DNA of 64,000 nucleotides from Cymodocea nodosa (lineage: Eukaryota; Streptophyta; Magnoliopsida; Alismatales; Cymodoceaceae). Shown in pieces: positions 1 to 64,000 of this stretch. The position numbers were made by a program, and so were the translations under genes. Positions within the stretch are counted from its first letter, which is position 1, and each line of letters starts with the position of its first letter. The notes below the pieces were generated by a model. That model did not search any database, was not told the origin of the DNA, and saw nothing but the letters and a program-made list of their open reading frames with translations. The DNA is taken from contig CM072339.1 in assembly GCA_036874045.1 (NCBI GenBank), forward strand, positions 3,975,501 to 4,039,500, given 5' to 3'.

Positions 1-148
1 TAAGTTAGAAACATTAAGTTATATATATACACTTATGTTACTCGTTTAGTTAACAATAAAGTAACGACTTCTTATTACACTGATGAAAAATTTTTGGACG
101 AGAAAGTTTATTTTGTAGGAAATTTTTCAGAGATCCAAGACTGATGAT

Positions 149-151
149 TAA
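149..151. repeat. Target-site duplication TAA, left
   Basis: TAA directly precedes the left inverted repeat and is matched by TAA at 7552-7554. A 3-bp TWA duplication is the rule for PIF/Harbinger insertion. Confidence 0.85.
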
Positions 152-174
152 GGGGCTGTTAGTGCACACCGGAA
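152..174 (+). repeat. Left terminal inverted repeat
   Basis: This 23-bp end starts GGGG and contains GTTAGTGCACACCGGAA. It matches the reverse complement of 7529-7551 at 19 of 23 positions. Confidence 0.9.
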
Positions 175-249
175 AGTTCAGACGGAAAGGAAATGGAAAG
201 TTCAGAAGGAAAGGAAATAGAATGTCTGAAATGTCAGAATTTCCATACA

Positions 250-316
250 GGTTTAGTGCATCTATCGGAAAGTTCAAAAAGTTAGAATTCCTATGGGGCT
301 TTAGTGCACGCTAGAA
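250..316 (+). repeat. Subterminal copies of the Harbinger end
   Basis: Two further degraded copies of the terminal motif follow the left end: GTTTAGTGCATCTATCGGAA at 250-269, and a GGGGCTTTAGTGCAC copy starting at about 295. Subterminal motif clusters are often transposase or Myb-partner binding sites. That role is inferred here. Confidence 0.6.
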
Positions 317-785
317 TGTTTGGAAATTGAAAAAATAATGATTACAATATTAATTTATTTGATATTCAAATATAATTATTTACATTAAATGTTTTTAATT
401 GTACATTAGGAAATATAGAATAATAATCATCAAAATGCAAAAGGTCCCTAAAAGATAAGCATACTTTTACCATTAAAAATCTACATCTTCATTTTTTCTT
501 TGTAAATTAAATTTTATTATTATTTTTATTATTAATTCTTAGATATATATGTCTAATATTATTCTCTCTTTTTCTTAAATTTTTTATATTATTTTAACTA
601 TTACATAATATATTATGTGTATTTATAATTTTTTAAAAAATAATATGAAGATGTTATATCATTATTAATCCATTGTTTACGATTATTATTTTAATATATA
701 TGTATGTATATTTACTTAATTTGGCAAAAGCGAGAATGTCTTTGTTGAGCAGAAGAATAAAATATTTACTGATATATTATTATTA
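317..785. other. AT-rich noncoding DNA inside the Harbinger left arm
   Basis: This is very AT-rich sequence with many TATATA and ATTATT runs. I see no gene or structured repeat here. Confidence 0.7.
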
Positions 786-799
786 TTTACATATTTACT

Positions 800-1680
800 T
801 ATTGAAAAACGGTTAAACCGTAAATATATTGGTTCAACCGATAGATTATAAACTATTAATATTTATTAATATTGAAAACGGTTGAATCGATGATCTTTCG
901 GTTCAACCGATAATTTATGTTATATATATATATATATTAATCGGTTGAGTAGAGGGTTTTGCATATTTGTAATTTTTTATGATATTTTTGAATTGGTTGA
1001 ACCGATCATGTTCGGTTCAACCGATACTTTTTATATATATAAATATATATATATATGTATATATATTTGTATCGATCATGTTCGGTTCAACCGATACTTT
1101 CTATATATATAAATATATATATATATATATGTATATATTTTTGAATTGGTTGAACCGATCATGTTCGGTTCAACCGATACTTTTTATATATATAAATATA
1201 TATATATATGTATATATATTTGTATCGGTTGAACCGATCATGTTCGGTTCAACCGATACTTTCTATATATATAAATATATATATATATGTATATATATTT
1301 GCATCGGTTGAACCGATCATGTTCAGTTCAACCGATACTTTTTATATATATAAATATATATATATATATTTGTATCGGTTGAACCGATCATGTTCGGTTC
1401 AACCGATACTTTTTATATATATAAATATATATATATATATATGTATATATATTTTCATCGGTTGAATCGATAATGTTCGGTTCAACCGATACTTTTTATA
1501 TATATAAATATATATATATGTATATATGTATATATATTTTTTGAATTGGTTGAACCGAACATGTTCGGTTCAACCGATACTTTTTATATATATAAATATA
1601 TATATGTATATATATTTTTTGAATTGGTTGTTCGAGAAAATCGATACTTTATATATATATAAATAAATATATATATATGT
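800..1680. repeat. Palindromic AT-rich minisatellite
   Basis: About eight or nine tandem units of roughly 70-95 bp each hold an inverted pair, GGTTGAACCGA then TCGGTTCAACCGAT, separated by about six bases (TCATGT), followed by CTTTTTATATATATAAAT and a TA-rich run. Each arm is itself nearly palindromic (GGTT/AACC), so every unit could form a strong hairpin or cruciform. The first copies (about 808-940) are looser and the last (1621-1670) is degenerate. Short reading frames across this block only translate the repeat. The core TATCGGTTCAACCGA also appears in the Athila elements further right. Confidence 0.9.
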
Positions 1681-2008
1681 ATATGTATTTTAAGATTAAA
1701 ATAATAAGAATAATTTATAATCTATGGTTTGAACTAATAGATTTAAGATTTCAACCAAAATATATTATAGCACACTACCTGAAATTGTGTAATTAATACA
1801 TCAATCTGTAATTTTATTTTTAAAAATGAAAATGATATTAATGACTTGAAAAAGTATACATGCTCTAATTATTACAACATAAATTTAAAAAGTAGTCTAA
1901 AAGTACAAAGCATACAAAGTTTTACAACATCAATCTACACAATAGTCCAAAGATACAAAGCATTCTACTTATTACTTATTAAGATCCAAAGGTATAATAT
2001 AAATGGAC

Positions 2009-3421
2009 TTAAATAGTCCTTCCATCCCACATTGCCATCATCATATCCTCACGCATCTTATCAGCTAATTCTTTTCGTTGTTCTTGACTCGTTCCAACCT
2101 GTGAATGTCCATCCATATGCACTTCTTCTGTTGGTTGTATATCATCAGTAATATTTAATTCTTCTAACTCATCTTGCAAATCTTCAAGTAAATCTTCTTT
2201 ATCAGCCAATCGAATGAAATTGTGAAGTAAAAAACATGCGATCACAATCTTTACTTGTGTTTCATATGGATATGGCATCTGACCTCGTAAGATTGAAAAA
2301 CGATGTTTCACAACTCCAAATGTACGCTCAATGACTGTTCTTAGTTGTGAATGCCTGTAGTTAAAGTTTTCTACAGCATTACTAGGAAGTCTATCATTAA
2401 CATAATCAGATAAATGATAGCGTACACCTCAAAATGGGCAAATATACTCTGGTCGATTGGAATATCCAGCATCTACCAAGTAAAACTTACCTATAGAAGA
2501 ATAGAAATTAGTATGATTCTGTGCATATTACTTGAAACTCATATATATTGCATTTACCTGGAGGAACTTTGAAACCATTAGGTCTACTAATTGCATCTTG
2601 AAGGATACGAGCATCAACTGCTGATCCTTCCCAACCAGCTAAAATATATGTAAATCTCATATCAAAATTACATGCTGCCATCACATTTTGAGACAATTCA
2701 CCTTTCCTATTTCTAAATCTAGCTGTTTCTTGTCCAATAATAGTTGCTTTGATATGAGTACCATCAATAGCTCCAATGCAATCCTATACACATTAAACAT
2801 CATTTAATCTTATTCCTTAAATAAGATAAAAACTACAATGACATTACAAAAGTCAATACATACCTTAAAATATGGATAAACATTTACATCATCTATAATT
2901 CGACTTGGTGTTGAAGATGAAGGTCTTGCTATAAGCACATGATGTAGACGTATTATAGCATTTAATACTTCATTAAAGTATTTGCTAACACTCCAATTTG
3001 AACGACTAAATCGCTCAACTGTTACTTCATACCTTTGATTTTGCCCTACTGTGACAAGGAACATGGCAAATTTCTCTTCAACACTAATGTTGTTGGTATC
3101 AGCAATAACTCCTTCATTTCTCATTAAAGAACAAAAACTTTTAAACACACTTTGACTCATTCTGTAAATCTTCCGACAATTGTAAGCTTGATGAGGTTGA
3201 CAAGGATCTAGTAATCTCTTAATGTAATCTACACCTTCTTTACTATATATACGACTTGTGTTATTGTATAGTAATAGTGACGTACTTGCCATTTTTGCTA
3301 AAATTGTCCATGACATTAATAGACGTAGTCGCCTTCTTCTAGCCACTTCTTCTTCATCCAGTATGAATGAAATTGCATTATCAACTGTAGTAGTAAACAT
3401 GTCACTGGGATTCATCCTCAC
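2009..3421 (-). pseudogene. PIF/Harbinger DDE transposase (HARBI1-type), one stop
   Basis: The nuclease of the element cuts and rejoins DNA at its ends. Three exons are supported by GT-AG borders: 3421-2864, 2783-2558 and 2490-2009, with introns at 2784-2863 (80 bp) and 2491-2557 (67 bp) that restore one frame. The first catalytic Asp is in DCIGAIDGTHI, just after the first intron; the second is in GSAVDARIL at about 2600; the Glu is in VIERTFGVVKHRF at about 2310-2340. The C-terminus KIVIACFLLHNFIR is typical of plant PIF transposases. The chosen start (MRMNPSDMF) follows an AG. A TGA at 2429-2431, where relatives usually have Arg, interrupts the third exon between the second and third catalytic residues. 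A CGA-to-TGA change fits methyl-CpG decay. Confidence 0.9.
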
Positions 3422-5302
3422 CTACAAAATAACAAGAATACTACGAATATACCATTTCACATTTCAATATATAAAAGACATTTCACATTTTTAAGAAAAT
3501 AAAAGACATTTCACATTTTTAAGAAAAAAAAAGACATTTCACATTTTTAAGAAAATAAAAGACATTCGATGTTTCAACTAATAAAAAGCATTTTACATTT
3601 CATAATGATAAGTCATTTCACATTTCAATATATAATATCTAGTGTTCATTTCATCCATATATGACCTCCCACAAAAAGATTGGAAAGAAAGTGAATTCAT
3701 GCACAAAACAAACATTTCATCCATTGTAACCATATGCTCACTTCCTAAACCTCAACCATCCACAATGCATTTCTGCTGGTAAACTTAAGAACATTTTACA
3801 AAATTCTGGCTTTTGGAATAACTCCATAGCTTCATATTGTTCTTCTGTAGAAAGACCTTCAATCTGAAGTGACGCTGCAACAGCATGATCTAAATAGTTT
3901 TTAGTCTTTTCTTTAATATCAACCAACCTTTCCTGTACTTCAACTAATTTTTTTTGTGTATCAACCAACTCTTTAAATTGCTCGTTCCGTGTAGCTTGAT
4001 TTTGTTAATCTATTTCACACATATGCATAATGGTGACTGATGCATCTTTAAATGAATCTGCTATGATTTGATGGGACACTGCATGAGGTCTTGCTCGTCT
4101 CTTCTTCTTCTCAGTTGCCACCCTTGAACTTCCTCCTGATGAAGGAGGTAAATCAGAATCCATGTCCATTGTTTCCTGAGTAGTATTGAAAGTGTTCATT
4201 TCCACATCCTGCGTGTTTGGTACAAACTCTACCTCATCACCTTGTTTAGCCATATTCCTAGTGGCCATACTACCTTCAAATATTTGTTGCAATTGCTCAA
4301 ATATCAAGCATGGTTTGCCTTCTTCTAGCCACTTCTTCTTCATCCAGTATGAATGAAATTGCATTATCAACTGTAGTAGTAAACATGTCACTGGGATTCA
4401 TCCTCACCTACAAAATAACAAGAATACTACGAATATACCATTTCACATTTCAATATATAAAAGACATTTCACATTTTTAAGAAAATAAAAGACATTTCAC
4501 ATTTTTAAGAAAAAAAAAGACATTTCACATTTTTAAGAAAATAAAAGACATTCGATGTTTCAACTAATAAAAAGCATTTTACATTTCATAATGATAAGTC
4601 ATTTCACATTTCAATATATAATATCTAGTGTTCATTTCATCCATATATGACCTCCCACAAAAAGATTGGAAAGAAAGTGAATTCATGCACAAAACAAACA
4701 TTTCATCCATTGTAACCATATGCTCACTTCCTAAACCTCAACCATCCACAATGCATTTCTGCTGGTAAACTTAAGAACATTTTACAAAATTCTGGCTTTT
4801 GGAATAACTCCATAGCTTCATATTGTTCTTCTGTAGAAAGACCTTCAATCTGAAGTGACGCTGCAACAGCATGATCTAAATAGTTTTTAGTCTTTTCTTT
4901 AATATCAACCAACCTTTCCTGTACTTCAACTAATTTTTTTTGTGTATCAACCAACTCTTTAAATTGCTCGTTCCGTGTAGCTTGATTTTGTTGATCTATT
5001 TCACACATATGCATAATGGTGACTGATGCATCTTTAAATGAATCTGCTATGATTTGATGGGACACTGCATGAGGTCTTGCTCGTCTCTTCTTCTTCTCAG
5101 TTGCCACCCTTGAACTTCCTCCTGATGAAGGAGGTAAATCAGAATCCATGTCCATTGTTTCCTGAGTAGTATTGAAAGTGTTCATTTCCACATCCTGCGT
5201 GTTTGGTACAAACTCTACCTCATCACCTTGTTTAGCCATATTCCTAGTGGCCATACTACCTTCAAATATTTGTTGCAATTGCTCAAATATCAAGCATGGT
5301 TT
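3331..5302. repeat. 986-bp tandem duplication across both Harbinger genes
   Basis: 3331-4316 and 4317-5302 are two copies in direct tandem, followed by the same GCCTT again at 5303. The junction has a 5-bp microhomology. Reading the copies side by side, the only difference I noticed is A at 4007 versus G at 4993, so the event is young. Each copy holds the 3' part of the Myb/SANT gene, the gap with a small array of ATAAAAGACATTTCACATTT units (about 3470-3570 and 4456-4556), and the 5' end of the transposase gene. Confidence 0.93.
3738..4407 (-). pseudogene. Duplicated chimeric fragment: transposase start joined to Myb/SANT end
   Basis: This is the by-product of the tandem duplication. On the minus strand it starts with the first codons of the transposase (start ATG at 4407-4405), crosses the duplication junction at about 4317, and continues into the C-terminal half of the Myb/SANT protein. 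An open frame at 4391-4005 joins the two by chance, in a different frame from the transposase. A TAA at about 4005-4007 replaces the CAA of the intact copy, so the last third (3968-3738) is cut off. It has no DNA-binding domain. Confidence 0.8.
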
Positions 5303-5758
5303 GCCTTTGTAGCTTTCACACTCTAGATGTGCCTATAAAAAGAAAATTGTAGTCAAATGGAAAAAGATAAAGATTACAATATTTTATAAGTCATAAGTGA
5401 TTAAAAAATTAACCTTAACGAACTCTTTCCAAATCTCATCATCAATGTCAGTGTAACCTTGGATGAAATTCCAACCCCATCCACTCTGGTTGGCAATTTT
5501 GGAGTAATTTCGATACATTAGTCGCCAAGTTTTTAAGCGACTTTCTACATTCTTCCTTGTGATACCTATGTTTCTTCTAGTATTGTATTTTTCAATTACT
5601 TCATCCCAAGTGCTACCTTTGATTTTTCCATCATGAGTTTTCTTATTTCCTTCATTCAATACTTCTGCTAAAATATCTAAGAAATACGCATCTGCTTCAG
5701 CATTCCAACTAATGTAACTTCTACCTCCACCTGTCCTTCCCTTATCAGGAGTACTCAT
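4724..5758 (-). CDS. Harbinger Myb/SANT-like partner protein
   Basis: This is the second protein of plant PIF/Harbinger elements, which is thought to bind element DNA and carry the transposase to the nucleus. Exon 1 is 5758-5414 and exon 2 is 5332-4724; the 81-bp intron at 5333-5413 has GT-AG borders and keeps the frame (EFVK joined to AHLECESYKG). Exon 1 holds a Myb/SANT-like domain with SYISWNAEADAYFLDIL, the conserved WDEV and LKTWRLMYRNY. Exon 2 has an acidic linker, a basic stretch EKKKRRARPH that could be a nuclear signal, and a predicted coiled coil rich in Lys and Glu (ELVDTQKKLVEVQERL). The frame is about 317 residues long with no lesion seen. Its 3' part is duplicated just downstream. 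Confidence 0.88.
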
Positions 5759-7030
5759 TTTCTACACAAGCACAGTTTCAACAACTACAATAAAACATAT
5801 GGAATAACAACAATAATACAAATATTCATATGCATTTGCAAATACCATTACATTCATATTTTTGTCAAAATCATATAAGAGAATTGCAAAAGTAAAAACA
5901 AAGTAAAACAATTAATCATTGGACATGCTACACACGTTATGTAAAATGAAATTTGTGGGAGTTCTACACAAAAGATTGGTCAAATCTTCTATGTGATGTT
6001 TGACAAAGGTTTAATTGATTCTTATAACTAATGTGCATCTATTGAACAAAGTGACATTTGAAACTCATAACATGAAGGAAGAAAATAGTATTATAAACTA
6101 TTTATAATGGAAACAAATGTTCGACTAGAATTTTTTTTCCTAGATCTCAAAGCAGCATAACAAAATAAAATCCAAACTCTTGCAAAGGTGGTAGTTAAGA
6201 ATACCCAGCTATCAAGCAATGTTTCATCTTTCTCACACATACTACAGATTCCATAAATTAATGCTACTTTCAATCATCAATGAAAATTAGATATAATAAA
6301 TTAGCATCAAATGTACAAATCCAGCAAATAAGAAAATGACCTACTTGCTTATGAAATAACTTCACAAATGTAAAAAGTATATGTAAAAATCAGGAATGTT
6401 GGGATTAAAATTTGTAACATGTGCAAGAAAACCATTTTGCAAGTAAATTTACAAATTTTCATATTAACGAATCAAAACTAAGTTAACTATTCACAAGATA
6501 AAATGCTACTAATCAAAAGAGAAATTTTGATTACATATTCTACGTAGCAATATAATTATGCAAAAAGGTGTATGTTGAAAAATGTGGCTGATAACTCATA
6601 CGTTGTCTTCAAAGTAACTTTTTAATTGATTTGTTCCAAGGGAAAATTGACCTACAAAATATATGTAATACTAGTTCAGAAGTACACAGAAACTTACCAA
6701 CTCAAGAAGACGTTTTTTACCATCAACTTGTTGCTGGCTCAAGCAAACATCACCATTAGCAGATCCCTTGGTTAACAACAACAATCTATTTCGATTTTCA
6801 CCAGTCAAACATGACAGAGTCAACACTTTCTTTCCACTTAAACATGTTTGATTAGTATTATAAACATGAGATCTGGTTTATTACCTTCGTGCATCAGTAA
6901 AGCATGCAATAAAATTGGGGAAAAAATATTCTTCCAACGCACTCGTGTATCAGATGCTATTATAGTGATTAAAACAACGGCACTTCGAGTTTATTGAAAG
7001 TGAATAAAGATTTGTATCTTTAGGCCAAAC
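5759..7030. other. Noncoding 5' region of the Harbinger genes
   Basis: This is AT-rich sequence between the Myb/SANT start and the GC-rich right arm. It presumably holds the 5' untranslated region and possibly introns of a minus-strand transcript. I see no coding region or clear promoter box that I can support. Confidence 0.5.
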
Positions 7031-7440
7031 CTATTGGGTGGGCAACGACGGGCGACAACAGCTTCGAGCGACAACGGCAGCTAGGGTGATAGTGGAGGCT
7101 TCAGGTGACAGCGGCGGCTTCAGGCGACAGCGAGGGCAGGGGTGGTTTCGATGTGAGGAGGTTTCAACGGTGCACACCGGAAGCGGCTTCTGTGAGGGCG
7201 AGCAGTGAGCGCGACAGTGAGCGCGACTGCCAGTGCGAGTACGACGACGACTGTGAGGGCGAGTGCGAGCAGCAAGCGTGACGACGAGCACAACTGCGAG
7301 TGCGACGGCAACGGCGAGCGTGAGGGAGGGTGAGTGTGTGCGCGAGAGGGCAAAAATCGCGTGCCCTCTGGGCGAAAATCGCATGCGCGAGGGTGGGAAA
7401 ATTTCCGTCGGAAATGGAAATTGAATCTTATATATGGACG
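7031..7440. repeat. GC-rich, CpG-rich simple-sequence block in the Harbinger right arm
   Basis: This block is far richer in G and C than anything else in the window. It is built from short variations of GGCGACAGCGG and GCGAGTGCGAGC. It lies upstream of the minus-strand gene pair, so a promoter role is possible. Open frames across it give Arg/Ser/Pro-rich low-complexity translations and are not credible proteins. Confidence 0.65.
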
Positions 7441-7528
7441 GAAATGTGTAAAATTCCTTTCCGTCAATTGACATGCATACTAACGACTTACAAAAGGAAA
7501 GTTTGAACTTTCCTTTCCTTTCCATGAA

Positions 7529-7551
7529 TTCCGATGTGTACTAACCCCCCC
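7529..7551 (-). repeat. Right terminal inverted repeat
   Basis: Read on the minus strand it starts GGGG and contains GTTAGTACACATCGGAA, the partner of 152-174. TAA at 7552-7554 completes the target duplication. Confidence 0.9.
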
Positions 7552-7554
7552 TAA

Positions 7555-8244
7555 AGGAAATTTGAAATATAAACGTGGGTTGGAACGTGTGTGTTTCGAT
7601 GAAGGAAAAAGAAAAGACGTGGAGAAGTGGAAAACTGGTAGTGATTAAACGTGGAGGATATGCATGAAATGAAGATAGAGTATAAAAGGCATAGAGTTCT
7701 CATTGATTAAACCATCCTTGCACACCAAAAAGAAAAATCTTTTCAAGGATCAAACCATCCCTGCACACCAAAAGAAAAATCTTTTTCAGAGATCAAAAAC
7801 ACCTCTTCGGGCAAAATCTCTCAAGTGGAAGAAAATTCAGTGAAGCATAAAAAGGTAAGATTTTCGTCACTAAAGATTTGAAGTATCATAAGAAAGCAAA
7901 TTCGGTGTAGCATAAAAAGACAAGATATTCGTCACTGAAAAATTGCTGAAGAAAGAAGAAGAAAGATCTCAAACAGGGAGAAATATTTTAAATTCCGCAA
8001 ATTAGTTTTCTCTATTTGTAGTTATAAAATTGTATAGATGAAACATGGTATCGAAATATAATTGCATCTACAATTTCTAAAGAGAATTGAATTGTATATT
8101 GTAATTGAAACCTTGAATAAAAATGATTTTATGAAAACAATATCTCGACTTGGTTTTGAGTTTTAAAGTTTCAATTATATTTTAGAAAATATTAAAAATA
8201 CACAATTCACCCCCCTCTTGTGTAGCCATACGATCCTACATATT
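7555..8244 (+). mobile_element. SIRE-like copia LTR, 3' part, plus strand
   Basis: The segment ends with a stretch typical of SIRE LTR ends (ACAATTCACCCCCCTCTTG ... GATCCTACA). A TATA box (TATAAAAGG, 7681-7689) lies about 550 bp before the end, as expected for an LTR promoter. Two small local duplications follow the TATA box: units at about 7708 and 7750, and at about 7839 and 7905. The last 95 bp match, in reverse, 18848-18943. The start was not found; the Harbinger element may lie inside this LTR. No primer site follows 8244. Confidence 0.7.
7681..7689 (+). promoter_or_regulatory. TATA box of copia LTR
   Basis: TATAAAAGG is followed after about 35 bp by an A-rich leader and lies upstream of a recognisable LTR end. 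Confidence 0.55.
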
Positions 8245-8727
8245 TTATAAATAAAAAGAGATTTCGGAGAGTTACAGAGATAACTATCTGATGCTCAGCT
8301 GCAATTTCAGATAGTTATAGATAACTCATCAAAAGTTCACTTAAGTCATTCATTATGGTTTCGACACATGTACTTTAGGAAATAATAAAATATTCTCTCA
8401 AAACATAACTGTTCAGCAATTTAAACATAACTATCCGATATGTTCGGTCTATTAAACATAACTGTCTGAATATGTTCGGTATGTTAAACATAACTATCCA
8501 AAATATCAGAAAATTCAGATACTTAAGAATTTCACAGCCTGCAACTTACCGACAGTTCAAAAATGTACTAAATTAACATTAATTCCCCCAAATTAAGCAA
8601 ATTCTTCAATTAAAGCATATTACAGTGCAATTATAACATAATGACTTAATTCTTATATGATATGCTAAATATTATGCAATTAACCATCATTTAACCGTTA
8701 ATAATATGTACTTTTTTATTCTAAACA
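8245..8727 (-). mobile_element. Athila-type LTR fragment, inverted
   Basis: Read on the minus strand from 8727 it begins TGTTTAGAATAAAAAAGT and follows the first part of the Athila LTRs at 32836 and 35816, including the CG-GAT-AGTTA palindromes. It breaks at 8244 against the SIRE-like LTR end. The right neighbour (CCTAACG) does not look like a polypurine tract, so this is a truncated or solo LTR. Confidence 0.8.
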
Positions 8728-10980
8728 CCTAACGATATGATCGTCATTTCCTTTACAAGTTTATGGTACATCTTCCTTATTGAGGAATGAGATGTTAGGT
8801 GTATTTTATTGTTAAAGAATTTACTCCTTAGGTGGTTGTGAGATTCCTTGGGATGCATAGACTAAATAGCTAGACTACCTCACCTGATTTGGGTAGTCTT
8901 CATCCTTGGTTGTTTGATAACCTTGGAAGGTTTTGTTTATGAGGTATGCCTGTCGTGTGATTGAGATTCCTTTGCGAGCTATTAGGTTGTTGTTTAGCCT
9001 ACTAGTATGAGGTTGATGGGTAGCTTTGTCCTAAAAGGTTGGTCACAATAGAATGTCGAACGAAAAACTCTTAATAATGGATAGCATATCAAGTGATCGT
9101 ATCAGTTGGATTGTAGAAAATGGGGTTTGACTAGAGATGGTAGAGAAGTGATGGTTGAAGAAGGTAGGGTAAATAGACTTAACAAAGAAGGAATGACCAA
9201 TGTCGAGTCAAAGGACCTAACAAAATGACTAGATATTGAATGTTGACTTTCAACAAAGGTTATACAATTAGGTTGACACATTGGTTGGTCAAACCAAGGA
9301 AGAAAAGAAAAGAGACAATTAGAGATTGTTAGATCAACAAATCCAACAAACTCATAGATGTCAAATGGTACCCTTTGACAAAGGGGGTCTAGTCATACCA
9401 ACACTTTAGTTGGTTTGACTAGGAAAGAAAAGAAAAAGGTCAAGTGTAGATTATCGGATCAATAAATTCAACAAAAAAACAAATGTTGGATGATATCCTT
9501 GGATAAAGGAGATTTGATTAGATCGATACTTTGGTTAGTTAGACCAAAGAAGGAAAATGGACAAGTGTGGATTGTTAGATCGATCAATTCGATAAATCCA
9601 CAAATGTCAGATGTCCCTCTAGTTTAGATAAACAAGATGGATAAGTCCATGGGGTTTAAACTTGACCTAACGATGAGATGGTTAGTGTCATGTTGATGGA
9701 CTCAACAATAGGCCAATTATCAAATGATGCACTTTGACAAAGGGGATTTGGTTGGACCAATACTTTGGTCAGTCAAACTAGAGGAGTAAGGAAAATGGAC
9801 AAGTGTGGATTGACAAATCAGTAGATTCAACAAACCCACAAATATCAGGTGTCTGTCTAGTTTGGATAAACTAGATGAACAAGTCCATTAGATTTAGGCT
9901 TGACTTAAAGGAGAGGAGATGGCTAATGTTGGGTCAATGGGCCTGACAACTAGCCAATTGTTGAATGAAACCCTTTGATAAAGGGCATTTAATTGGACCA
10001 AAGAAGAAAGGAGAAGGGGCAAGTGTAAATTGTCAAAATGGAAGATTCAAGAAACCTATAAATGTCTGGTGTCTAGCCATTGAGTGTAATTTACCTAAAC
10101 AACATGGACAAGTTTATTTAGTCTAGACTTGACTCAATAAAAGGGAGGTGGTCAGTGTCAGGTTGTTGAACCCAACAATTGGTTAGTAGTTAGATGATAC
10201 CCTTCGACAAAAGAGATTCAGTTGGACCAATACTTTGATCACTTTGACTAAAGGGAAGGAAGAAAATGATAAGTGTGGATTGTTGGATCGACGGAGCTAA
10301 CAAACCCATAGATGCTTGTGTAGTTTTCCTAAACTACATGGACAAGTCTATTGAGTCTAGACTTAAATCAATAGAGGAGAGGCGACCAATCTATTTTGTT
10401 GGATCGATACTTTGGTTAGTTGAACTGAAGAAGAAAATGACAAGTGTAGATTATCAGATTGACGGAACTAACAAGTCCATAGATGTCATCTATTTGTATA
10501 GTAGGTAAACTACATAAGTAGGTCTTTTCAATCTATACTTGACTCAACGTAAGGGAGGTGCTTAGTGTTGAGTTGTCAAACACAACAATTGACTAGTAGT
10601 CAGATGATACCCTTTGACCGTAGGGATTTAGTTGAATTGATACTTTGACTAATTTGATTGAATGAAAAGAAGACAACAACCAGAGTAGTTTGTTAGATCA
10701 ATAGAAGTAACAAGCCCACAAATGTCGAATGCCCGTGTTGTTTAAGTAAACTACTAGCTACTTATTGGGTTTAGGGTTGAGTCCAAACTTGACTCAATAG
10801 AAGGAAGGTGGTCGGTGTCTAGTTACGAGACTCAACAAGTGGCTAGTAGTCAGATGATGCCCTCCAACAAAGGGGATTCAATTAGATTGATACTTTGATC
10901 AATCTAACTAGAGGGAAACAAGAAAATGACAAAACCATATTTTCTTTCAACACACATCATCAAAACAAAAATACTCAACA
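8728..10980 (-). mobile_element. 3' LTR of the minus-strand SIRE-like element, with tandem repeats
   Basis: The LTR starts at 10980 on the minus strand (TGTTGAGTATTTTTGTTTTG), just after a polypurine tract, and extends left. About 9060-10930 is made of diverged tandem units of roughly 180-250 bp. Each has a word like GATCGATACTTTGGTTAG followed by AAGTGTGGATTGTTGGATC and an AACAAACCCACAAATGTC block. Landmarks of successive units lie near 9390, 9522, 9752, 9990, 10218, 10400, 10630 and 10880. The expected LTR end (GATCCTACA type) is missing on the left, so the LTR is truncated or rearranged at the inverted Athila fragment. I see no coding region. Confidence 0.65.
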
Positions 10981-10990
10981 ATCTCCCTCT
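10981..10990 (-). promoter_or_regulatory. Polypurine tract of the minus-strand copia element
   Basis: On the minus strand AGAGGGAGAT directly precedes the LTR start at 10980, after TTGTCATCATCAAAA. A second purine run (AAAAAGGGGGAGA) lies at about 11288-11300. SIRE elements typically end with such a tract. Confidence 0.7.
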
Positions 10991-11000
10991 TTTTGATGAT

Positions 11001-11523
11001 GACAAAACCATATTAAATCAATTATGAAATATGTTTAACTCAACAAAGCACCTTCGTTGGGTTAACTTTTAATTCAACAAACTTGTTTGTTGACTTAAGT
11101 TCACTAAAGTTTATTTCTATTGTTTGTGTAAATTTTACCTCTTAGAACTAAAACTTCTCAGATGTTAATAATTATATAAGTATCAATTTTCTAATTATCA
11201 TCTGTCAGATTACAATAACCATTAAATAGCATCTCCTTTTATAATATATATATGCAATTAAAATCATAATCATCTTTTTATAATATTTCTCCCCCTTTTT
11301 GTCATTAATCAAAAAGATAATTACAGAGAATATATATATATATATATATAAGAGAATTACAACAATGATTTTTGTAAACAAGAATAATAATTGAACACAT
11401 TTACAGAAAAATGTATTATTCAATGAATCAAACAAGTAATACAAACATTACATTTTGTATTCAGAAACCAACAAAAAAAGTTATTAACCCCTCCTAAGTA
11501 TATCACTTATAGCATTACATATT
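11001..11523. other. AT-rich 3' spacer of the copia element
   Basis: This is noncoding sequence between the third ORF and the polypurine tract, with a TA microsatellite at about 11328-11350. I see no gene here. Confidence 0.6.
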
Positions 11524-13760
11524 TTATCTTAGATGCCTAATATCATTTTTGATGTCATTAAACACTACATCTAAGTTAGGAGGTAGCTGGGTTTGCTGTT
11601 CTGCTTGAACTAAATAACGTTGTTGTATATGGTCTGTATCAGGTTGTTGTTGTTGTTGTCGTTGAGGTTTATGCAAGGCTTGGAATTTTTGCAAATCTTT
11701 GACACTAAATGCTCTCATGCCTTTAGTTTTAGAGGGCCAGTCGAATAAAGTCAATTGGCTTACAAGGATTCTACATACAGCATCACCATAAAATAACTTT
11801 GAACTCATATGTTGTAGTTGAGACATAAATACATCAAACCAATTTATTTGAATTCTATTCAGCAGGCCATAAGTTGCATATAAACAGCTTCTGCTGACTT
11901 CCAAATTGTGCCCAACTCTTTGAAATAAATTTGCATGCAATATATTTGCAATAAACCTTGCCTCTGCATTCAGATTTTCCATTAATCTCATTTTAGAATA
12001 TACATCTGGAATTTTTGATAAAGACTGAATGTTCCATTCTAGTTGTCTTATCATGTTAAATCTGTTGGTAACAACAACACCTTCATTCTTTAATCCTAAA
12101 ACTTCAAAAATTAACTTAGGATACAATATAAACTCCTGTTCATTTATTTGAGTTTTCAGAAAATTTCCATTCTTGACCAGATTGCTATAAAAAGCTGCAA
12201 TAAACTATGTGTATTGCTTCCATTTCATTCCTACTAGCAAGAATTTAATGAGGCCTTGAAACTCAAACAGATCTCTTATTTCCATCAAATTTCTGAATTT
12301 TATTAGACGAGCATGCAGAATTTGACATGTAATCAGATTATTGTATTTCTGCAATGCTTCTTCAGATCTAAAATGAATTGCATTACCTTGAATTTTTAAT
12401 ATTGTATACAAAGAAGGTGATACGTGAAGCCGTGATTCAGAGTTTAATTCATCTTCAGGAACCTCTTCTTCAAAATGAATGTCATGTTGTTCCTCTTCCA
12501 AAATATTATCTTGAAGTTGCTTAGGTAAGCTTGATTCTTCTGCTTCAACAGTGTTCGGAACATTATCAATATGCTCAACATTCATTTGTTCAGTCTCAAT
12601 AGAATGTTCAGAGTTCAATTTTTCCACAAATTCTACAGCCGGTGTATCTGTCTATAATTGTTCATTTTGTTCAACAGATAATTCCATTGATTCATGCTGT
12701 GAATTCTCAGAATCTGCTTCTATAGATTCTGTAGAAGGCTGGTTAACTTTTAGCTCTTTAGAGTCTTAACATTTTCAATATCTGCTACTCCAAACAATTC
12801 AGCCTTTGAATTAGTTACTGCTTCAACATTGTCAATTATATCTGCAATAACTTGTTTAATGTCAGGTGCCTAATGCTCTGATTTGTTAATTTCTGCATCA
12901 TCAGGACTTGTACTAATAGAAAAACTTGAGCTCATATTTGACTTGTATTTCTTCTCAAGCTTTCTAGCAAGGGAAAACAAAGTCTCATTATCTTCATCAG
13001 TTTTAGTGTGTTCGGAACTGATGAGTTTATCAGATGCATAATAAGGTACAATGTCTAGACATACATTGTCCTTTGGAAATAAATTTTCATCTGATTTTCC
13101 TTTTTCAATAGACTTTGTTTCCTTAGACATAATTTTTCTAACTTTCCTTCTTCTATTACATTTCTGTTTCTCCTTTTCAAGTATTGCTGTTTTCTTTTCA
13201 AATTTCTTCATAAAAGTTTTCTGCTTTAATTCTTCTAAGTCACTTTCTATTGCAACGGCCTTTCGAATACTATCAACTTATGTTTTTTCTATAGCAATAT
13301 CTGATTCCACTTGTTTTGAATATAAAGGAGTAGGGATAGCTGATTCATACTCTTCCTCAAATGCATGTAGTATTGTACTGTTTATAGGAGTTTGAGGAGT
13401 TCTATTTGATGAACCTACACCTTTTTCCAAATATTTTGCATACTATTCCAAAAATGCAATCTTAGCACATTTCATTCTGTATTCTCTATCAAATTTACTA
13501 TGAATACCCATGTATGTAATATTTGCATCAGTATGTTGAAGTTCTTATCTAACTTCGTCTAATATATCCTGAGGAAAGAAGTAATCTCTATAAAGTTCTG
13601 CTAAACTTTTCTCCACTTGAAATATTTTCTTGAACCAAGTACGTGGAACTTCATCATTCTCTATTTCTTTTCCTTTTGCATCTCTTCTACTTTTGCCTTT
13701 TCCTCTGTCACGACCTTTGAAGAACTTGGAGACCATTGTCGCAGGTTGTAACATCAACAA
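11524..13760 (-). pseudogene. Third (envelope-position) ORF of the SIRE-like element
   Basis: This ORF follows pol, where SIRE elements have an 'env-like' gene of unproven function. It can be followed for about 740 codons through several TAG/TAA stops and a probable frameshift near 12760. The N-terminal third is basic and has low-complexity coiled-coil character (KKFEKKTAILEKEKQKCNRR). The middle is acidic. The C-terminal 230 residues are well defined, with IRDLFEFQGLIKFL, FYSNL, LGLKNEG, FIANILHANLFQRVGHN, LLNRIQINWFDVF and KLFYGD, then a Gln-rich tail. No signal peptide or membrane segment is evident, so envelope is a positional label only. The C-terminal block is homologous to the third ORF of the Athila elements in this window. 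A TAG at 12205-12207 interrupts the block. Confidence 0.8.
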
Positions 13761-15323
13761 GCGGGAAAGATTTTCTTGATAAAGTTTACAAATAACCTAA
13801 GTGCCCATGTAACAAGTGTTTAAATAGGGTTTTTAGGCGTATAACTTAACGTGAAGAGAAGTTGGGTTTAGAAGTAAAATAAATATTGAATAAAGTTTAT
13901 TCAATCAAGGTACCCGAAATATTCAAGTATAACTCGTTGAGTTAACTAACCTAACGAGTAAAACGTTGTCTAGAGGCATTTTTACACGTTACCTTATCTA
14001 ACAAAACGTCTAGTTAGTACATGAAATAATTTTCGGATGCTTCCAATTGAAACAATCCGAAAACAACACACATGTTAAACTTAACATTATCTTGAGAACA
14101 TTGTAAACTATTTGAACATTTTGTCTTTTGAATCTAAAATAGTTTATTTGTCTTCTTAAATTATTTCATCAAGATTTTAAGAGGACATTAATTCAGATTA
14201 ACTAAGATTTGTATTCTAAATTATATTAATATGTTTTTGACATAGTTAATCCTCCCCCTACAAATATACTTCAAATATATTCAATCAACATACAAAATAT
14301 ACTTGTAGTGACAATAAATGTTAAGTATAACTTTACTTTTAAATTTTCTTTTCAAAGACTTCTGTTATCCTGACATCATCAAAAATGATTTCCAGAATCA
14401 ATTCCTACTATATATGAATCAAAACACAACTTTGAACTCAATGTGATTAATTCAAGGAGAATAAAAGAATGTATCTCAAATAAACGTTTTCAAAAGTACT
14501 AATGTTGATTCAATAAATTAGTAGTCATATTAGTAGAAACTATATGCGATTCAAAGATATCTGTAATTAATGAAACAACTTTTTGTTTTCAAAATAGTAA
14601 ATATTGATAATTTTCTTTAAAAGTTAATTTGAAAAGCTTGAATCATACAAGAGCTTTCTAATGTACCTGTGTAATGAGCTTTCAGTCAACAATCCCAGAT
14701 CTGATCAGGACATTAGGTTGCCAAATTTAAAGAATCTTTTTTTAGGACAACAATCCTTATATACCTATCTGCTCAAGTACAAAAGGCTCATGATCAAACT
14801 GATCAATAAACTCTCAAAGATTTTCACTTTGTAAGCACTTTTCATTTTAAGCACAGTATATATGTATTCCATTAATACAGATGTAATAAAACACAAATCT
14901 CATACAATTTTTACTTCTATGATTGTACTGAGAATATGAATCAGTTTCAAAAAGCTTATACTTTTGATTAACAGTTTAAGATAAGTTACATATAACTTAT
15001 TCTACAAGTTTAATCAATTAAGTCAAATTTATGCATGATCATATGCATTTTCCTTGATTCAAAGAAAACATTTAATCAAAATTTCAGAATGTTAGAAGTA
15101 TTTAATGTTTTTCATTTACACTTCTACTAAAAATTGTAAAAACCATTAAAATTGATAAACTACTTTAAAATCAATAAGATACTACTATGATTTTACAATA
15201 AATACATAGTATCTTAAGCAGCAATTTAGATATTACTTTAGATATTTATAATAAGTATATAATATCTATGAGGTGAACAACATCATCAATAATATTTATC
15301 TTTTTATGTGGAGTTTAAGCATT
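13761..15323. other. Spacer between pol and the third ORF of the copia element
   Basis: This is AT-rich noncoding sequence. It contains CGTTGAGTTA-type inverted repeats at about 13930-13960 and a purine-rich run (on the minus strand) at about 14250. Positions 14640-14830 are repeated, inverted, inside Athila element C at about 49955-50155. Confidence 0.65.
14640..14830 (-). repeat. Segment shared with Athila element C
   Basis: Its reverse complement matches about 49955-50155 at roughly nine positions in ten by eye, including CTTTTGTACTTGAGCAGATA, CTGATCAGATCTGGGATTGT and GAAAGCTCTTGTAT. The related Athila element B lacks it at the equivalent site. Confidence 0.85.
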
Positions 15324-16366
15324 TTACACATCACATAGCCTACAAATACCTAAATTTAATCTAATGTTGTAGAATGTATTTTCGTCTAGAGGTTTTGTAA
15401 ATATATTAGCTAATTGATTTTTACTAGACACAAATTCTAATTTAATTTTTCCTTTAATTACGTTATCTCTTAGAAAATGATGTCTAACCTTTATATGCTT
15501 TGCTCTTGAATGTAATAAAGGATTTTTGGAAAGATTAATTGCAGAACTACTATCACAATAAATCTCAGTTGTATCATAAGATAATCCAAAATCTTCTAAA
15601 GTTTGCCTTATCCACAGAATCTGAGTGCAACACAGTGTAGCAGCAATATATTCAGCTTCTGTAGTAGAAAGTACAACATAGTTTTTCTTTTTAGTAAACC
15701 ATGACACCAAATTATTTCCCAATAATTGACATGTGCCACTGGTACTCTTTTTATCAGATTTAGATCCTGCATAATCAGCATCAGTATATCCTATAAGATC
15801 TATTGAACTATCCTTAGAATAATACAGTCCAAAATTTTTAGTTCCTTGTATATATCTAAATATTCTTTTAACTGTAATTAAGTGTGATTCTTTAGGATTA
15901 GATTGAAATCTAGCACAAACATACATAGCAAACATAATATCAAGTCTACTAGCAGTCAAATAAAGTAAAGAACCAATCATACTTCTGTATTTTCTTTGAT
16001 CTATAGATTTTCCTATGTCATCAATATCTAACTTTAAAGTAGTACTCATAGGAGTTCCTCGAATCCTTGTATCATTAAAATTAAATTTCTTAAGCATTTC
16101 ATCTGCATATTTTTCCTGATTTAAAAATATACCTTTATCTTTTATGACACTCAACAAATTAGATCCTAGGTTTTCTACATATAGTACATTCGAAATAACA
16201 CAAGTAGAAGTTATTTGAACATTGCCCATACCTATGATTTCATCTTTGCTTTTGTTTCCAAATGTTACACTTCCTTTCATGGTATTTGTAAAATTTTGTA
16301 ATAGACTTTCCTATCTGGTCATGTGACTTGACGCTCCACTGTCCAAGATCCATTTTGATGTTGTTT
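15324..16366 (-). pseudogene. Copia pol remnant: protease start fused to RT end and RNase H
   Basis: The frame begins at the protease active site (WILDSGASSHM, with DSG at 16343-16335) and a TAG lies shortly after it. From 16280 to 15324 it is open for 318 codons. Within about 60 residues the protease text (NVLYVENLGSNLLSV) changes to the RT C-terminus (GIFLNQEKYADEMLKKF), so the rest of protease, all of integrase and most of RT, including the YVDD site, were removed by an in-frame deletion. RNase H is intact in outline: DADYAGSKSDKKSTSG, LSTTEAEY, IYCDSSSAI and a final HIKVRHHFLRD. The product could not integrate DNA. Confidence 0.9.
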
Positions 16367-16399
16367 CCTCCTGCAACAGAAATTAAGAAAAACTTTTTC

Positions 16400-18648
16400 T
16401 TAGTACCCAATGTTGTTGAGGACCAAGTTCATTAAACACGTATTTCTTCTTTTGTTTAAAAATAGATTAACATTATCATTTATATTCTTATTAGTTGTAA
16501 GTACTATTGATTTATCATTAGCTTCATACTCACAAATAGCATTATTACTTTTACAATCATTCTTTTTGTTTTCAGATGTAGTATAATCAAGACCAAACAG
16601 ATTTTTATCAGATGTTAATTTATTTTGGTCATACTTATACATTTCAATAAGTTCATAGCAAGATTTTGTATTTGTATTAACATTTTCCGTACATACAAAA
16701 TCTTTTTCTACACAAGAATTTTTAGTTTTATCACATGCAGAATGAGTAATTGGTCTAATACCAGTGTATTGAATTACATGCTCAGGTTTTTGAATTTTCA
16801 GTTTACTACAATTGTCTAAAATTTTAGAAACATTAGAAACTGAATTTCCAGAACAAAAATCAAGATTTTTAGAAACATTTATAGTCATGTTAGAAGTACA
16901 ATTTGACAAATTACATTGATTTATATTATTACTGTGTGATTCATCCCTTGAAGTACCTACTTCTACATATTTATTACCTTATTTCATAATAAAAGGAATT
17001 TTAGACTTAGATTTACTTAAACTGCAACTAATAAATCCTTTATAGGCTTTATATTCAGGATATTCAGGATAATCAAATCCTAAGCCAAATTTATAAGACA
17101 CCGCATGGGTACTAGTTTGTTTGTTTAACTTAGTTTGACTTAAACTCCATTTCTCAATGGTAGAATTTAAATTTTGCTCTCTCAATTTTAATTTATCTAT
17201 CTCTAATTCAAGTTCATTTATATTGTTTCTCAATATTTTATTTTCAGATTCTATCTTTAATTTTTCACCATTTATATTCTATATTTGTTCATGCAAGATA
17301 CATTCATTAAATCTAAATTTTTGCAAATCTCTAGCATGATTTTCATTATCACATTTAAAGTTTTCTAAAGTAGTAGACAGGAAACAATTTTCTTCTTCCA
17401 TAATGGATGAAGATTTTCTAATATTCTTATTTTCCAGTTTACAAACTTTAAGTTTTTTTAATAATGCATGATAAGCACATAATAATTCATCAAAGTTGAA
17501 ATCTGAATGACTTTCAAGATCAGATATTACCTCAGACTCATCTGCCATGAAGCACACATAAGCAACGTCTTCTAACTCTTGTTCTCCTTCTGAATGTGAA
17601 GATTTTGATGCTGATTCCTCAAATTTAGACTCTTTAGACATGTCATCCTAAGTGACCTTCAAAGCCTTTTTCTTGTAAAATTTTTCTGAGTTTTCTGAGC
17701 AGTCTTCTTCTGATTTGTCCTACTTTGCTTTTCATTTTTCCTCATAGGACAATCTGGAGAAAGATGTCCAGCTTTCTTATAGTTGTAACATACATACTTT
17801 CTGGATGAAGAATTCTTGTCATTTAGTGATTTTGACGTTGAAGGTTTATCATTTTTGTTCATTTGTTGTTTCCTAGCTTTCCATGCTTTCTTGAATTTCC
17901 TAGTCAGCAAAATCAAATCCTCGTCAGAATCAGTAGATATATCAGAATCTGAATTAATTCGAAGGCTATTTCTTTCTTCATTTTTAGTTTGTTGTGACTC
18001 AATGATTCATTTAATTAAACTTCATAAGCTGTTAAATTTCCTATAAGTTCATTCATAGTATAAACATTTAAATCTCGTGATTCCTCAATTGATGTTACTT
18101 TCTGAGACCATTTAGAACTTAGGGATCTGAGAATTCTCCCCACCAAATTCTTTTGTTCAAAATTCTTTCTAAACATTTTAAAGAGTTTATGATATCAAGA
18201 AATCTAGAAAACATCTCAGAAACATTTTCGTCTTCATGCATCTTAAAGAGTTCATACTTATGAATCAACATGTTTATTTTAGTCTCTTTAACTTGAGAAG
18301 TACATTCATGTGAAACTTGTAATGCATGCCACACCTCATAAGCAGATTTATATGCCTACACTTTACTGAACTGTTCATAACTCAATGCACAAAATAAAAT
18401 ATTTAAACCCTTAGCATTCAGAGTTTCATTTTCTTTTTCAATAATTGTCCAAGTATTACAAGGAGTAGTTAACAAAGTATATGATTAAGAAATCATGAAC
18501 CATAACTTATGATTTATACTTTGAAGAAAAACATTCATCTTATATTTCCAATATTCAAAAACAGTCATCCTGTATTTCATCAAATAAAAGAGGACGATTA
18601 AGATTTTGGCCTTCATGTAAAGAAAAATTACCATTTCCAGTAGCCATT
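16400..18648 (-). pseudogene. Copia gag, SIRE type, degraded
   Basis: Gag packages element RNA. Read on the minus strand it starts MATGNGNFSL at 18648. The UBN2-type gag domain (MWHALQVSHECTSQVKETKIN, 18334-18119) is followed by a zinc-knuckle region at about 17780 reading CYNYKKAGHLSPDC. There the second Cys of the CX2CX4HX4C motif has become Tyr, so zinc binding should be lost. Next come a long acidic and coiled-coil part (17641-16979) and an Asn/Ser-rich linker (16909-16400). Several stops and shifts break the frame. The first 100 codons after the start are badly decayed. Confidence 0.85.
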
Positions 18649-18833
18649 TTACCTTAGATTTTTCAACCTATTTTATTTTGAACAGTCTAAAAGCTTTAAA
18701 ACAACTTGAGCCTTAAATCAAGAAAGTTAAACGTATGCTTAGATATTAATTTCTGTTTAAAAACAAGGAAGGTAGAATAAGCAACAATATTAAATAAGTT
18801 GGTATAGATTTTATATCAAATATTATTAACAAA

Positions 18834-18845
18834 GCTCTGATACCA
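18834..18845 (-). promoter_or_regulatory. Primer binding site for initiator Met tRNA
   Basis: The minus strand reads TGGTATCAGAGC, the standard plant copia primer site, two bases after the LTR end at 18848. Confidence 0.93.
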
Positions 18846-18847
18846 CT

Positions 18848-18943
18848 TGTAGGATTGTATGGCTACACAAGAGAGGGTGAATTGTGTATTTTTAATATTT
18901 TCTGAAATATAATTGAAACTTTAAAACTCAAAAACAAGTCGAG
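18848..18943 (-). repeat. 5' LTR remnant of the copia element
   Basis: This is the last 96 bp of the LTR, ending CCATACAATCCTACA on the minus strand. It matches 8150-8244 in opposite orientation. The LTR is truncated at 18944. Confidence 0.85.
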
Positions 18944-18986
18944 AAAACACTAGAGATTACTCTAGAAAAACAGGTCAAGAGGGCAT

Positions 18987-19027
18987 AATCCAAGTTTTTC
19001 TAGTGTAGTACTAGGAAAACACAAACA
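18987..19027 (+). repeat. 5' LTR stub of Athila B
   Basis: AATCCAAGTTTTTCTAG... ends ACACAAACA just before the primer site and matches the end of the 3' LTR at 35018-35057. The rest of this LTR is deleted. Confidence 0.8.
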
Positions 19028-19034
19028 AGTTTTA

Positions 19035-19052
19035 TGGCGCTGTTGCCGAGGA
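19035..19052 (+). promoter_or_regulatory. Primer binding site, Asp tRNA type
   Basis: TGGCGCTGTTGCCGAGGA differs at two positions from the complement of the plant Asp-tRNA 3' end that is used by Athila/Tat elements. Confidence 0.85.
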
Positions 19053-19156
19053 ATTGAATTGAATTCACTAGAATTGAATTGAATTAATATAAGCAACTAT
19101 TAGAGCTGTTTTGTTTTAATAGCCAGAGTTGTATGTTTTTTTCTGTAATTGAGAAT

Positions 19157-20032
19157 ATGGCATATGCTTATGCCCAAAGATTTCTGAAACCTGTAATTAG
19201 CATATGTGAATTCTGCAATTCTGAAGGACACAATATTTCTGACTGTTTGAAATTGAGACGTTTACAGATGGTTAGATCCCATGAACAACAAATGAATTAT
19301 CCTCAATATAATAGAGCCGAGTATGAGAATCCTATAGTTTACCAACCTAATGGTCAGTATAGAATGTGTAATATGTTGAGAGACACTGAAGTTTGGGATA
19401 GGTATTACAGACTGGAGCGTAGTATAGAGCAAAATCTGGACAAACTAGAATACTTTAAGTGTCAACAACAAGAAGTCAACCAATTAAACTATAAAGAAGC
19501 ATATTCAGAACCTTAAAAGGATGTAATTTATGAAACTAAAAAAACAATAATGAAAATTGATCAAAAATTGAATGCAATGAAATTAGATGATCTTGAAACA
19601 AAATTACAACCATTAGACGAATATACAATGAAAATACAAGTTATGCAACAGGACAATGAAAATTATAAACATGCATAATTTGCAAAATATACACCAAACA
19701 GAAAATACTAATGCAAGAGAATTTAAAAAATGCACTTTAAAACTAAAAACAATTGGAGATCATAATCACGAAAATGATATACAAAAAAATCATGAGAATA
19801 ACGAAAATCTAGAAGATGTATGTCTAACATTAAGATCTGGAACTAATATACCACCAAGAACTCAAAATGAAAATGATATGAAGGTGGATAAGAGTAAAAA
19901 TCAAAATGATAATGAAAATGTAATAGCTGAAAATCTAGAAATCACTAAAGAACAATCTGAATCTGCGAATGAAGCTAAAAAAGATCAAACAAATCAATTG
20001 AAAGAAGATTTATTAAACACTTTAGCAAAATA
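19157..20032 (+). pseudogene. Gag zinc-knuckle block of Athila B, truncated
   Basis: The frame starts MAYAYAQRFLKP. The zinc knuckle CEFCNSEGHNISDC (CX2CX4HX4C) follows within 20 residues, then a Tyr/Asn-rich part and a Lys/Glu-rich linker with DVCLTLRSGTNIPPR. Comparable linkers join gag to protease in Athila. The main capsid domain of gag is absent at this 5' position. After about 20030 the text jumps to the RNase H region, so protease and RT are missing. Stops at 19516 and about 19676 break the frame. Confidence 0.8.
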
Positions 20033-20881
20033 GCTAGACCTTTAACTAATCTATTAAAAGATCTTCCATTTAACTTTGATAAAATTGCAAGGAAGCATTT
20101 TTCAGACTTAAGACTAGCTTAATTTCAACTCCTATAATTCAAGCACCTGATTGAAACCATCCATTTGAATTAATGTGCGATGCTTCTGATTTTGCTGTAG
20201 GAGCAGTGTTAGGACAGAAGATAAAAAAATCTCCTAGAGTGATTCATTATGCAAGCAAAACCTTAACTGAAGCTCAAGTTAATTACACAACTTAATATAT
20301 TAGAAAAAGTAGTAAATCCTACTAGAACAGATTGGGTTAATACATTGATAGATGCACTTTGGGCTTATAGAACAACTTATAAAACGAGCTTAGGTATGTC
20401 ACCTTTTAGGCTAATATATGAAAAAAGTTGTCATTTACCTACTAAAATAGAACATAAAGCTTATTGGGCATTAAAAACTCTGAACACTAATTTAAATCAA
20501 GCTACTGAAAATAGAAAAATGTAATTAATTGAATTAGAAGAATTTAGAAATGAAGCTTATTCGAAGACTGTAAGAGAAAAAGAGAAAATTAAATTTTGGC
20601 ATGATAGAAAAATTATTCCAAAAAGCTTTGAAATAGGACAAGAAGTATATCTTTATATGACTAGACACCATAACCATCCGAGAAAATTAACATCTAGATG
20701 GGTAGGACCTTACATAGTTCGAAATATTTATCCTTATGGAGCTATTGAAATTGAAAATCCTAAAAATCAGAATATATTGAAAGTAAATGGACAAAGACTG
20801 AAACCTATTCTGAAAACACCAAAAAGCTCCTTTGGAATTATGGAAGAAGTCAGAGTAAAGGACTACTCGAGCTTTACTTAG
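20033..20881 (+). pseudogene. RNase H and integrase C-terminal remnants of Athila B
   Basis: 20033-20290 holds the RT/RNase H junction and the RNase H start (ELMCDASDFAVGAVLGQK), broken by small indels. At about 20295 the text jumps from NYTT to the end of the integrase core ([14 protein letters not shown]), losing the rest of RNase H and all catalytic integrase residues. The integrase C-terminal domain, with RWVGPYIVRNIYPYGAIEIE, is open to the TAG at 20881. Confidence 0.85.
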
Positions 20882-21451
20882 TAGAAAATCAATTTTTATG
20901 TTGATATAAATAAATACAAAATATTAAAAAATATATATATATAAAATATAAAAATCGTTGCGGTTAAACCGATTCGATCCATCGGTATGACCGGAACATA
21001 AAAAATATGTATATTAATTTTCAGAAAAAATGTTGGTTTTACCGAAACATAGTATCGGTTCAACTGGAAAAAAAATTAGGTCTGACCGAAACATAGTATC
21101 GGTTAAACCAGTATAAAAAATAGAAAAACTATTATCTATAATATTTTTATTGTTATATTTGCTTGTACGAGGAGTCTGTTGAGTAATATTTAACTCAACG
21201 AGCTTACTCCGTTAAGTCTGGAGTTTGTCAACGAGCTTATTCCGTCGAGTTAATTGTAACTCAATGGAGTACTTTAGCTAAGACCTCGGATAAAATAGTA
21301 ATAGTTGGTTCAGGAAATGACCCGATTACCCGCCTAAACTTAAGGCTTATTTAAATTAAAACCTAAGGTTTTGGGGGAATTATCCGATAAATCATTTAGA
21401 ATCTAGAATAGTAGAAATCAAAGTGATTCTATGCTGTTGTGTAACTCCACG
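20882..21451 (+). repeat. Pol / third-ORF gap with two palindrome arrays (copy 1)
   Basis: 20950-21120 has GGTTCAACCG / CGGTNNNACCG words similar to the Harbinger minisatellite. 21170-21260 has CCGTTGAGTTA ... TAACTCAACG inverted repeats. These are followed by a conserved leader (GCTTATTTAAATTAAAACCT at about 21346) running to the third-ORF ATG. Confidence 0.8.
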
Positions 21452-22402
21452 ATGAGGAAGATGAAGCCTGAATTCTGGGAAGAGGCAGTGGACACCGCAC
21501 AGTTTCTGAAGGAATGTGAAGAATGGCACACACGGTAGAAGATCAGGAATACAACAACAGAGAAAGAGCTACAGAAGGTAGAATCAGAACTCTTTCACTT
21601 CAGGAAAATTTTGGTTGAGTTAGAAATACAGATACCACAGATAATGGAGACACGAATTAGAGTGGCAACTGAAATTGTAGTAAGTAAAGAAAGAAAGATA
21701 TGGCCAAACAATGAAGTAATCCTAGAATTGATCCAACGTAAGTCCCGGCTCTAGTTCAAAAGACGGATCTGTAGACAAGCTAGATGGGCGATCTAGGAGT
21801 AAGAAAGGAAAGGAAATGAAGAAGAGGCAACTGAAGAACAAGATGAACCAACTGCTGAAAGACCTGGTCTTGAGGAACAGCAGTCAGGACCTCTAGTTTA
21901 GCCAACAGAGCCATTACCACAAGTTGCATTTGCTTGGCCGAGAACTGAAGAAGAAGGGAAAGAATTTACTAGCTTGGTCAAGACAGTAAGAGACCAAGGT
22001 GATACTCAAGAGATAGCTACGACTAAGGCACATATTTTATATGATGCCATTAAGAAAAAAAGGGTCGAAGAAAGGATAAGGGCCCAGTACAAAATAAAAG
22101 TTGAACAGTATCAGGTAGTGACTAAATCAAGTGCTACAGGAGAGGCTGGTCCTCCGAGACCAGCAATTATAAAAAAAGTTAAACAGGAAGAGCCAATACC
22201 TGCGGCTCAAATGCCTACAGAGCTTACTTTTGTAGATTTAATTTCAGAAGATCATGAGGAAGAACAGGCACAACTAATCAGAAAAAAGGAAGGAAAAGAA
22301 AATGTGCCTGAATATGAGGAAATTAAATTTGAAGTACTAATTTTTACAGGGCCTGTGGAGCAAATTTTTATTAACCTACTATCTGATTCTGAGGAGGAGT
22401 AG
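21452..22402 (+). pseudogene. Athila third ORF, N-terminal half, copy 1
   Basis: The product is of unknown function, encoded in the envelope position. The frame starts MRKMKPEFWEE, then has an acidic, coiled-coil-like part (EKELQKVESELF, RIRVATEIVV), a Gln/Glu/Pro-rich linker, and AHILYDAIKKKRVEE. TAG stops at 21536 and 21794 stand where sister copies have CAA/CAG and TGG. The copy keeps CAG at 22184 and 22265, where copy 2 has TAG. At 22402 it ends in a GGAGGAG run fused directly to an LTR start. Confidence 0.8.
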
Positions 22403-22411
22403 GAGGAGCTG

Positions 22412-23443
22412 TGCTTAGAATAAAAAAGTGCATATTATTAACAGTTAAATGATGGTTAATTGCATAATATTTAGCTTATCATATGAGAATTAAGCCATTG
22501 TTATAATTGCACTGTTATATGCTTTAATTGAAGAAACTACTTAATTTTGGGGAATTAATGTTAATTTAGTACATTTATGAACTGTCGGTAAATTACAGGC
22601 TATGAAATTCTTAAGTATCCGAAAATGCATCAGAGCATCGGATAGTTATAACTGTAACTCTCTGAAATGTTATTTTATGTTTAAACTACTGCTGACACGT
22701 GTTGAGAGCTGGTAGATTTACTTATGTTATAACTCGTTAAGTTAGTATAACTGCACGCATTGAGTTACATGAAAATATACTAAGGCAACGCGTTAAGTTA
22801 GCGTTATAAACTTAAGTTGTTATTTTTGCACGTGTTTTATAGTTAAATCAATGAAGGAAGTCCGTTGAGTTATCTGTAACTCCACGGACTATATATTTTC
22901 TAATATGCTACTGTAGGGAGAAAGAAATCATCGCTGTTGATCTGAAGGAAGGAAATCCAACCAATCATTCAAGCAGAAGTAGTTACCACTGAAGAAATAT
23001 AAAAGAAAAGAAGAAAAAAAGAAAGAGTGTGATCGATGGACAGTCAGTGTATACAGAGGAGGAGCACCGAGCTTTCTGCAGACAGTATCGGCGATTCTCC
23101 GAAGTATCACATCAACCATCGTATCACCACCATAAACACCAATCACCGGAGGTCTGTGAGGATACTTGCTTGATGTCGGGTCGATTCCAAGCCAAACACA
23201 GTGCCTGACAACAACTATGAGGAGTGATCGTGTCGCGGGAAGGGAAGACATTTTCACCAAGTGCCGACTCATATTTCAGGAGATCGTAAAGCTTTTAGCA
23301 TTGGCTTCAGGTTGATGCCTGTATGCTGAAGAGGAGATCATCTTCCAATTTTAGACTCGCGATTCTAAAGGGAGAGGAGACAGAATTGTAAGTGGTTCAA
23401 TTTTCAGTTGTGTAATCGCGTTGCAAGTAGTGTCGGAAGTATT
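22412..23443 (+). repeat. Athila LTR fragment, first half
   Basis: It starts TGCTTAGAATAAAAAAGTGC, one base from the LTR consensus start, directly after a purine-rich GGAGGAG run. It follows the LTR at 32836 to about its two-thirds point, with the same sequence through the GTGATCGATGGA and GTCGGAAGTATTTA regions. At about 23443 it switches into pol at a shared TATTTAGA-like word. Confidence 0.85.
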
Positions 23444-26151
23444 TAGACTATAGAATTAAAACATTTACCTCTTGAATTAACCCATATATTTCTAGAAGAT
23501 AAATGGACCTGTCCAATCATTATTGCTTCAGATTTGAAAGAGGATCGAATAGCTAAATTAAAAGATGTAGTAAAAAGTTATAAAGAAGCAATAGGATGGA
23601 CTTTGAACTGATATAAAAGGGTTAAGTTCAACTTTATGTTGTCACCACATATATTTAGAAGAGAATGCTAAACCTGTTAGAATTCCTGAGAGGAGATTAA
23701 ATCCAAACCTTAAGGAAGTAGTCAGGAAGGAAATAGTTAAATGGTTAGATAATGATATAATATATCTGATTTCTAATAGCTCGTGGGTTAGTCCAATCCA
23801 TGTAGTTCCTAAGAAATCAGGATTAACAGTTATTAGGAATGAAAGTCAAGACTTGATACCTACTAGAATTCAATCAGGCTGGAGAGTATGTATAGACTAT
23901 AGAAAGCTGAATGTTGTGACTAGGAAAAGTTCATTTTCCCCTTACCTTTTATAGATCAAATGTTGGAAAGATTAGCAAGGCAAGAATATTTTTGTTTCCT
24001 AGACGGGTATTCAAGGTATAATTAAATTCCAGTAGCATTAGAGGATCAAGAGAAAACAACTTTCACCTGTCCTAATGGAACTTATGCTTTTAAAAGAGTG
24101 CCATTTGGATTATGCAATGCACTAGCTACCTTTCAAAGGTGTGTGCAAGGCATATTTACTAGAATGACTGATGAATTTTTAGAAATATTTATGGATGATT
24201 TTACTGTATATGGAAACTCATATGAAGTGTGTTTATGCAATTTAGACCAAATATTAAAACGATGTGTGGAAAAAAATTTGGTTTTAAATTGGGAAAAATG
24301 TCACTTCATGGTTAAACAAGGAATAGTCTTAGGGCAAGTTGTTTCTAAAAAAAGGGTTGGAAGTAGATAAAGCTAAAATAGAAGTAATTTCTAATCTACC
24401 AGAACCTAAATCAGTAAAAGATATTAGATCATTTCTAGGACATGCTGGTTTTTATAGAAGATTTATTAAAGACTTTAGCAAGATAGCTAGACCTTTAAAC
24501 TAATCTATTAAAGATCTTCCATTTAACTTTGATAAAAATTGCAACGAAGCATTTTTCAGACTTAAGACTAGCTTAATTTCAACTCCTATAATTCAAGCAC
24601 CTAATTGGAACCATCCATTTGAGTTAATGTGCGATGCTTCTGATTTTGCTATAGGAGCAGTGTTAGGACAGAAAATAGAAAAATCTCCTAGAGTGATTCA
24701 TTATGCAAGCAAAACCTTAAATGATGCTCAAGTTAATTACACAACTACTGAAAAAGAATTATTAGCTGTTGTGTTTGCTTTAGAAAGGTTTAGATCATAT
24801 GTGATTGGAGCTAAAGTAATAGTATACACGGATCATTCAGCTCTAAAAAACATCTAATAAAGAAAAAAGAAACTAAAACCAAGATTGATCCGATGGATAT
24901 TATTATTGTAAGAATTCAATCTAGAAATTAAAGATAAAAATATTACTATTGGGAAGACCCTTACTTATTTAAAAAATGTCCTGATCTGGTTTTAAGGAGG
25001 TGTGTTCCAGAAACTGAATATTCGAGCATATTGTCTTTCTATCATGACCAAGCTTGTGGAGGACATTTTGGTTCAGGGAAAACTGCTGCAAAAATTCTGC
25101 AATGTGGGTTTTATTAGCCAACACTATTGAAAGATGCTCATAAATATTGCTTAAGTTATTTAAGATGTCAACTAATAGGAAGAATATCAAAGAGGAATAT
25201 GATGCCTCTTAATCCTATTGTTGAGGTTGAAATTTTTGATGTGTGGGGAATAGATTTTATGGGTCCATTTCCTATATCTAATCAATTTAATTACATATTG
25301 TTGGGGGTGGATTATGTATCTAAATGGATAGAAGCTATTCCTTCAAAAACTAATGATTACAAAGTTGTAATACAATTTATAAGAACAAATATATTTGCCA
25401 GATTTGGAATACCTAAAGCTATTATCAGTGATAGAGGAACTCATTTCTGTAATAGAAGTTTTGAAACCTTAATGAAGAAATATAGAATAAACCACAAAAT
25501 TGCAACATCATATCATCCGTAAACAAGTGGACAAGTAGAAAGTGCAAACAAACAAATTAAATTAATCTTGGAAAAAGTAGTAAATCCTACTAGAACAGAT
25601 TGGGCTAATAGATTGATTGATGCACTTTGGGCTTATAAAACTGGTTATAAAACGAGCTTAGGTATGTCACCTTTTAGGCTAGTATATGAAAAAAGTTGTC
25701 ATTTACCTGCTGAAATAGAACATAAAGCTTATTGGGCATTAAAAACTCTGAACGCTAATTTGAATCAAGCTACTGAAAATAGGAAAATGCATCTAATTTG
25801 AATTAGAAGAAATTTAGAAATGAAGCTTATTCAAAGACTGTAAGAGAAAAAGAGAAACTTAAATTCTGGCATGATAGAAAAATTATTCCTAAAAACTTTG
25901 AAATTGGACAAGATGTATATCTTTATATGGCTAGACTCCATAACCATCTAGGAAAATTAAGATCTAGATGGGCAGGACCTTATATAGTTCGAAATGTTTA
26001 TCCTTATGGAGCTATTGAAATTGAAAATCCTAAAAATCAGAATATATTTAAATCAAATGGACAAAGACTTAAACCTATTCTGAAAAAACCAAAAAGTTCC
26101 TTTGGAATTATAGAAGAAGTCAGAGTAGAGGACTACTCGAATTTTACTTAG
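23444..26151 (+). pseudogene. Athila B pol: RT, RNase H, integrase
   Basis: It begins inside the linker before RT. RT is out of frame early (shifts near 23610 and 23935), then readable from MPFGLCNALATFQRC to FLEIFMDDFTVYG, which holds the FMDD form of the polymerase site, and KCHFMVKQGIVLG. RNase H shows LMCDASDFAIGAVLGQK and [11 protein letters not shown] deletion after 24857 removes the region before integrase. Integrase keeps the catalytic triad: Asp in WGIDFMGPFP, Asp in ISDRGTHF and Glu in [10 protein letters not shown], the last after a TAA at about 25519. The C-terminal domain is open at 25927-26151. Many small indels and stops make it non-functional. Confidence 0.9.
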
Positions 26152-26905
26152 TAAGAAATTAGTTTTTATGTTTATATATATGTATAAAAAGAAAAAAAAC
26201 ATTAAAAATATATATAAAACATAAAAATAGTTGCGGTTCAACCGACTGGATCCATCGGTATGACCGGAAAATTAAAAAATATTTAGGTATGACCGAAGCG
26301 TAGCATCGGTATGACCGGAACATTAAAAAAATTTGGTTTTACCGAAACATAGTATCGGTTCAACCGAAAGAAAAGTAAAAAAATAATAAAAAATATTTTG
26401 GTCAAACCGAAGCATAGTATCAATTAAACCGGAAAAAAATTGTATATTAATTTTCAGAAAAAAATATTGGTTTTACCGAAACATAGTATCGGTTCAACCG
26501 AAAGAAAAATAAAAAAATAAAAAATATTTAGGTCTGACCGAAGCATAGTATCGGTTAAACCTGTAAAAAAATAGAAAAACTATTCTTCGTAATATTTTTA
26601 TTATTAGAATTGCTTGTACGAGGAGTCCGTTGAGTTACGCTTAACTCAACGAGCATACTCCGTTAAGTCTTGAGTTAGTCAACGAGCTTATTCCGTTGAA
26701 TTACCTGTAATACAACGGAGTACTGTAGCTACGACCGCAGATAAACTAGTAATAGTTGGTTCGGGAAATGACCCGATTACCCGCCTAAACTTAGCGCTTA
26801 TTTAAACTAAAACCTAGGGTTTTTGGGGGTCATTATCCGACAAAATCATTTAGAATCTAGAACAGTAGAAATCAAAGCGATTCCGTGCTGTTGTGTAACT
26901 CCACG
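26152..26905 (+). repeat. Pol / third-ORF gap with palindrome arrays (copy 2)
   Basis: 26230-26560 has repeated CGGTTCAACCGA / CGGTATGACCGGA / GGTTTTACCGAAACATAGTA words. 26625-26720 has CCGTTGAGTTA ... TAACTCAACG repeats. The leader with GCTTATTTAAACTAAAACCT precedes the ATG at 26906. Confidence 0.8.
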
Positions 26906-27976
26906 ATGAGGAAGATGACGCCTGAATTCTGGGAAGATGTTGATACATTAGAATTTCTGAAGGAATCAGAAGAGTGGCACACGCGACAAAAGATCAGAAA
27001 TGAGACAAGAGAGAAAGAGCTACAGAAGGTAGAATCAGAACTTTTCAAGTTTAGAAGAGATTTAGTAGATATGGATATATACAAATACCTCAAATAATGG
27101 AAACACGAATCAGAATAGCAACAGAAATAGCTGTAAGCAAGGAAAGACAAATAAGGCCAAGTAATGAAGTTGCCCTAGAATTAATCCAGCGTAAGTCCCG
27201 ACTCTGGTTCAAAAGACGAATCTGTAGACAAGCTAAATAGGTGATCTAGGGGCAAGAAAGGAAAGTAAATGAAGAGGCAACTAAAGAACGGGAGGAACCA
27301 ACTACTGAAAGACATCTTCCTAAGCAGCAGTAGTCTGGACCTTCTGTTCAACCATTTAAGTCATTGGCACGAGCAGAAATGATGGGGCCTTTGACTGAAG
27401 AAGAAATAAGAGAATTTGCAGAACTGGTTCAAGCTGGAAAAAATCAAGGAGAATCAGAAGATTTGGCAGTAGCTAAAGCACACCTGGTGTTTGATGCACT
27501 ATACAAAAAGAGGGCTGCAGAAAAGTTGAAAGCCCAATATAAAATTAAAGTGGAACAACATCAAGAAGCTACTACCAAAACTGTTGTTAGATATGCTGCA
27601 AAAGAAGCTGAAGCTGGTCCTTCAAGACCAACAATTATTGGAAGAATTAAATAGGAAGAACCAGTACCTGTGGTTCGAAAGCCTGCAGAGCCTATTTTTC
27701 TAGATTTAATTTCAAAAGATGAAGAGGAAGAATAGGCACAACTAATCAGAAAAAAGAAAGAAAAAGAAAAAGTGCCTGATTATGAAGAAATTAAATCTGA
27801 AGTACCAATTTTTACAGGGCCTATGGAGCAGATTTTTATTAGCCTGCTATTCGAATCTGAGGAGGAGCAAGAGGAGCAAAGAAAAGAAAAAAATCAGGCT
27901 GAAATTAGTTTGCAGTTTGTACAAGAAGAAACAGAAATAAGGGCAGAAACTGAATTGCCCGTGACTCCATCCCAAT
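26906..27976 (+). pseudogene. Athila third ORF, N-terminal half, copy 2
   Basis: This is the same protein as at 21452, starting MRKMTPEFWED. A frameshift at about 27070 moves it to another frame. TAG stops occur at 27247 (TGG in copy 3), at 27652 (CAG in copy 1) and at 27733 (CAG in copy 1). It continues further than copy 1, through GPMEQIFISLLFESEEEQ and LPVTPSQS, then joins an LTR fragment at about 27976. Confidence 0.8.
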
Positions 27977-29165
27977 CGGTTACCACAGAAGAAATATAAA
28001 AGAAAAGAAGAAAAAAAGAAAGAGTGTGATCGATGGACGGCCAATGTATACAGAGGAGGAGCACCGAGCTTTCTGTAGACAGTATCGGCGATTCTCCGAA
28101 GTATCACACCAACCATCGTATCACCACCATAATCACCAATCATCGGAGGTCTGTGAGGATACTTGCTTGATGTCAGGTCGATTCCAAGCCAAACACAGTG
28201 CCTGACAACAACTATGAGGAGTGATTGTGTCGCAGGAAGGGAAGACATTTTCACCAAGCGCCGACTCATATTTCAGGAGATCGTAAAGATTTTAGCCTTG
28301 GCTTCGGGTTGATGCCTGTATGCTGAAGAGGAGATCATCTCCCAATTCTAGACTCGCGATTCTAAAGGGAGAGGAGATAGAATTGTAAGTGGTTCAATTT
28401 TCAGTGGTGTAATCACGTTGCAAGTAGTGTCGGAAGTATTTACTGTCAAGGGAAATTACTTTACATTTCACCTTTTCGCCCCATTTCCATGTTCACATCA
28501 AAACAAAAATACCAAAAAACAATTTATCTTTGTTTGTATGTTGTATTTGAGTGTTGTATTGTTTGTGTTGTATCGTGATTAATGTTATCCGTATCAGTTT
28601 TATGATTGTTGTATGTTAGTTTTAATTTTACAATTTACTGAAATTGTTTCGTACAAAACAACTTAAAAATTTTAATGGTTACTGTTTGAATCAACTGAAT
28701 GTTAGTATTGCATAATGATAAATCCAATGTTAACTAGCATTAAAAAGCTTAATTGATATTATTTACAATCTGTGGAATCGCCCAATGGTTGGCCGAATTC
28801 CCTCTGTAAATAGCAGTATTATAAAGAAGAGACAGGCTCGTGGAGTTAACTTAAGTCCACGAGGATAGTCCGTTGAGTTAGCCATAACTCAACGAACTTA
28901 GTCCGTTGAGTTAACTGTAACTCAACGGAGTGCTTATTGAATATAAATTTGAATTGTTCACAATCAAACATTTCTTAAATTCGTCAGCAATTCCCTGTGG
29001 GATCGACCTGTACTTGCACACTGATACAATAAACACTGTGCACTTGTAGTTAAAGTACAAATTGGAATTGATATCTAAATTGTATTAAAGGTTGTTTGTT
29101 TACTTCTAAAAGAAAGAATAGGCATAAAGATAAATTAACTAAGTAAAAATAGAAGTAACAAATCC
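27977..29165 (+). repeat. Athila LTR fragment, second half, inside the third ORF
   Basis: It runs from the mid-LTR word ACCACAGAAGAAATATAAAAG to near the LTR end (GAAGTAACAAATCCATCCC) and equals about 33860-35020 of the 3' LTR. The third ORF resumes after it. Short matches at the joins (GTTACCAC, TCCATCCC) point to microhomology-guided recombination. It holds a CG-N3-AGTTA array at 28855-28935. Confidence 0.85.
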
Positions 29166-30323
29166 ATCCCTATCTGTTACAGAATAAGAAAGAACAGTAA
29201 CAGAACAAAATGGTAGTCAGGAGGAAAAAGAAAGAGCAGGAAATGAAGAGGCTGAAAGAAGCCATTTGGACAAAAATAATTTTACAGATTCCACTGAAGA
29301 ACAAGAAACTCTTCAGCAATTTATGGAGAAAATTCAAGACAAAGTGGAGAGTTCTGCCGACTCATCACCACAAACAGAAACAGAAATTCAGGAATCTATA
29401 GAGAATGTTCAAATGTAGCCTATAGAAGAGGAAGAGCAAGAGCAAACCCCTCTGGAACAACAAAGTCACCTTCTGACCCGACTGAAACAACAATTTTTAA
29501 TGAAGTACATTTTTGTAGTTAGGAAGCTTATATCAAATACCAAGAAATAAGGGGTTACGACATAATTTACAGTAGACCAGTAAATTAGGATGGAATGCAA
29601 TAAATCAAAGATTTATTTGAATTCTAAGGTCTACTGCAATTCATTTCTCAAGAAAGAGGGCATGTAGTATATAAGAATTTAGTGCCCTGTTTTTATGCAA
29701 ATTTAAGAGAATGAGAAAGAGGATTAATTTCCAACATAGAGGAAGCTGATGTACAGATAACACTAGAACTTCTCCACAACATTTTTGGTTTAAAGAATGA
29801 AGGAATAAGAAATTTAGAATATACAACTGCAGTTGAATGGACTAAACAGCAAATTAAGGATTGTTTAGCTATCAATCCTGGTGTGCCATTATTAAACAGA
29901 TTGAAGAATTTAAATGGTAAAGCACACATGGTAGCTAACATTATGATTAAGAATATCTATCAACGACAGGGCCATGATATAGAATTAAGTCAATTTGTCA
30001 AATGGGCGACATATGCAGTTGTAAATAAGATCCAAATAAATTCGTTTGTAGTTTTTATCTCCAAGCTGAAAACAATGAAGAAGAAATTATTTTATGGGGA
30101 TTTGATTCCACTACTGATGGTGGACTATATCGATTTCACGAAATGGACATCAAAAAGGATCAGATCTAGAACCATTTCAGTGAAAGAATATAGAAATTTT
30201 GTAGATACAGAACTAGCTGTACTTTCTAGAGGAATTACAGGAGTAGTAGAGAGGATTAATCAATTAGAACTTCAATTAGAAAAACTTCAAAAGGAAGTAG
30301 ATGAACTTAGGCATAGAGATTAA
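29166..30323 (+). pseudogene. Athila third ORF, C-terminal half, copy 2
   Basis: It continues the ORF interrupted at 27976, at first in a shifted frame. The conserved block has YKNLVPCFYANL, ADVQITLELLHNIFGLKNEG, LNGKAHMVANIMIKNIYQRQ, YAVVNKIQINSFVVF and KKLFYGDLIP. It is open from 29883 to a TAA at 30323 and ends in a coiled coil (LELQLEKLQKEVDELRHRD). Stops within 29400-29720 are mainly TAG or TAA. It aligns along its whole length with the third ORF of the copia element at 11524-13760. No membrane anchor is seen. Confidence 0.85.
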
Positions 30324-31260
30324 ATTGTATTGTTCGTCTACTTGTGTAAAATTGTATGATGTACTTGTAATGTAATTGATTCATATTAATGAATGTAAAT
30401 TTTTCAGATGCAATTTTCATATATGTTTTGAATGTGAAATGAATGGAATTTATTGAATATTATTTAATTTGTGGAACATTATGAATGAATATGTAACAGA
30501 TTTACAATTTGCTGAATGACAAGATAACTGCTTAAAAATTTCTGCATGTTGTAAGGTAAAATGTAAATTCTGCATAACATAAAATGACCTGCAAGTTAAA
30601 TCTTTATATCATGTTCAGATTTAAAAGTATTTTAATTAGAATGATGCATTAATGACATAGATTTAACTTAATTTCAGTTAGCAGAATGAAGAAGAAAAAA
30701 AGAACAGAGAGGAACTTACGAGAGTAAAACCTAGAAGTTGCTAAGTGTTAACTCAACGAAATAAGTCCGTTGAGTTAAACGTAACTCCACGAGGTCAGTA
30801 ATATAATATAAGGTCACTCCATTGAGTTATCAGTAACTCAACGAAGTTAGTTCGTGGAGTTAGCAATAGTAACCGACTGTATTCTGTTGAGTTATTTATA
30901 ACTCAACGAGGTTAGTTCGAGGATTAAGCAAAACGGTTATTCTTTTAACCAAGAACGAAACTTCATCGGTTTAGCGGTTACCAAAATTTGAAATTAGTAG
31001 TGGTACACGTACCCATAAAAATAAAAACCACGATGCACGTTGCAAGCCACGTTCTTGCAATGAGATTTATTCACTTTATGAATGTGTAGTATATATATAA
31101 AACAGAATGTTATTTACAAGTTACCAACACTTTTAAAAGAAAGGAGAATGCGTTGGAGGAATTGGAAGGAGAAGCAGCTGATTCAACTTCATTCAACAAC
31201 AAATATTTATTGAATGGAAAGCTTCAGACTGGTATGTAATTAATCTTCTGTTATTTACTT
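30324..31260. other. Third-ORF / gag spacer of Athila B
   Basis: This is AT-rich noncoding sequence. 30745-30930 holds an array of CCGTTGAGTTA and CGTGGAGTTA inverted repeats. The same arrangement occurs at 45669-46653. Confidence 0.75.
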
Positions 31261-31450
31261 ATGAGCACATAGACTCGTTCTCTAAGTACTAAACGATTAG
31301 TAAGAACACCTACCTAGGAATTTTCATTGTAGAGGAGTACTAAAAAATTTTCTAAACTAAACTTTAACGAAATTCTTTGGGGTGTAGCTAACCTTTCTTT
31401 AAAAGAGAACGTAGAGATCGCTGCTCCACTAGAAAAACCATTAAAACTTA
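31261..31450 (+). pseudogene. Gag N-terminal remnant of Athila B, downstream of the third ORF
   Basis: An ATG at 31261 opens text matching the gag of Athila C at 46654 (STKRLVRTPT, FNEI, GVANLSLKEN). TAG stops are present. At about 31450 a deletion removes the rest of gag and the region where Athila C has the F-box frame; sequence resumes with GTGAGCCACCAAAGGCATAG, the equivalent of about 49040. Confidence 0.8.
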
Positions 31451-32835
31451 TTCTAGGAAACCAACTGGCTTACTTGTGAGCCACCAAAGGCATAGGAGCC
31501 TGGGTTCCACACAAAATACTGATTTATTAATATCTGTTAAATGTTATTTTGTTATATATTCTGCGTTTATCTGTGAATGAAAAGTTTTTCAAAAAAAAAA
31601 TCAGAATATGCAGAAAGAGATACAAATGAAACAAGGTATGTAACCAATTACTCATCTTGAATTTTAAATCAACAAACCTGTAGCCATGCTTGCTTCAATT
31701 ACTATACTTATTGTCAAATCATTTACATTGAGAACAATGCAAAATGTAGGTATGGTGGGGGAGGTAATTGAAGTAACAGCCATGTAAGTTTGTTAATTAA
31801 AGGAATTAAAATGGTACTGCAAGGTTTTGAGGAAATTGAAAATTTTTATGAACTTACTGTAACTATCCGATATTGAGACTGTAAAATTTTTATAAACTAT
31901 AACTGCTTGAATGTTATATTTAAAAGGCTATATAAGATGCTATTGAATTTACTATTTATGCAAATCTAGATATAGTATCTTATGTTTTTTTTGAACTTCA
32001 TGAATTTAACAATTTCACGATTTTAAAATGAAATCAGAATGCTTAATGAAAAATCAATAAATTATCTGAAGTCTTGAAGGAGCTGAGATATGAATTCTAA
32101 ATTAAATGAAACACATATGATTAAATATACATTTAATTTGACTGATTGAACTTGTAGAATGATTTATGTGTAGATCTTATTAAACTACAGAAAAAGTATG
32201 AGCCTATTGTTATGGATTCATATTTTCAGTAAATGATAGAAGCAGGACTATATGAGATTGGTGTTTTACTACATCTGTATTAATGAAATACATACATATA
32301 TAGTATGTGATTAATGTTTTGTTTTGTGCTTGTGTTGTAAAAAAAAAAAAAAACATATACTGTACTGAAAAGATACAAGTGTTTTGTGAAATACAGATAT
32401 CTTATGAATCGAGTATATTTTTTGTTATCTAGAATTGCTGAAATATGAATCTGGAATTGACTTTTAAAGTTGTTTAATGGAGATACAATTCTTTATTCTA
32501 CTTGTCTTAATCAGATTGAGTTGGATTGTACTTTGATTCGTATGTTGTTGAAATTTCTTCTAGAAATCTTATTGAAAAATTTAGGATGATAGATGATGAA
32601 AAGAAGAACAAACGATAATATAATTAACACTTATGTGATGATGATATACTTTGTATGTAATTTGCATATATTCTAAGTATATTTGCAGGTTGATTACTGA
32701 AACATATAGAATATATTTTTTATGCTAAACAGAAGAAAAAAGAAATGAGAAGAATTAATTCTAGCACTTTTAGAAAGACCAATTAATTAGATCTCAGTTA
32801 GCTAAGGGACTACCAAAATTTAGGTATGGGGGAAG
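31451..32835. other. 3' spacer of Athila B up to the polypurine tract
   Basis: This is AT-rich noncoding sequence matching 49020-50688 of Athila C, but without the 230-bp block found there. It ends in TATGGGGGAAG, the polypurine tract, directly before the LTR. Confidence 0.8.
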
Positions 32836-35057
32836 TGTTTAGAATGAAAAGGTGCATATTATTAACGGTTAAATGATGGTTAATTGCATAATATTTAGCT
32901 TATCATATAAGAATTAAGCCATTATGTTATAATTGCAATGTTATATGCTTTAATTGAAGAATCTACTTAATTTGGGGAAATTAATGTTAATTTAGTACAT
33001 TTCTAAACTGTTGATAAGTTGCAGGCTGTGAAATTCTTAAGTATCCTAATTTTCTGATATTTCGGACAGTTATGTTTAACATACCGAACATATTCGAACA
33101 GTTATGTTTAACAAACCGATTGCTGAACAGTTATGTTTTGACAAAATATTTTATTATTTCCTAAAGTACCTGTGTCGAAACCATAATGAATGACTTAAGT
33201 GAACTTTCAGTGAGTTATCTATAACTATCCGAAATTGCAGTTGGGCATCGAATAGTTATCCCTATAACTCTCTGAAATCTCTTTTTATTTATAAAATAGG
33301 TGAGGACACGTGTCATGTTCAGGGAAAGTGACTTAAGTGGATTTTAGTGAGTTATCTCTAACTATCCGAAATGCATCTCAGCATCGGATAGTTAGACCTG
33401 TAACTCTCCGAAATGTTATTTTATGATTAAACTGCTGCTGACACGTGTCGAGATCTGGTAGATTTACTTAAGTTATATATCGGTGAGTTATTTGTAATTA
33501 TCCAAAATGCATCTAAGCATCGGATAGTTAAGTTTATAAGTATCTGAAATGCACCTGAGCATCGGATAGTTAAATTTATGCACATGTTGAATTTAAATGC
33601 TTTAGTATATCACGTGTGATGCACATGTTTAACTCGTTAAGTTAGCATAACTGTATGCATTGAGTTACATGAATACACACTAAGGCAACACGTAACGTTA
33701 GCAGCTTATTTCTTTATATTTTCTAATATGCCACTATAGCGGTTGCAGGAACAAACAGTTGGAAGAGAAAAAAACCACGTTTGTACGTATCGCACAGGGA
33801 AAGAAATCATCGCTGTTGATACGAATGAAGGAAATCCAATCGACCATTCAAGCAGAAGCAGTTACTACTGAAGAAATATAAAAGAAAAGAAGAAAAAAGA
33901 AGAAGGGTGTGATCGATGGGCGGACCGTGTGTGTAGAGGAGGATCAACGTTGCAATTCTCTGAAGTACCACACCAACCATCATCATCACTACCATAATCA
34001 CCAACCATCGGAGGTCTGTGAGAATACTTTCTTGATGTCGGGTCGATTTCGAGCCAAACACAGTGCCTGATAACCATTGTGAGGAGTGATCGCGTCGCGG
34101 GAAGGGAGGCCATTTTCACCAAGCGCCAACTCATATTCCAGGAGATCGTAAAGCTTTTAGCCTTGGCTTCAGGTTGATGCCTGTATGTTGAAGAGGAGAT
34201 CATCTTGCAATTCTGGACTCGTGATTCTATAGGGAGAGGAGACAGAATTGTAAGTGGTTAATTTTCAGTAGTGTAATCACGTTGCAAGTAGTGTCAGAAG
34301 TATTTACTATCAAGTGAGATTACTTTACATTTCACCTTTCGCCCATTTCCATATATTAAAACAAAAATACCAAAAACAATTTATCTATGTTTGTATATTG
34401 TATTTGAGTGTTGTATTGTTTGTGTTGTATCATTATTAATGTTATCTTTGTTAGTGTTGTGATTGTTTTATGTTGTTTTAGATTTACAGCTTACTGAAAT
34501 TGGTTCGTTCAACAGACTTAAAGATTTTAATGATTACGATTTGAATTATCTGAATGTTAGTATTGCCTAATGATAAATCCAATGTTTACTAACATTAAAG
34601 AGCTTAATTGATGTTATTTACAATCTGTAGAATCGCCCAATGGTTGGCCGAATTCCTTTGTAAATAGCAGTATTAAAAAGAAAAAGACAGGCTCATGGAG
34701 TTAACTTAAGTCCACGAGGTTAGTCCGTTGAGTTAGCCATAACTCAATGAACTTTGTCCGTTGAGTTAACTGTAATTCAACGGAGAGCTTATTGAATATA
34801 TAAATTTGATTGTTAACAAACGAATAGTTCTCAAGTTCTTCAGCAATTCTCTGTGGGATCGACCTATACTTGCACACTAATACAATAGACACTATGCACT
34901 TCCAGTTAAAGTACAAATTGGAATTAATATCTAAATTGTATTAAAGGTTGTTTGTTTACTTCTAAAAGAGAGAATAGGCATAAAGATAAATTAACTAAGT
35001 AAAAACAGAAGTAACAAATCCAAGTTTTTCTAGTGTAGTGTTGGGAAAACACAAACA
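32836..35057 (+). repeat. Athila B 3' LTR, complete
   Basis: It starts TGTTTAGAATGAAAAGGTGC after a GGGGGAAG polypurine tract and ends ACACAAACA (2222 bp). It contains CG-GAT-AGTTA palindromes at about 33050-33560, a CG-TTA-AGTTA word at about 33640, and CCGTTGAGTTA repeats at 34690-34785. Short frames inside it are not conserved as proteins between LTR copies. Confidence 0.9.
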
Positions 35058-35177
35058 TTAGGAAAGGACAAATGTACAATAGGTCTACATAAGTAAAGCA
35101 ATCTATATATAATCAATAAGGATAGACATACCACAATAAGGGAAATGACAAGAAAATGGAATTACACAAGGTTCAGT

Positions 35178-35815
35178 TGTTAGGATTGTATGGACTTACC
35201 AAAGGGGGAGTGAATGGTAAGTGTGAATTTTCATCTAATTTGCTACAATTAAATTTTAATGAATATGCAAGTAAAGTATAAATTGATAGTTAAAGTATGA
35301 TATAATAAAACTAAGAAAGAACAAAACACACAAAGCAATTTTTAGGTGATTCACCACTAATGGCTAGTCCATCCCCAAGACATAGTTTAGGCTTTACTAA
35401 GTATTTTGCTACTTACAACCCTTGCTTTTAGGTCAAAGTAAGAACCAACTACTTAGGCTTTCAAGTAGAAGCTCAACAACCAACATTTTTGAGCTTTTAG
35501 GTCCAAGCTCTTAACCAACAATGAGTTTTCAAGTATAAACTCACAAACTAACAACTTGAGCTTTCAACTAGAGTTTGTCCATAGGGAGCTTTCTATACTT
35601 TAGTATACTTGAGAATTCTATATATGTTTTTCTAGAATTTCTGTGTTGCTCTCTATATGATATATTTGTTGATCTTTTCTTTCACCTATTGATCATACTT
35701 ATAACAAGTAGCATAACAATCATATTTCTCTTCAACAGATTTATTCTACTATACTTACTAAATTGCTAGTCCCAAATATAGTAAGTTACCATTTAATATG
35801 CTACTTCATGATAAT
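35178..35815 (-). mobile_element. Older copia-type LTR, minus strand, left part
   Basis: On the minus strand its end reads TAAGTCCATACAATCCTAACA after a CACTCCCCC run, the style of SIRE-group LTR ends. No primer site follows to the left, so it is a 3' or solo LTR. Athila C is inserted at 35815, and the LTR seems to resume at 52892. The 120 bp before it (35058-35177) are unassigned. Confidence 0.55.
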
Positions 35816-37947
35816 TGTTTAGAATGGAAAAGTGTATAATATTAAGGGTTAAATGTTGGTCAATTACATAATATTTAGCTTATCATATGAGAATTAAGCT
35901 ATTAGATTATAATTACATTGTTATATGCTTTAATGAAGGAATTTGCATAATTTCAGGAAATTAACGTTAATTAAGTATATTTCTGAACTGTTAGTAAATT
36001 ATAGGCTTTGAAATTCTTAAGTATCCGAATTTTTTGTTATTTTGGAGAGTTATATTGCATGTACCAGACAATTATATTTTTAACGATAGAAGAATATTTT
36101 ATTATTTTATTACATCAATGCATGACTTAAGTGGATTTTCGGTAAGTTATCTAGTAACTATCCGAAATGCATTTGAGCATCGGATAGTTAAGGTTGTAAG
36201 TATCTGAAATATCTGAACTCATTAAGTTAGAATTATGCACGTATTGAATTTAAATGCTTTATTATGTCACGTGAGCTGTACATGTTTAACTCGTTAAGTT
36301 AGCATAACTATATGCGTTGAATTACTTGAATATAAGTTAAGGTAACATGTTTTGTTATGTAGAAATAGGAAAAGTAAACTTTCAGATAGTTAATGTTTCG
36401 TTTTAGTCGAAGAGTTATGTTAAAAACTCGTATAGTTAAGTTATCTACACATGTGTTTTAATGTTTTAAGTTTTCACGTGTGTTCCATGTGTGTTTGGTA
36501 ATGAAAAATTGAAGAGTTAGATAACTATTCAAGTTTTATACACATTGATAGATAACTGTTCGAGTTTTATACACATGGATGGATAATTATTCGAGTTCTA
36601 TAAAATGACTAACGAACAGATAAGTTTTCTTGTTTAGTCATGTGTTACGCAAGTGCAAGAACTAGAAGAGTTACAAGAAGATACAAGGAAAACCACGATT
36701 GCACGTATCATGTAGGAATTCACTTGTGGAATGAAGAAGAAATCACCATCGTTGATATGAATGAAGAAAATCCAACTGATCATCTAAGTAGAAGTAGTTA
36801 CTATAGAAAGAAATATAAAAGAAGACGAGAAAGACGAAGAAAGTGTGTGTGTTGAGGTGGAGGACCGCGCTAACTGCAAGTAGCATCGAAAGTTCCCTAA
36901 AGCTCCACACTACCACCAAAATCACCAACTATCGGAGGTTTGTGAGAATACTTTCTTAATGTCGAGTCGATTCTGAGGCAAACATAGTGACTGACAACCA
37001 CTGTGAGGAGTGATCGTGTTGCGAGAAGGGAAGCCATTTTCACCAAGCACCGACTCATATCTCAAGTTTCTAGCCTTGGTTTCGAGTTGATGCTAGTATG
37101 CTGAAGAGGAGATCATCTTACAATTTTGGATTCACGATTCTATAGGGAGAGGAGGCAAGATTGTAAGTGATTAAGTTTTCAATGATGTAATCACGTCGCA
37201 TGTAGTGATGGAAGTCTTTATTGTCAATAGAGATTTTTACATTTCACCTTTCATTCATCTTCAAGAACATATCAAAACAAAAATACCAAAAACAACAAAT
37301 TATCTGTGTTTACATTTAGTATTAAAATATTGTATTGTTTGTTTTGTATCGTGATTAATGTTATCATTGTTAGTATTGTGAATATTTTATATTTGTTTGA
37401 TTTAGAAAATAGAAAATAGTTTTACAGTTTACTAAAATTGACTCGTTCCAGATACTTAAAGATTTTAATGATTACTATTTGAAATATCTGAATGTTAGTA
37501 TTGCTTAATGATAAATCTAATATTAACTAACATTAAAGAGCTTAATTGATGTTATTTACATTCTATGGAATCGCCCAATGGTTGGCCGAATTCCTTTGTA
37601 AATAGTAGTATTTAATTGGAAAGATAGGCTCATGGAGTTAACTTAAGTTCACGAGATCAGTCCGTTGAGTTAGTCATAACTCAACAAACTAAGTCTGTTG
37701 TGTTAACTATTACTCAACAGAGTGCTTACTGAACACATTTATACTCTAATATAAAAATCAGAACAATACACAATTCTTACTCAATCTCTATGGATCGACC
37801 TGTACTTGCAGTTAAAATACAAATTAGAATTAATATCTAATTTGTGTGAAAGGTTGCTTGTTTACTTCTAAAAGTAATTATTGATATAAGCATAAAGACA
37901 AATTAAACAAGCCTAACAAACAGAAGTAAGCAAATCCAAGACAAGCA
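35816..37947 (+). repeat. Athila C 5' LTR
   Basis: 2132 bp, TG...CA. CG-GAT-AGTTA words lie at about 36150-36190, CG-TAT-AGTTA at about 36430, and CCGTTGAGTTA repeats at 37628-37725 near the end. It is clearly related to 50689-52886. Confidence 0.92.
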
Positions 37948-37952
37948 ATTTC

Positions 37953-37971
37953 TACCACCATTGTTGGGGAT
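37953..37971 (+). promoter_or_regulatory. Decayed Asp-tRNA-type primer site of Athila C
   Basis: TACCACCATTGTTGGGGAT starts five bases after the LTR and matches the usual site at 13 of 19 positions. Nearly all changes are C-to-T or G-to-A. Confidence 0.6.
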
Positions 37972-38051
37972 TGAGAAGCTAAGCAACTGTGAGTGTTGTT
38001 TTGTTTTAATAGCAGCAGAAGTGTTGTGTGTTTTATTCTATAATTGAGAAT

Positions 38052-41000
38052 ATGGCATTTGCTTATGCTTAAAGATTTCTGAAGCATGTAGTTAACAAAT
38101 GTGAATTCTGCAATTTGGAAGGTCAAGACATCTCTGATTGTTTGAAACTAAGACGATTGCAGATGATTAGATCACATGAACAACAAATGAATTATAATCA
38201 ATATAATAGAGCTGAGTATGAGAATCCTATAGTTTACCCAACTGATGGTCAGTTTAGAATGTGTAATATAGAAATTTGGGATATGTATGACAGACTAGAG
38301 CGTAGCTTAAAGTAAAACATGGACAAACTAGAATAATACATGTGTTAACAACAAGAAGTCAACCAATTAAACTATAGGGAAGAATATTCAGAACCTAAAA
38401 TTGATATCATTTATGAAACTGAAAAAACAATAATGGAAATCGATCAAAAATTGAATGCAATGAGATTAGATGATCTAGAAAGAAAATTAAAAGCATTGGA
38501 TGAATTTACAAGTTATGCAACAGGAAAATACAAATGAAAACTTCAATGTTACAGATTTGCATAATTTACAAGATGTACAGACAAAAGAAAATACCAATGC
38601 AATAGAATTTAAAGAATACAATTTAAGACTAAAAATAGTTGAAGATCTTAATCATGCAAATGAAATACAAGAATATAATGAAAGTAACAAAAATCTGGAA
38701 GATGTATGTATAACATTAAGATTTGGAACTGATATACCACCAAGAATTCAAAAAGAAAGTAATGTGAAGGTGGATAAGAACAAAAATCAAAATGATAATG
38801 AAAATGTAATATCTGAAAACATAGAAATCAATGAAGAAAAATTTGAATCTGAAAATGAGACTAAAAATGATCAAACAAATCAAATGAAAGAAAAAGAATC
38901 TTTTAAATCACAATCGTTAGTACCCTATCCTGAAAGATTACAACAAACATTTCCTAAAAAATAAGAAAAAATTAGAGAAATTTTTGAAAAAGTACAAGTT
39001 AACATTCCTTTGTTAGACTTATTGTATAAAATACCACATTGTGCTAAATTTCATAAGGATTGGTGTACTAAGAAAAGAGAGCAAAAAGCTTTAAGGAAAG
39101 TCTTTTTAGCTGAGTAAAGTAGTTCCCTATTTCTACCACAAATTCCTAAGAAGTTATCTAATCCTGGAATCTCTGTTATATCATGCACCATAGGAAATAC
39201 CATTCTAGAAAGAACCTTAATAGACCTAGGTGTAGGTATAAATGTTATGTCGAGTGATATATTTGCATCCTTAGGATTAGAAGGCTTAATCCCTACTAGG
39301 ACTGTTATTCAATTAACTGATAGAAGTATAAGATACCCTAAAGGAAAAATAGAGAATGTGTTAATTAAAATCAAAAATTTCATATATCCTATTGGTATTG
39401 TGATTTTGGATTCTCAACAAATTAAGCATCAGAATCATGATACATCTTTAATTTTGGGAAAATCATTCTTAGCAACATCAGGGACTGTTATAAATTGTAA
39501 AACTAGAGTAATGAAGTTAGCATATGGTAATGAGGATACTCAATTAAACATTTTCAAACTAGAAAAGTTTCAAGAGATAAAAATGTCCTTACATATTATA
39601 GACTTTTTAGAGGATGAAGGAGATATGCTAGATGAGGTGATTCAAGAAGAATTAAATAGGCAACTAAATTCTGAAACTTTAAAAGAAAGTGAAAGCATAA
39701 ATGTAGAAGGAGATCAAGAAGAGATTAATATAGAAAATGAAAATGTTCAATTAAGAGCTCTAGCTTCTGATGGTCAATATTTAGATTTAAAACCTTTACC
39801 TCCTGAATTAACCTATATATTTCTAGAAGAAAAACAAACATGTCCAATCATTATTACTTCAAATTTAAAAGAGGATCAAAATTTTAAATTAAAAGATGTA
39901 GTAAAAACTTATGAAAAGGCAATAGAATGGACTATGATTAATATAAAAGAGTTAAGTGCGACTTTATGTTGTCACCACATATATTTAGAAGAGAATGCTA
40001 AACCAGTTAGAATTCCTGTGAGGAGATTAAATCCAAACCTAAAAGAAGTAGTCAGGAAGGAAATAGTGAAATGGTTAGATAATGACATAATTTATCCGAT
40101 TTCTAATAGCTCATGGGTTAGTCCAATCCATGTAGTTCCGAAGAAATCAGGATTAACAGTTATTACGAATGAAAGTCAGGACTTGATACCTACTAGAATT
40201 CAATTAGGCTGGAGAGTGTGTATAGACTATAGAAAGCTGAATGTTGTGACTAGGAAAGATCATTTTCACTTACCTTTTATAGATCAAATGCTAGAAAAAT
40301 TAGCAGGGCAAGAATATTTTTGTTTCCTAGACGAGTATTCGAGATATAACCAAGTTCTAGTAGCATTAGAGGATCAAGAGAAAACAACTTTCACCTATCC
40401 TAATGGAACTTATGCTTTTAAGAGAATGTCATTCAGATTATGCAATGCACCGGCCACCTTTCAAAGGTGTATGCAGGGCATATTTACTAGAATGACTGAA
40501 GATTTTTTAGAAATATTTATGGATGATTTTACTATTTAAGGAACTTCATATGAAGTGTGTTTAAACAATTTAGACCAAGTATTAAAATACTGTGTGGAAA
40601 AAAGTCTAGTTCTAAATTGGGAAAAATGTCACTTCATGGTTAAACAAGGAATAGTCTTAGGACATGTTGTTTTAAAGAAAGGGTTGGAAGTAGATAAAGC
40701 TAAAATAGAAATAATTTTGAAAGTACCAGAACCTAAATCAATAAAAGATATTAGATCATTTCTAGGACATGCTAGATTTTATAGAAGATTTATTGAAGAT
40801 TTTAGCAAAATAGCTAAACCTTTAACTAATCTATCAAAAGATGTCCCATTTAACTTTGATAAAAATTGCAAAGAAGCATTTTTCAAGCTTAGAACTAGCT
40901 TAATTTCAACTCCTATAATACAAGCACCTGATTGGAGACATCCATTTGAATTAATGTGCGATGCATCTGATTTTACTATAGGAGTAGTGTTGGGACAGAA

Positions 41001-42572
41001 GATAGAAAAATCTCTTAGAGTGATTATATAACTACTTTAAATGATGCTCAAGTTAATTATATAACTACTGAAAAAGAGTTGTTAGTTGTTGTGTTGGCCT
41101 TAGAAAGTTTAGATCATATTTGATTGGAGCTAAAGTGATAGTATACACGGATCATTCAGCTTTAAAACACCTAATAGCAAAGAAAGAGACTAAACCTAGA
41201 TTGATCCGATGGATATTATTGTTATAAGAATTTGATCTAGACATTAAAGATAAAAAAGGTTGTGAGAATGTAGTAGCAAATCATTTATCAATATTACAAA
41301 TAGAAAAATCAAATATTGAAATTAAGGATAATTTTCCTGATGAATAGTTAATGACCATCAACACAATGCCTTGGTATGCAGACATAGTTAATTACTTAGT
41401 TACTGGTTTAACACCTAAGGATTAGAATAGATAGAATAAGAAATTGTTCTTTTTAAGAGTAAAATATTACCATTGGGAAAACTCATACTTATTTAAGAAA
41501 TGTCTTAATATGGTTTTAAGGAGGTGTATTCCAAAAACTGAATATCAGAGCATATTGTAGTTCTACCATGACCAAGCATGTTGAGGACATTTCTTAAATA
41601 AGTATTTCTTATAGAATATCAAAGAGGAATATGATACCTCTGAATCCTATTGTTGAAGTGGAAATCTTTGATGTGTGTGGAATAGATTTTATAGGTCCAT
41701 TTCCTATGTCTAATCAATTTAATTATATATTGTTGGGGGTGGATTATGTATCTAAATGTATAGAAGTTATTCCTACAAAAACTAATGACAACAAAGTGAT
41801 AATACATTTTATAAGAATTAATATAATTACCAGATTTGTAATACCTAAAGCTATTATCAGTGATAGAGGAACTCATTCTGTAATAGAAGTTTTGAAGCCT
41901 TAATGAAGAAATATGGAGTAAATCACAAAATTGCAACATCATATCATCTGCAAACAAGTGGACAAATAAAAAGTGCAAATTAAGTTAATCTTAGAAAAAG
42001 TAGTAAATACTACTAGAAAAGATTGAGCTAATAGATTAATAGATGCACTTTGGGCTTATAGAACTACTTATAAGACAAGTTTAGGTATGTCACCTATTAG
42101 GCTAGTATATGGAAAAAGTTGTCATTTACCAACTGAAATTGAACATAAAGCTTATTGGGCATTAAAAACTCTAAACACGAATTTAAATCAAGCTGCTGAA
42201 AATAGGAAAATGCAATTGATTGAATTAGAAGAGTTTAGGAATGAAGCTTATTCGAAAACTATAAGAGAAAAAGAGAAAATGAAGTTCTGGCATGACAAGA
42301 AAATTATTCCAAAAACCTTTGAAATAGGACAAGAAGTATATCTTTACATGACTAGACTCCATAACCATCTAGGAAAATTAAGATCTAGATAGGCAAGACC
42401 TTACATAATTTGAAATATTCATTCCTATGGAGCTATTGAAATTGAAAATCCTAAAAATCAGAATATATTTAAAGTAAATGAACAAAGACTTAGACCTATT
42501 TTGAAAATACCAAAAAGTTCCTTTGGAATTATAGAAGAAGTAAGAGTAAAGGACTACTCGAGCTTTACTTAG
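38052..42572 (+). pseudogene. Athila C zinc knuckle, protease, RT, RNase H, integrase
   Basis: This polyprotein copies RNA to DNA and integrates it. The start MAFAYA is followed by a zinc knuckle (CEFCNLEGQDISDC; its His position is now Gln) and a Lys/Asn-rich linker. Protease lies at about 39130-39540: VISCTIGNTILERTLIDLGV keeps the Asp-Leu-Gly triad. RT is in an open frame at 39247-40539: GWRVCIDYRKLN, FCFLDEYSRYNQV and the FMDD polymerase site in LEIFMDDFTI, with a stop just after. RNase H (40555 on) has LMCDASDFTIGVVLGQK and [11 protein letters not shown]. Integrase has CGIDFIGPFP and ISDRGTH, then a shift at about 41875 before the Glu region. The C-terminal domain runs to 42572. The open RT frame of 430 codons is the best preserved gene of the element. 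Confidence 0.92.
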
Positions 42573-43415
42573 TAAGAAATTATCTATAGTAATGTGTTAG
42601 TTACATAAATAATAATAATAATAATAATAATAAATAGAAAACTTATTTAAACATAGTCACAGTTCAACCGAAAGGAATTATCGGTTTTACCGAGACATAT
42701 ATTAAAAGAAAAAATCATTGCGATTCAACCAATAAGATCCATCGGTTTGATAAAAACATAAAAAAAATCTATATATTATATTAAGTAAAAAATGTCAGTT
42801 TTACCGAAGCATAGTATTGGTTCAACCGGGAAAAAAAGAATGTCGGTTTTACCGAAGCATAGTATTGGTTCAACCGGGAAAAAAAGAATGTCGGTTTTAC
42901 CAAAGCATAGTATCGATTTAACCGATAGAAGAAAAAAAGAGAGTATTTAATTTTGATTCAACCGAGGAATATAACGGTTTGACCGAAATGCTAAAATGTT
43001 GAAAAATTAAGAGTCGGTTAGACCAGAAATTCTTCAATCTCCACCAAAGTAAAAACTATTATTATAAGTATTTTTATTAGTTATAACTTTATGGGAAGTC
43101 CATTGAGTTACACTTAACTCAACGAACTTACTCCATTGTGTTTAGGATAAGTTAACGAACTTACCCCATTGAGTTAACTATAACTCAACGGACTACTGTA
43201 GTTAAGTCCACGGACTTAGTCTATGGAGTTAATTGTAACTCCATAGAGAGGTAAATGAGAGCATGAGAGTTTGCGCGGGAAAATGACATGATTACCTGCT
43301 AAAACGTAAGGTTTATTTATATTAAAACTTAGGATTGGAAGCATTATCCGCAAACTCATTTAGAACTTAGAACAATAGAGATCAGAGTGATTCCATTCTG
43401 TTCCATTACTCCACA
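42573..43415 (+). repeat. Pol / third-ORF gap with palindrome arrays (copy 3)
   Basis: An AAT microsatellite (42609-42634), GGTTCAACCG / GGTTTTACCGAAGCATAGTA words at 42660-43010, and CCATTGAGTTA ... TAACTCAACG repeats at 43090-43250 precede the ORF leader (GGTTTATTTATATTAAAACTT at about 43310). Confidence 0.82.
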
Positions 43416-45668
43416 ATGATGCCAATGTTCTGGGAGGAAGCAGTTGACACAACAAGATTTCTCAAAGAATCTGAAGAATGGCGTACAAGACAGAGGATCA
43501 GAAATACAACACGGGAAAAAGAACTACAAAAGGTAGAATCTGACATTTTCTACTAGAGGAAAGTTTTAGTAGATTTAGGCATGAAAATACCTCAGATTAT
43601 AGAAACAAGAATCAAAGTAGCTACAGAAGTTGCATTAAATAGAGAGAGAAAAAGTAGACCAAATAATGAAGTTGCCCTAGAATTGATCGAACGTAAGTCC
43701 CAACTATGGTTCAAAAGACGCATTAGTGGACATTCGCAGTGGGCAATCTGGGAACAACAGAGGAAAGGAAATGAAGAACATGCAATTGAAGAACAAGAGG
43801 AACCGACTATTGAAAGACCTATCTTTGAGGAACAACAGCCAGGACCATCCATTCCACCGCCAAGGCCGTTAGGAAGAGCAGCATTTTTTGGGCCTTCTAC
43901 TAAAGAAGAATTAAGAGAATTTGAAGAACTGGTTTGAGTTGGAAAAAACCAAGGAGAACTAAAAGATTTGGCAATAGCTAAAGCACATTTGGTGTTTGAT
44001 GTACTTTACAAAAGGAGGGCTGTAGAAAAGTTGAAAGCCCAATACAAAGTTAAAGTTGAACAGCATCAAGAAGCCACTACCATACCTACTACAAGAGAAG
44101 CTAAAGCTGGTCCTTCAAGACCAATAACTATAAAAAGAGTAAAATAGGAAGAGCCAGTACTTGTGGCTCGAGAGCTTGTAGAGCCCATTTTAGTAGATTT
44201 AATCTTAGAGGAGGAAGAGGAAGACCAAGCACAATTAATTAGAAGAAGGAAAGGAAAAGAGATAGCGCCTGAACATAAAGAAGAGATTAAATCTGAGATG
44301 CAAATATCAATAAGGCCTGTAGAGCTAATTTTTGTAAACCTGCTATCCGATTCTAATGAGTAGGAGCAACAGTAGCAAGAGCAAAGAGAAGAAGAAAAAT
44401 AGGCTGAAACTAATCTACAGCTTGTACAAATAGAAGAAACAGAAATTAGGATAGAAGCTAATTTGCCTGTGACTCCATCCCAATCTACTATAGAATCAGA
44501 AAGAACAGTGACAATGCAGATTGGTAGTCAGGAGGAAGAAGAAAAAGAAGAAACTAAATAAGAAGCTAAACAAAAGCATATGGAACAAAAAGGAAATATC
44601 TCGACAGATTCCACTAAAGAGCAAAAGACTCTTCAACAAATTTTGGAAAGAATTCAAGAGAGAAGAGTGGAGAGTTCTGCCGGCTCAACACCACAGACAG
44701 AAGTAAAAGCAAAAAGGCTAGAATCTTTGGATCATTTCCAACAAAATCAAGTTCAGCACATGGAAGAGGAAATTTAAGAACAAACCCCTCTAGAACAACA
44801 AATTCAAATTCCTGACCTGACTGATGCAATAGTTTTGGATGAAGTACACTTTTGGAGTTAGGAAGTATATAATAAATATCAAGAGATTAGGGGTTATGAT
44901 ATTATTTACAGTAGATCAGTAAACTAGGACAGTATGTAGGAAATTAAAGAATTGTTTGAGTTCCAAGGTCTACTACAATTTATTTCTCAACAAAAAGGGC
45001 ATGCAGTATATGAAAATCTAGTACCTGACTTTTATGCAAACTTGAGAGAGGAAGAAGGAAAATCAATTTCCAACGTGGAGCAAGCTGATGTACAAATAAC
45101 ACCAGAGCTTCTCCACAACATTTTAAGATTGAAAAATGAAGAGAAAGAAATTTTGGAAAGCACAACTACAATTGAGTGGACAGAATAGGAAATCAAAGAC
45201 AGTTTAGCTATCAATCTTGGTGTGTCATTATTAAATAGACTGAAGTACTTAAATGGTAAAGCATACATGGTAGCTAACATTTTGATTAAAAATGTCTACC
45301 AACGACAAGGTCATGATATTGAACTAAGTCAATTTGTCAAATGGGCCACATATGCAATTGTGAATAAAATCCAAATTAACTAGTGTCAAGTCTTCTTGTC
45401 CAAGATTAAATCTGCAAAGAAGAAATTATTTTAGGGAGATTTGATACCTATATTGATGGTGGACTGTATTGACTTCACGAAATGGACATCTAAAAGGATG
45501 AAATCAAGAGCCATTTCAGTGAAGGAATACAGAAACTACAATGTTGTAGCTACTGAAGTACCTATACCATTTGGAGACATTATTGGAGCTGTGGATCGGA
45601 TAAATCAATTAGAGCAACAACTAGAAAAACTCCAGAAGGAAGTAGATTAACTTAGGAGAAATGACTAA
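43416..45668 (+). pseudogene. Athila C third ORF (envelope position), full length with stops
   Basis: About 750 codons, starting MMPMFWEEAVDTTRF; function unknown. The N half is charged and coiled-coil-like. A Glu-rich middle has repeats of the form EEEEEDQAQL. The C block (44830-45540) has IKELFEFQGLLQFISQQ, VPDFYANLREE, ADVQITPELLHNILRL, KAYMVANILIKNVYQRQGHD, YAIVNKIQIN and KRMKSRAISVKEYRNY, then a coiled coil. It stays in one frame almost throughout, but about 15 stops, mostly TAG, interrupt it (for example 44145-44147, CAG in copy 1). It resembles unclassified plant transposon proteins that I recall, and clearly matches the copia ORF at 11524. Without a signal or membrane segment it is unlikely to be a true envelope. 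Confidence 0.87.
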
Positions 45669-46653
45669 TTGAATTGTTCGTCTACTTATATTTATATTGA
45701 AAAATATTTGACTAAATGTAAATGTAACTATTCATATAAATGAATGTATGAATTTCAGATGTTTTTACATTCGTGTTTGAGAATGTATGATATAATTGAT
45801 GAACTACATTGAATATTATATAATTATTTGAACAATGTGCAAGACTGTTTAAAAGATTTACAAATTTTATGAATGACATGGTTAAATGCATGATAATTAG
45901 TTAATGCTGAAAATATCTGTATGCTAAAAAGTAAAATGTAAATTCTGCATAATAGGAAATGAATTGTAAGTTAAAAATGCATATAAAGTTCAGATTTAAA
46001 TGAGTTAGATTAGAAACTTCATTAATGACATGTATTTAACTTTATTTAAGATGACAAAATGTAGGAAAAAATATATATATATAGAAGTTAATACGAGAAG
46101 TAAGTTTTCGAAATTTGCTAAGTGTTAACTGAATGGAGTAAGTTCGTTGAGTTAACCATAACTCTACGAGGTCAATAATAAAAAATAAGGTCACTCCGTT
46201 GAGTTAATTGTAACTCAACGAGGTTAGTTCGTGGAGTTAGCAAAATAGTAACCGAAGCTAGTCTGTTCAGTTAACTGTAACTCAATGAGGTTAGTTCGTG
46301 GATTAAGATGAATAGATATTCTTTTAGCCACAAACGAAACTTCATGGGTTTAGTGGTTACTGAAATTTAAAATTAGAAGTGGAACACATATCCATAAAAA
46401 TAGGAACCACACTACACGTTACAAGACACGTTCTTGCAACGAGATTCATTTGCTTTATGGACATGCATTATAAATATAGAATAGATTGTTATTTACGAGT
46501 TACCAGCACTTTTAAAAGAAAAGAAAATTTGTTGGGGAACTAGAAGGAGAAGCAGCTAATTCAACTTCATTCATCAACAACTATTTACTGAAAACAAAGT
46601 TTCACACTGGTATGTAATTAATCTTCTACTATTTTACTTTATGTTAAGAGTTT
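45669..46653. other. Third-ORF / gag spacer of Athila C
   Basis: This is AT-rich noncoding sequence with a CG-N3-AGTTA array at 46125-46305 (CCGTTGAGTTA and CGTGGAGTTA forms). The last 100 bp before the gag ATG are conserved with 31160-31260 and include an ACTGGTATGTAATTAATCTT word that resembles a splice donor. Confidence 0.7.
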
Positions 46654-48001
46654 ATGAGCACATGGATTCATTCTCCTAGCACTAAAAGATTAGTAAGAAC
46701 ACCTACACAGGATTCTTCAACACAGAGACATACTGAAGTATTTTCTAAATTAGACTTTAACGAAATCCTTAGGGGTGTAGCTAACCTTTCTTTAAAAGAG
46801 AACAAAGATATGGCTGCTTCAATAGAGAAACCATTAGGAGAAATTCTGTATCCTGAATTAGTTGATGAACCTTTATGTATTCAATTGCCAAACTTTGAGA
46901 GAGATAGGTTTGAACTGAAATCGAATTATATTAGTCAATTGCCACATTTTCATAGAATAGAAAGAGAGGATGCCTAATATTTCCTTAGAGAATTTAACGA
47001 AGTTTGTCAAATGATGAAAATGTTGAACATGAGTATTGATGCTATTAAACTTAGATATATCCCTTTTGCTTTAAAAGACACCTAAGAGATGGTTATATAC
47101 TATGTCGCCTCATTCAATTTCTACATAGACTGAATTTTGCTCTATTTTTTTGGAAAAATATTATCCAACACATCAAACGATTAAAAAGAAAAAGGAAATA
47201 TTAATGTGTAGCCAAAAATAGGGAGAATCATTTTCGAAATATTTTGAAAGATTTAAAGATTTACTAACTCAATGTCCACATCATGCAATGGGTAAAGCAC
47301 AATTAATAGGTATACTTTATGAAGGCACAGATGTTTCAACAAAATCTTTATTAAAATCTACTTGTAAGAATGGATTTTTAAAACTATGCAGTGAAGAAGT
47401 ATAGGCATATTTAGAAAACTTTGCAAAAAGAACTGCATAGTGGGAAAACTCGGCTGAAGTTATTACAGATAAAAGAATATTGCCAAAGGGAATGCATGAA
47501 ATAGATTCAAGCACTATGCTTAAAGTTAAATTAACTGAATTAACAAAGAAAATAGAAGAGTTATCATTAAATCAAAAGTTAGCAGAAAAGAATGCAAATA
47601 TTAATGACTTAGATATTATTTATGCTAGAAACTAGAAAGATAACTTTGGAAATTCTTATAACCCTAATTGGAGAAATCATCCGAATCTATCTTGGAGAAA
47701 CAATAATTTCTAGGGAGGAGAAAATATAAATGACAAAAATATAAGTTATGAAGCATTAATTGAACAATGATTTAGAATAGAGAAATTAGAAAAGATAATT
47801 CAATAATTAAACAATCGCCTAGATCTTGTATTTGGAAATGTTGTCATTCAAAATCAAAATAGGAATAGAAATATACCCCCTAGATAGAATGAATCAATAG
47901 AAGTTAGACCTACAGGAGGATTGCCAATTCAAGTAGTACCTAACCTTGTCAATAGAGATGTTAATGAAATTAATACCTCCTATGGGAGGAAAGTTGAATG
48001 A
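46654..48001 (+). pseudogene. Athila C gag (capsid domain), downstream of the third ORF
   Basis: Gag forms the particle. The start MSTWIHSPSTKRLVRTPTQ leads to the Athila-type signature LCIQLPNFERDRFELKSNYI, then a gag domain that crosses a frameshift near 47080 and reads on through EKYYPTHQTIKK, FSKYFERFKDLLTQCPHH and ILYEGTDVSTKSLLKS. The C-terminus has YNPNWRNHPNLSWRNNN, as in typical Athila gag. No zinc knuckle is present within it; that motif lies 8.6 kb upstream at 38100. TAG and TAA stops occur at about a dozen points. A 5' remnant in the same relative place in Athila B (31261) shows that the position is a family trait. Confidence 0.88.
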
Positions 48002-48222
48002 AGCAATATAACTAAAGTAAGTATGTATAATATAGTAAGTAGAAAAATATAAAAAGAAAAAAATGTGTAAGTTTAATTGTAGTTAGTAATATCGTAGAGT
48101 TATTACTTAACTCAATGAACTTAGTCCGTTGAGTTATGACCTAACTCCACGAGGGTATGTAAGTAGCCATGTTAATTTTATCTCGGTTAAATTTTTGTTT
48201 ATGTTATACAGAATCACAATAG
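48002..48222. repeat. Gag / F-box gap with palindrome pair
   Basis: 48088-48156 has TCGTAGAGTTATTACTTAAC and CCGTTGAGTTATGACCTAAC words, the CG-N3-AGTTA family again. A strong donor-like GGTATGTAAG (about 48155) and an acceptor-like TTATACAG (about 48211) precede the F-box ATG. Confidence 0.6.
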
Positions 48223-48837
48223 ATGGAATTGATGAAATTACCACTAGATGCACTAAGGGAAGTACTAAGTAACCTGTCAACTAAAGATCTATGCAGATTG
48301 TGTTGTGTATCAAAGGAAATCAAAGACTGTGTCAGAGAAAAATATTTTCATGGATTACAAGTTGCAAAAATGACTAAGATTAGAGATGGATTTTTATGAA
48401 AGTGATTTAATTGTAGTTCAATTAGCTATGAATATATGAATATGGAAGAAACTGCTGGAATTCCACCTAATACATTAGAAGAAATAGATCATATTATGGG
48501 GATAGACGAAGGATTAATTATTTACAGAACCAAACCAATGTATGCAATTCTGTTACCCGACAATTGATTAGAAATCTTATCACAAGAGAAGAATGGAATA
48601 TAGGAAGACCTAATAGATTTGAAGTACCAACTGAAAATTGTGGGTTAGCTTTAACATTTTCTAATAAAAATTTATGAAATAGATGTAGAAATAAAATCAG
48701 CTACATTATCTTGGAACAGAAGAGGATCTCTTTCTATATTTCAATTCATTAATGGAAATACACTCATATTTAGTATTGATAACATACTGCAAGTTTACAA
48801 GTTAAAAAATAAAGCAAACTACATTAAAATAAATTAA
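48223..48837 (+). pseudogene. F-box protein reading frame carried by Athila C
   Basis: F-box proteins recruit targets to SCF ubiquitin ligases through Skp1. Residues 6-40 match the F-box consensus closely: LPLDALREVLSNLSTKDL, then RLCCVSKEIKDCV. The rest (about 165 residues, with EEIDHIMGIDEGLIIYRT and SLSIFQFINGNTLIFSIDN) suggests alternating beta strands, as in substrate-binding parts, but I cannot name the family. The frame keeps register for 204 codons with no indel; six stops interrupt it (48397, 48403, 48565, 48601, 48646, 48652). It lies inside the LTRs on the same strand as gag. Athila B is deleted across this position. It could be a captured host gene or an element gene that acts on host proteins; I infer neither firmly. 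Confidence 0.72.
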
Positions 48838-50688
48838 TAGTAAGAAGAATTATGCCTAAAAAGTTTGTTTGGACTAACATGTTTATTCCATTTGTTACTA
48901 CTTTTCAATCATGTTCTTAAATTGTGATTCTATGTTGTTAATGTTGTGTGTATTCTGCATTTATTTTTAAAAAAGAAAAGAAAAAACAAAATATCAATCC
49001 AGTTTGTTAGTATCTGTCTTGGGAAACCTAGTTTGCTTGTGAGTCACCAAAGGCATAGGATCCTAGGTTTCACACAAGACACTGAATTAACAATTTATGT
49101 TTTGTTATATATTCTACTTTTATTCGTGAATGGAAAGTTTTTCAAAATCAAAAATCGGAAGATATTGAAGGAGATACAAAAGAACAAGGAATGTAATTGA
49201 TTACTTATCTTGAATTTAGATTTAAACTCAGTTCATGGAGTTATTCATTAACTCAACAAATTAAGTTCGTTGAGTTAGGTGTTAAGTCAACGAAGCAATA
49301 TTCCTGCCTGCTAACATTTACTGTATTTACTGTAAAATCTTTTACATTGAGAACAATGCAAAATGTAGGTATGGGGGGGAGGTAATTAGATTAAAAGCCA
49401 AATAATTTTGTTAATTAAAGGAATTAAAATGGTATTGCAAAAGTTTTGTAGAAATTGAAAAAAAAAATTTTATGAATTTGTTGAAACTATCCAATAATTG
49501 AGACTATCAAATTTTTAAGCATTGTAACTACTTGAATGTTATATTTATAATCTTATATAAGATGCTACAAAATTTTACTATTCATACAAATCTAGATATA
49601 GTATCTTATGTTTTTGCTAAATTTTATGAGTTTAATAATTTCACGATTTTAAAAAAAAAACAAAATGCTTAATTGAAACTTAGTAAATTATCTAAAATCC
49701 TGAAAGAGCTGAAATGTTGATTTTTGGATTAAATGAGACGCATATGAACAAGGATACATTTAATTTGATTGATTAAACTTGTAGAATGATTTATGTGTAA
49801 ATCTTATTAAACTACAGAAAAAGTATGAGCTTTTTGATATGGATTCATATTTTCAGTAAATAATAGAAGCAAGACTACATGAGATTTGTGTTTTATTGCA
49901 TCTGTATTAATGAAATACGTATATATACTATGTTGAAAAGAAACAAGAGAAAAAACTTTAAGAGTTTATTGACTTGTTTGATCATGAACCTTTTGTACTT
50001 GAGCAGATAGGTATGTAAGGATTGTTGACCTAAAAAAAGACTCTTTAAATCTGGCAACCTAAGATCCTGATCAGATCTGGGATTGTTGATTGAAAGCTCG
50101 ATACATGGGTACACTAGAAAGCTCTTGTATAATTCAAGCTTTTCAAATTAACTTTTATAGTACAAATATGCATATACTGTTTTGAAAAGATAAAAGTGTT
50201 TTGTGAAATACAGAAATCTTTTGAATCAAGTATATTTTCTGTTATCTAAGATTGCAGAAGTATGAATCTAGATTAGACTTTTGAAGTTGTTTATTTGAGA
50301 TACACTTCATTATTCTACTTGTTTTAATTATATTGAATTGGATTGTGTTTTGATTCGTATGTAGTTGAAATTTATTTTGGAAATCATATTGGAAAATTCA
50401 AGATAATAGATGTTTGAAAAGAAGAAAAAATGATAATATAATTACCACCTATATGATGCTAATATATTTTGTATGCAATTTACATATGTTTTAAATATAT
50501 TTGCAGGTTGAAGAAAAAAAAAATAATGTTAAAATAGATTACTGAAAAATACAGAATATCTATCTAGTAATCTAATTTATGTATTTTGAAGAAGAACAAA
50601 ATGAAGAATTAATTCTAGAACTTTAGAAAGACCAACTAGTTAAATCTTAGTTTACTAAGGGACTAGCAAAATTTAAGTATGGGAGAAG
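48838..50688. other. 3' spacer of Athila C with palindromes and a polypurine tract
   Basis: This is noncoding sequence. A CG-N3-AGTTA group lies at 49225-49296, the copia-like block at about 49955-50160, and a GGGAGAAG polypurine tract at 50681-50688 directly before the LTR. The remainder matches 31470-32835 of Athila B. Confidence 0.8.
49955..50160 (+). repeat. Copia-spacer block inserted in Athila C
   Basis: This is the reverse complement of 14640-14830 at about 90 percent identity by eye. The Athila B equivalent (about 32300-32360) passes from one flank to the other without it, so it is an insertion in C. Confidence 0.85.
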
Positions 50689-52886
50689 TGTTTAGAATGG
50701 AAAAGTGTATAATATTAAGGATTAAATGATGGTTAATTACATAATATTTAGTTTATCATATGAGAATTAAGCCATTATGTTATAATTACACTGTTATATG
50801 CTTTAATGAAGGAATCTGCATAATTTCAGGAAATTAACGTTAATTAAGTATATTTCTGAACTGTTGGTAAATTACAGGCTTTAAAATTCCTAAGTATCCA
50901 AATTTTCTATTATTTCGGAGAGTTATATTGCATGTACCAGATAGTTATGATTTTAATGATAGAAGAATATTTTATTATTTCCAGGAGTACACGTGTTGAA
51001 ACTTCAATGCATGACTTAAGTGATTTTCAGTAAGTTATTTGGTAACTATCTGAAATGCATCTTAGCATTAGATAGTTAAGGTTATAAGTATCCAAAATAT
51101 CTGAACTCGTTAAGTTAGAATTATGCATGTGTTGAATTTAAATATTTTATTATATCATGTGAGCTGCACATGTTTAACTTGTTAAGTTAGCATAACTATA
51201 TGCATTGAGTTACTTGAATATACATTAAGGTAACACGCTTTGTTATGTAGAAATAGGAAAAGTAAACTTTCAAATAGTTAATGTTTCATTTTAGTCAAAG
51301 AGTTATGTTAAAAGCTCATATAGTTAAGTTATCTACACGTGTGTTTTAATGTGTTTTAATGTTTTAAGTTTTCACGGGTGTTCCATGTGCGTTTGGTAAT
51401 GAAAAATCAGAGAGTTAGATAACTATTTGAGTTTTATACATATGGATAGATTACTATTCGAGTTTTATACACATGGATGGATAACTGTTCAAGTTTTATA
51501 AAATGACTAACGAACAAATAAGTTTTCTTATTTAGTCATGTGTTTTGCAAGTGCAAGAACTAGAAGAGTTACAAGAAGATACAAGGAAAACCACGATTGC
51601 ACGTATCACGAAGGAATTCATTCATGGAATGAAGAAAAAATCACTATTGTTGATATGAATGAAGAAAATCCAATCGATCATCTAAGCAGAAGCAGTTACT
51701 AAAGAAAGAAATATAAAAGAAGAGGAGAAAGATGAAGAAAGTGTGTGTGTTGAGGTGGAGGACCGTGCTAACTACAGGCAGTGTCGGAAGTTCCCTAAAG
51801 CTCCATACCACCACCAAAATCACCAACCATCAGAGGTCTGTGAGGATACTTTCTTGATGTCAAGTCGATTCTGAGCCAAACAAAGTGACAGACAACCATT
51901 GTGAGGAGTGATCGCGTCGCGGGAAGGGAAGCCATTTTCACCAAGCACCGACTCATATCTTAGGAGATCGTAAAGCTTCTAACCTTGGTTTCGGGTTGGT
52001 GCTAGTATGCTGAAGAGGAGATCATCTTACAATTTTGGATTCACAATTCTATAGGGAGAGGAGGCAAGATTGTAAGTAATTAAATTTTCAATGGTGTAAT
52101 CGCATCGCATGTAGTGACGGAAGTCTTTACTATCAATAGAGATTTTTCCATTTCACCTTTCATTCTTCTTCAAGAACATATCAAAACAAAAATACTAAAA
52201 ACAACAAATTATCTATGTTTACATTTAGTATTAAAGTGTTGTATTGTTTGTTTTGTATCGTGATTAATGTTATCATTGTCAGTATTGTAAATGTTTTATG
52301 TTTGTTTGATTTAGAAAATAGAAAATAGTTTTACAGTTAACTGAAATTGATTCATTCCAGATACTTAAAGATTTTAATGGTTACTATTTGAAATATCTGA
52401 ATGTTAGTATTACTTAATGATAAATCTAATATTAACTAACATTAAAGAACTTAATTGATGTTATTTACATTCTGTGGAACCACCCAATGGTTGGCCGAAT
52501 TCCTTTGTAAATAGCAGTATTTAACTGGAAAGATAAGCTTGTGGAGTTAACTTAAGTCCACAAGATCAGTCCGTTGAGTTAGCCATAACTCAATGAACTA
52601 AATCCGTTGTATTAACTGTAACTCAACAGAGTGCTTATTGAACACATTTATACTCCAATATAAAAATCGAAACAGTACACAATTCTTACTCAATCTCTGT
52701 GGATCGACCTGTACTTGTACACAAATACAATATACACTATGCACTTGTAGTTAAAATACAAATTGGAATTAATATCTAATTTGTGTGAAAGGTTGTTTGT
52801 TTACTTCTAAAAGTAATTATTGATATAAGCATAAAGACAAATTAAACAAGCCTAACAAACAAAAGTAAGCAAATCCAAGAGAAGCA
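50689..52886 (+). repeat. Athila C 3' LTR
   Basis: 2198 bp, TGTTTAGAATGG ... AAGCA, partner of 35816-37947. CCGTTGAGTTA repeats lie at 52545-52632. Confidence 0.92.
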
Positions 52887-52891
52887 ATAAC

Positions 52892-53610
52892 CATTTGATT
52901 CTTTTTTATTTTTGGATAGTTTTGTTTGGAAACCCTCCGAGAACAATTCTGAAACCTTCTGATGGTTCAAGTTTCCTTTCTTATATCTGTCACGTGAAAA
53001 ACTTAAGTTATGCATGTGAGAACCTTTAAGTTCGGATGCTTGGATATTAAACCTTCTGAAAAATCTTATCTTTCGGATAGTTAGATTTCAAACTTTTTGA
53101 AAGCTTTCTCTACACCTATCACATGAGATTTTAAGTTCATCACGTGTGGTTTCTTTAAGTTTGAATCACTATTTTAAACATTCTGAAAAATCTTATCTTT
53201 TGGATAGGTAGACTTCAAACCTTCCGAAAGCTTTCTCTATACTTGTCACATGAGGATTTAAGTTCATCACATGTGGTTTTTTTAAGTTTAGATCACTATT
53301 TCAAACCTTTTGAAAAATCTTATCTTTCAGATAGTTAGACTTCAAACCTTCCGAAAGCTTTTTGTAGAACCTTCTAAACATATTCTTCTTTCAGATAGTT
53401 TGTCTTGGAACTCTCTGAACATATTTTTCTACTAGATGGTTGCTTTTAAAACTATCCGAAAATATTTTTCTTCCAGATAGTTTCTCTTGGAACTCTTCGA
53501 ACATATTCTTCCTTCGAATGGTTACTCCTAAAACTGTCTAAAAATACTTTCTTCTATCTTGCAATTTACTAAACTTTCTTCTGTAGCTGTTTTGTAAAAT
53601 ACAACTTGAT
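52892..53610 (-). repeat. Resumed copia-type LTR with CG-GAT-AGTTA arrays
   Basis: This is sequence right of the Athila C target duplication, probably the continuation of 35178-35815. It consists of repeated words such as TTTCGGATAGTTAGA and CAAACCTTCCGAAAGCTTTC at irregular 50-100 bp spacing, with TCACATGAG words between. I see no coding region. Confidence 0.6.
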
Positions 53611-54700
53611 TCCTCATAGGGATTTTTGTATCATCAAAATATAAGGGTTCTAACATCAATGAGTTACACAAAAACTTTAGAGGAAATCTAATGAGTTATT
53701 GAGTAATTTAAGCACAAAACTCATTAGGTTAATATAACTCTCTAATTTCGACTAAGCTCATGTGAAATCTTAAAGTTCCTCACATGATGACAATATGAAG
53801 TATAAAAACAAAGGGTAGATGACAAATACAGGGGTCCACAGCCCTATAATCTACAACTCTATAATCTGCAACCTTATGAATAGAAACTCATTACTAGTGA
53901 TTGGTCATCAACAATTGGACCCTCAACATTCTTGCAACCCAACTCCCAATGACGGACCTTTTGAGGAACATCTTTTCTCCCTTAGCTCTAGCACAAAGGT
54001 AAGGGAAGACCTCGTAATACTTCCATTAGGGAAACCTTAGTACAGAACCATGTCAGGTTGCTCTTGGTGTGACCTTCACTAGAGGAACCCAAGTGGGTCA
54101 CATGAATCATTATGCTCACCACTCTTCACCTCATTCAATTACGAGCCTTCACTTGTAGCTGCATGAATCCTTGTCATTTTCCTTTATTCTCCTCTAGGGG
54201 CTCACATCAATCCTTGCAACCTACCCCTATTTCACATACCTTCTAGAGTTTGCATGAATCCTTGCAAGCTCATGTTGTTCCTAGACTTCTCAAACAAGCT
54301 TATCAAACAAGTTCTTCACATGGATCTTGGCGACCTACATGATACCCCTTCTACACCTTCTCTAAGCTTGCATGAATCCTTGTAGTCCATGTCTAGTACC
54401 AACCCTAGTGACCATCCTTACATGAATCTTTATAGTGGACTATCCTTTTAGGTTAAGTTAATAGTCCTATTACATTGGGAGGCTATTATACACATAATGT
54501 AGTTATATACATGGATGCTATTACATTAGAAAGGTAACAAGTCCAAACATAATAGAGTAAGTTTGTTATGTTTAAACAAACTCCATGATTATATTACTAG
54601 TTAAACTTTATTGTTATAACTTTATGAAATATTGTTTCAAATGAATTTTATGGAAGTTAGTTTTGCAAGAAATTTTGTTTTGTATTTTATTGTAGGAATA
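53611..54700. other. Noncoding DNA with CATGAATCCTTG repeats
   Basis: It is probably still part of the older LTR. Between about 54150 and 54430 the word GCATGAATCCTTGCA and variants occur about six times at 40-70 bp intervals. I find no gene. Confidence 0.5.
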
Positions 54701-55455
54701 ATTTAACGAGTGAATTGTAGGAGTTAAATGTTGACCAAGTCAAAAAGTCACAACAAATAAAAAGGAAATGTGTAGTTTAAATTCAAATCAAAGACTTTTT
54801 TGAAGATAGTGTAAGAATAACAATCAACTCATGTTTTCTACAATTCATTGCTGAAGAATTAGAGATCACGGTTGAATGTACATTCAATCATGTATGTTTA
54901 TACATGATTATAAATACATAGTAATGTTGAGGTGAAGAGTAAAACCAATACAACACCACTAGGATATGAAAAATGTTGAAGCAACCACACATGAGCATCA
55001 AATCAAGAGCATAGCAGGTCAATCCTTAGAGAAGCGTAAAGATTATAAGCGTAAAGGTTTTTCCAACTCATTCAAGCTTTTATCATTTTTGAGAAAAACA
55101 ATTACTTTTGTTTGATTTTAATTTTCATAGTTTTTCTTTTATATTTTTCAATAGTTTTCTAAACTTATTCTACTTAGGTTGTAAGTAGAGGACAAACTTA
55201 ATGAAAAAGAGATTTCATTAGTTCGTGGTGGTTAAACACTAAAGGTTAGTGCTTACATAATGTTTACATGAACACAATGAGTATTGTGCCTCATTGGTTT
55301 GTGGTGTTTAAGCAAACTCAACGAAGTTGGTACCTTATTAATTCATGATATTCAAGTGAACTTAATAGAGTTAGTGCTTTTTAAGTTCACAGTGTCTATC
55401 CTTAAGTTGTGGTTGGTATCGAGTTAAGGACAATAAGTTTGTAATACTAGGTTGT
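54701..55455. other. Unassigned AT-rich DNA
   Basis: I see no coding potential, LTR boundary or tandem array that I can support in this stretch. Confidence 0.5.
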
Positions 55456-57449
55456 TGTTAGGGATAATGTTCTTATCTATTAATATGTTTATATTTTGAT
55501 GATTGACAAAATGATTTATACTTCAATTATGTAAAATGAAGAACTTTAGAATAGCATCAACTTCATAAGTTTACAGACTGTCATAAAAGTTATATAGTTA
55601 ACTTTACATATAATCGTAAACTTATCTGATTCATAACACTAGTTTAAAACTCTAGAATTTATCTAAGTCTATAATTTTATGGAGACTCATAAAGTTATAA
55701 GCATAACTTTATGGACATTCGTAAAGTTATAAAGTTACATATATATATATATATAAGTTATGAATCTTAAGCTCGTAAAGTTATGATTTTAATATTACGG
55801 ATCTTCGTAAACTTATGATATATAGAATTCGTAAAGTTATGAGGATAACTTGACGGACCTTCGTAAGGTTATCTCTTAAGAGGTTCGTAAAGTTATAAGT
55901 CTAGTATACATAGTTTGTCAAAGAAAAATAATTATACTTTACACATATCAACATGTAAGAGTCCGTAAAGTTATAGAGAAAAGTTTACGGATGTTCATAA
56001 TATTCTACCATGCATAAGCTCTTAAAGTTATGGGCATAACTTTACGAAGGGTTGTAATATTATCACTTTGATGAATTTATTTAATTGTTATATTTTTATA
56101 TTTAATCAAAGTTTGTTGCAAGATTATTTACTTTGCAAATGACATGTGGCATACACATACTCACACACGTTCTACCATATTTCTAAAGACTTGGCAAAAT
56201 ATTTACAGATGGCAATCAGAGATAAATTTGACAAAGTCAAGATTAAAGATCGTAGTTCAATTGAATGAGTCCGTTGAGTAAAGCTTAACTCAACGAAGTA
56301 AGTCCGTTGAGTTATAATTAAATTCATGAAGTAGGTCTGTTGAGTTACAGTTAAGTCCACGAGGTAGGTTTGTTGAATTACAATTAAGTCCATGGAGTAA
56401 TTCTGTTGAGTTACACTAACTCCATGAGCTAGTTATTTTTCTACTATTCACATAATGAGTAGTTGCAAGAGATTTGAAAGAGAAAGAACGTGTATGCAGG
56501 ATCATGTGTAATCAGTTAGAGTTTCTCACGTAAGATAAATTGAGTAAAATCAAAGTTAGAAGCAAGTTCCCTTTCGGTAGTAACTCTAGAGAAAAAACTC
56601 TTAGAAGTCTTGAAGATACTTAGAGAACGAGAGTTGAAAGTCATCCGAAGGAACTCAATGGTAACAAATTCATTTCCTGAAGATTCAAGGATTGTCGTAT
56701 CTACAAGAGGAATGTTTTTATTATGTTTATGTTGTCATGATTAATTCCTCTTTGCATTACATCATAAATTGAAAAAGAGAACATATCCACAAGGGGTGTT
56801 GTGGAGGAAACTTTGAAAGGTGTTCTTTCAGAAGAGTTTCAAGTAACTTTACGAGAGTTTGTAAAGTTATGTAGATAACTATCCAAGGGTTCGTATAGTT
56901 AGCATGGTAACTATACAAGGATTCATACAATTAGAGGGAAAACTTGACGAAGGATCAGTGCCTTGTCAAGTTGATTTTACTTTGAGTAAAGTTGTAGTAC
57001 ATCGGGTTTTGAGTGAACCAAAAACTCCTAAGAATAGTAAATTCCTAAGTAGGGACTCAAGAAGTGGGCGTACCTTAGTTGAGGGGAACCACTATAAATT
57101 GTTTGTGTGATTTAATCTCTGTTTTATTTTCACATTAACTAGATTTAAAAAGGGATCGAAAATATTAGAAAATCTGTAGTATACTTAATTCACCCCCTCT
57201 TAAGTATAAACCTTTCCTATAGTTGTGGAGTGAACTAAAAACTCCAAATGTATAGTGAATTGAGTGAAACTCAAGGAATAGATGTACCCAAGCTAGGAAA
57301 TCACTAGAAAATATTGTCTTTTATTTTCTTGTATTGTGATTTCTCAAAGCATTTAACATTTCTATTAATTGTATTTCAAAATCGTAAAATTTTTTTTAAG
57401 AGGGATAGACTTCTTAATTCACCCCCTCTTAAGCAATCACGATCCAACA
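55456..57449 (+). repeat. 5' LTR of the plus-strand copia element
   Basis: The end CACGATCCAACA at 57449 is followed by a primer site, so the right border is firm. The left border at TGTTAGGGATAATG (55456) is a guess from the usual TGTTAG start. Inside are CG-TAA-AGTTA palindromes (55570-56060), CCGTTGAGTTA repeats (56260-56430), and a CG-TAT-AGTTA pair (56885-56925). The last 225 bp exist as two tandem copies: AATTCACCCCCTCTTAAG occurs at both about 57190 and 57415. Confidence 0.65.
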
Positions 57450-57451
57450 AA

Positions 57452-57463
57452 TGATATCAGAGT
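57452..57463 (+). promoter_or_regulatory. Primer binding site, initiator Met tRNA type, decayed
   Basis: TGATATCAGAGT differs at two of twelve positions from TGGTATCAGAGC and starts two bases after the LTR. Confidence 0.8.
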
Positions 57464-57501
57464 TAGTTTCCTAAGTATTTTGTGTTTTCAAGTTTTAGGT
57501 T

Positions 57502-58610
57502 ATGTTTCAATACAATCCCTAAGTTGAAATTGCTGCTTTTGGTGGAGATCATAATTTTCATAGGCCTTCATTATTTAATGGCACTCATTATGTCTATTGG
57601 AAAGAAAAGATGACTATTTTTATATAATCAATCAATTTTGAACTTTGGAATGTATTATTAAGAAAACAAATCCTATCACAAAAACCTATACACAATGAAC
57701 AAATGAAGAGAAAAAGAGATAACAATTAAATGTCTAATATATGAATATACTCTTTTATGCTTTTTCATATGATTAGTTCAATAAAGTATCTACTTATAAT
57801 TCTGCATATAATATATGGCATGTACTAAAGATTATCAATGAAGGTACTAATCAAGTGAAGGAAACTAAAATAAATATACTAGCACATCAATATGAATTAT
57901 TTAAGATATATGATAATGAAACTATTTCTGAGATGTTTTCCAAGCTCTTAGTAATAGCAAATTCTTTAAGAGCATTAGGCAAGGAATGTCCAAAGGAAGA
58001 ATTGGTTAAAGAGATCCTTAGATCTCTTACTATTAAGTGGAAGTAAAAAGTCACTACAATCGAGGAAGCTAAGGATCTTAACAACTACTCTCTAAATGAA
58101 CTGATAGGAAACCTATTTACATACAAAGTCTAATTAAAGGCTAATTAGTAAGAAGTAAAGGATAAGAATTAGAAAAAGAAAGTAATTTTTAATGTAAGTT
58201 TTGATTTTGACTCTAACATTGATTTTGATGAAGGTGTGTTGTTAACTAGAAAATTCAAAAAGGCTTGGAGGAAAAGGAGAAATTTTCTAAATGCAAGCTC
58301 CTCTAAGAAATCAAGTGCAATAAGTAAGGTTACTTCAAGAAGAACTACCCTCTAAATGAAAAAGAAGAAAAGCAAGTAGATAAAAAGAAATCTAAAGGCA
58401 AACAAGCCAAGAAGAAAAAGAGTTTCAAAAAAAAGAAGGTACTACAAACTACATTAGATGATTCAAGCACATCAAAAAGCACAAGCTCAAGTTCAAGTTC
58501 AAACTTAGAGGAGGAAGAAGAAAATTTGGCAAATATGTACTTCATGGCAATCACTTCTGAGGTAAGCTTTAATTTAATTCAGATGATGAGATTTCTAATA
58601 ATTATTCATG
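57502..58610 (+). pseudogene. Copia gag, plus strand, badly decayed
   Basis: ATG at 57502 (MFQYNP) is followed by RPSLFNGTHYVYWKEKMTIF, the usual copia gag opening, and KETKINILAHQYELFKIYDN of the UBN2 domain at 57855-58046. A zinc-knuckle region at about 58305-58365 has lost two ligands and gained a TAA. A Lys-rich then Ser-rich tail follows. Stops and shifts are frequent. Confidence 0.82.
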
Positions 58611-59439
58611 ATTGATACATGAATATAATAAACTAGCATCTAAATATGAAACATTAAAAACTAAGAATAAAAAATATATAAATTGTATAACTAAACTAGA
58701 ATAGGTTAATAATGATTTGCAATCTGAGTTGAAATCATTTAATGAGAAAAATGATAACTTAAACCTAGAAGTTGAAAAACATATTTGAAATTTCTATTTT
58801 AAAAGCTATTTGATAATAAATCTAAAGCATATGAAAAAATATTTCTATTTTAAAGTTAGAAAATAAAATGTTGAAAACTAAGCTACAAGAGAGAAATTAA
58901 AGATATGGGTAAAAGGAAAAATTACTCTATATGAATTAAAGGAACTCAAATTCCTAGAAATAGAATTATAGAATAGGTTATAATTCTGAGAAAGATTTTG
59001 TAAATTTAACAAAAAATGTTATAAATCTTTCTAAAAAAGAGTTCAACTAAGAAATTGTCTAGAAGTAATTTAGTAACAAAGAATAATCCTAAAAGGACTC
59101 TTAGTAAAAATAGTTCTAAGAAGAAAGTGTTTTCTAATATTAATAATACAAAAGTATATGCTACTAATTCTATTAGAAAACCAAATCCTTAGAAGATTAA
59201 TCCCCCTATAATTATGTTTGGTTATGAACTAGTTAAAAGTTATGTAATTCAGAACAAGTTATTTCCAAAACCGTGTTATTGAAAAATGGATACCCAAGAC
59301 TAAGAAAGTTTAGAAGAAAAAGACTAAAACTATTCAAAAATGGGTACCAAAATCTAGAAAGGAAAAGTCTACACCTAACCATTCTGGTCCTAGACAAGTA
59401 TAAGCATCCAAAAATGTAATTTTATCATTTCTATAAGTA
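58611..59439 (+). pseudogene. Decayed gag-to-protease linker of the plus-strand copia element
   Basis: This is Asn/Lys/Ser-rich text with coiled-coil character, equivalent to 17233-16400 in the minus-strand copy, with the repeated WVPK / WIPKTKK words found before protease in SIRE elements. It is broken by many stops. Confidence 0.6.
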
Positions 59440-60736
59440 AAGAAATCTAAGTGGATCATAGACAATGGTGCATCAAATTATATGATTGGAAAAAAAGAAT
59501 TGTTTGAAGATATTAAATAAAGTAAATAGGGAATAATAACTTTTGACAACATGGAAAAGAGTAAGATTATTGACATCAGACAAGTTAGAATTACTAATTC
59601 AATAGTTATTTCTAATGTGTTATTAGTTAAAAACTTAGGATTTAATTTGATTAGTGTAAATCAATTAAAAGATAAAGTATATATAGTTATATTTGAAAAG
59701 AATGAATGCTTTATTGTGCAAAATTTAACTAATGATGTCAAATTTTATGCTAAAAGAAAAGGTTCTACAATTATTTTAAAATTATCTTCTAGTGTTGATA
59801 AATATTTTTGTCATATTGTTAAATCTAAAGATATTTGGTTATGGCAAAGAAGGCTAGGTCATATAAATATGAAGTTGCTTGGTAGGTTATCTAAACATAA
59901 ACTACTTAGAAGTTTACTTTAAATTAAATTCTCAAAGAATCACATTTGTGATACATGTGAATTCAACAACTAAATCTCAATTCATATTCGTAAATAAAGT
60001 TTCTAATAGTAGAATTCTAGAATTAATCCATTTGAATCTTTTTCGACCTACTAGAATACTAAGTTTAGAAGGTAAAAGATATGTTTTTATCCTAGTTGAT
60101 GACTATTCTAGATATACTTAGGTCTAACTTTTAGCAAATAAATAAGATGTCTTTGAAATATTTAAAGTCTTCTTCAAGAAAGTCTAAACTAAAAAAGACT
60201 TAAATATTAAAACGATTAGAAATGATCATGATACCGAATTTGAAAATTTTGAAAGGAATGTTTTTTTGAAGAATTAGGCAGACCATAGGTATTTATTTCC
60301 TAGAGTACTCTCTCAAAATGGAATTATGGAAAGAAAGAATAGATCACTTTAGAAAATGGTCAAAACTATGATTAATTAAAATAAGTTACTTCATTATTTA
60401 TTGGTTGATGTAGTAAATATAGCTTACTATATAATTATTAGAGCTCCCTTAAGACTATTTATAGGAAAAATACCTTTTGAAATTTGAAATAATAGTCTCT
60501 AATATATATTATATGAAACCTTTCAATTGTAAGCGTTTCATATTAAAGACAAAACATAACAAAGATAAATTTCATACCAAATCTAATGAAGAAATCTTTG
60601 TTGGGTACCCTATAAGAAGTAAAGCTTATAGGATCTTTAATAAAAATTTTAGAACAATTGAAGAGTCCTTACTGTTAGGACTAGATGACTCACTAGAAGG
60701 GAGGGTAAACGGTGATGTTATAAATTATTCACTTTA
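59440..60736 (+). pseudogene. Copia protease and integrase remnant, RT absent
   Basis: Protease: SKWIIDNGASNYMIG, with Asn in place of the usual Ser/Thr after the catalytic Asp. The GAG-preintegrase region has WLWQRRLGHINMKLL at about 59840. The integrase core has GKRYVFILVDDYSRYT, a later NDHDTEFENF, and LSQNGIMERKNRSL with the catalytic Glu. Frames change at about 59520, 59920, 60120 and 60250. Text ends around 60736 soon after integrase; I found no RT or RNase H. It is a truncated, inactive copy. Confidence 0.83.
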
Positions 60737-61275
60737 GATCTTCATATTTTATATCTAAAGCATTTTAATTTAATTAATCCTTTTATTTTAGATATTACAT
60801 TTTACATTTAAAACATGTTTGATTTTATCTTAGACATTTGTATTTCATGTCTAAAATATGTTTCAATTTTATTTTAGATACTTATATTTTATCTCTAAAA
60901 TATTTAAATTTAAGTTATATATTTATAATTTCATTCTAGCTATTTATATTACACATCTAAATTTATTTAATTTTATTTTAGATATATAAATTTTATATCT
61001 AAAATATCTTTATTTTTATTTTAGATGTTTATATTTTATATCTAAAATGTCTAATTATATTTCTTATATCTAAAATACTTTTGATTCTCATTTAGATATT
61101 TATACTTTGTATCTATAACGTGCAATCATATTTTACATATATATCTGTTCGTCTTATATCTAAAATACTTTTTGTTCTTAATTTTTTCATTGTAGATACT
61201 TACATTTATGTCTAAACTACTTCTCATTTATTTGTTTTTTTGTTAGACATTTATAGATATATTATATTTAATATG
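60737..61275. repeat. AT-rich palindromic tandem array
   Basis: About ten loose units of 45-60 bp are built on TTTTAGATATTTATATTTTA followed by TATCTAAAATA. The inverted pair TTTTAGATAT / ATATCTAAAA is kept in most units. It directly follows the broken end of the copia element. Confidence 0.8.
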
Positions 61276-61489
61276 TTTGAACTCTATAATCATCTTATAT
61301 ACTTATTACTTTTATCATTATTTTCGTTATATTTTATTTTCTTAACCTTTACTTCTTTTTTATTCTTTTTTTTTTTTCTTTTTTTTTATACACTTGACCT
61401 TTCATCTTCCTCAAGTCTGGTAAGAATATCTAGTAAAATCCAGCAAACATGGTAGTGGCTTTTAGATAACGGGATCTCATCAGATTATC
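61276..61489. other. T-rich unassigned DNA
   Basis: Pyrimidine runs (61340-61390) without coding potential. Confidence 0.5.
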
Positions 61490-61800
61490 ATGCCTTAACC
61501 CCCATCGTAATTCAATCTCTTCTAAGGAGAAGTATGATAGAGATTTTTTTATCTTAGGTGAATGTCATCATGTCCCATTCAAGGGGAGTGTGATAGTTTT
61601 TTTTTTTTTTTTTAAAAATCGTTGTCGTAGACAGATCCTTCTAGGCGGAGTGCGACAATGCTTATCTTTCTTTCCTTTTTTGCCGCTGCCATAGATCGAT
61701 CCCTTTCAGTAAAAATATACAACGAAGATTTTTTTTTTAACCATCGCCATCGCAGACTGATCCCCACCAGAAGTGTAACAGGGACTTTTTTTTGTTTCAG
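61490..61800. repeat. About 60-bp tandem array ending in poly-T
   Basis: Five diverged units start near 61500, 61563, 61620, 61680 and 61740. Each has a CATCG(C)CATCGYAGAC-like start, GATCCCNNNNAG, a GTGTGACAGGG-like word, and a run of T. Open frames here only translate the repeat. Confidence 0.7.
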
Positions 61801-62879
61801 TCGAAACCCACCTCTTTTTACAGTCGATTTAGGTGCGCGAAGGAAGAAGGTTGTTGCTAGTTACGCAAAAATCTTTGAACTTCAAATGTCAAGTGCTTCA
61901 AAGGTTGAGTGCATCATCAATTACTGGTTGCATTTGCGAAGGAGAGGATGGCCCACACTTACAGATCTCTTGCCTTTTTATAGTGATCTTTTGATGACGG
62001 AGTAGATAGGAGTGGGGACGACGTCGTGTGCATCGTGAGTTTGTGGCACATGTATGAAACTTTTGGAAGGAGAGATCATGGGCTATGCGATCATAGAAAA
62101 AGACGTAATGCGTGAAGCTTCTAGAGATCGGCACACGCAGATATGGAGGAAGTGAGGGCAAGCATTTGCAATCGTGTATGAAAATGAACAAGGGATTTGT
62201 GCAAGTAGGTAACGATGAAATTTCCCTTCGTCGCTCATGAAAGAGAGTGTTTGTGTTGTTAAGAAATGGCCTCACTTGATCTCCTCTTGTCTCCATCGTA
62301 TAAAAGTCGTTTTCTCTTTTTTTTCTATCGTCCCCCCTCCAAAATGATCAGAAATCAACATTTTTTTCGCTCAACCTTGTTCGTTGTCTGGTCGTCCTCT
62401 TGTCATGTAATGCGTCGGTTTCAAGCCTATCTCTATTCATTCGCTCTTGTTTGATCCCTAGCAGACTTCCTCATCTCCCGTCTCTAGTCACCTACTCGCC
62501 TAATCGAGAAGCTCTTTAGTGTGTTCTTTAAGCCCATCTCTGGTCGCTTGATCTTTAAGCCCATCTCTAGTCGACATTGTTGGAACATCCTCTCGCCAGC
62601 TCTGTTATTGTCATTGTTGCTGGTAAATCCCTTGTCTATCACTGTCTTGTCCTGTTGTTGCAACATCCTCCAATTTTGGGGTATTTATCAACAGATTTCG
62701 TTATCACTAGTTAATCAATAGGAAATACCTATTGCAATATTTGGGGTTTTAGGTACATGGAGGTTTGTTGTCCCCATTTGAGTATAGTAATATACTTGTT
62801 AATCAACTTATGTTAATATATATTCAAACATATGTTTATGTGATTCATAATATTTATATAAGATATAACTTTTGAAGAG
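61801..62879. other. Unassigned DNA of higher GC content
   Basis: Its composition differs from the neighbours. A direct repeat with TCTTTAAGCCCATCTCTGGTCG-like text occurs at about 62526 and 62552. Short frames (for example 61658-62005, or 62296-61898 on the minus strand) have no recognisable domain and I do not call them genes. Confidence 0.45.
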
Positions 62880-63216
62880 TTTCATTAAGTTACACGTTAA
62901 CTCAAAACAAACTTATAACATGAAGTCTTTGAGTAAGTCCACAAACTTAGTCTATTAAGTTAACATGTAACTCAATAGAATACTAACATAAATCTATAAA
63001 CTTAGTCCGTTAAGTTAACATATAACTCAACGAATTAACAAGAATAAGTGATACGTAAATTTGTGTAAGAAATTACTCGATAACCTATCAAAAACATAAG
63101 GCTTATTTAACTCTTAAAATTACAGATTGGGGCAAATTATCAATAAGAATCATTAGAAATTTAGCAATATTGAGAGAACAACCTCCATTCTGTTCAATAA
63201 CTCCACGTAGCTAAAA
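62880..63216 (+). repeat. Third-ORF leader with palindromes, Athila copy 4
   Basis: TAAGTTACACGTTAACTCAA and CCGTTAAGTTAACATATAAC words (62880-63020) are followed by GGCTTATTTAACTCTTAAAAT and a leader matching 21300-21450 and 43260-43415. Confidence 0.7.
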
Positions 63217-64000
63217 ATGGAGAAAAACTAGTAAAATGAGATAGATACAACAAATTTCTTAAACTAGTCTGAAACATGGCATTTATAGAAGAAGATTCAA
63301 AATACTATTAGAGAGAAATAACTCCAAAAGGTAGAGGAACAAATTTTTCATTTTATGTAGAAAGTTATGGATTTAAAAGTTAAGATTCTAGGTATATTTG
63401 AGACAAGGATGTGAGTGGCAACTGAAACAGTAGTCAATAAGGAAAGAAGGATTAAACCTAATAATAAAGTTGCCTTATAACTAATAAGGTAGAAGGCAAA
63501 GTTATGGTTCCTTCAACAAATAATATTCTATGCTGAAAAATAAATGAATAGGGAAGAATAGAAACAACCAGCACCATCAGTATAACAAGAGGTGTCGATA
63601 GAAAATATACAATTTTGTAATCCTAAATCTATAGAGGAAAGGAAAGAATTTGAAAGTTTGATTCAACTCTACAAAGATCAAGGAGTACATGAACTGATGG
63701 CTTTAGCAAAAGCCCATATTTTATATGATACTATGAAGAAAAAAATGGGTGGAAGACTAGTTAAAAGTGCAATATAAAATTAAGGTAGAATAGTATTATG
63801 TAGTAGTAGGAGTAACCCCAATTGCTACACATACATATCAAGAAGTAGGGCCTTCGAGGCTTGTAACTATGAAGAAGGAGATACAACAACTAGCTCCCAC
63901 TATTAAATAGGAGCTAGAAATTTTGGTAAAAGGGCAAAAGAGCCCAATTATATGGATCTTGTATCATCTAAAGAAGAGGAGGAGCAAGAACAAATATTTC
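63217..64000 (+). pseudogene. Athila third ORF, N-terminal part, copy 4, diverged, runs off the end
   Basis: It starts MEKN and can be followed by alignment to the other copies: EIDTTNFLN, LQKVEEQIF, VATETVVNKERRIKPNNKVAL, KEFESLIQLYKDQG, LAKAHILYDTMKKK. It has more TAG/TAA stops than the other copies, so it is older or from a different subfamily. The window ends within its acidic middle part. Confidence 0.75.

What the first reader, a model, noticed from the sequence alone, without database searches (positions are those of the whole stretch)
48223..48837. F-box reading frame inside an Athila retrotransposon
The frame begins with a near-textbook F-box (LPLDALREVL ... KDL ... RLCCVSK) and stays in register for 204 codons between gag and the 3' LTR. 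A plant retroelement with its own SCF adaptor would be unusual. Polerovirus P0 uses a short F-box-like motif to destroy Argonaute, so a counter-silencing role is one hypothesis; simple capture of a host gene is the other. Six stops but no indels suggest decay by point mutation after a coding past.
Basis: partly seen in the sequence, partly recalled or inferred. Interest (0 to 1): 0.88.

Follow-up and report, generated by a model that had tools for sequence, protein, structure and literature searches.

The report
F-box gene carried by plant retrotransposon
A large family of plant jumping genes carries, as a regular part of its own genome, a plant-type gene of the kind that marks proteins for destruction, and selection kept that gene working while the family spread.

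Summary
The F-box is real (PF00646 E 2.5e-12), but the window copy is a wreck: a 437-bp internal deletion plus single-base frameshifts, not "no indels". In the source genome (374.6 Mb) the same frame belongs to an Athila-like element family. All 113 scored matches (of 6,845 candidates) cover essentially the whole ORF, 18 stop-free. 12 of 12 loci picked by gag alone carry it at the same place, one truncated. Stop-free copies encode about 378 aa: F-box plus a plant F-box-associated (FBA, TIGR01640) domain. Changes on internal tree branches concentrate at third codon positions (137/109/226, p 5e-11); terminal-branch changes are even (653/654/653); adjacent non-coding DNA shows no bias. Selection therefore kept the protein while the element multiplied. 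A second, rarer family carries a homologue (34-42% identity) directly after integrase, so the association is old. Best reading: a captured plant F-box/FBA gene serving the element as an SCF substrate adaptor. Its target is unknown; counter-silencing is untested. In ten library searches, one paper mentions a single F-box gene flanked by LTRs; none listed describes an element family with a maintained F-box ORF.

The parts
48223..48921 (+). Broken remnant of the element's F-box/FBA accessory ORF (378 codons in intact copies).
48232..48348 (+). F-box domain (residues 4-42)
   Evidence: Pfam PF00646 E 2.5e-12
48675..48675 (+). Scar of a 437-bp deletion that removes most of the FBA domain in this copy
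   Evidence: the extra stretch is present in most of the other copies listed; one other copy (L009) has a deletion of similar size with other breakpoints
46648..48010 (+). gag (capsid part), broken, upstream of the F-box ORF; end approximate
   Evidence: PF03732 E 1.6e-5 on 47222-47401; homologous ORF in L004 E 1.1e-4, 22.8 bits, just below cut-off 24.1
44940..45647 (+). PF20167-like ORF (putative plant transposon protein), between pol and gag
   Evidence: E 1.7e-5, 25.2 bits, below curated cut-off 45
38050..42569 (+). 5' ORF: degenerate zinc-knuckle-like motif (read by eye), protease, reverse transcriptase, RNase H and integrase region
   Evidence: RVT_1 E 5.7e-14 on 39118-40536; other domains read by eye and by homology
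35816..37947 (+). 5' LTR of element B; TSD ATAAT at 35811-35815
37953..37970 (+). Primer-binding site; diverged here, TGGCGCCGTTGCTAGGGA in the C3 copy (assignment to tRNA-Asp recalled)
50677..50688 (+). Polypurine-rich tract before the 3' LTR
50689..52886 (+). 3' LTR of element B; TSD ATAAC at 52887-52891
   Evidence: LTR K2P 0.087
29163..35024 (+). Related copy A: same PF20167/gag/3' part but the segment equivalent to 46836-49022 (rest of gag and F-box) deleted; 3' LTR 32833-35024

Best explanation
The window holds a decayed copy of an Athila-like LTR retrotransposon family whose regular accessory ORF encodes a plant-type F-box protein: N-terminal F-box and C-terminal F-box-associated domain. 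Shown here: the ORF sits at the same place in the sampled copies, is stop-free in a minority, and evolved under purifying selection while the family amplified, most strongly in the F-box. A homologue lies next to integrase in a second, diverged family. Inferred: an ancestor captured a plant F-box/FBA gene before the two families split. The protein binds host SKP1 through the F-box, joins an SCF ubiquitin ligase, and uses the FBA domain to bring a protein to the proteasome, to the element's benefit. Most likely target class (inferred, weakly held): a host factor that limits the element, such as a silencing or restriction protein. The element's own Gag or another replication protein is the next candidate.
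For: F-box in 18 of 18 stop-free proteins, best E 3.3e-11. F_box_assoc_1 (TIGR01640) in 17 of 18 at E <= 0.01, best 1.3e-8. In the genome search 38 of the 148 listed matches are over the curated cut-off; 3 of these were fetched, two are copies of this family and one is the second family. Second-family homologue: 50.1 bits, cut-off 37.9. Own genome: 113 of 113 scored protein matches cover essentially the whole ORF at 85-100% identity (100 is the query itself), 18 without a stop. 12 of 12 loci picked by gag alone have the F-box about 1.37-1.40 kb downstream of the gag start, one of them (L095) only its first 108 bp. Second complete element C3:8406863-8423438 with the same order pol - PF20167 - gag - F-box - LTR. 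40 of 40 scored candidates span LTR-PBS-5' ORF and 40 of 40 span the post-pol to PF20167 junction, the window's own copy counted in both. Selection: 59 copies, internal branches 137/109/226 by codon position (p 5e-11), terminal 653/654/653; internal transversions 30/17/44 (p 0.0025). 70 copies, internal 102/107/179, supported branches 21/24/43 (p 0.008). Controls on well-aligned copies: non-coding stretch after the ORF, 33 copies, internal 79/101/87 (p 0.25), with the F-box ORF of the same copies 68/70/113 (p 4e-4); gag, 34 copies, internal 55/27/57 (p 0.002). F-box domain internal 23/5/47. dN/dS of 15 intact copies 0.335 against 0.427 and 0.578 in the shifted frames. Start codon bases kept in 72, 72 and 71 of 72 copies. 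Second family: INT upstream of the F-box in 4 of 5 loci examined.
Against: No transcript, protein, SKP1-binding or target evidence is available. The B-family proteins whose scores were shown fall below the TIGR01640 cut-off of 37.9 (L021 29.0, L076 29.2, L041 31.2 bits), and FBA_1 is matched by only 5 of 18 at E <= 1. No host donor gene was identified, and no homologue was found at E <= 1 in the 5.8-billion-protein search, so host capture rests on domain type alone. dN/dS in shifted frames is also below 1, so the NG86 ratio alone is weak. Selection on the FBA part is weaker than on the F-box, and the tail is not significant. Terminal changes inside the F-box segment are themselves third-position-rich (72/65/109), so terminal branches are not purely neutral there or the tree is imperfect. 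The first control run included badly aligned copies (5 of 38 for the non-coding stretch, 4 of 38 for gag) and gave gag only p 0.054; one search is the cleaned rerun. Fitch counts treat the tree as known. The held copies were chosen by similarity, and 14 for being stop-free. Recombination between families is not excluded.
Confidence: 0.8

Rival explanations
1. Passive passenger: a host F-box gene fragment captured once and amplified with the element, without function.
For: Captured host genes in plant LTR retrotransposons are known in rice and sorghum (passage in PMC7264820). Thlaspi arvense has an F-box gene flanked by LTRs (PMC8764390, passages). Most scored copies are broken (95 of 113 with stops).
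Against: Third-position bias on internal branches, absent from adjacent non-coding DNA and with a codon-position bias also in gag; a 3-nt, frame-keeping insertion shared by many copies; a homologue at 34-42% identity kept over its length in a second family.
Confidence: 0.07
2. Counter-silencing F-box in the manner of polerovirus P0 or of plant FBW2: the protein removes an Argonaute or another RNA-silencing protein.
For: P0 of some poleroviruses targets AGO1 and has an F-box-like motif, and plant FBW2 regulates or targets AGO1 (abstract starts in the listing: PMC6593998, PMC2914764, PMC9035678). A retroelement gains from less silencing.
Against: No target evidence. The F-box/FBA architecture is that of a large plant family with many substrates (recalled). 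PMC6593998's abstract start says the autophagy pathway was shown to contribute to AGO1 degradation.
Confidence: 0.25
3. Self-regulation: the adaptor controls the element's own Gag or integrase (copy-number control or release of the preintegration complex).
For: The ORF lies next to gag in the major family and next to integrase in the minor one.
Against: Adjacency may be chance; no interaction data.
Confidence: 0.2
4. Gene conversion or domestication in reverse: a constrained host gene family derived from the element explains the third-position bias.
For: F-box genes are large, fast-evolving families in plants (recalled).
Against: Of 38 copies fetched by DNA match, 33 align well with the element's sequence after the ORF and 34 with gag before it; a host gene should lack both. 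No such gene was seen, but the lists are capped to best matches and intronless host relatives were not surveyed.
Confidence: 0.04

Closest known systems
Phalaenopsis Ty3/gypsy elements with a captured AlkB-type RNA demethylase (PMC9289625)
   Same: Plant gypsy-type family that fixed a host-type accessory ORF and kept it through several rounds of replication; a role against host surveillance was proposed there.
   Different: Different domain (2-ODD against F-box/FBA). There activity was shown in vitro; here only sequence evidence. Its screen of 121 angiosperm genomes reports 15 other non-canonical domains; 'F-box' does not occur in its main text (supplement not seen).
F-box 'LTR-gene' TaChr6G576 of Thlaspi arvense (PMC8764390)
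   Same: An annotated F-box-family gene flanked by LTRs.
   Different: In the passages seen it is one annotated host gene in an LTR context that was tandemly duplicated, not a regular ORF of an element family; its domain type and any neighbouring gag or pol were not stated there.
Additional/extra ORFs of plant LTR retrotransposons (env-like, PMD, Transposase_28, Athila ORF-1; PMC7264820, PMC6317226)
   Same: Sense ORF between pol and 3' LTR in a Tat/Athila-type element.
   Different: Those named in the passages seen carry other domains; 'F-box' has no occurrence in PMC7264820 and was not searched for in PMC6317226.
Plant F-box proteins with F_box_assoc_1 (TIGR01640)/FBA domain
   Same: F-box followed by FBA-type domain in one uninterrupted frame of about 378 aa.
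   Different: Carried in a retrotransposon, multicopy, below the curated FBA cut-off in the single major-family proteins whose scores were shown.
Polerovirus P0
   Same: A viral plant element with an F-box(-like) motif.
   Different: P0 was not compared by sequence here. Listed abstracts describe an F-box-like motif, whereas here a full Pfam F-box plus FBA-type domain is present.
Caenorhabditis F-box genes with a mariner HTH (PMC12062965)
   Same: Link between F-box genes and transposons.
   Different: Opposite direction: a host F-box gene captured a transposon domain (passages).

Membership tests
F-box protein | F-box domain over curated cut-off | tested here: met
   46.6 bits against 20.5 in the window; 18 of 18 stop-free copies match, best E 3.3e-11; second family 32.3 bits
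F-box protein | Binding to SKP1 and assembly into an SCF ligase | not testable with these tools
   needs binding assay
Plant F-box/FBA (TIGR01640) | F_box_assoc_1 domain over curated cut-off 37.9 | tested here: inconclusive
   Second family 50.1 bits, met; in the genome search 38 of 148 listed matches over it, two of them fetched and shown to be copies of this family; but L021 29.0, L076 29.2 and L041 31.2 bits, not met
LTR retrotransposon | Paired LTRs, TSD, PBS, PPT, gag, RT, integrase | tested here: met
   TSDs each match 4 of 5 bases; integrase by homology between copies and by eye, not by Pfam
Athila lineage | RT/RH/INT phylogeny placing it in Athila; no additional RNase H | not tested
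Athila lineage | gag upstream of pol (general layout of LTR retrotransposons) | tested here: not met
   gag capsid part lies after pol and the PF20167-like ORF in element B and in C3:8406863-8423438
Polerovirus P0-type silencing suppressor | Suppresses RNA silencing through AGO loss | not testable with these tools
   no functional data
Captured, selected accessory ORF | Coding constraint during amplification | tested here: met
   with non-coding and gag controls

The most novel reading that the evidence does not exclude
A plant retrotransposon lineage carries its own SCF substrate adaptor, held by selection across at least two diverged families, that removes a host defence protein such as a silencing factor: a retroelement counterpart of viral F-box counter-defence.
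Probability: 0.3. Interest if true: 0.92.

Novelty: new variant of a known kind. Interest (0 to 1): 0.73.

Why it matters
Fixing extra conserved domains is described as rare in plant LTR retrotransposons, and such domains have been used to read off host-element conflict (PMC9289625 abstract). An F-box/FBA adaptor kept under selection, with stop-free copies still in the genome, would give a direct handle on how an element may use the host ubiquitin system and which protein it needs removed. It also warns that genome annotations can count such copies as host F-box genes.

Tried and rejected
Tried without result. Protein database searches with the window frame (76 candidates) and with a stop-free copy (841 candidates): none at E <= 1. 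Viral-contig scans with two pieces and with the alignment: none. Pfam FBA_1 over the genome: no hit, but its control rang nowhere, so it says nothing. PDB by sequence: best E 0.32 (FBXO4), 1.8 and 1.1. Rfam on the window: none at gathering cut-offs. A conserved splice acceptor before the ATG was looked for: a T-rich tract and CAG are there but not more conserved than their neighbours, so no claim is made.

Considered and rejected. Copy A as a pre-insertion 'empty site': its gag breaks off mid-ORF, so it is a deletion. A pol-less TR-GAG-type element (name recalled): rejected because two complete copies contain pol. Chance F-box: E 2.5e-12, and present across the family sample. A shared deletion in the window copy and L009: the breakpoints differ, so they are separate events. 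Structure prediction of the intact protein was not attempted, because the tool lists which sources it accepts and genome-search loci are not among them.

Rows dropped: L009 was left out of the codon tests (large deletion), and L060 was dropped as identical to L021. L095 was left out because it is truncated. In one search 5 of 38 copies were dropped for the non-coding control and 4 of 38 for gag, for poor alignment; the unfiltered run is. Of 60 held copies aligned, 15 have neither stop nor frameshift over 378 codons, but 14 of the 60 had been chosen as stop-free, so the less biased figure is 18 of 113 (itself a list of best matches).

Full report
OBSERVATION. The frame at 48223-48837 (+) opens with an F-box: Pfam PF00646 46.6 bits, E 2.5e-12, residues 4-42; F-box-like 30.6 bits. 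It contains six internal stops. The claim of no indels is wrong. Peptides that belong to the same protein lie in another frame. Against a stop-free copy the window copy has lost 437 bp near 48675 and single bases near 48563 and 48832. The region is thus a truncated remnant of a longer ORF. One other held copy (L009) has a deletion of similar size with different breakpoints.

THE CARRIER. The frame lies inside a complete LTR element: LTRs about 35816-37947 and 50689-52886, TSD ATAAT/ATAAC, LTR K2P distance 0.087. That distance corresponds to roughly 3.4-6.2 million years at assumed rates of 1.3e-8 to 7e-9 per site and year (rates recalled; computed). The internal order is unusual. After the PBS come a degenerate zinc-knuckle-like motif (read by eye), protease, reverse transcriptase, RNase H and integrase (38.05-42.57 kb), then a PF20167-like ORF (44.9-45.6 kb), then gag (46.6-48.0 kb), then the F-box, then about 1.8 kb without a long frame, a polypurine-rich tract and the 3' LTR. 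A second complete element, C3:8406863-8423438 (16,576 bp, TSD GTTTG/ATTTG, PBS TGGCGCCGTTGCTAGGGA), has the same order. Of the scored candidates, 40 of 40 span LTR-PBS-5' ORF (4,059 first-look candidates; a 41st match is a short piece beside one of them) and 40 of 40 span the post-pol to PF20167 junction (3,525 candidates); the window's own copy is counted in both. Copy A in the window (29163-35024) lacks the segment equivalent to 46836-49022, but its gag stops mid-frame, so this is a deletion and not an empty site. Some neighbourhoods are rearranged: C5:11391200-11400500 shows F-box, LTR, then gag, and the C6 locus shows an LTR inside gag.

THE FRAME IN THE SOURCE GENOME. A DNA search with the window frame gave 77 matches from 40 scored candidates out of 4,421; most places carry about 430-440 bp that the window copy lacks. 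A protein search with a stop-free copy scored 113 of 6,845 candidates: all 113 match essentially full length at 85-100% identity and 18 have no stop. Of 60 copies aligned codon by codon, 15 have neither stop nor frameshift over 378 codons; 14 of these 60 had been fetched because they were listed as stop-free. To avoid choosing by F-box, I picked 12 plus-strand loci from a list of 150 gag matches and fetched the stretch about 1.3 kb downstream: 12 of 12 carry the F-box at the same offset, 11 over nearly the whole fetched part and one (L095) for only 108 bp. Eight gag/F-box pairs that I matched by hand from the capped lists lie on the same strand at start-to-start distances of 970-1,898 bp (minus-strand values not corrected for match length). 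The ORF is therefore a standing component of the sampled family.

WHAT THE PROTEIN IS. F-box in 18 of 18 stop-free proteins; FBA_1 in 5 of 18 (best E 0.0012) and FBA_3 in 1 of 18 at E <= 1. NCBIfam F_box_assoc_1 (TIGR01640) covers residues 113-334 (L021, E 6.1e-7, 29.0 bits, below the cut-off of 37.9) and is matched by 17 of 18 at E <= 0.01. Over the genome, 148 matches at E <= 1 came from 150 scored candidates (of 1,636) and 38 are over the curated cut-off. Of three of these fetched, two are copies of this family and one is new.

A SECOND FAMILY. The new one (L096, C7:17066000-17067800) is 42% identical over residues 4-105 and 34% over 110-377, with a homologous C-terminal tail and one frameshift. 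It scores 50.1 bits with TIGR01640 and 32.3 with F-box. Just upstream lies the C-terminus of integrase (65% identity over 34 residues). A genome search with its C-terminal part gives six further loci at 61-85% identity, all with stops, and then matches at 33-38%, several of them at coordinates of known major-family copies. INT lies directly upstream in 4 of the 5 loci examined (L096, L100, L101, L102; not seen in the 780 bp of L099). The F-box ORF is thus shared by two element families in which INT is about 45-66% identical in these matches. It was captured before they split, or moved between them by recombination, which I cannot exclude.

SELECTION. On a tree of 59 copies, changes on terminal branches are even over codon positions (653/654/653), as expected for decay after insertion. 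Changes on internal branches, which passed through active copies, are 137/109/226 (p 5e-11); transversions alone 30/17/44 (p 0.0025); branches with at least five descendants 61/34/89 (p 4e-6). With 11 diverged gag-sampled copies added (70 copies, codons 2-238): terminal 440/432/491 (p 0.1), internal 102/107/179 (p 6e-7), branches with support >= 0.9 21/24/43 (p 0.008). Controls: a first run on 38 copies gave the non-coding stretch 182/196/160 (p 0.16), the F-box ORF 82/76/123 (p 9e-4) and gag 116/86/117 (p 0.054), but 5 and 4 copies proved badly aligned. Without them the non-coding stretch gives 79/101/87 (33 copies, p 0.25) against 68/70/113 for the F-box ORF of the same copies (p 4e-4), and gag gives 55/27/57 (34 copies, p 0.002) against 72/79/112 (p 0.006). 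By region the F-box is most constrained (23/5/47), then the linker (19/21/35) and FBA (75/64/113); the tail is not significant (20/19/31). Terminal changes in the F-box segment are also skewed (72/65/109), so part of the terminal signal there is older than insertion or the tree is imperfect. Pairwise dN/dS of 15 intact copies is 0.335, against 0.427 and 0.578 in shifted frames; this measure alone would be weak.

HOW IT MOST LIKELY WORKS. Shown: a plant-type F-box/FBA protein was encoded and selected in the element. From established knowledge of SCF ligases: the F-box binds SKP1 and the C-terminal domain selects the substrate. Inferred: the element uses it to remove or modify a protein that limits it. 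Which protein is open. RNA-silencing proteins are candidates by analogy with P0 and FBW2 (abstract starts only, listing); the element's own Gag or integrase are candidates by position. I put about 0.25 on a silencing target and 0.2 on self-regulation.

KNOWN AND NEW. Accessory ORFs and captured genes in plant LTR retrotransposons are known (PMC7264820, passages; PMC6317226, passages; PMC11963269, passages; PMC11728184, passages; PMC9289625, abstract, passages and section 12). The last screened 121 angiosperm genomes and reports 15 non-canonical domains; its main text does not contain 'F-box', and its supplement was not seen. The nearest precedent found is one annotated F-box gene flanked by LTRs in Thlaspi arvense (PMC8764390, passages). 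Gene-capture surveys of rice, sorghum and maize, cited in PMC7264820, may hold others and were not read. In ten library searches (open-licence PMC only; two showed 6 of 48 and 10 of 59 papers) I saw no report of an element family with a regular, selected F-box ORF, judged from titles, abstract starts and the passages read. The survey of extra ORFs in plant Ty3/gypsy elements by Steinbauerova et al. is not held.

VERDICT. A real, selected F-box/FBA accessory gene that recurs across an Athila-like retrotransposon family; the window copy itself is dead. New variant of a known kind, with high interest because the target is open and testable.

Noticed in passing
window 38050-48010; C3:8406863-8423438: gag (capsid part) lies downstream of pol and of a PF20167-like ORF in two complete elements, while a degenerate zinc-knuckle-like motif stays at the 5' end: a permuted gene order.
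   Followed up: partly
G000 C2:8.75-9.72 Mb: Eleven F-box copies on one strand with near-equal scores, ten of them with a single TAA and several about 60 kb apart, suggest a large segmental tandem array.
   Followed up: no
window 22405-29166: An LTR is interrupted by a duplicated LTR-plus-pol segment (22982-23445 and 27979-28442 are 95.7% identical), a nested rearrangement in copy A.
   Followed up: partly
window 49217-49282, 48097-48160, 43099-43190, 46197-46285, 56270-56429: A short palindrome-like repeat recurs in both orientations (48097-48160 by eye); the one at 49217-49282 is absent from copy A, as a small inserted element would be.
   Followed up: no
window 3331-4321 and 4317-5307: Two 991-bp head-to-tail copies, 99.9% identical: a very recent duplication or an assembly artefact.
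   Followed up: no
L050 (C5:11391200-11400500): F-box, LTR, then gag in tandem: an LTR is followed almost directly by gag, perhaps a recombinant or pol-less derivative.
   Followed up: partly
window 48190-48222: A T-rich tract and CAG end 12 nt before the F-box ATG, a possible splice acceptor, not more conserved than its surroundings.
   Followed up: partly
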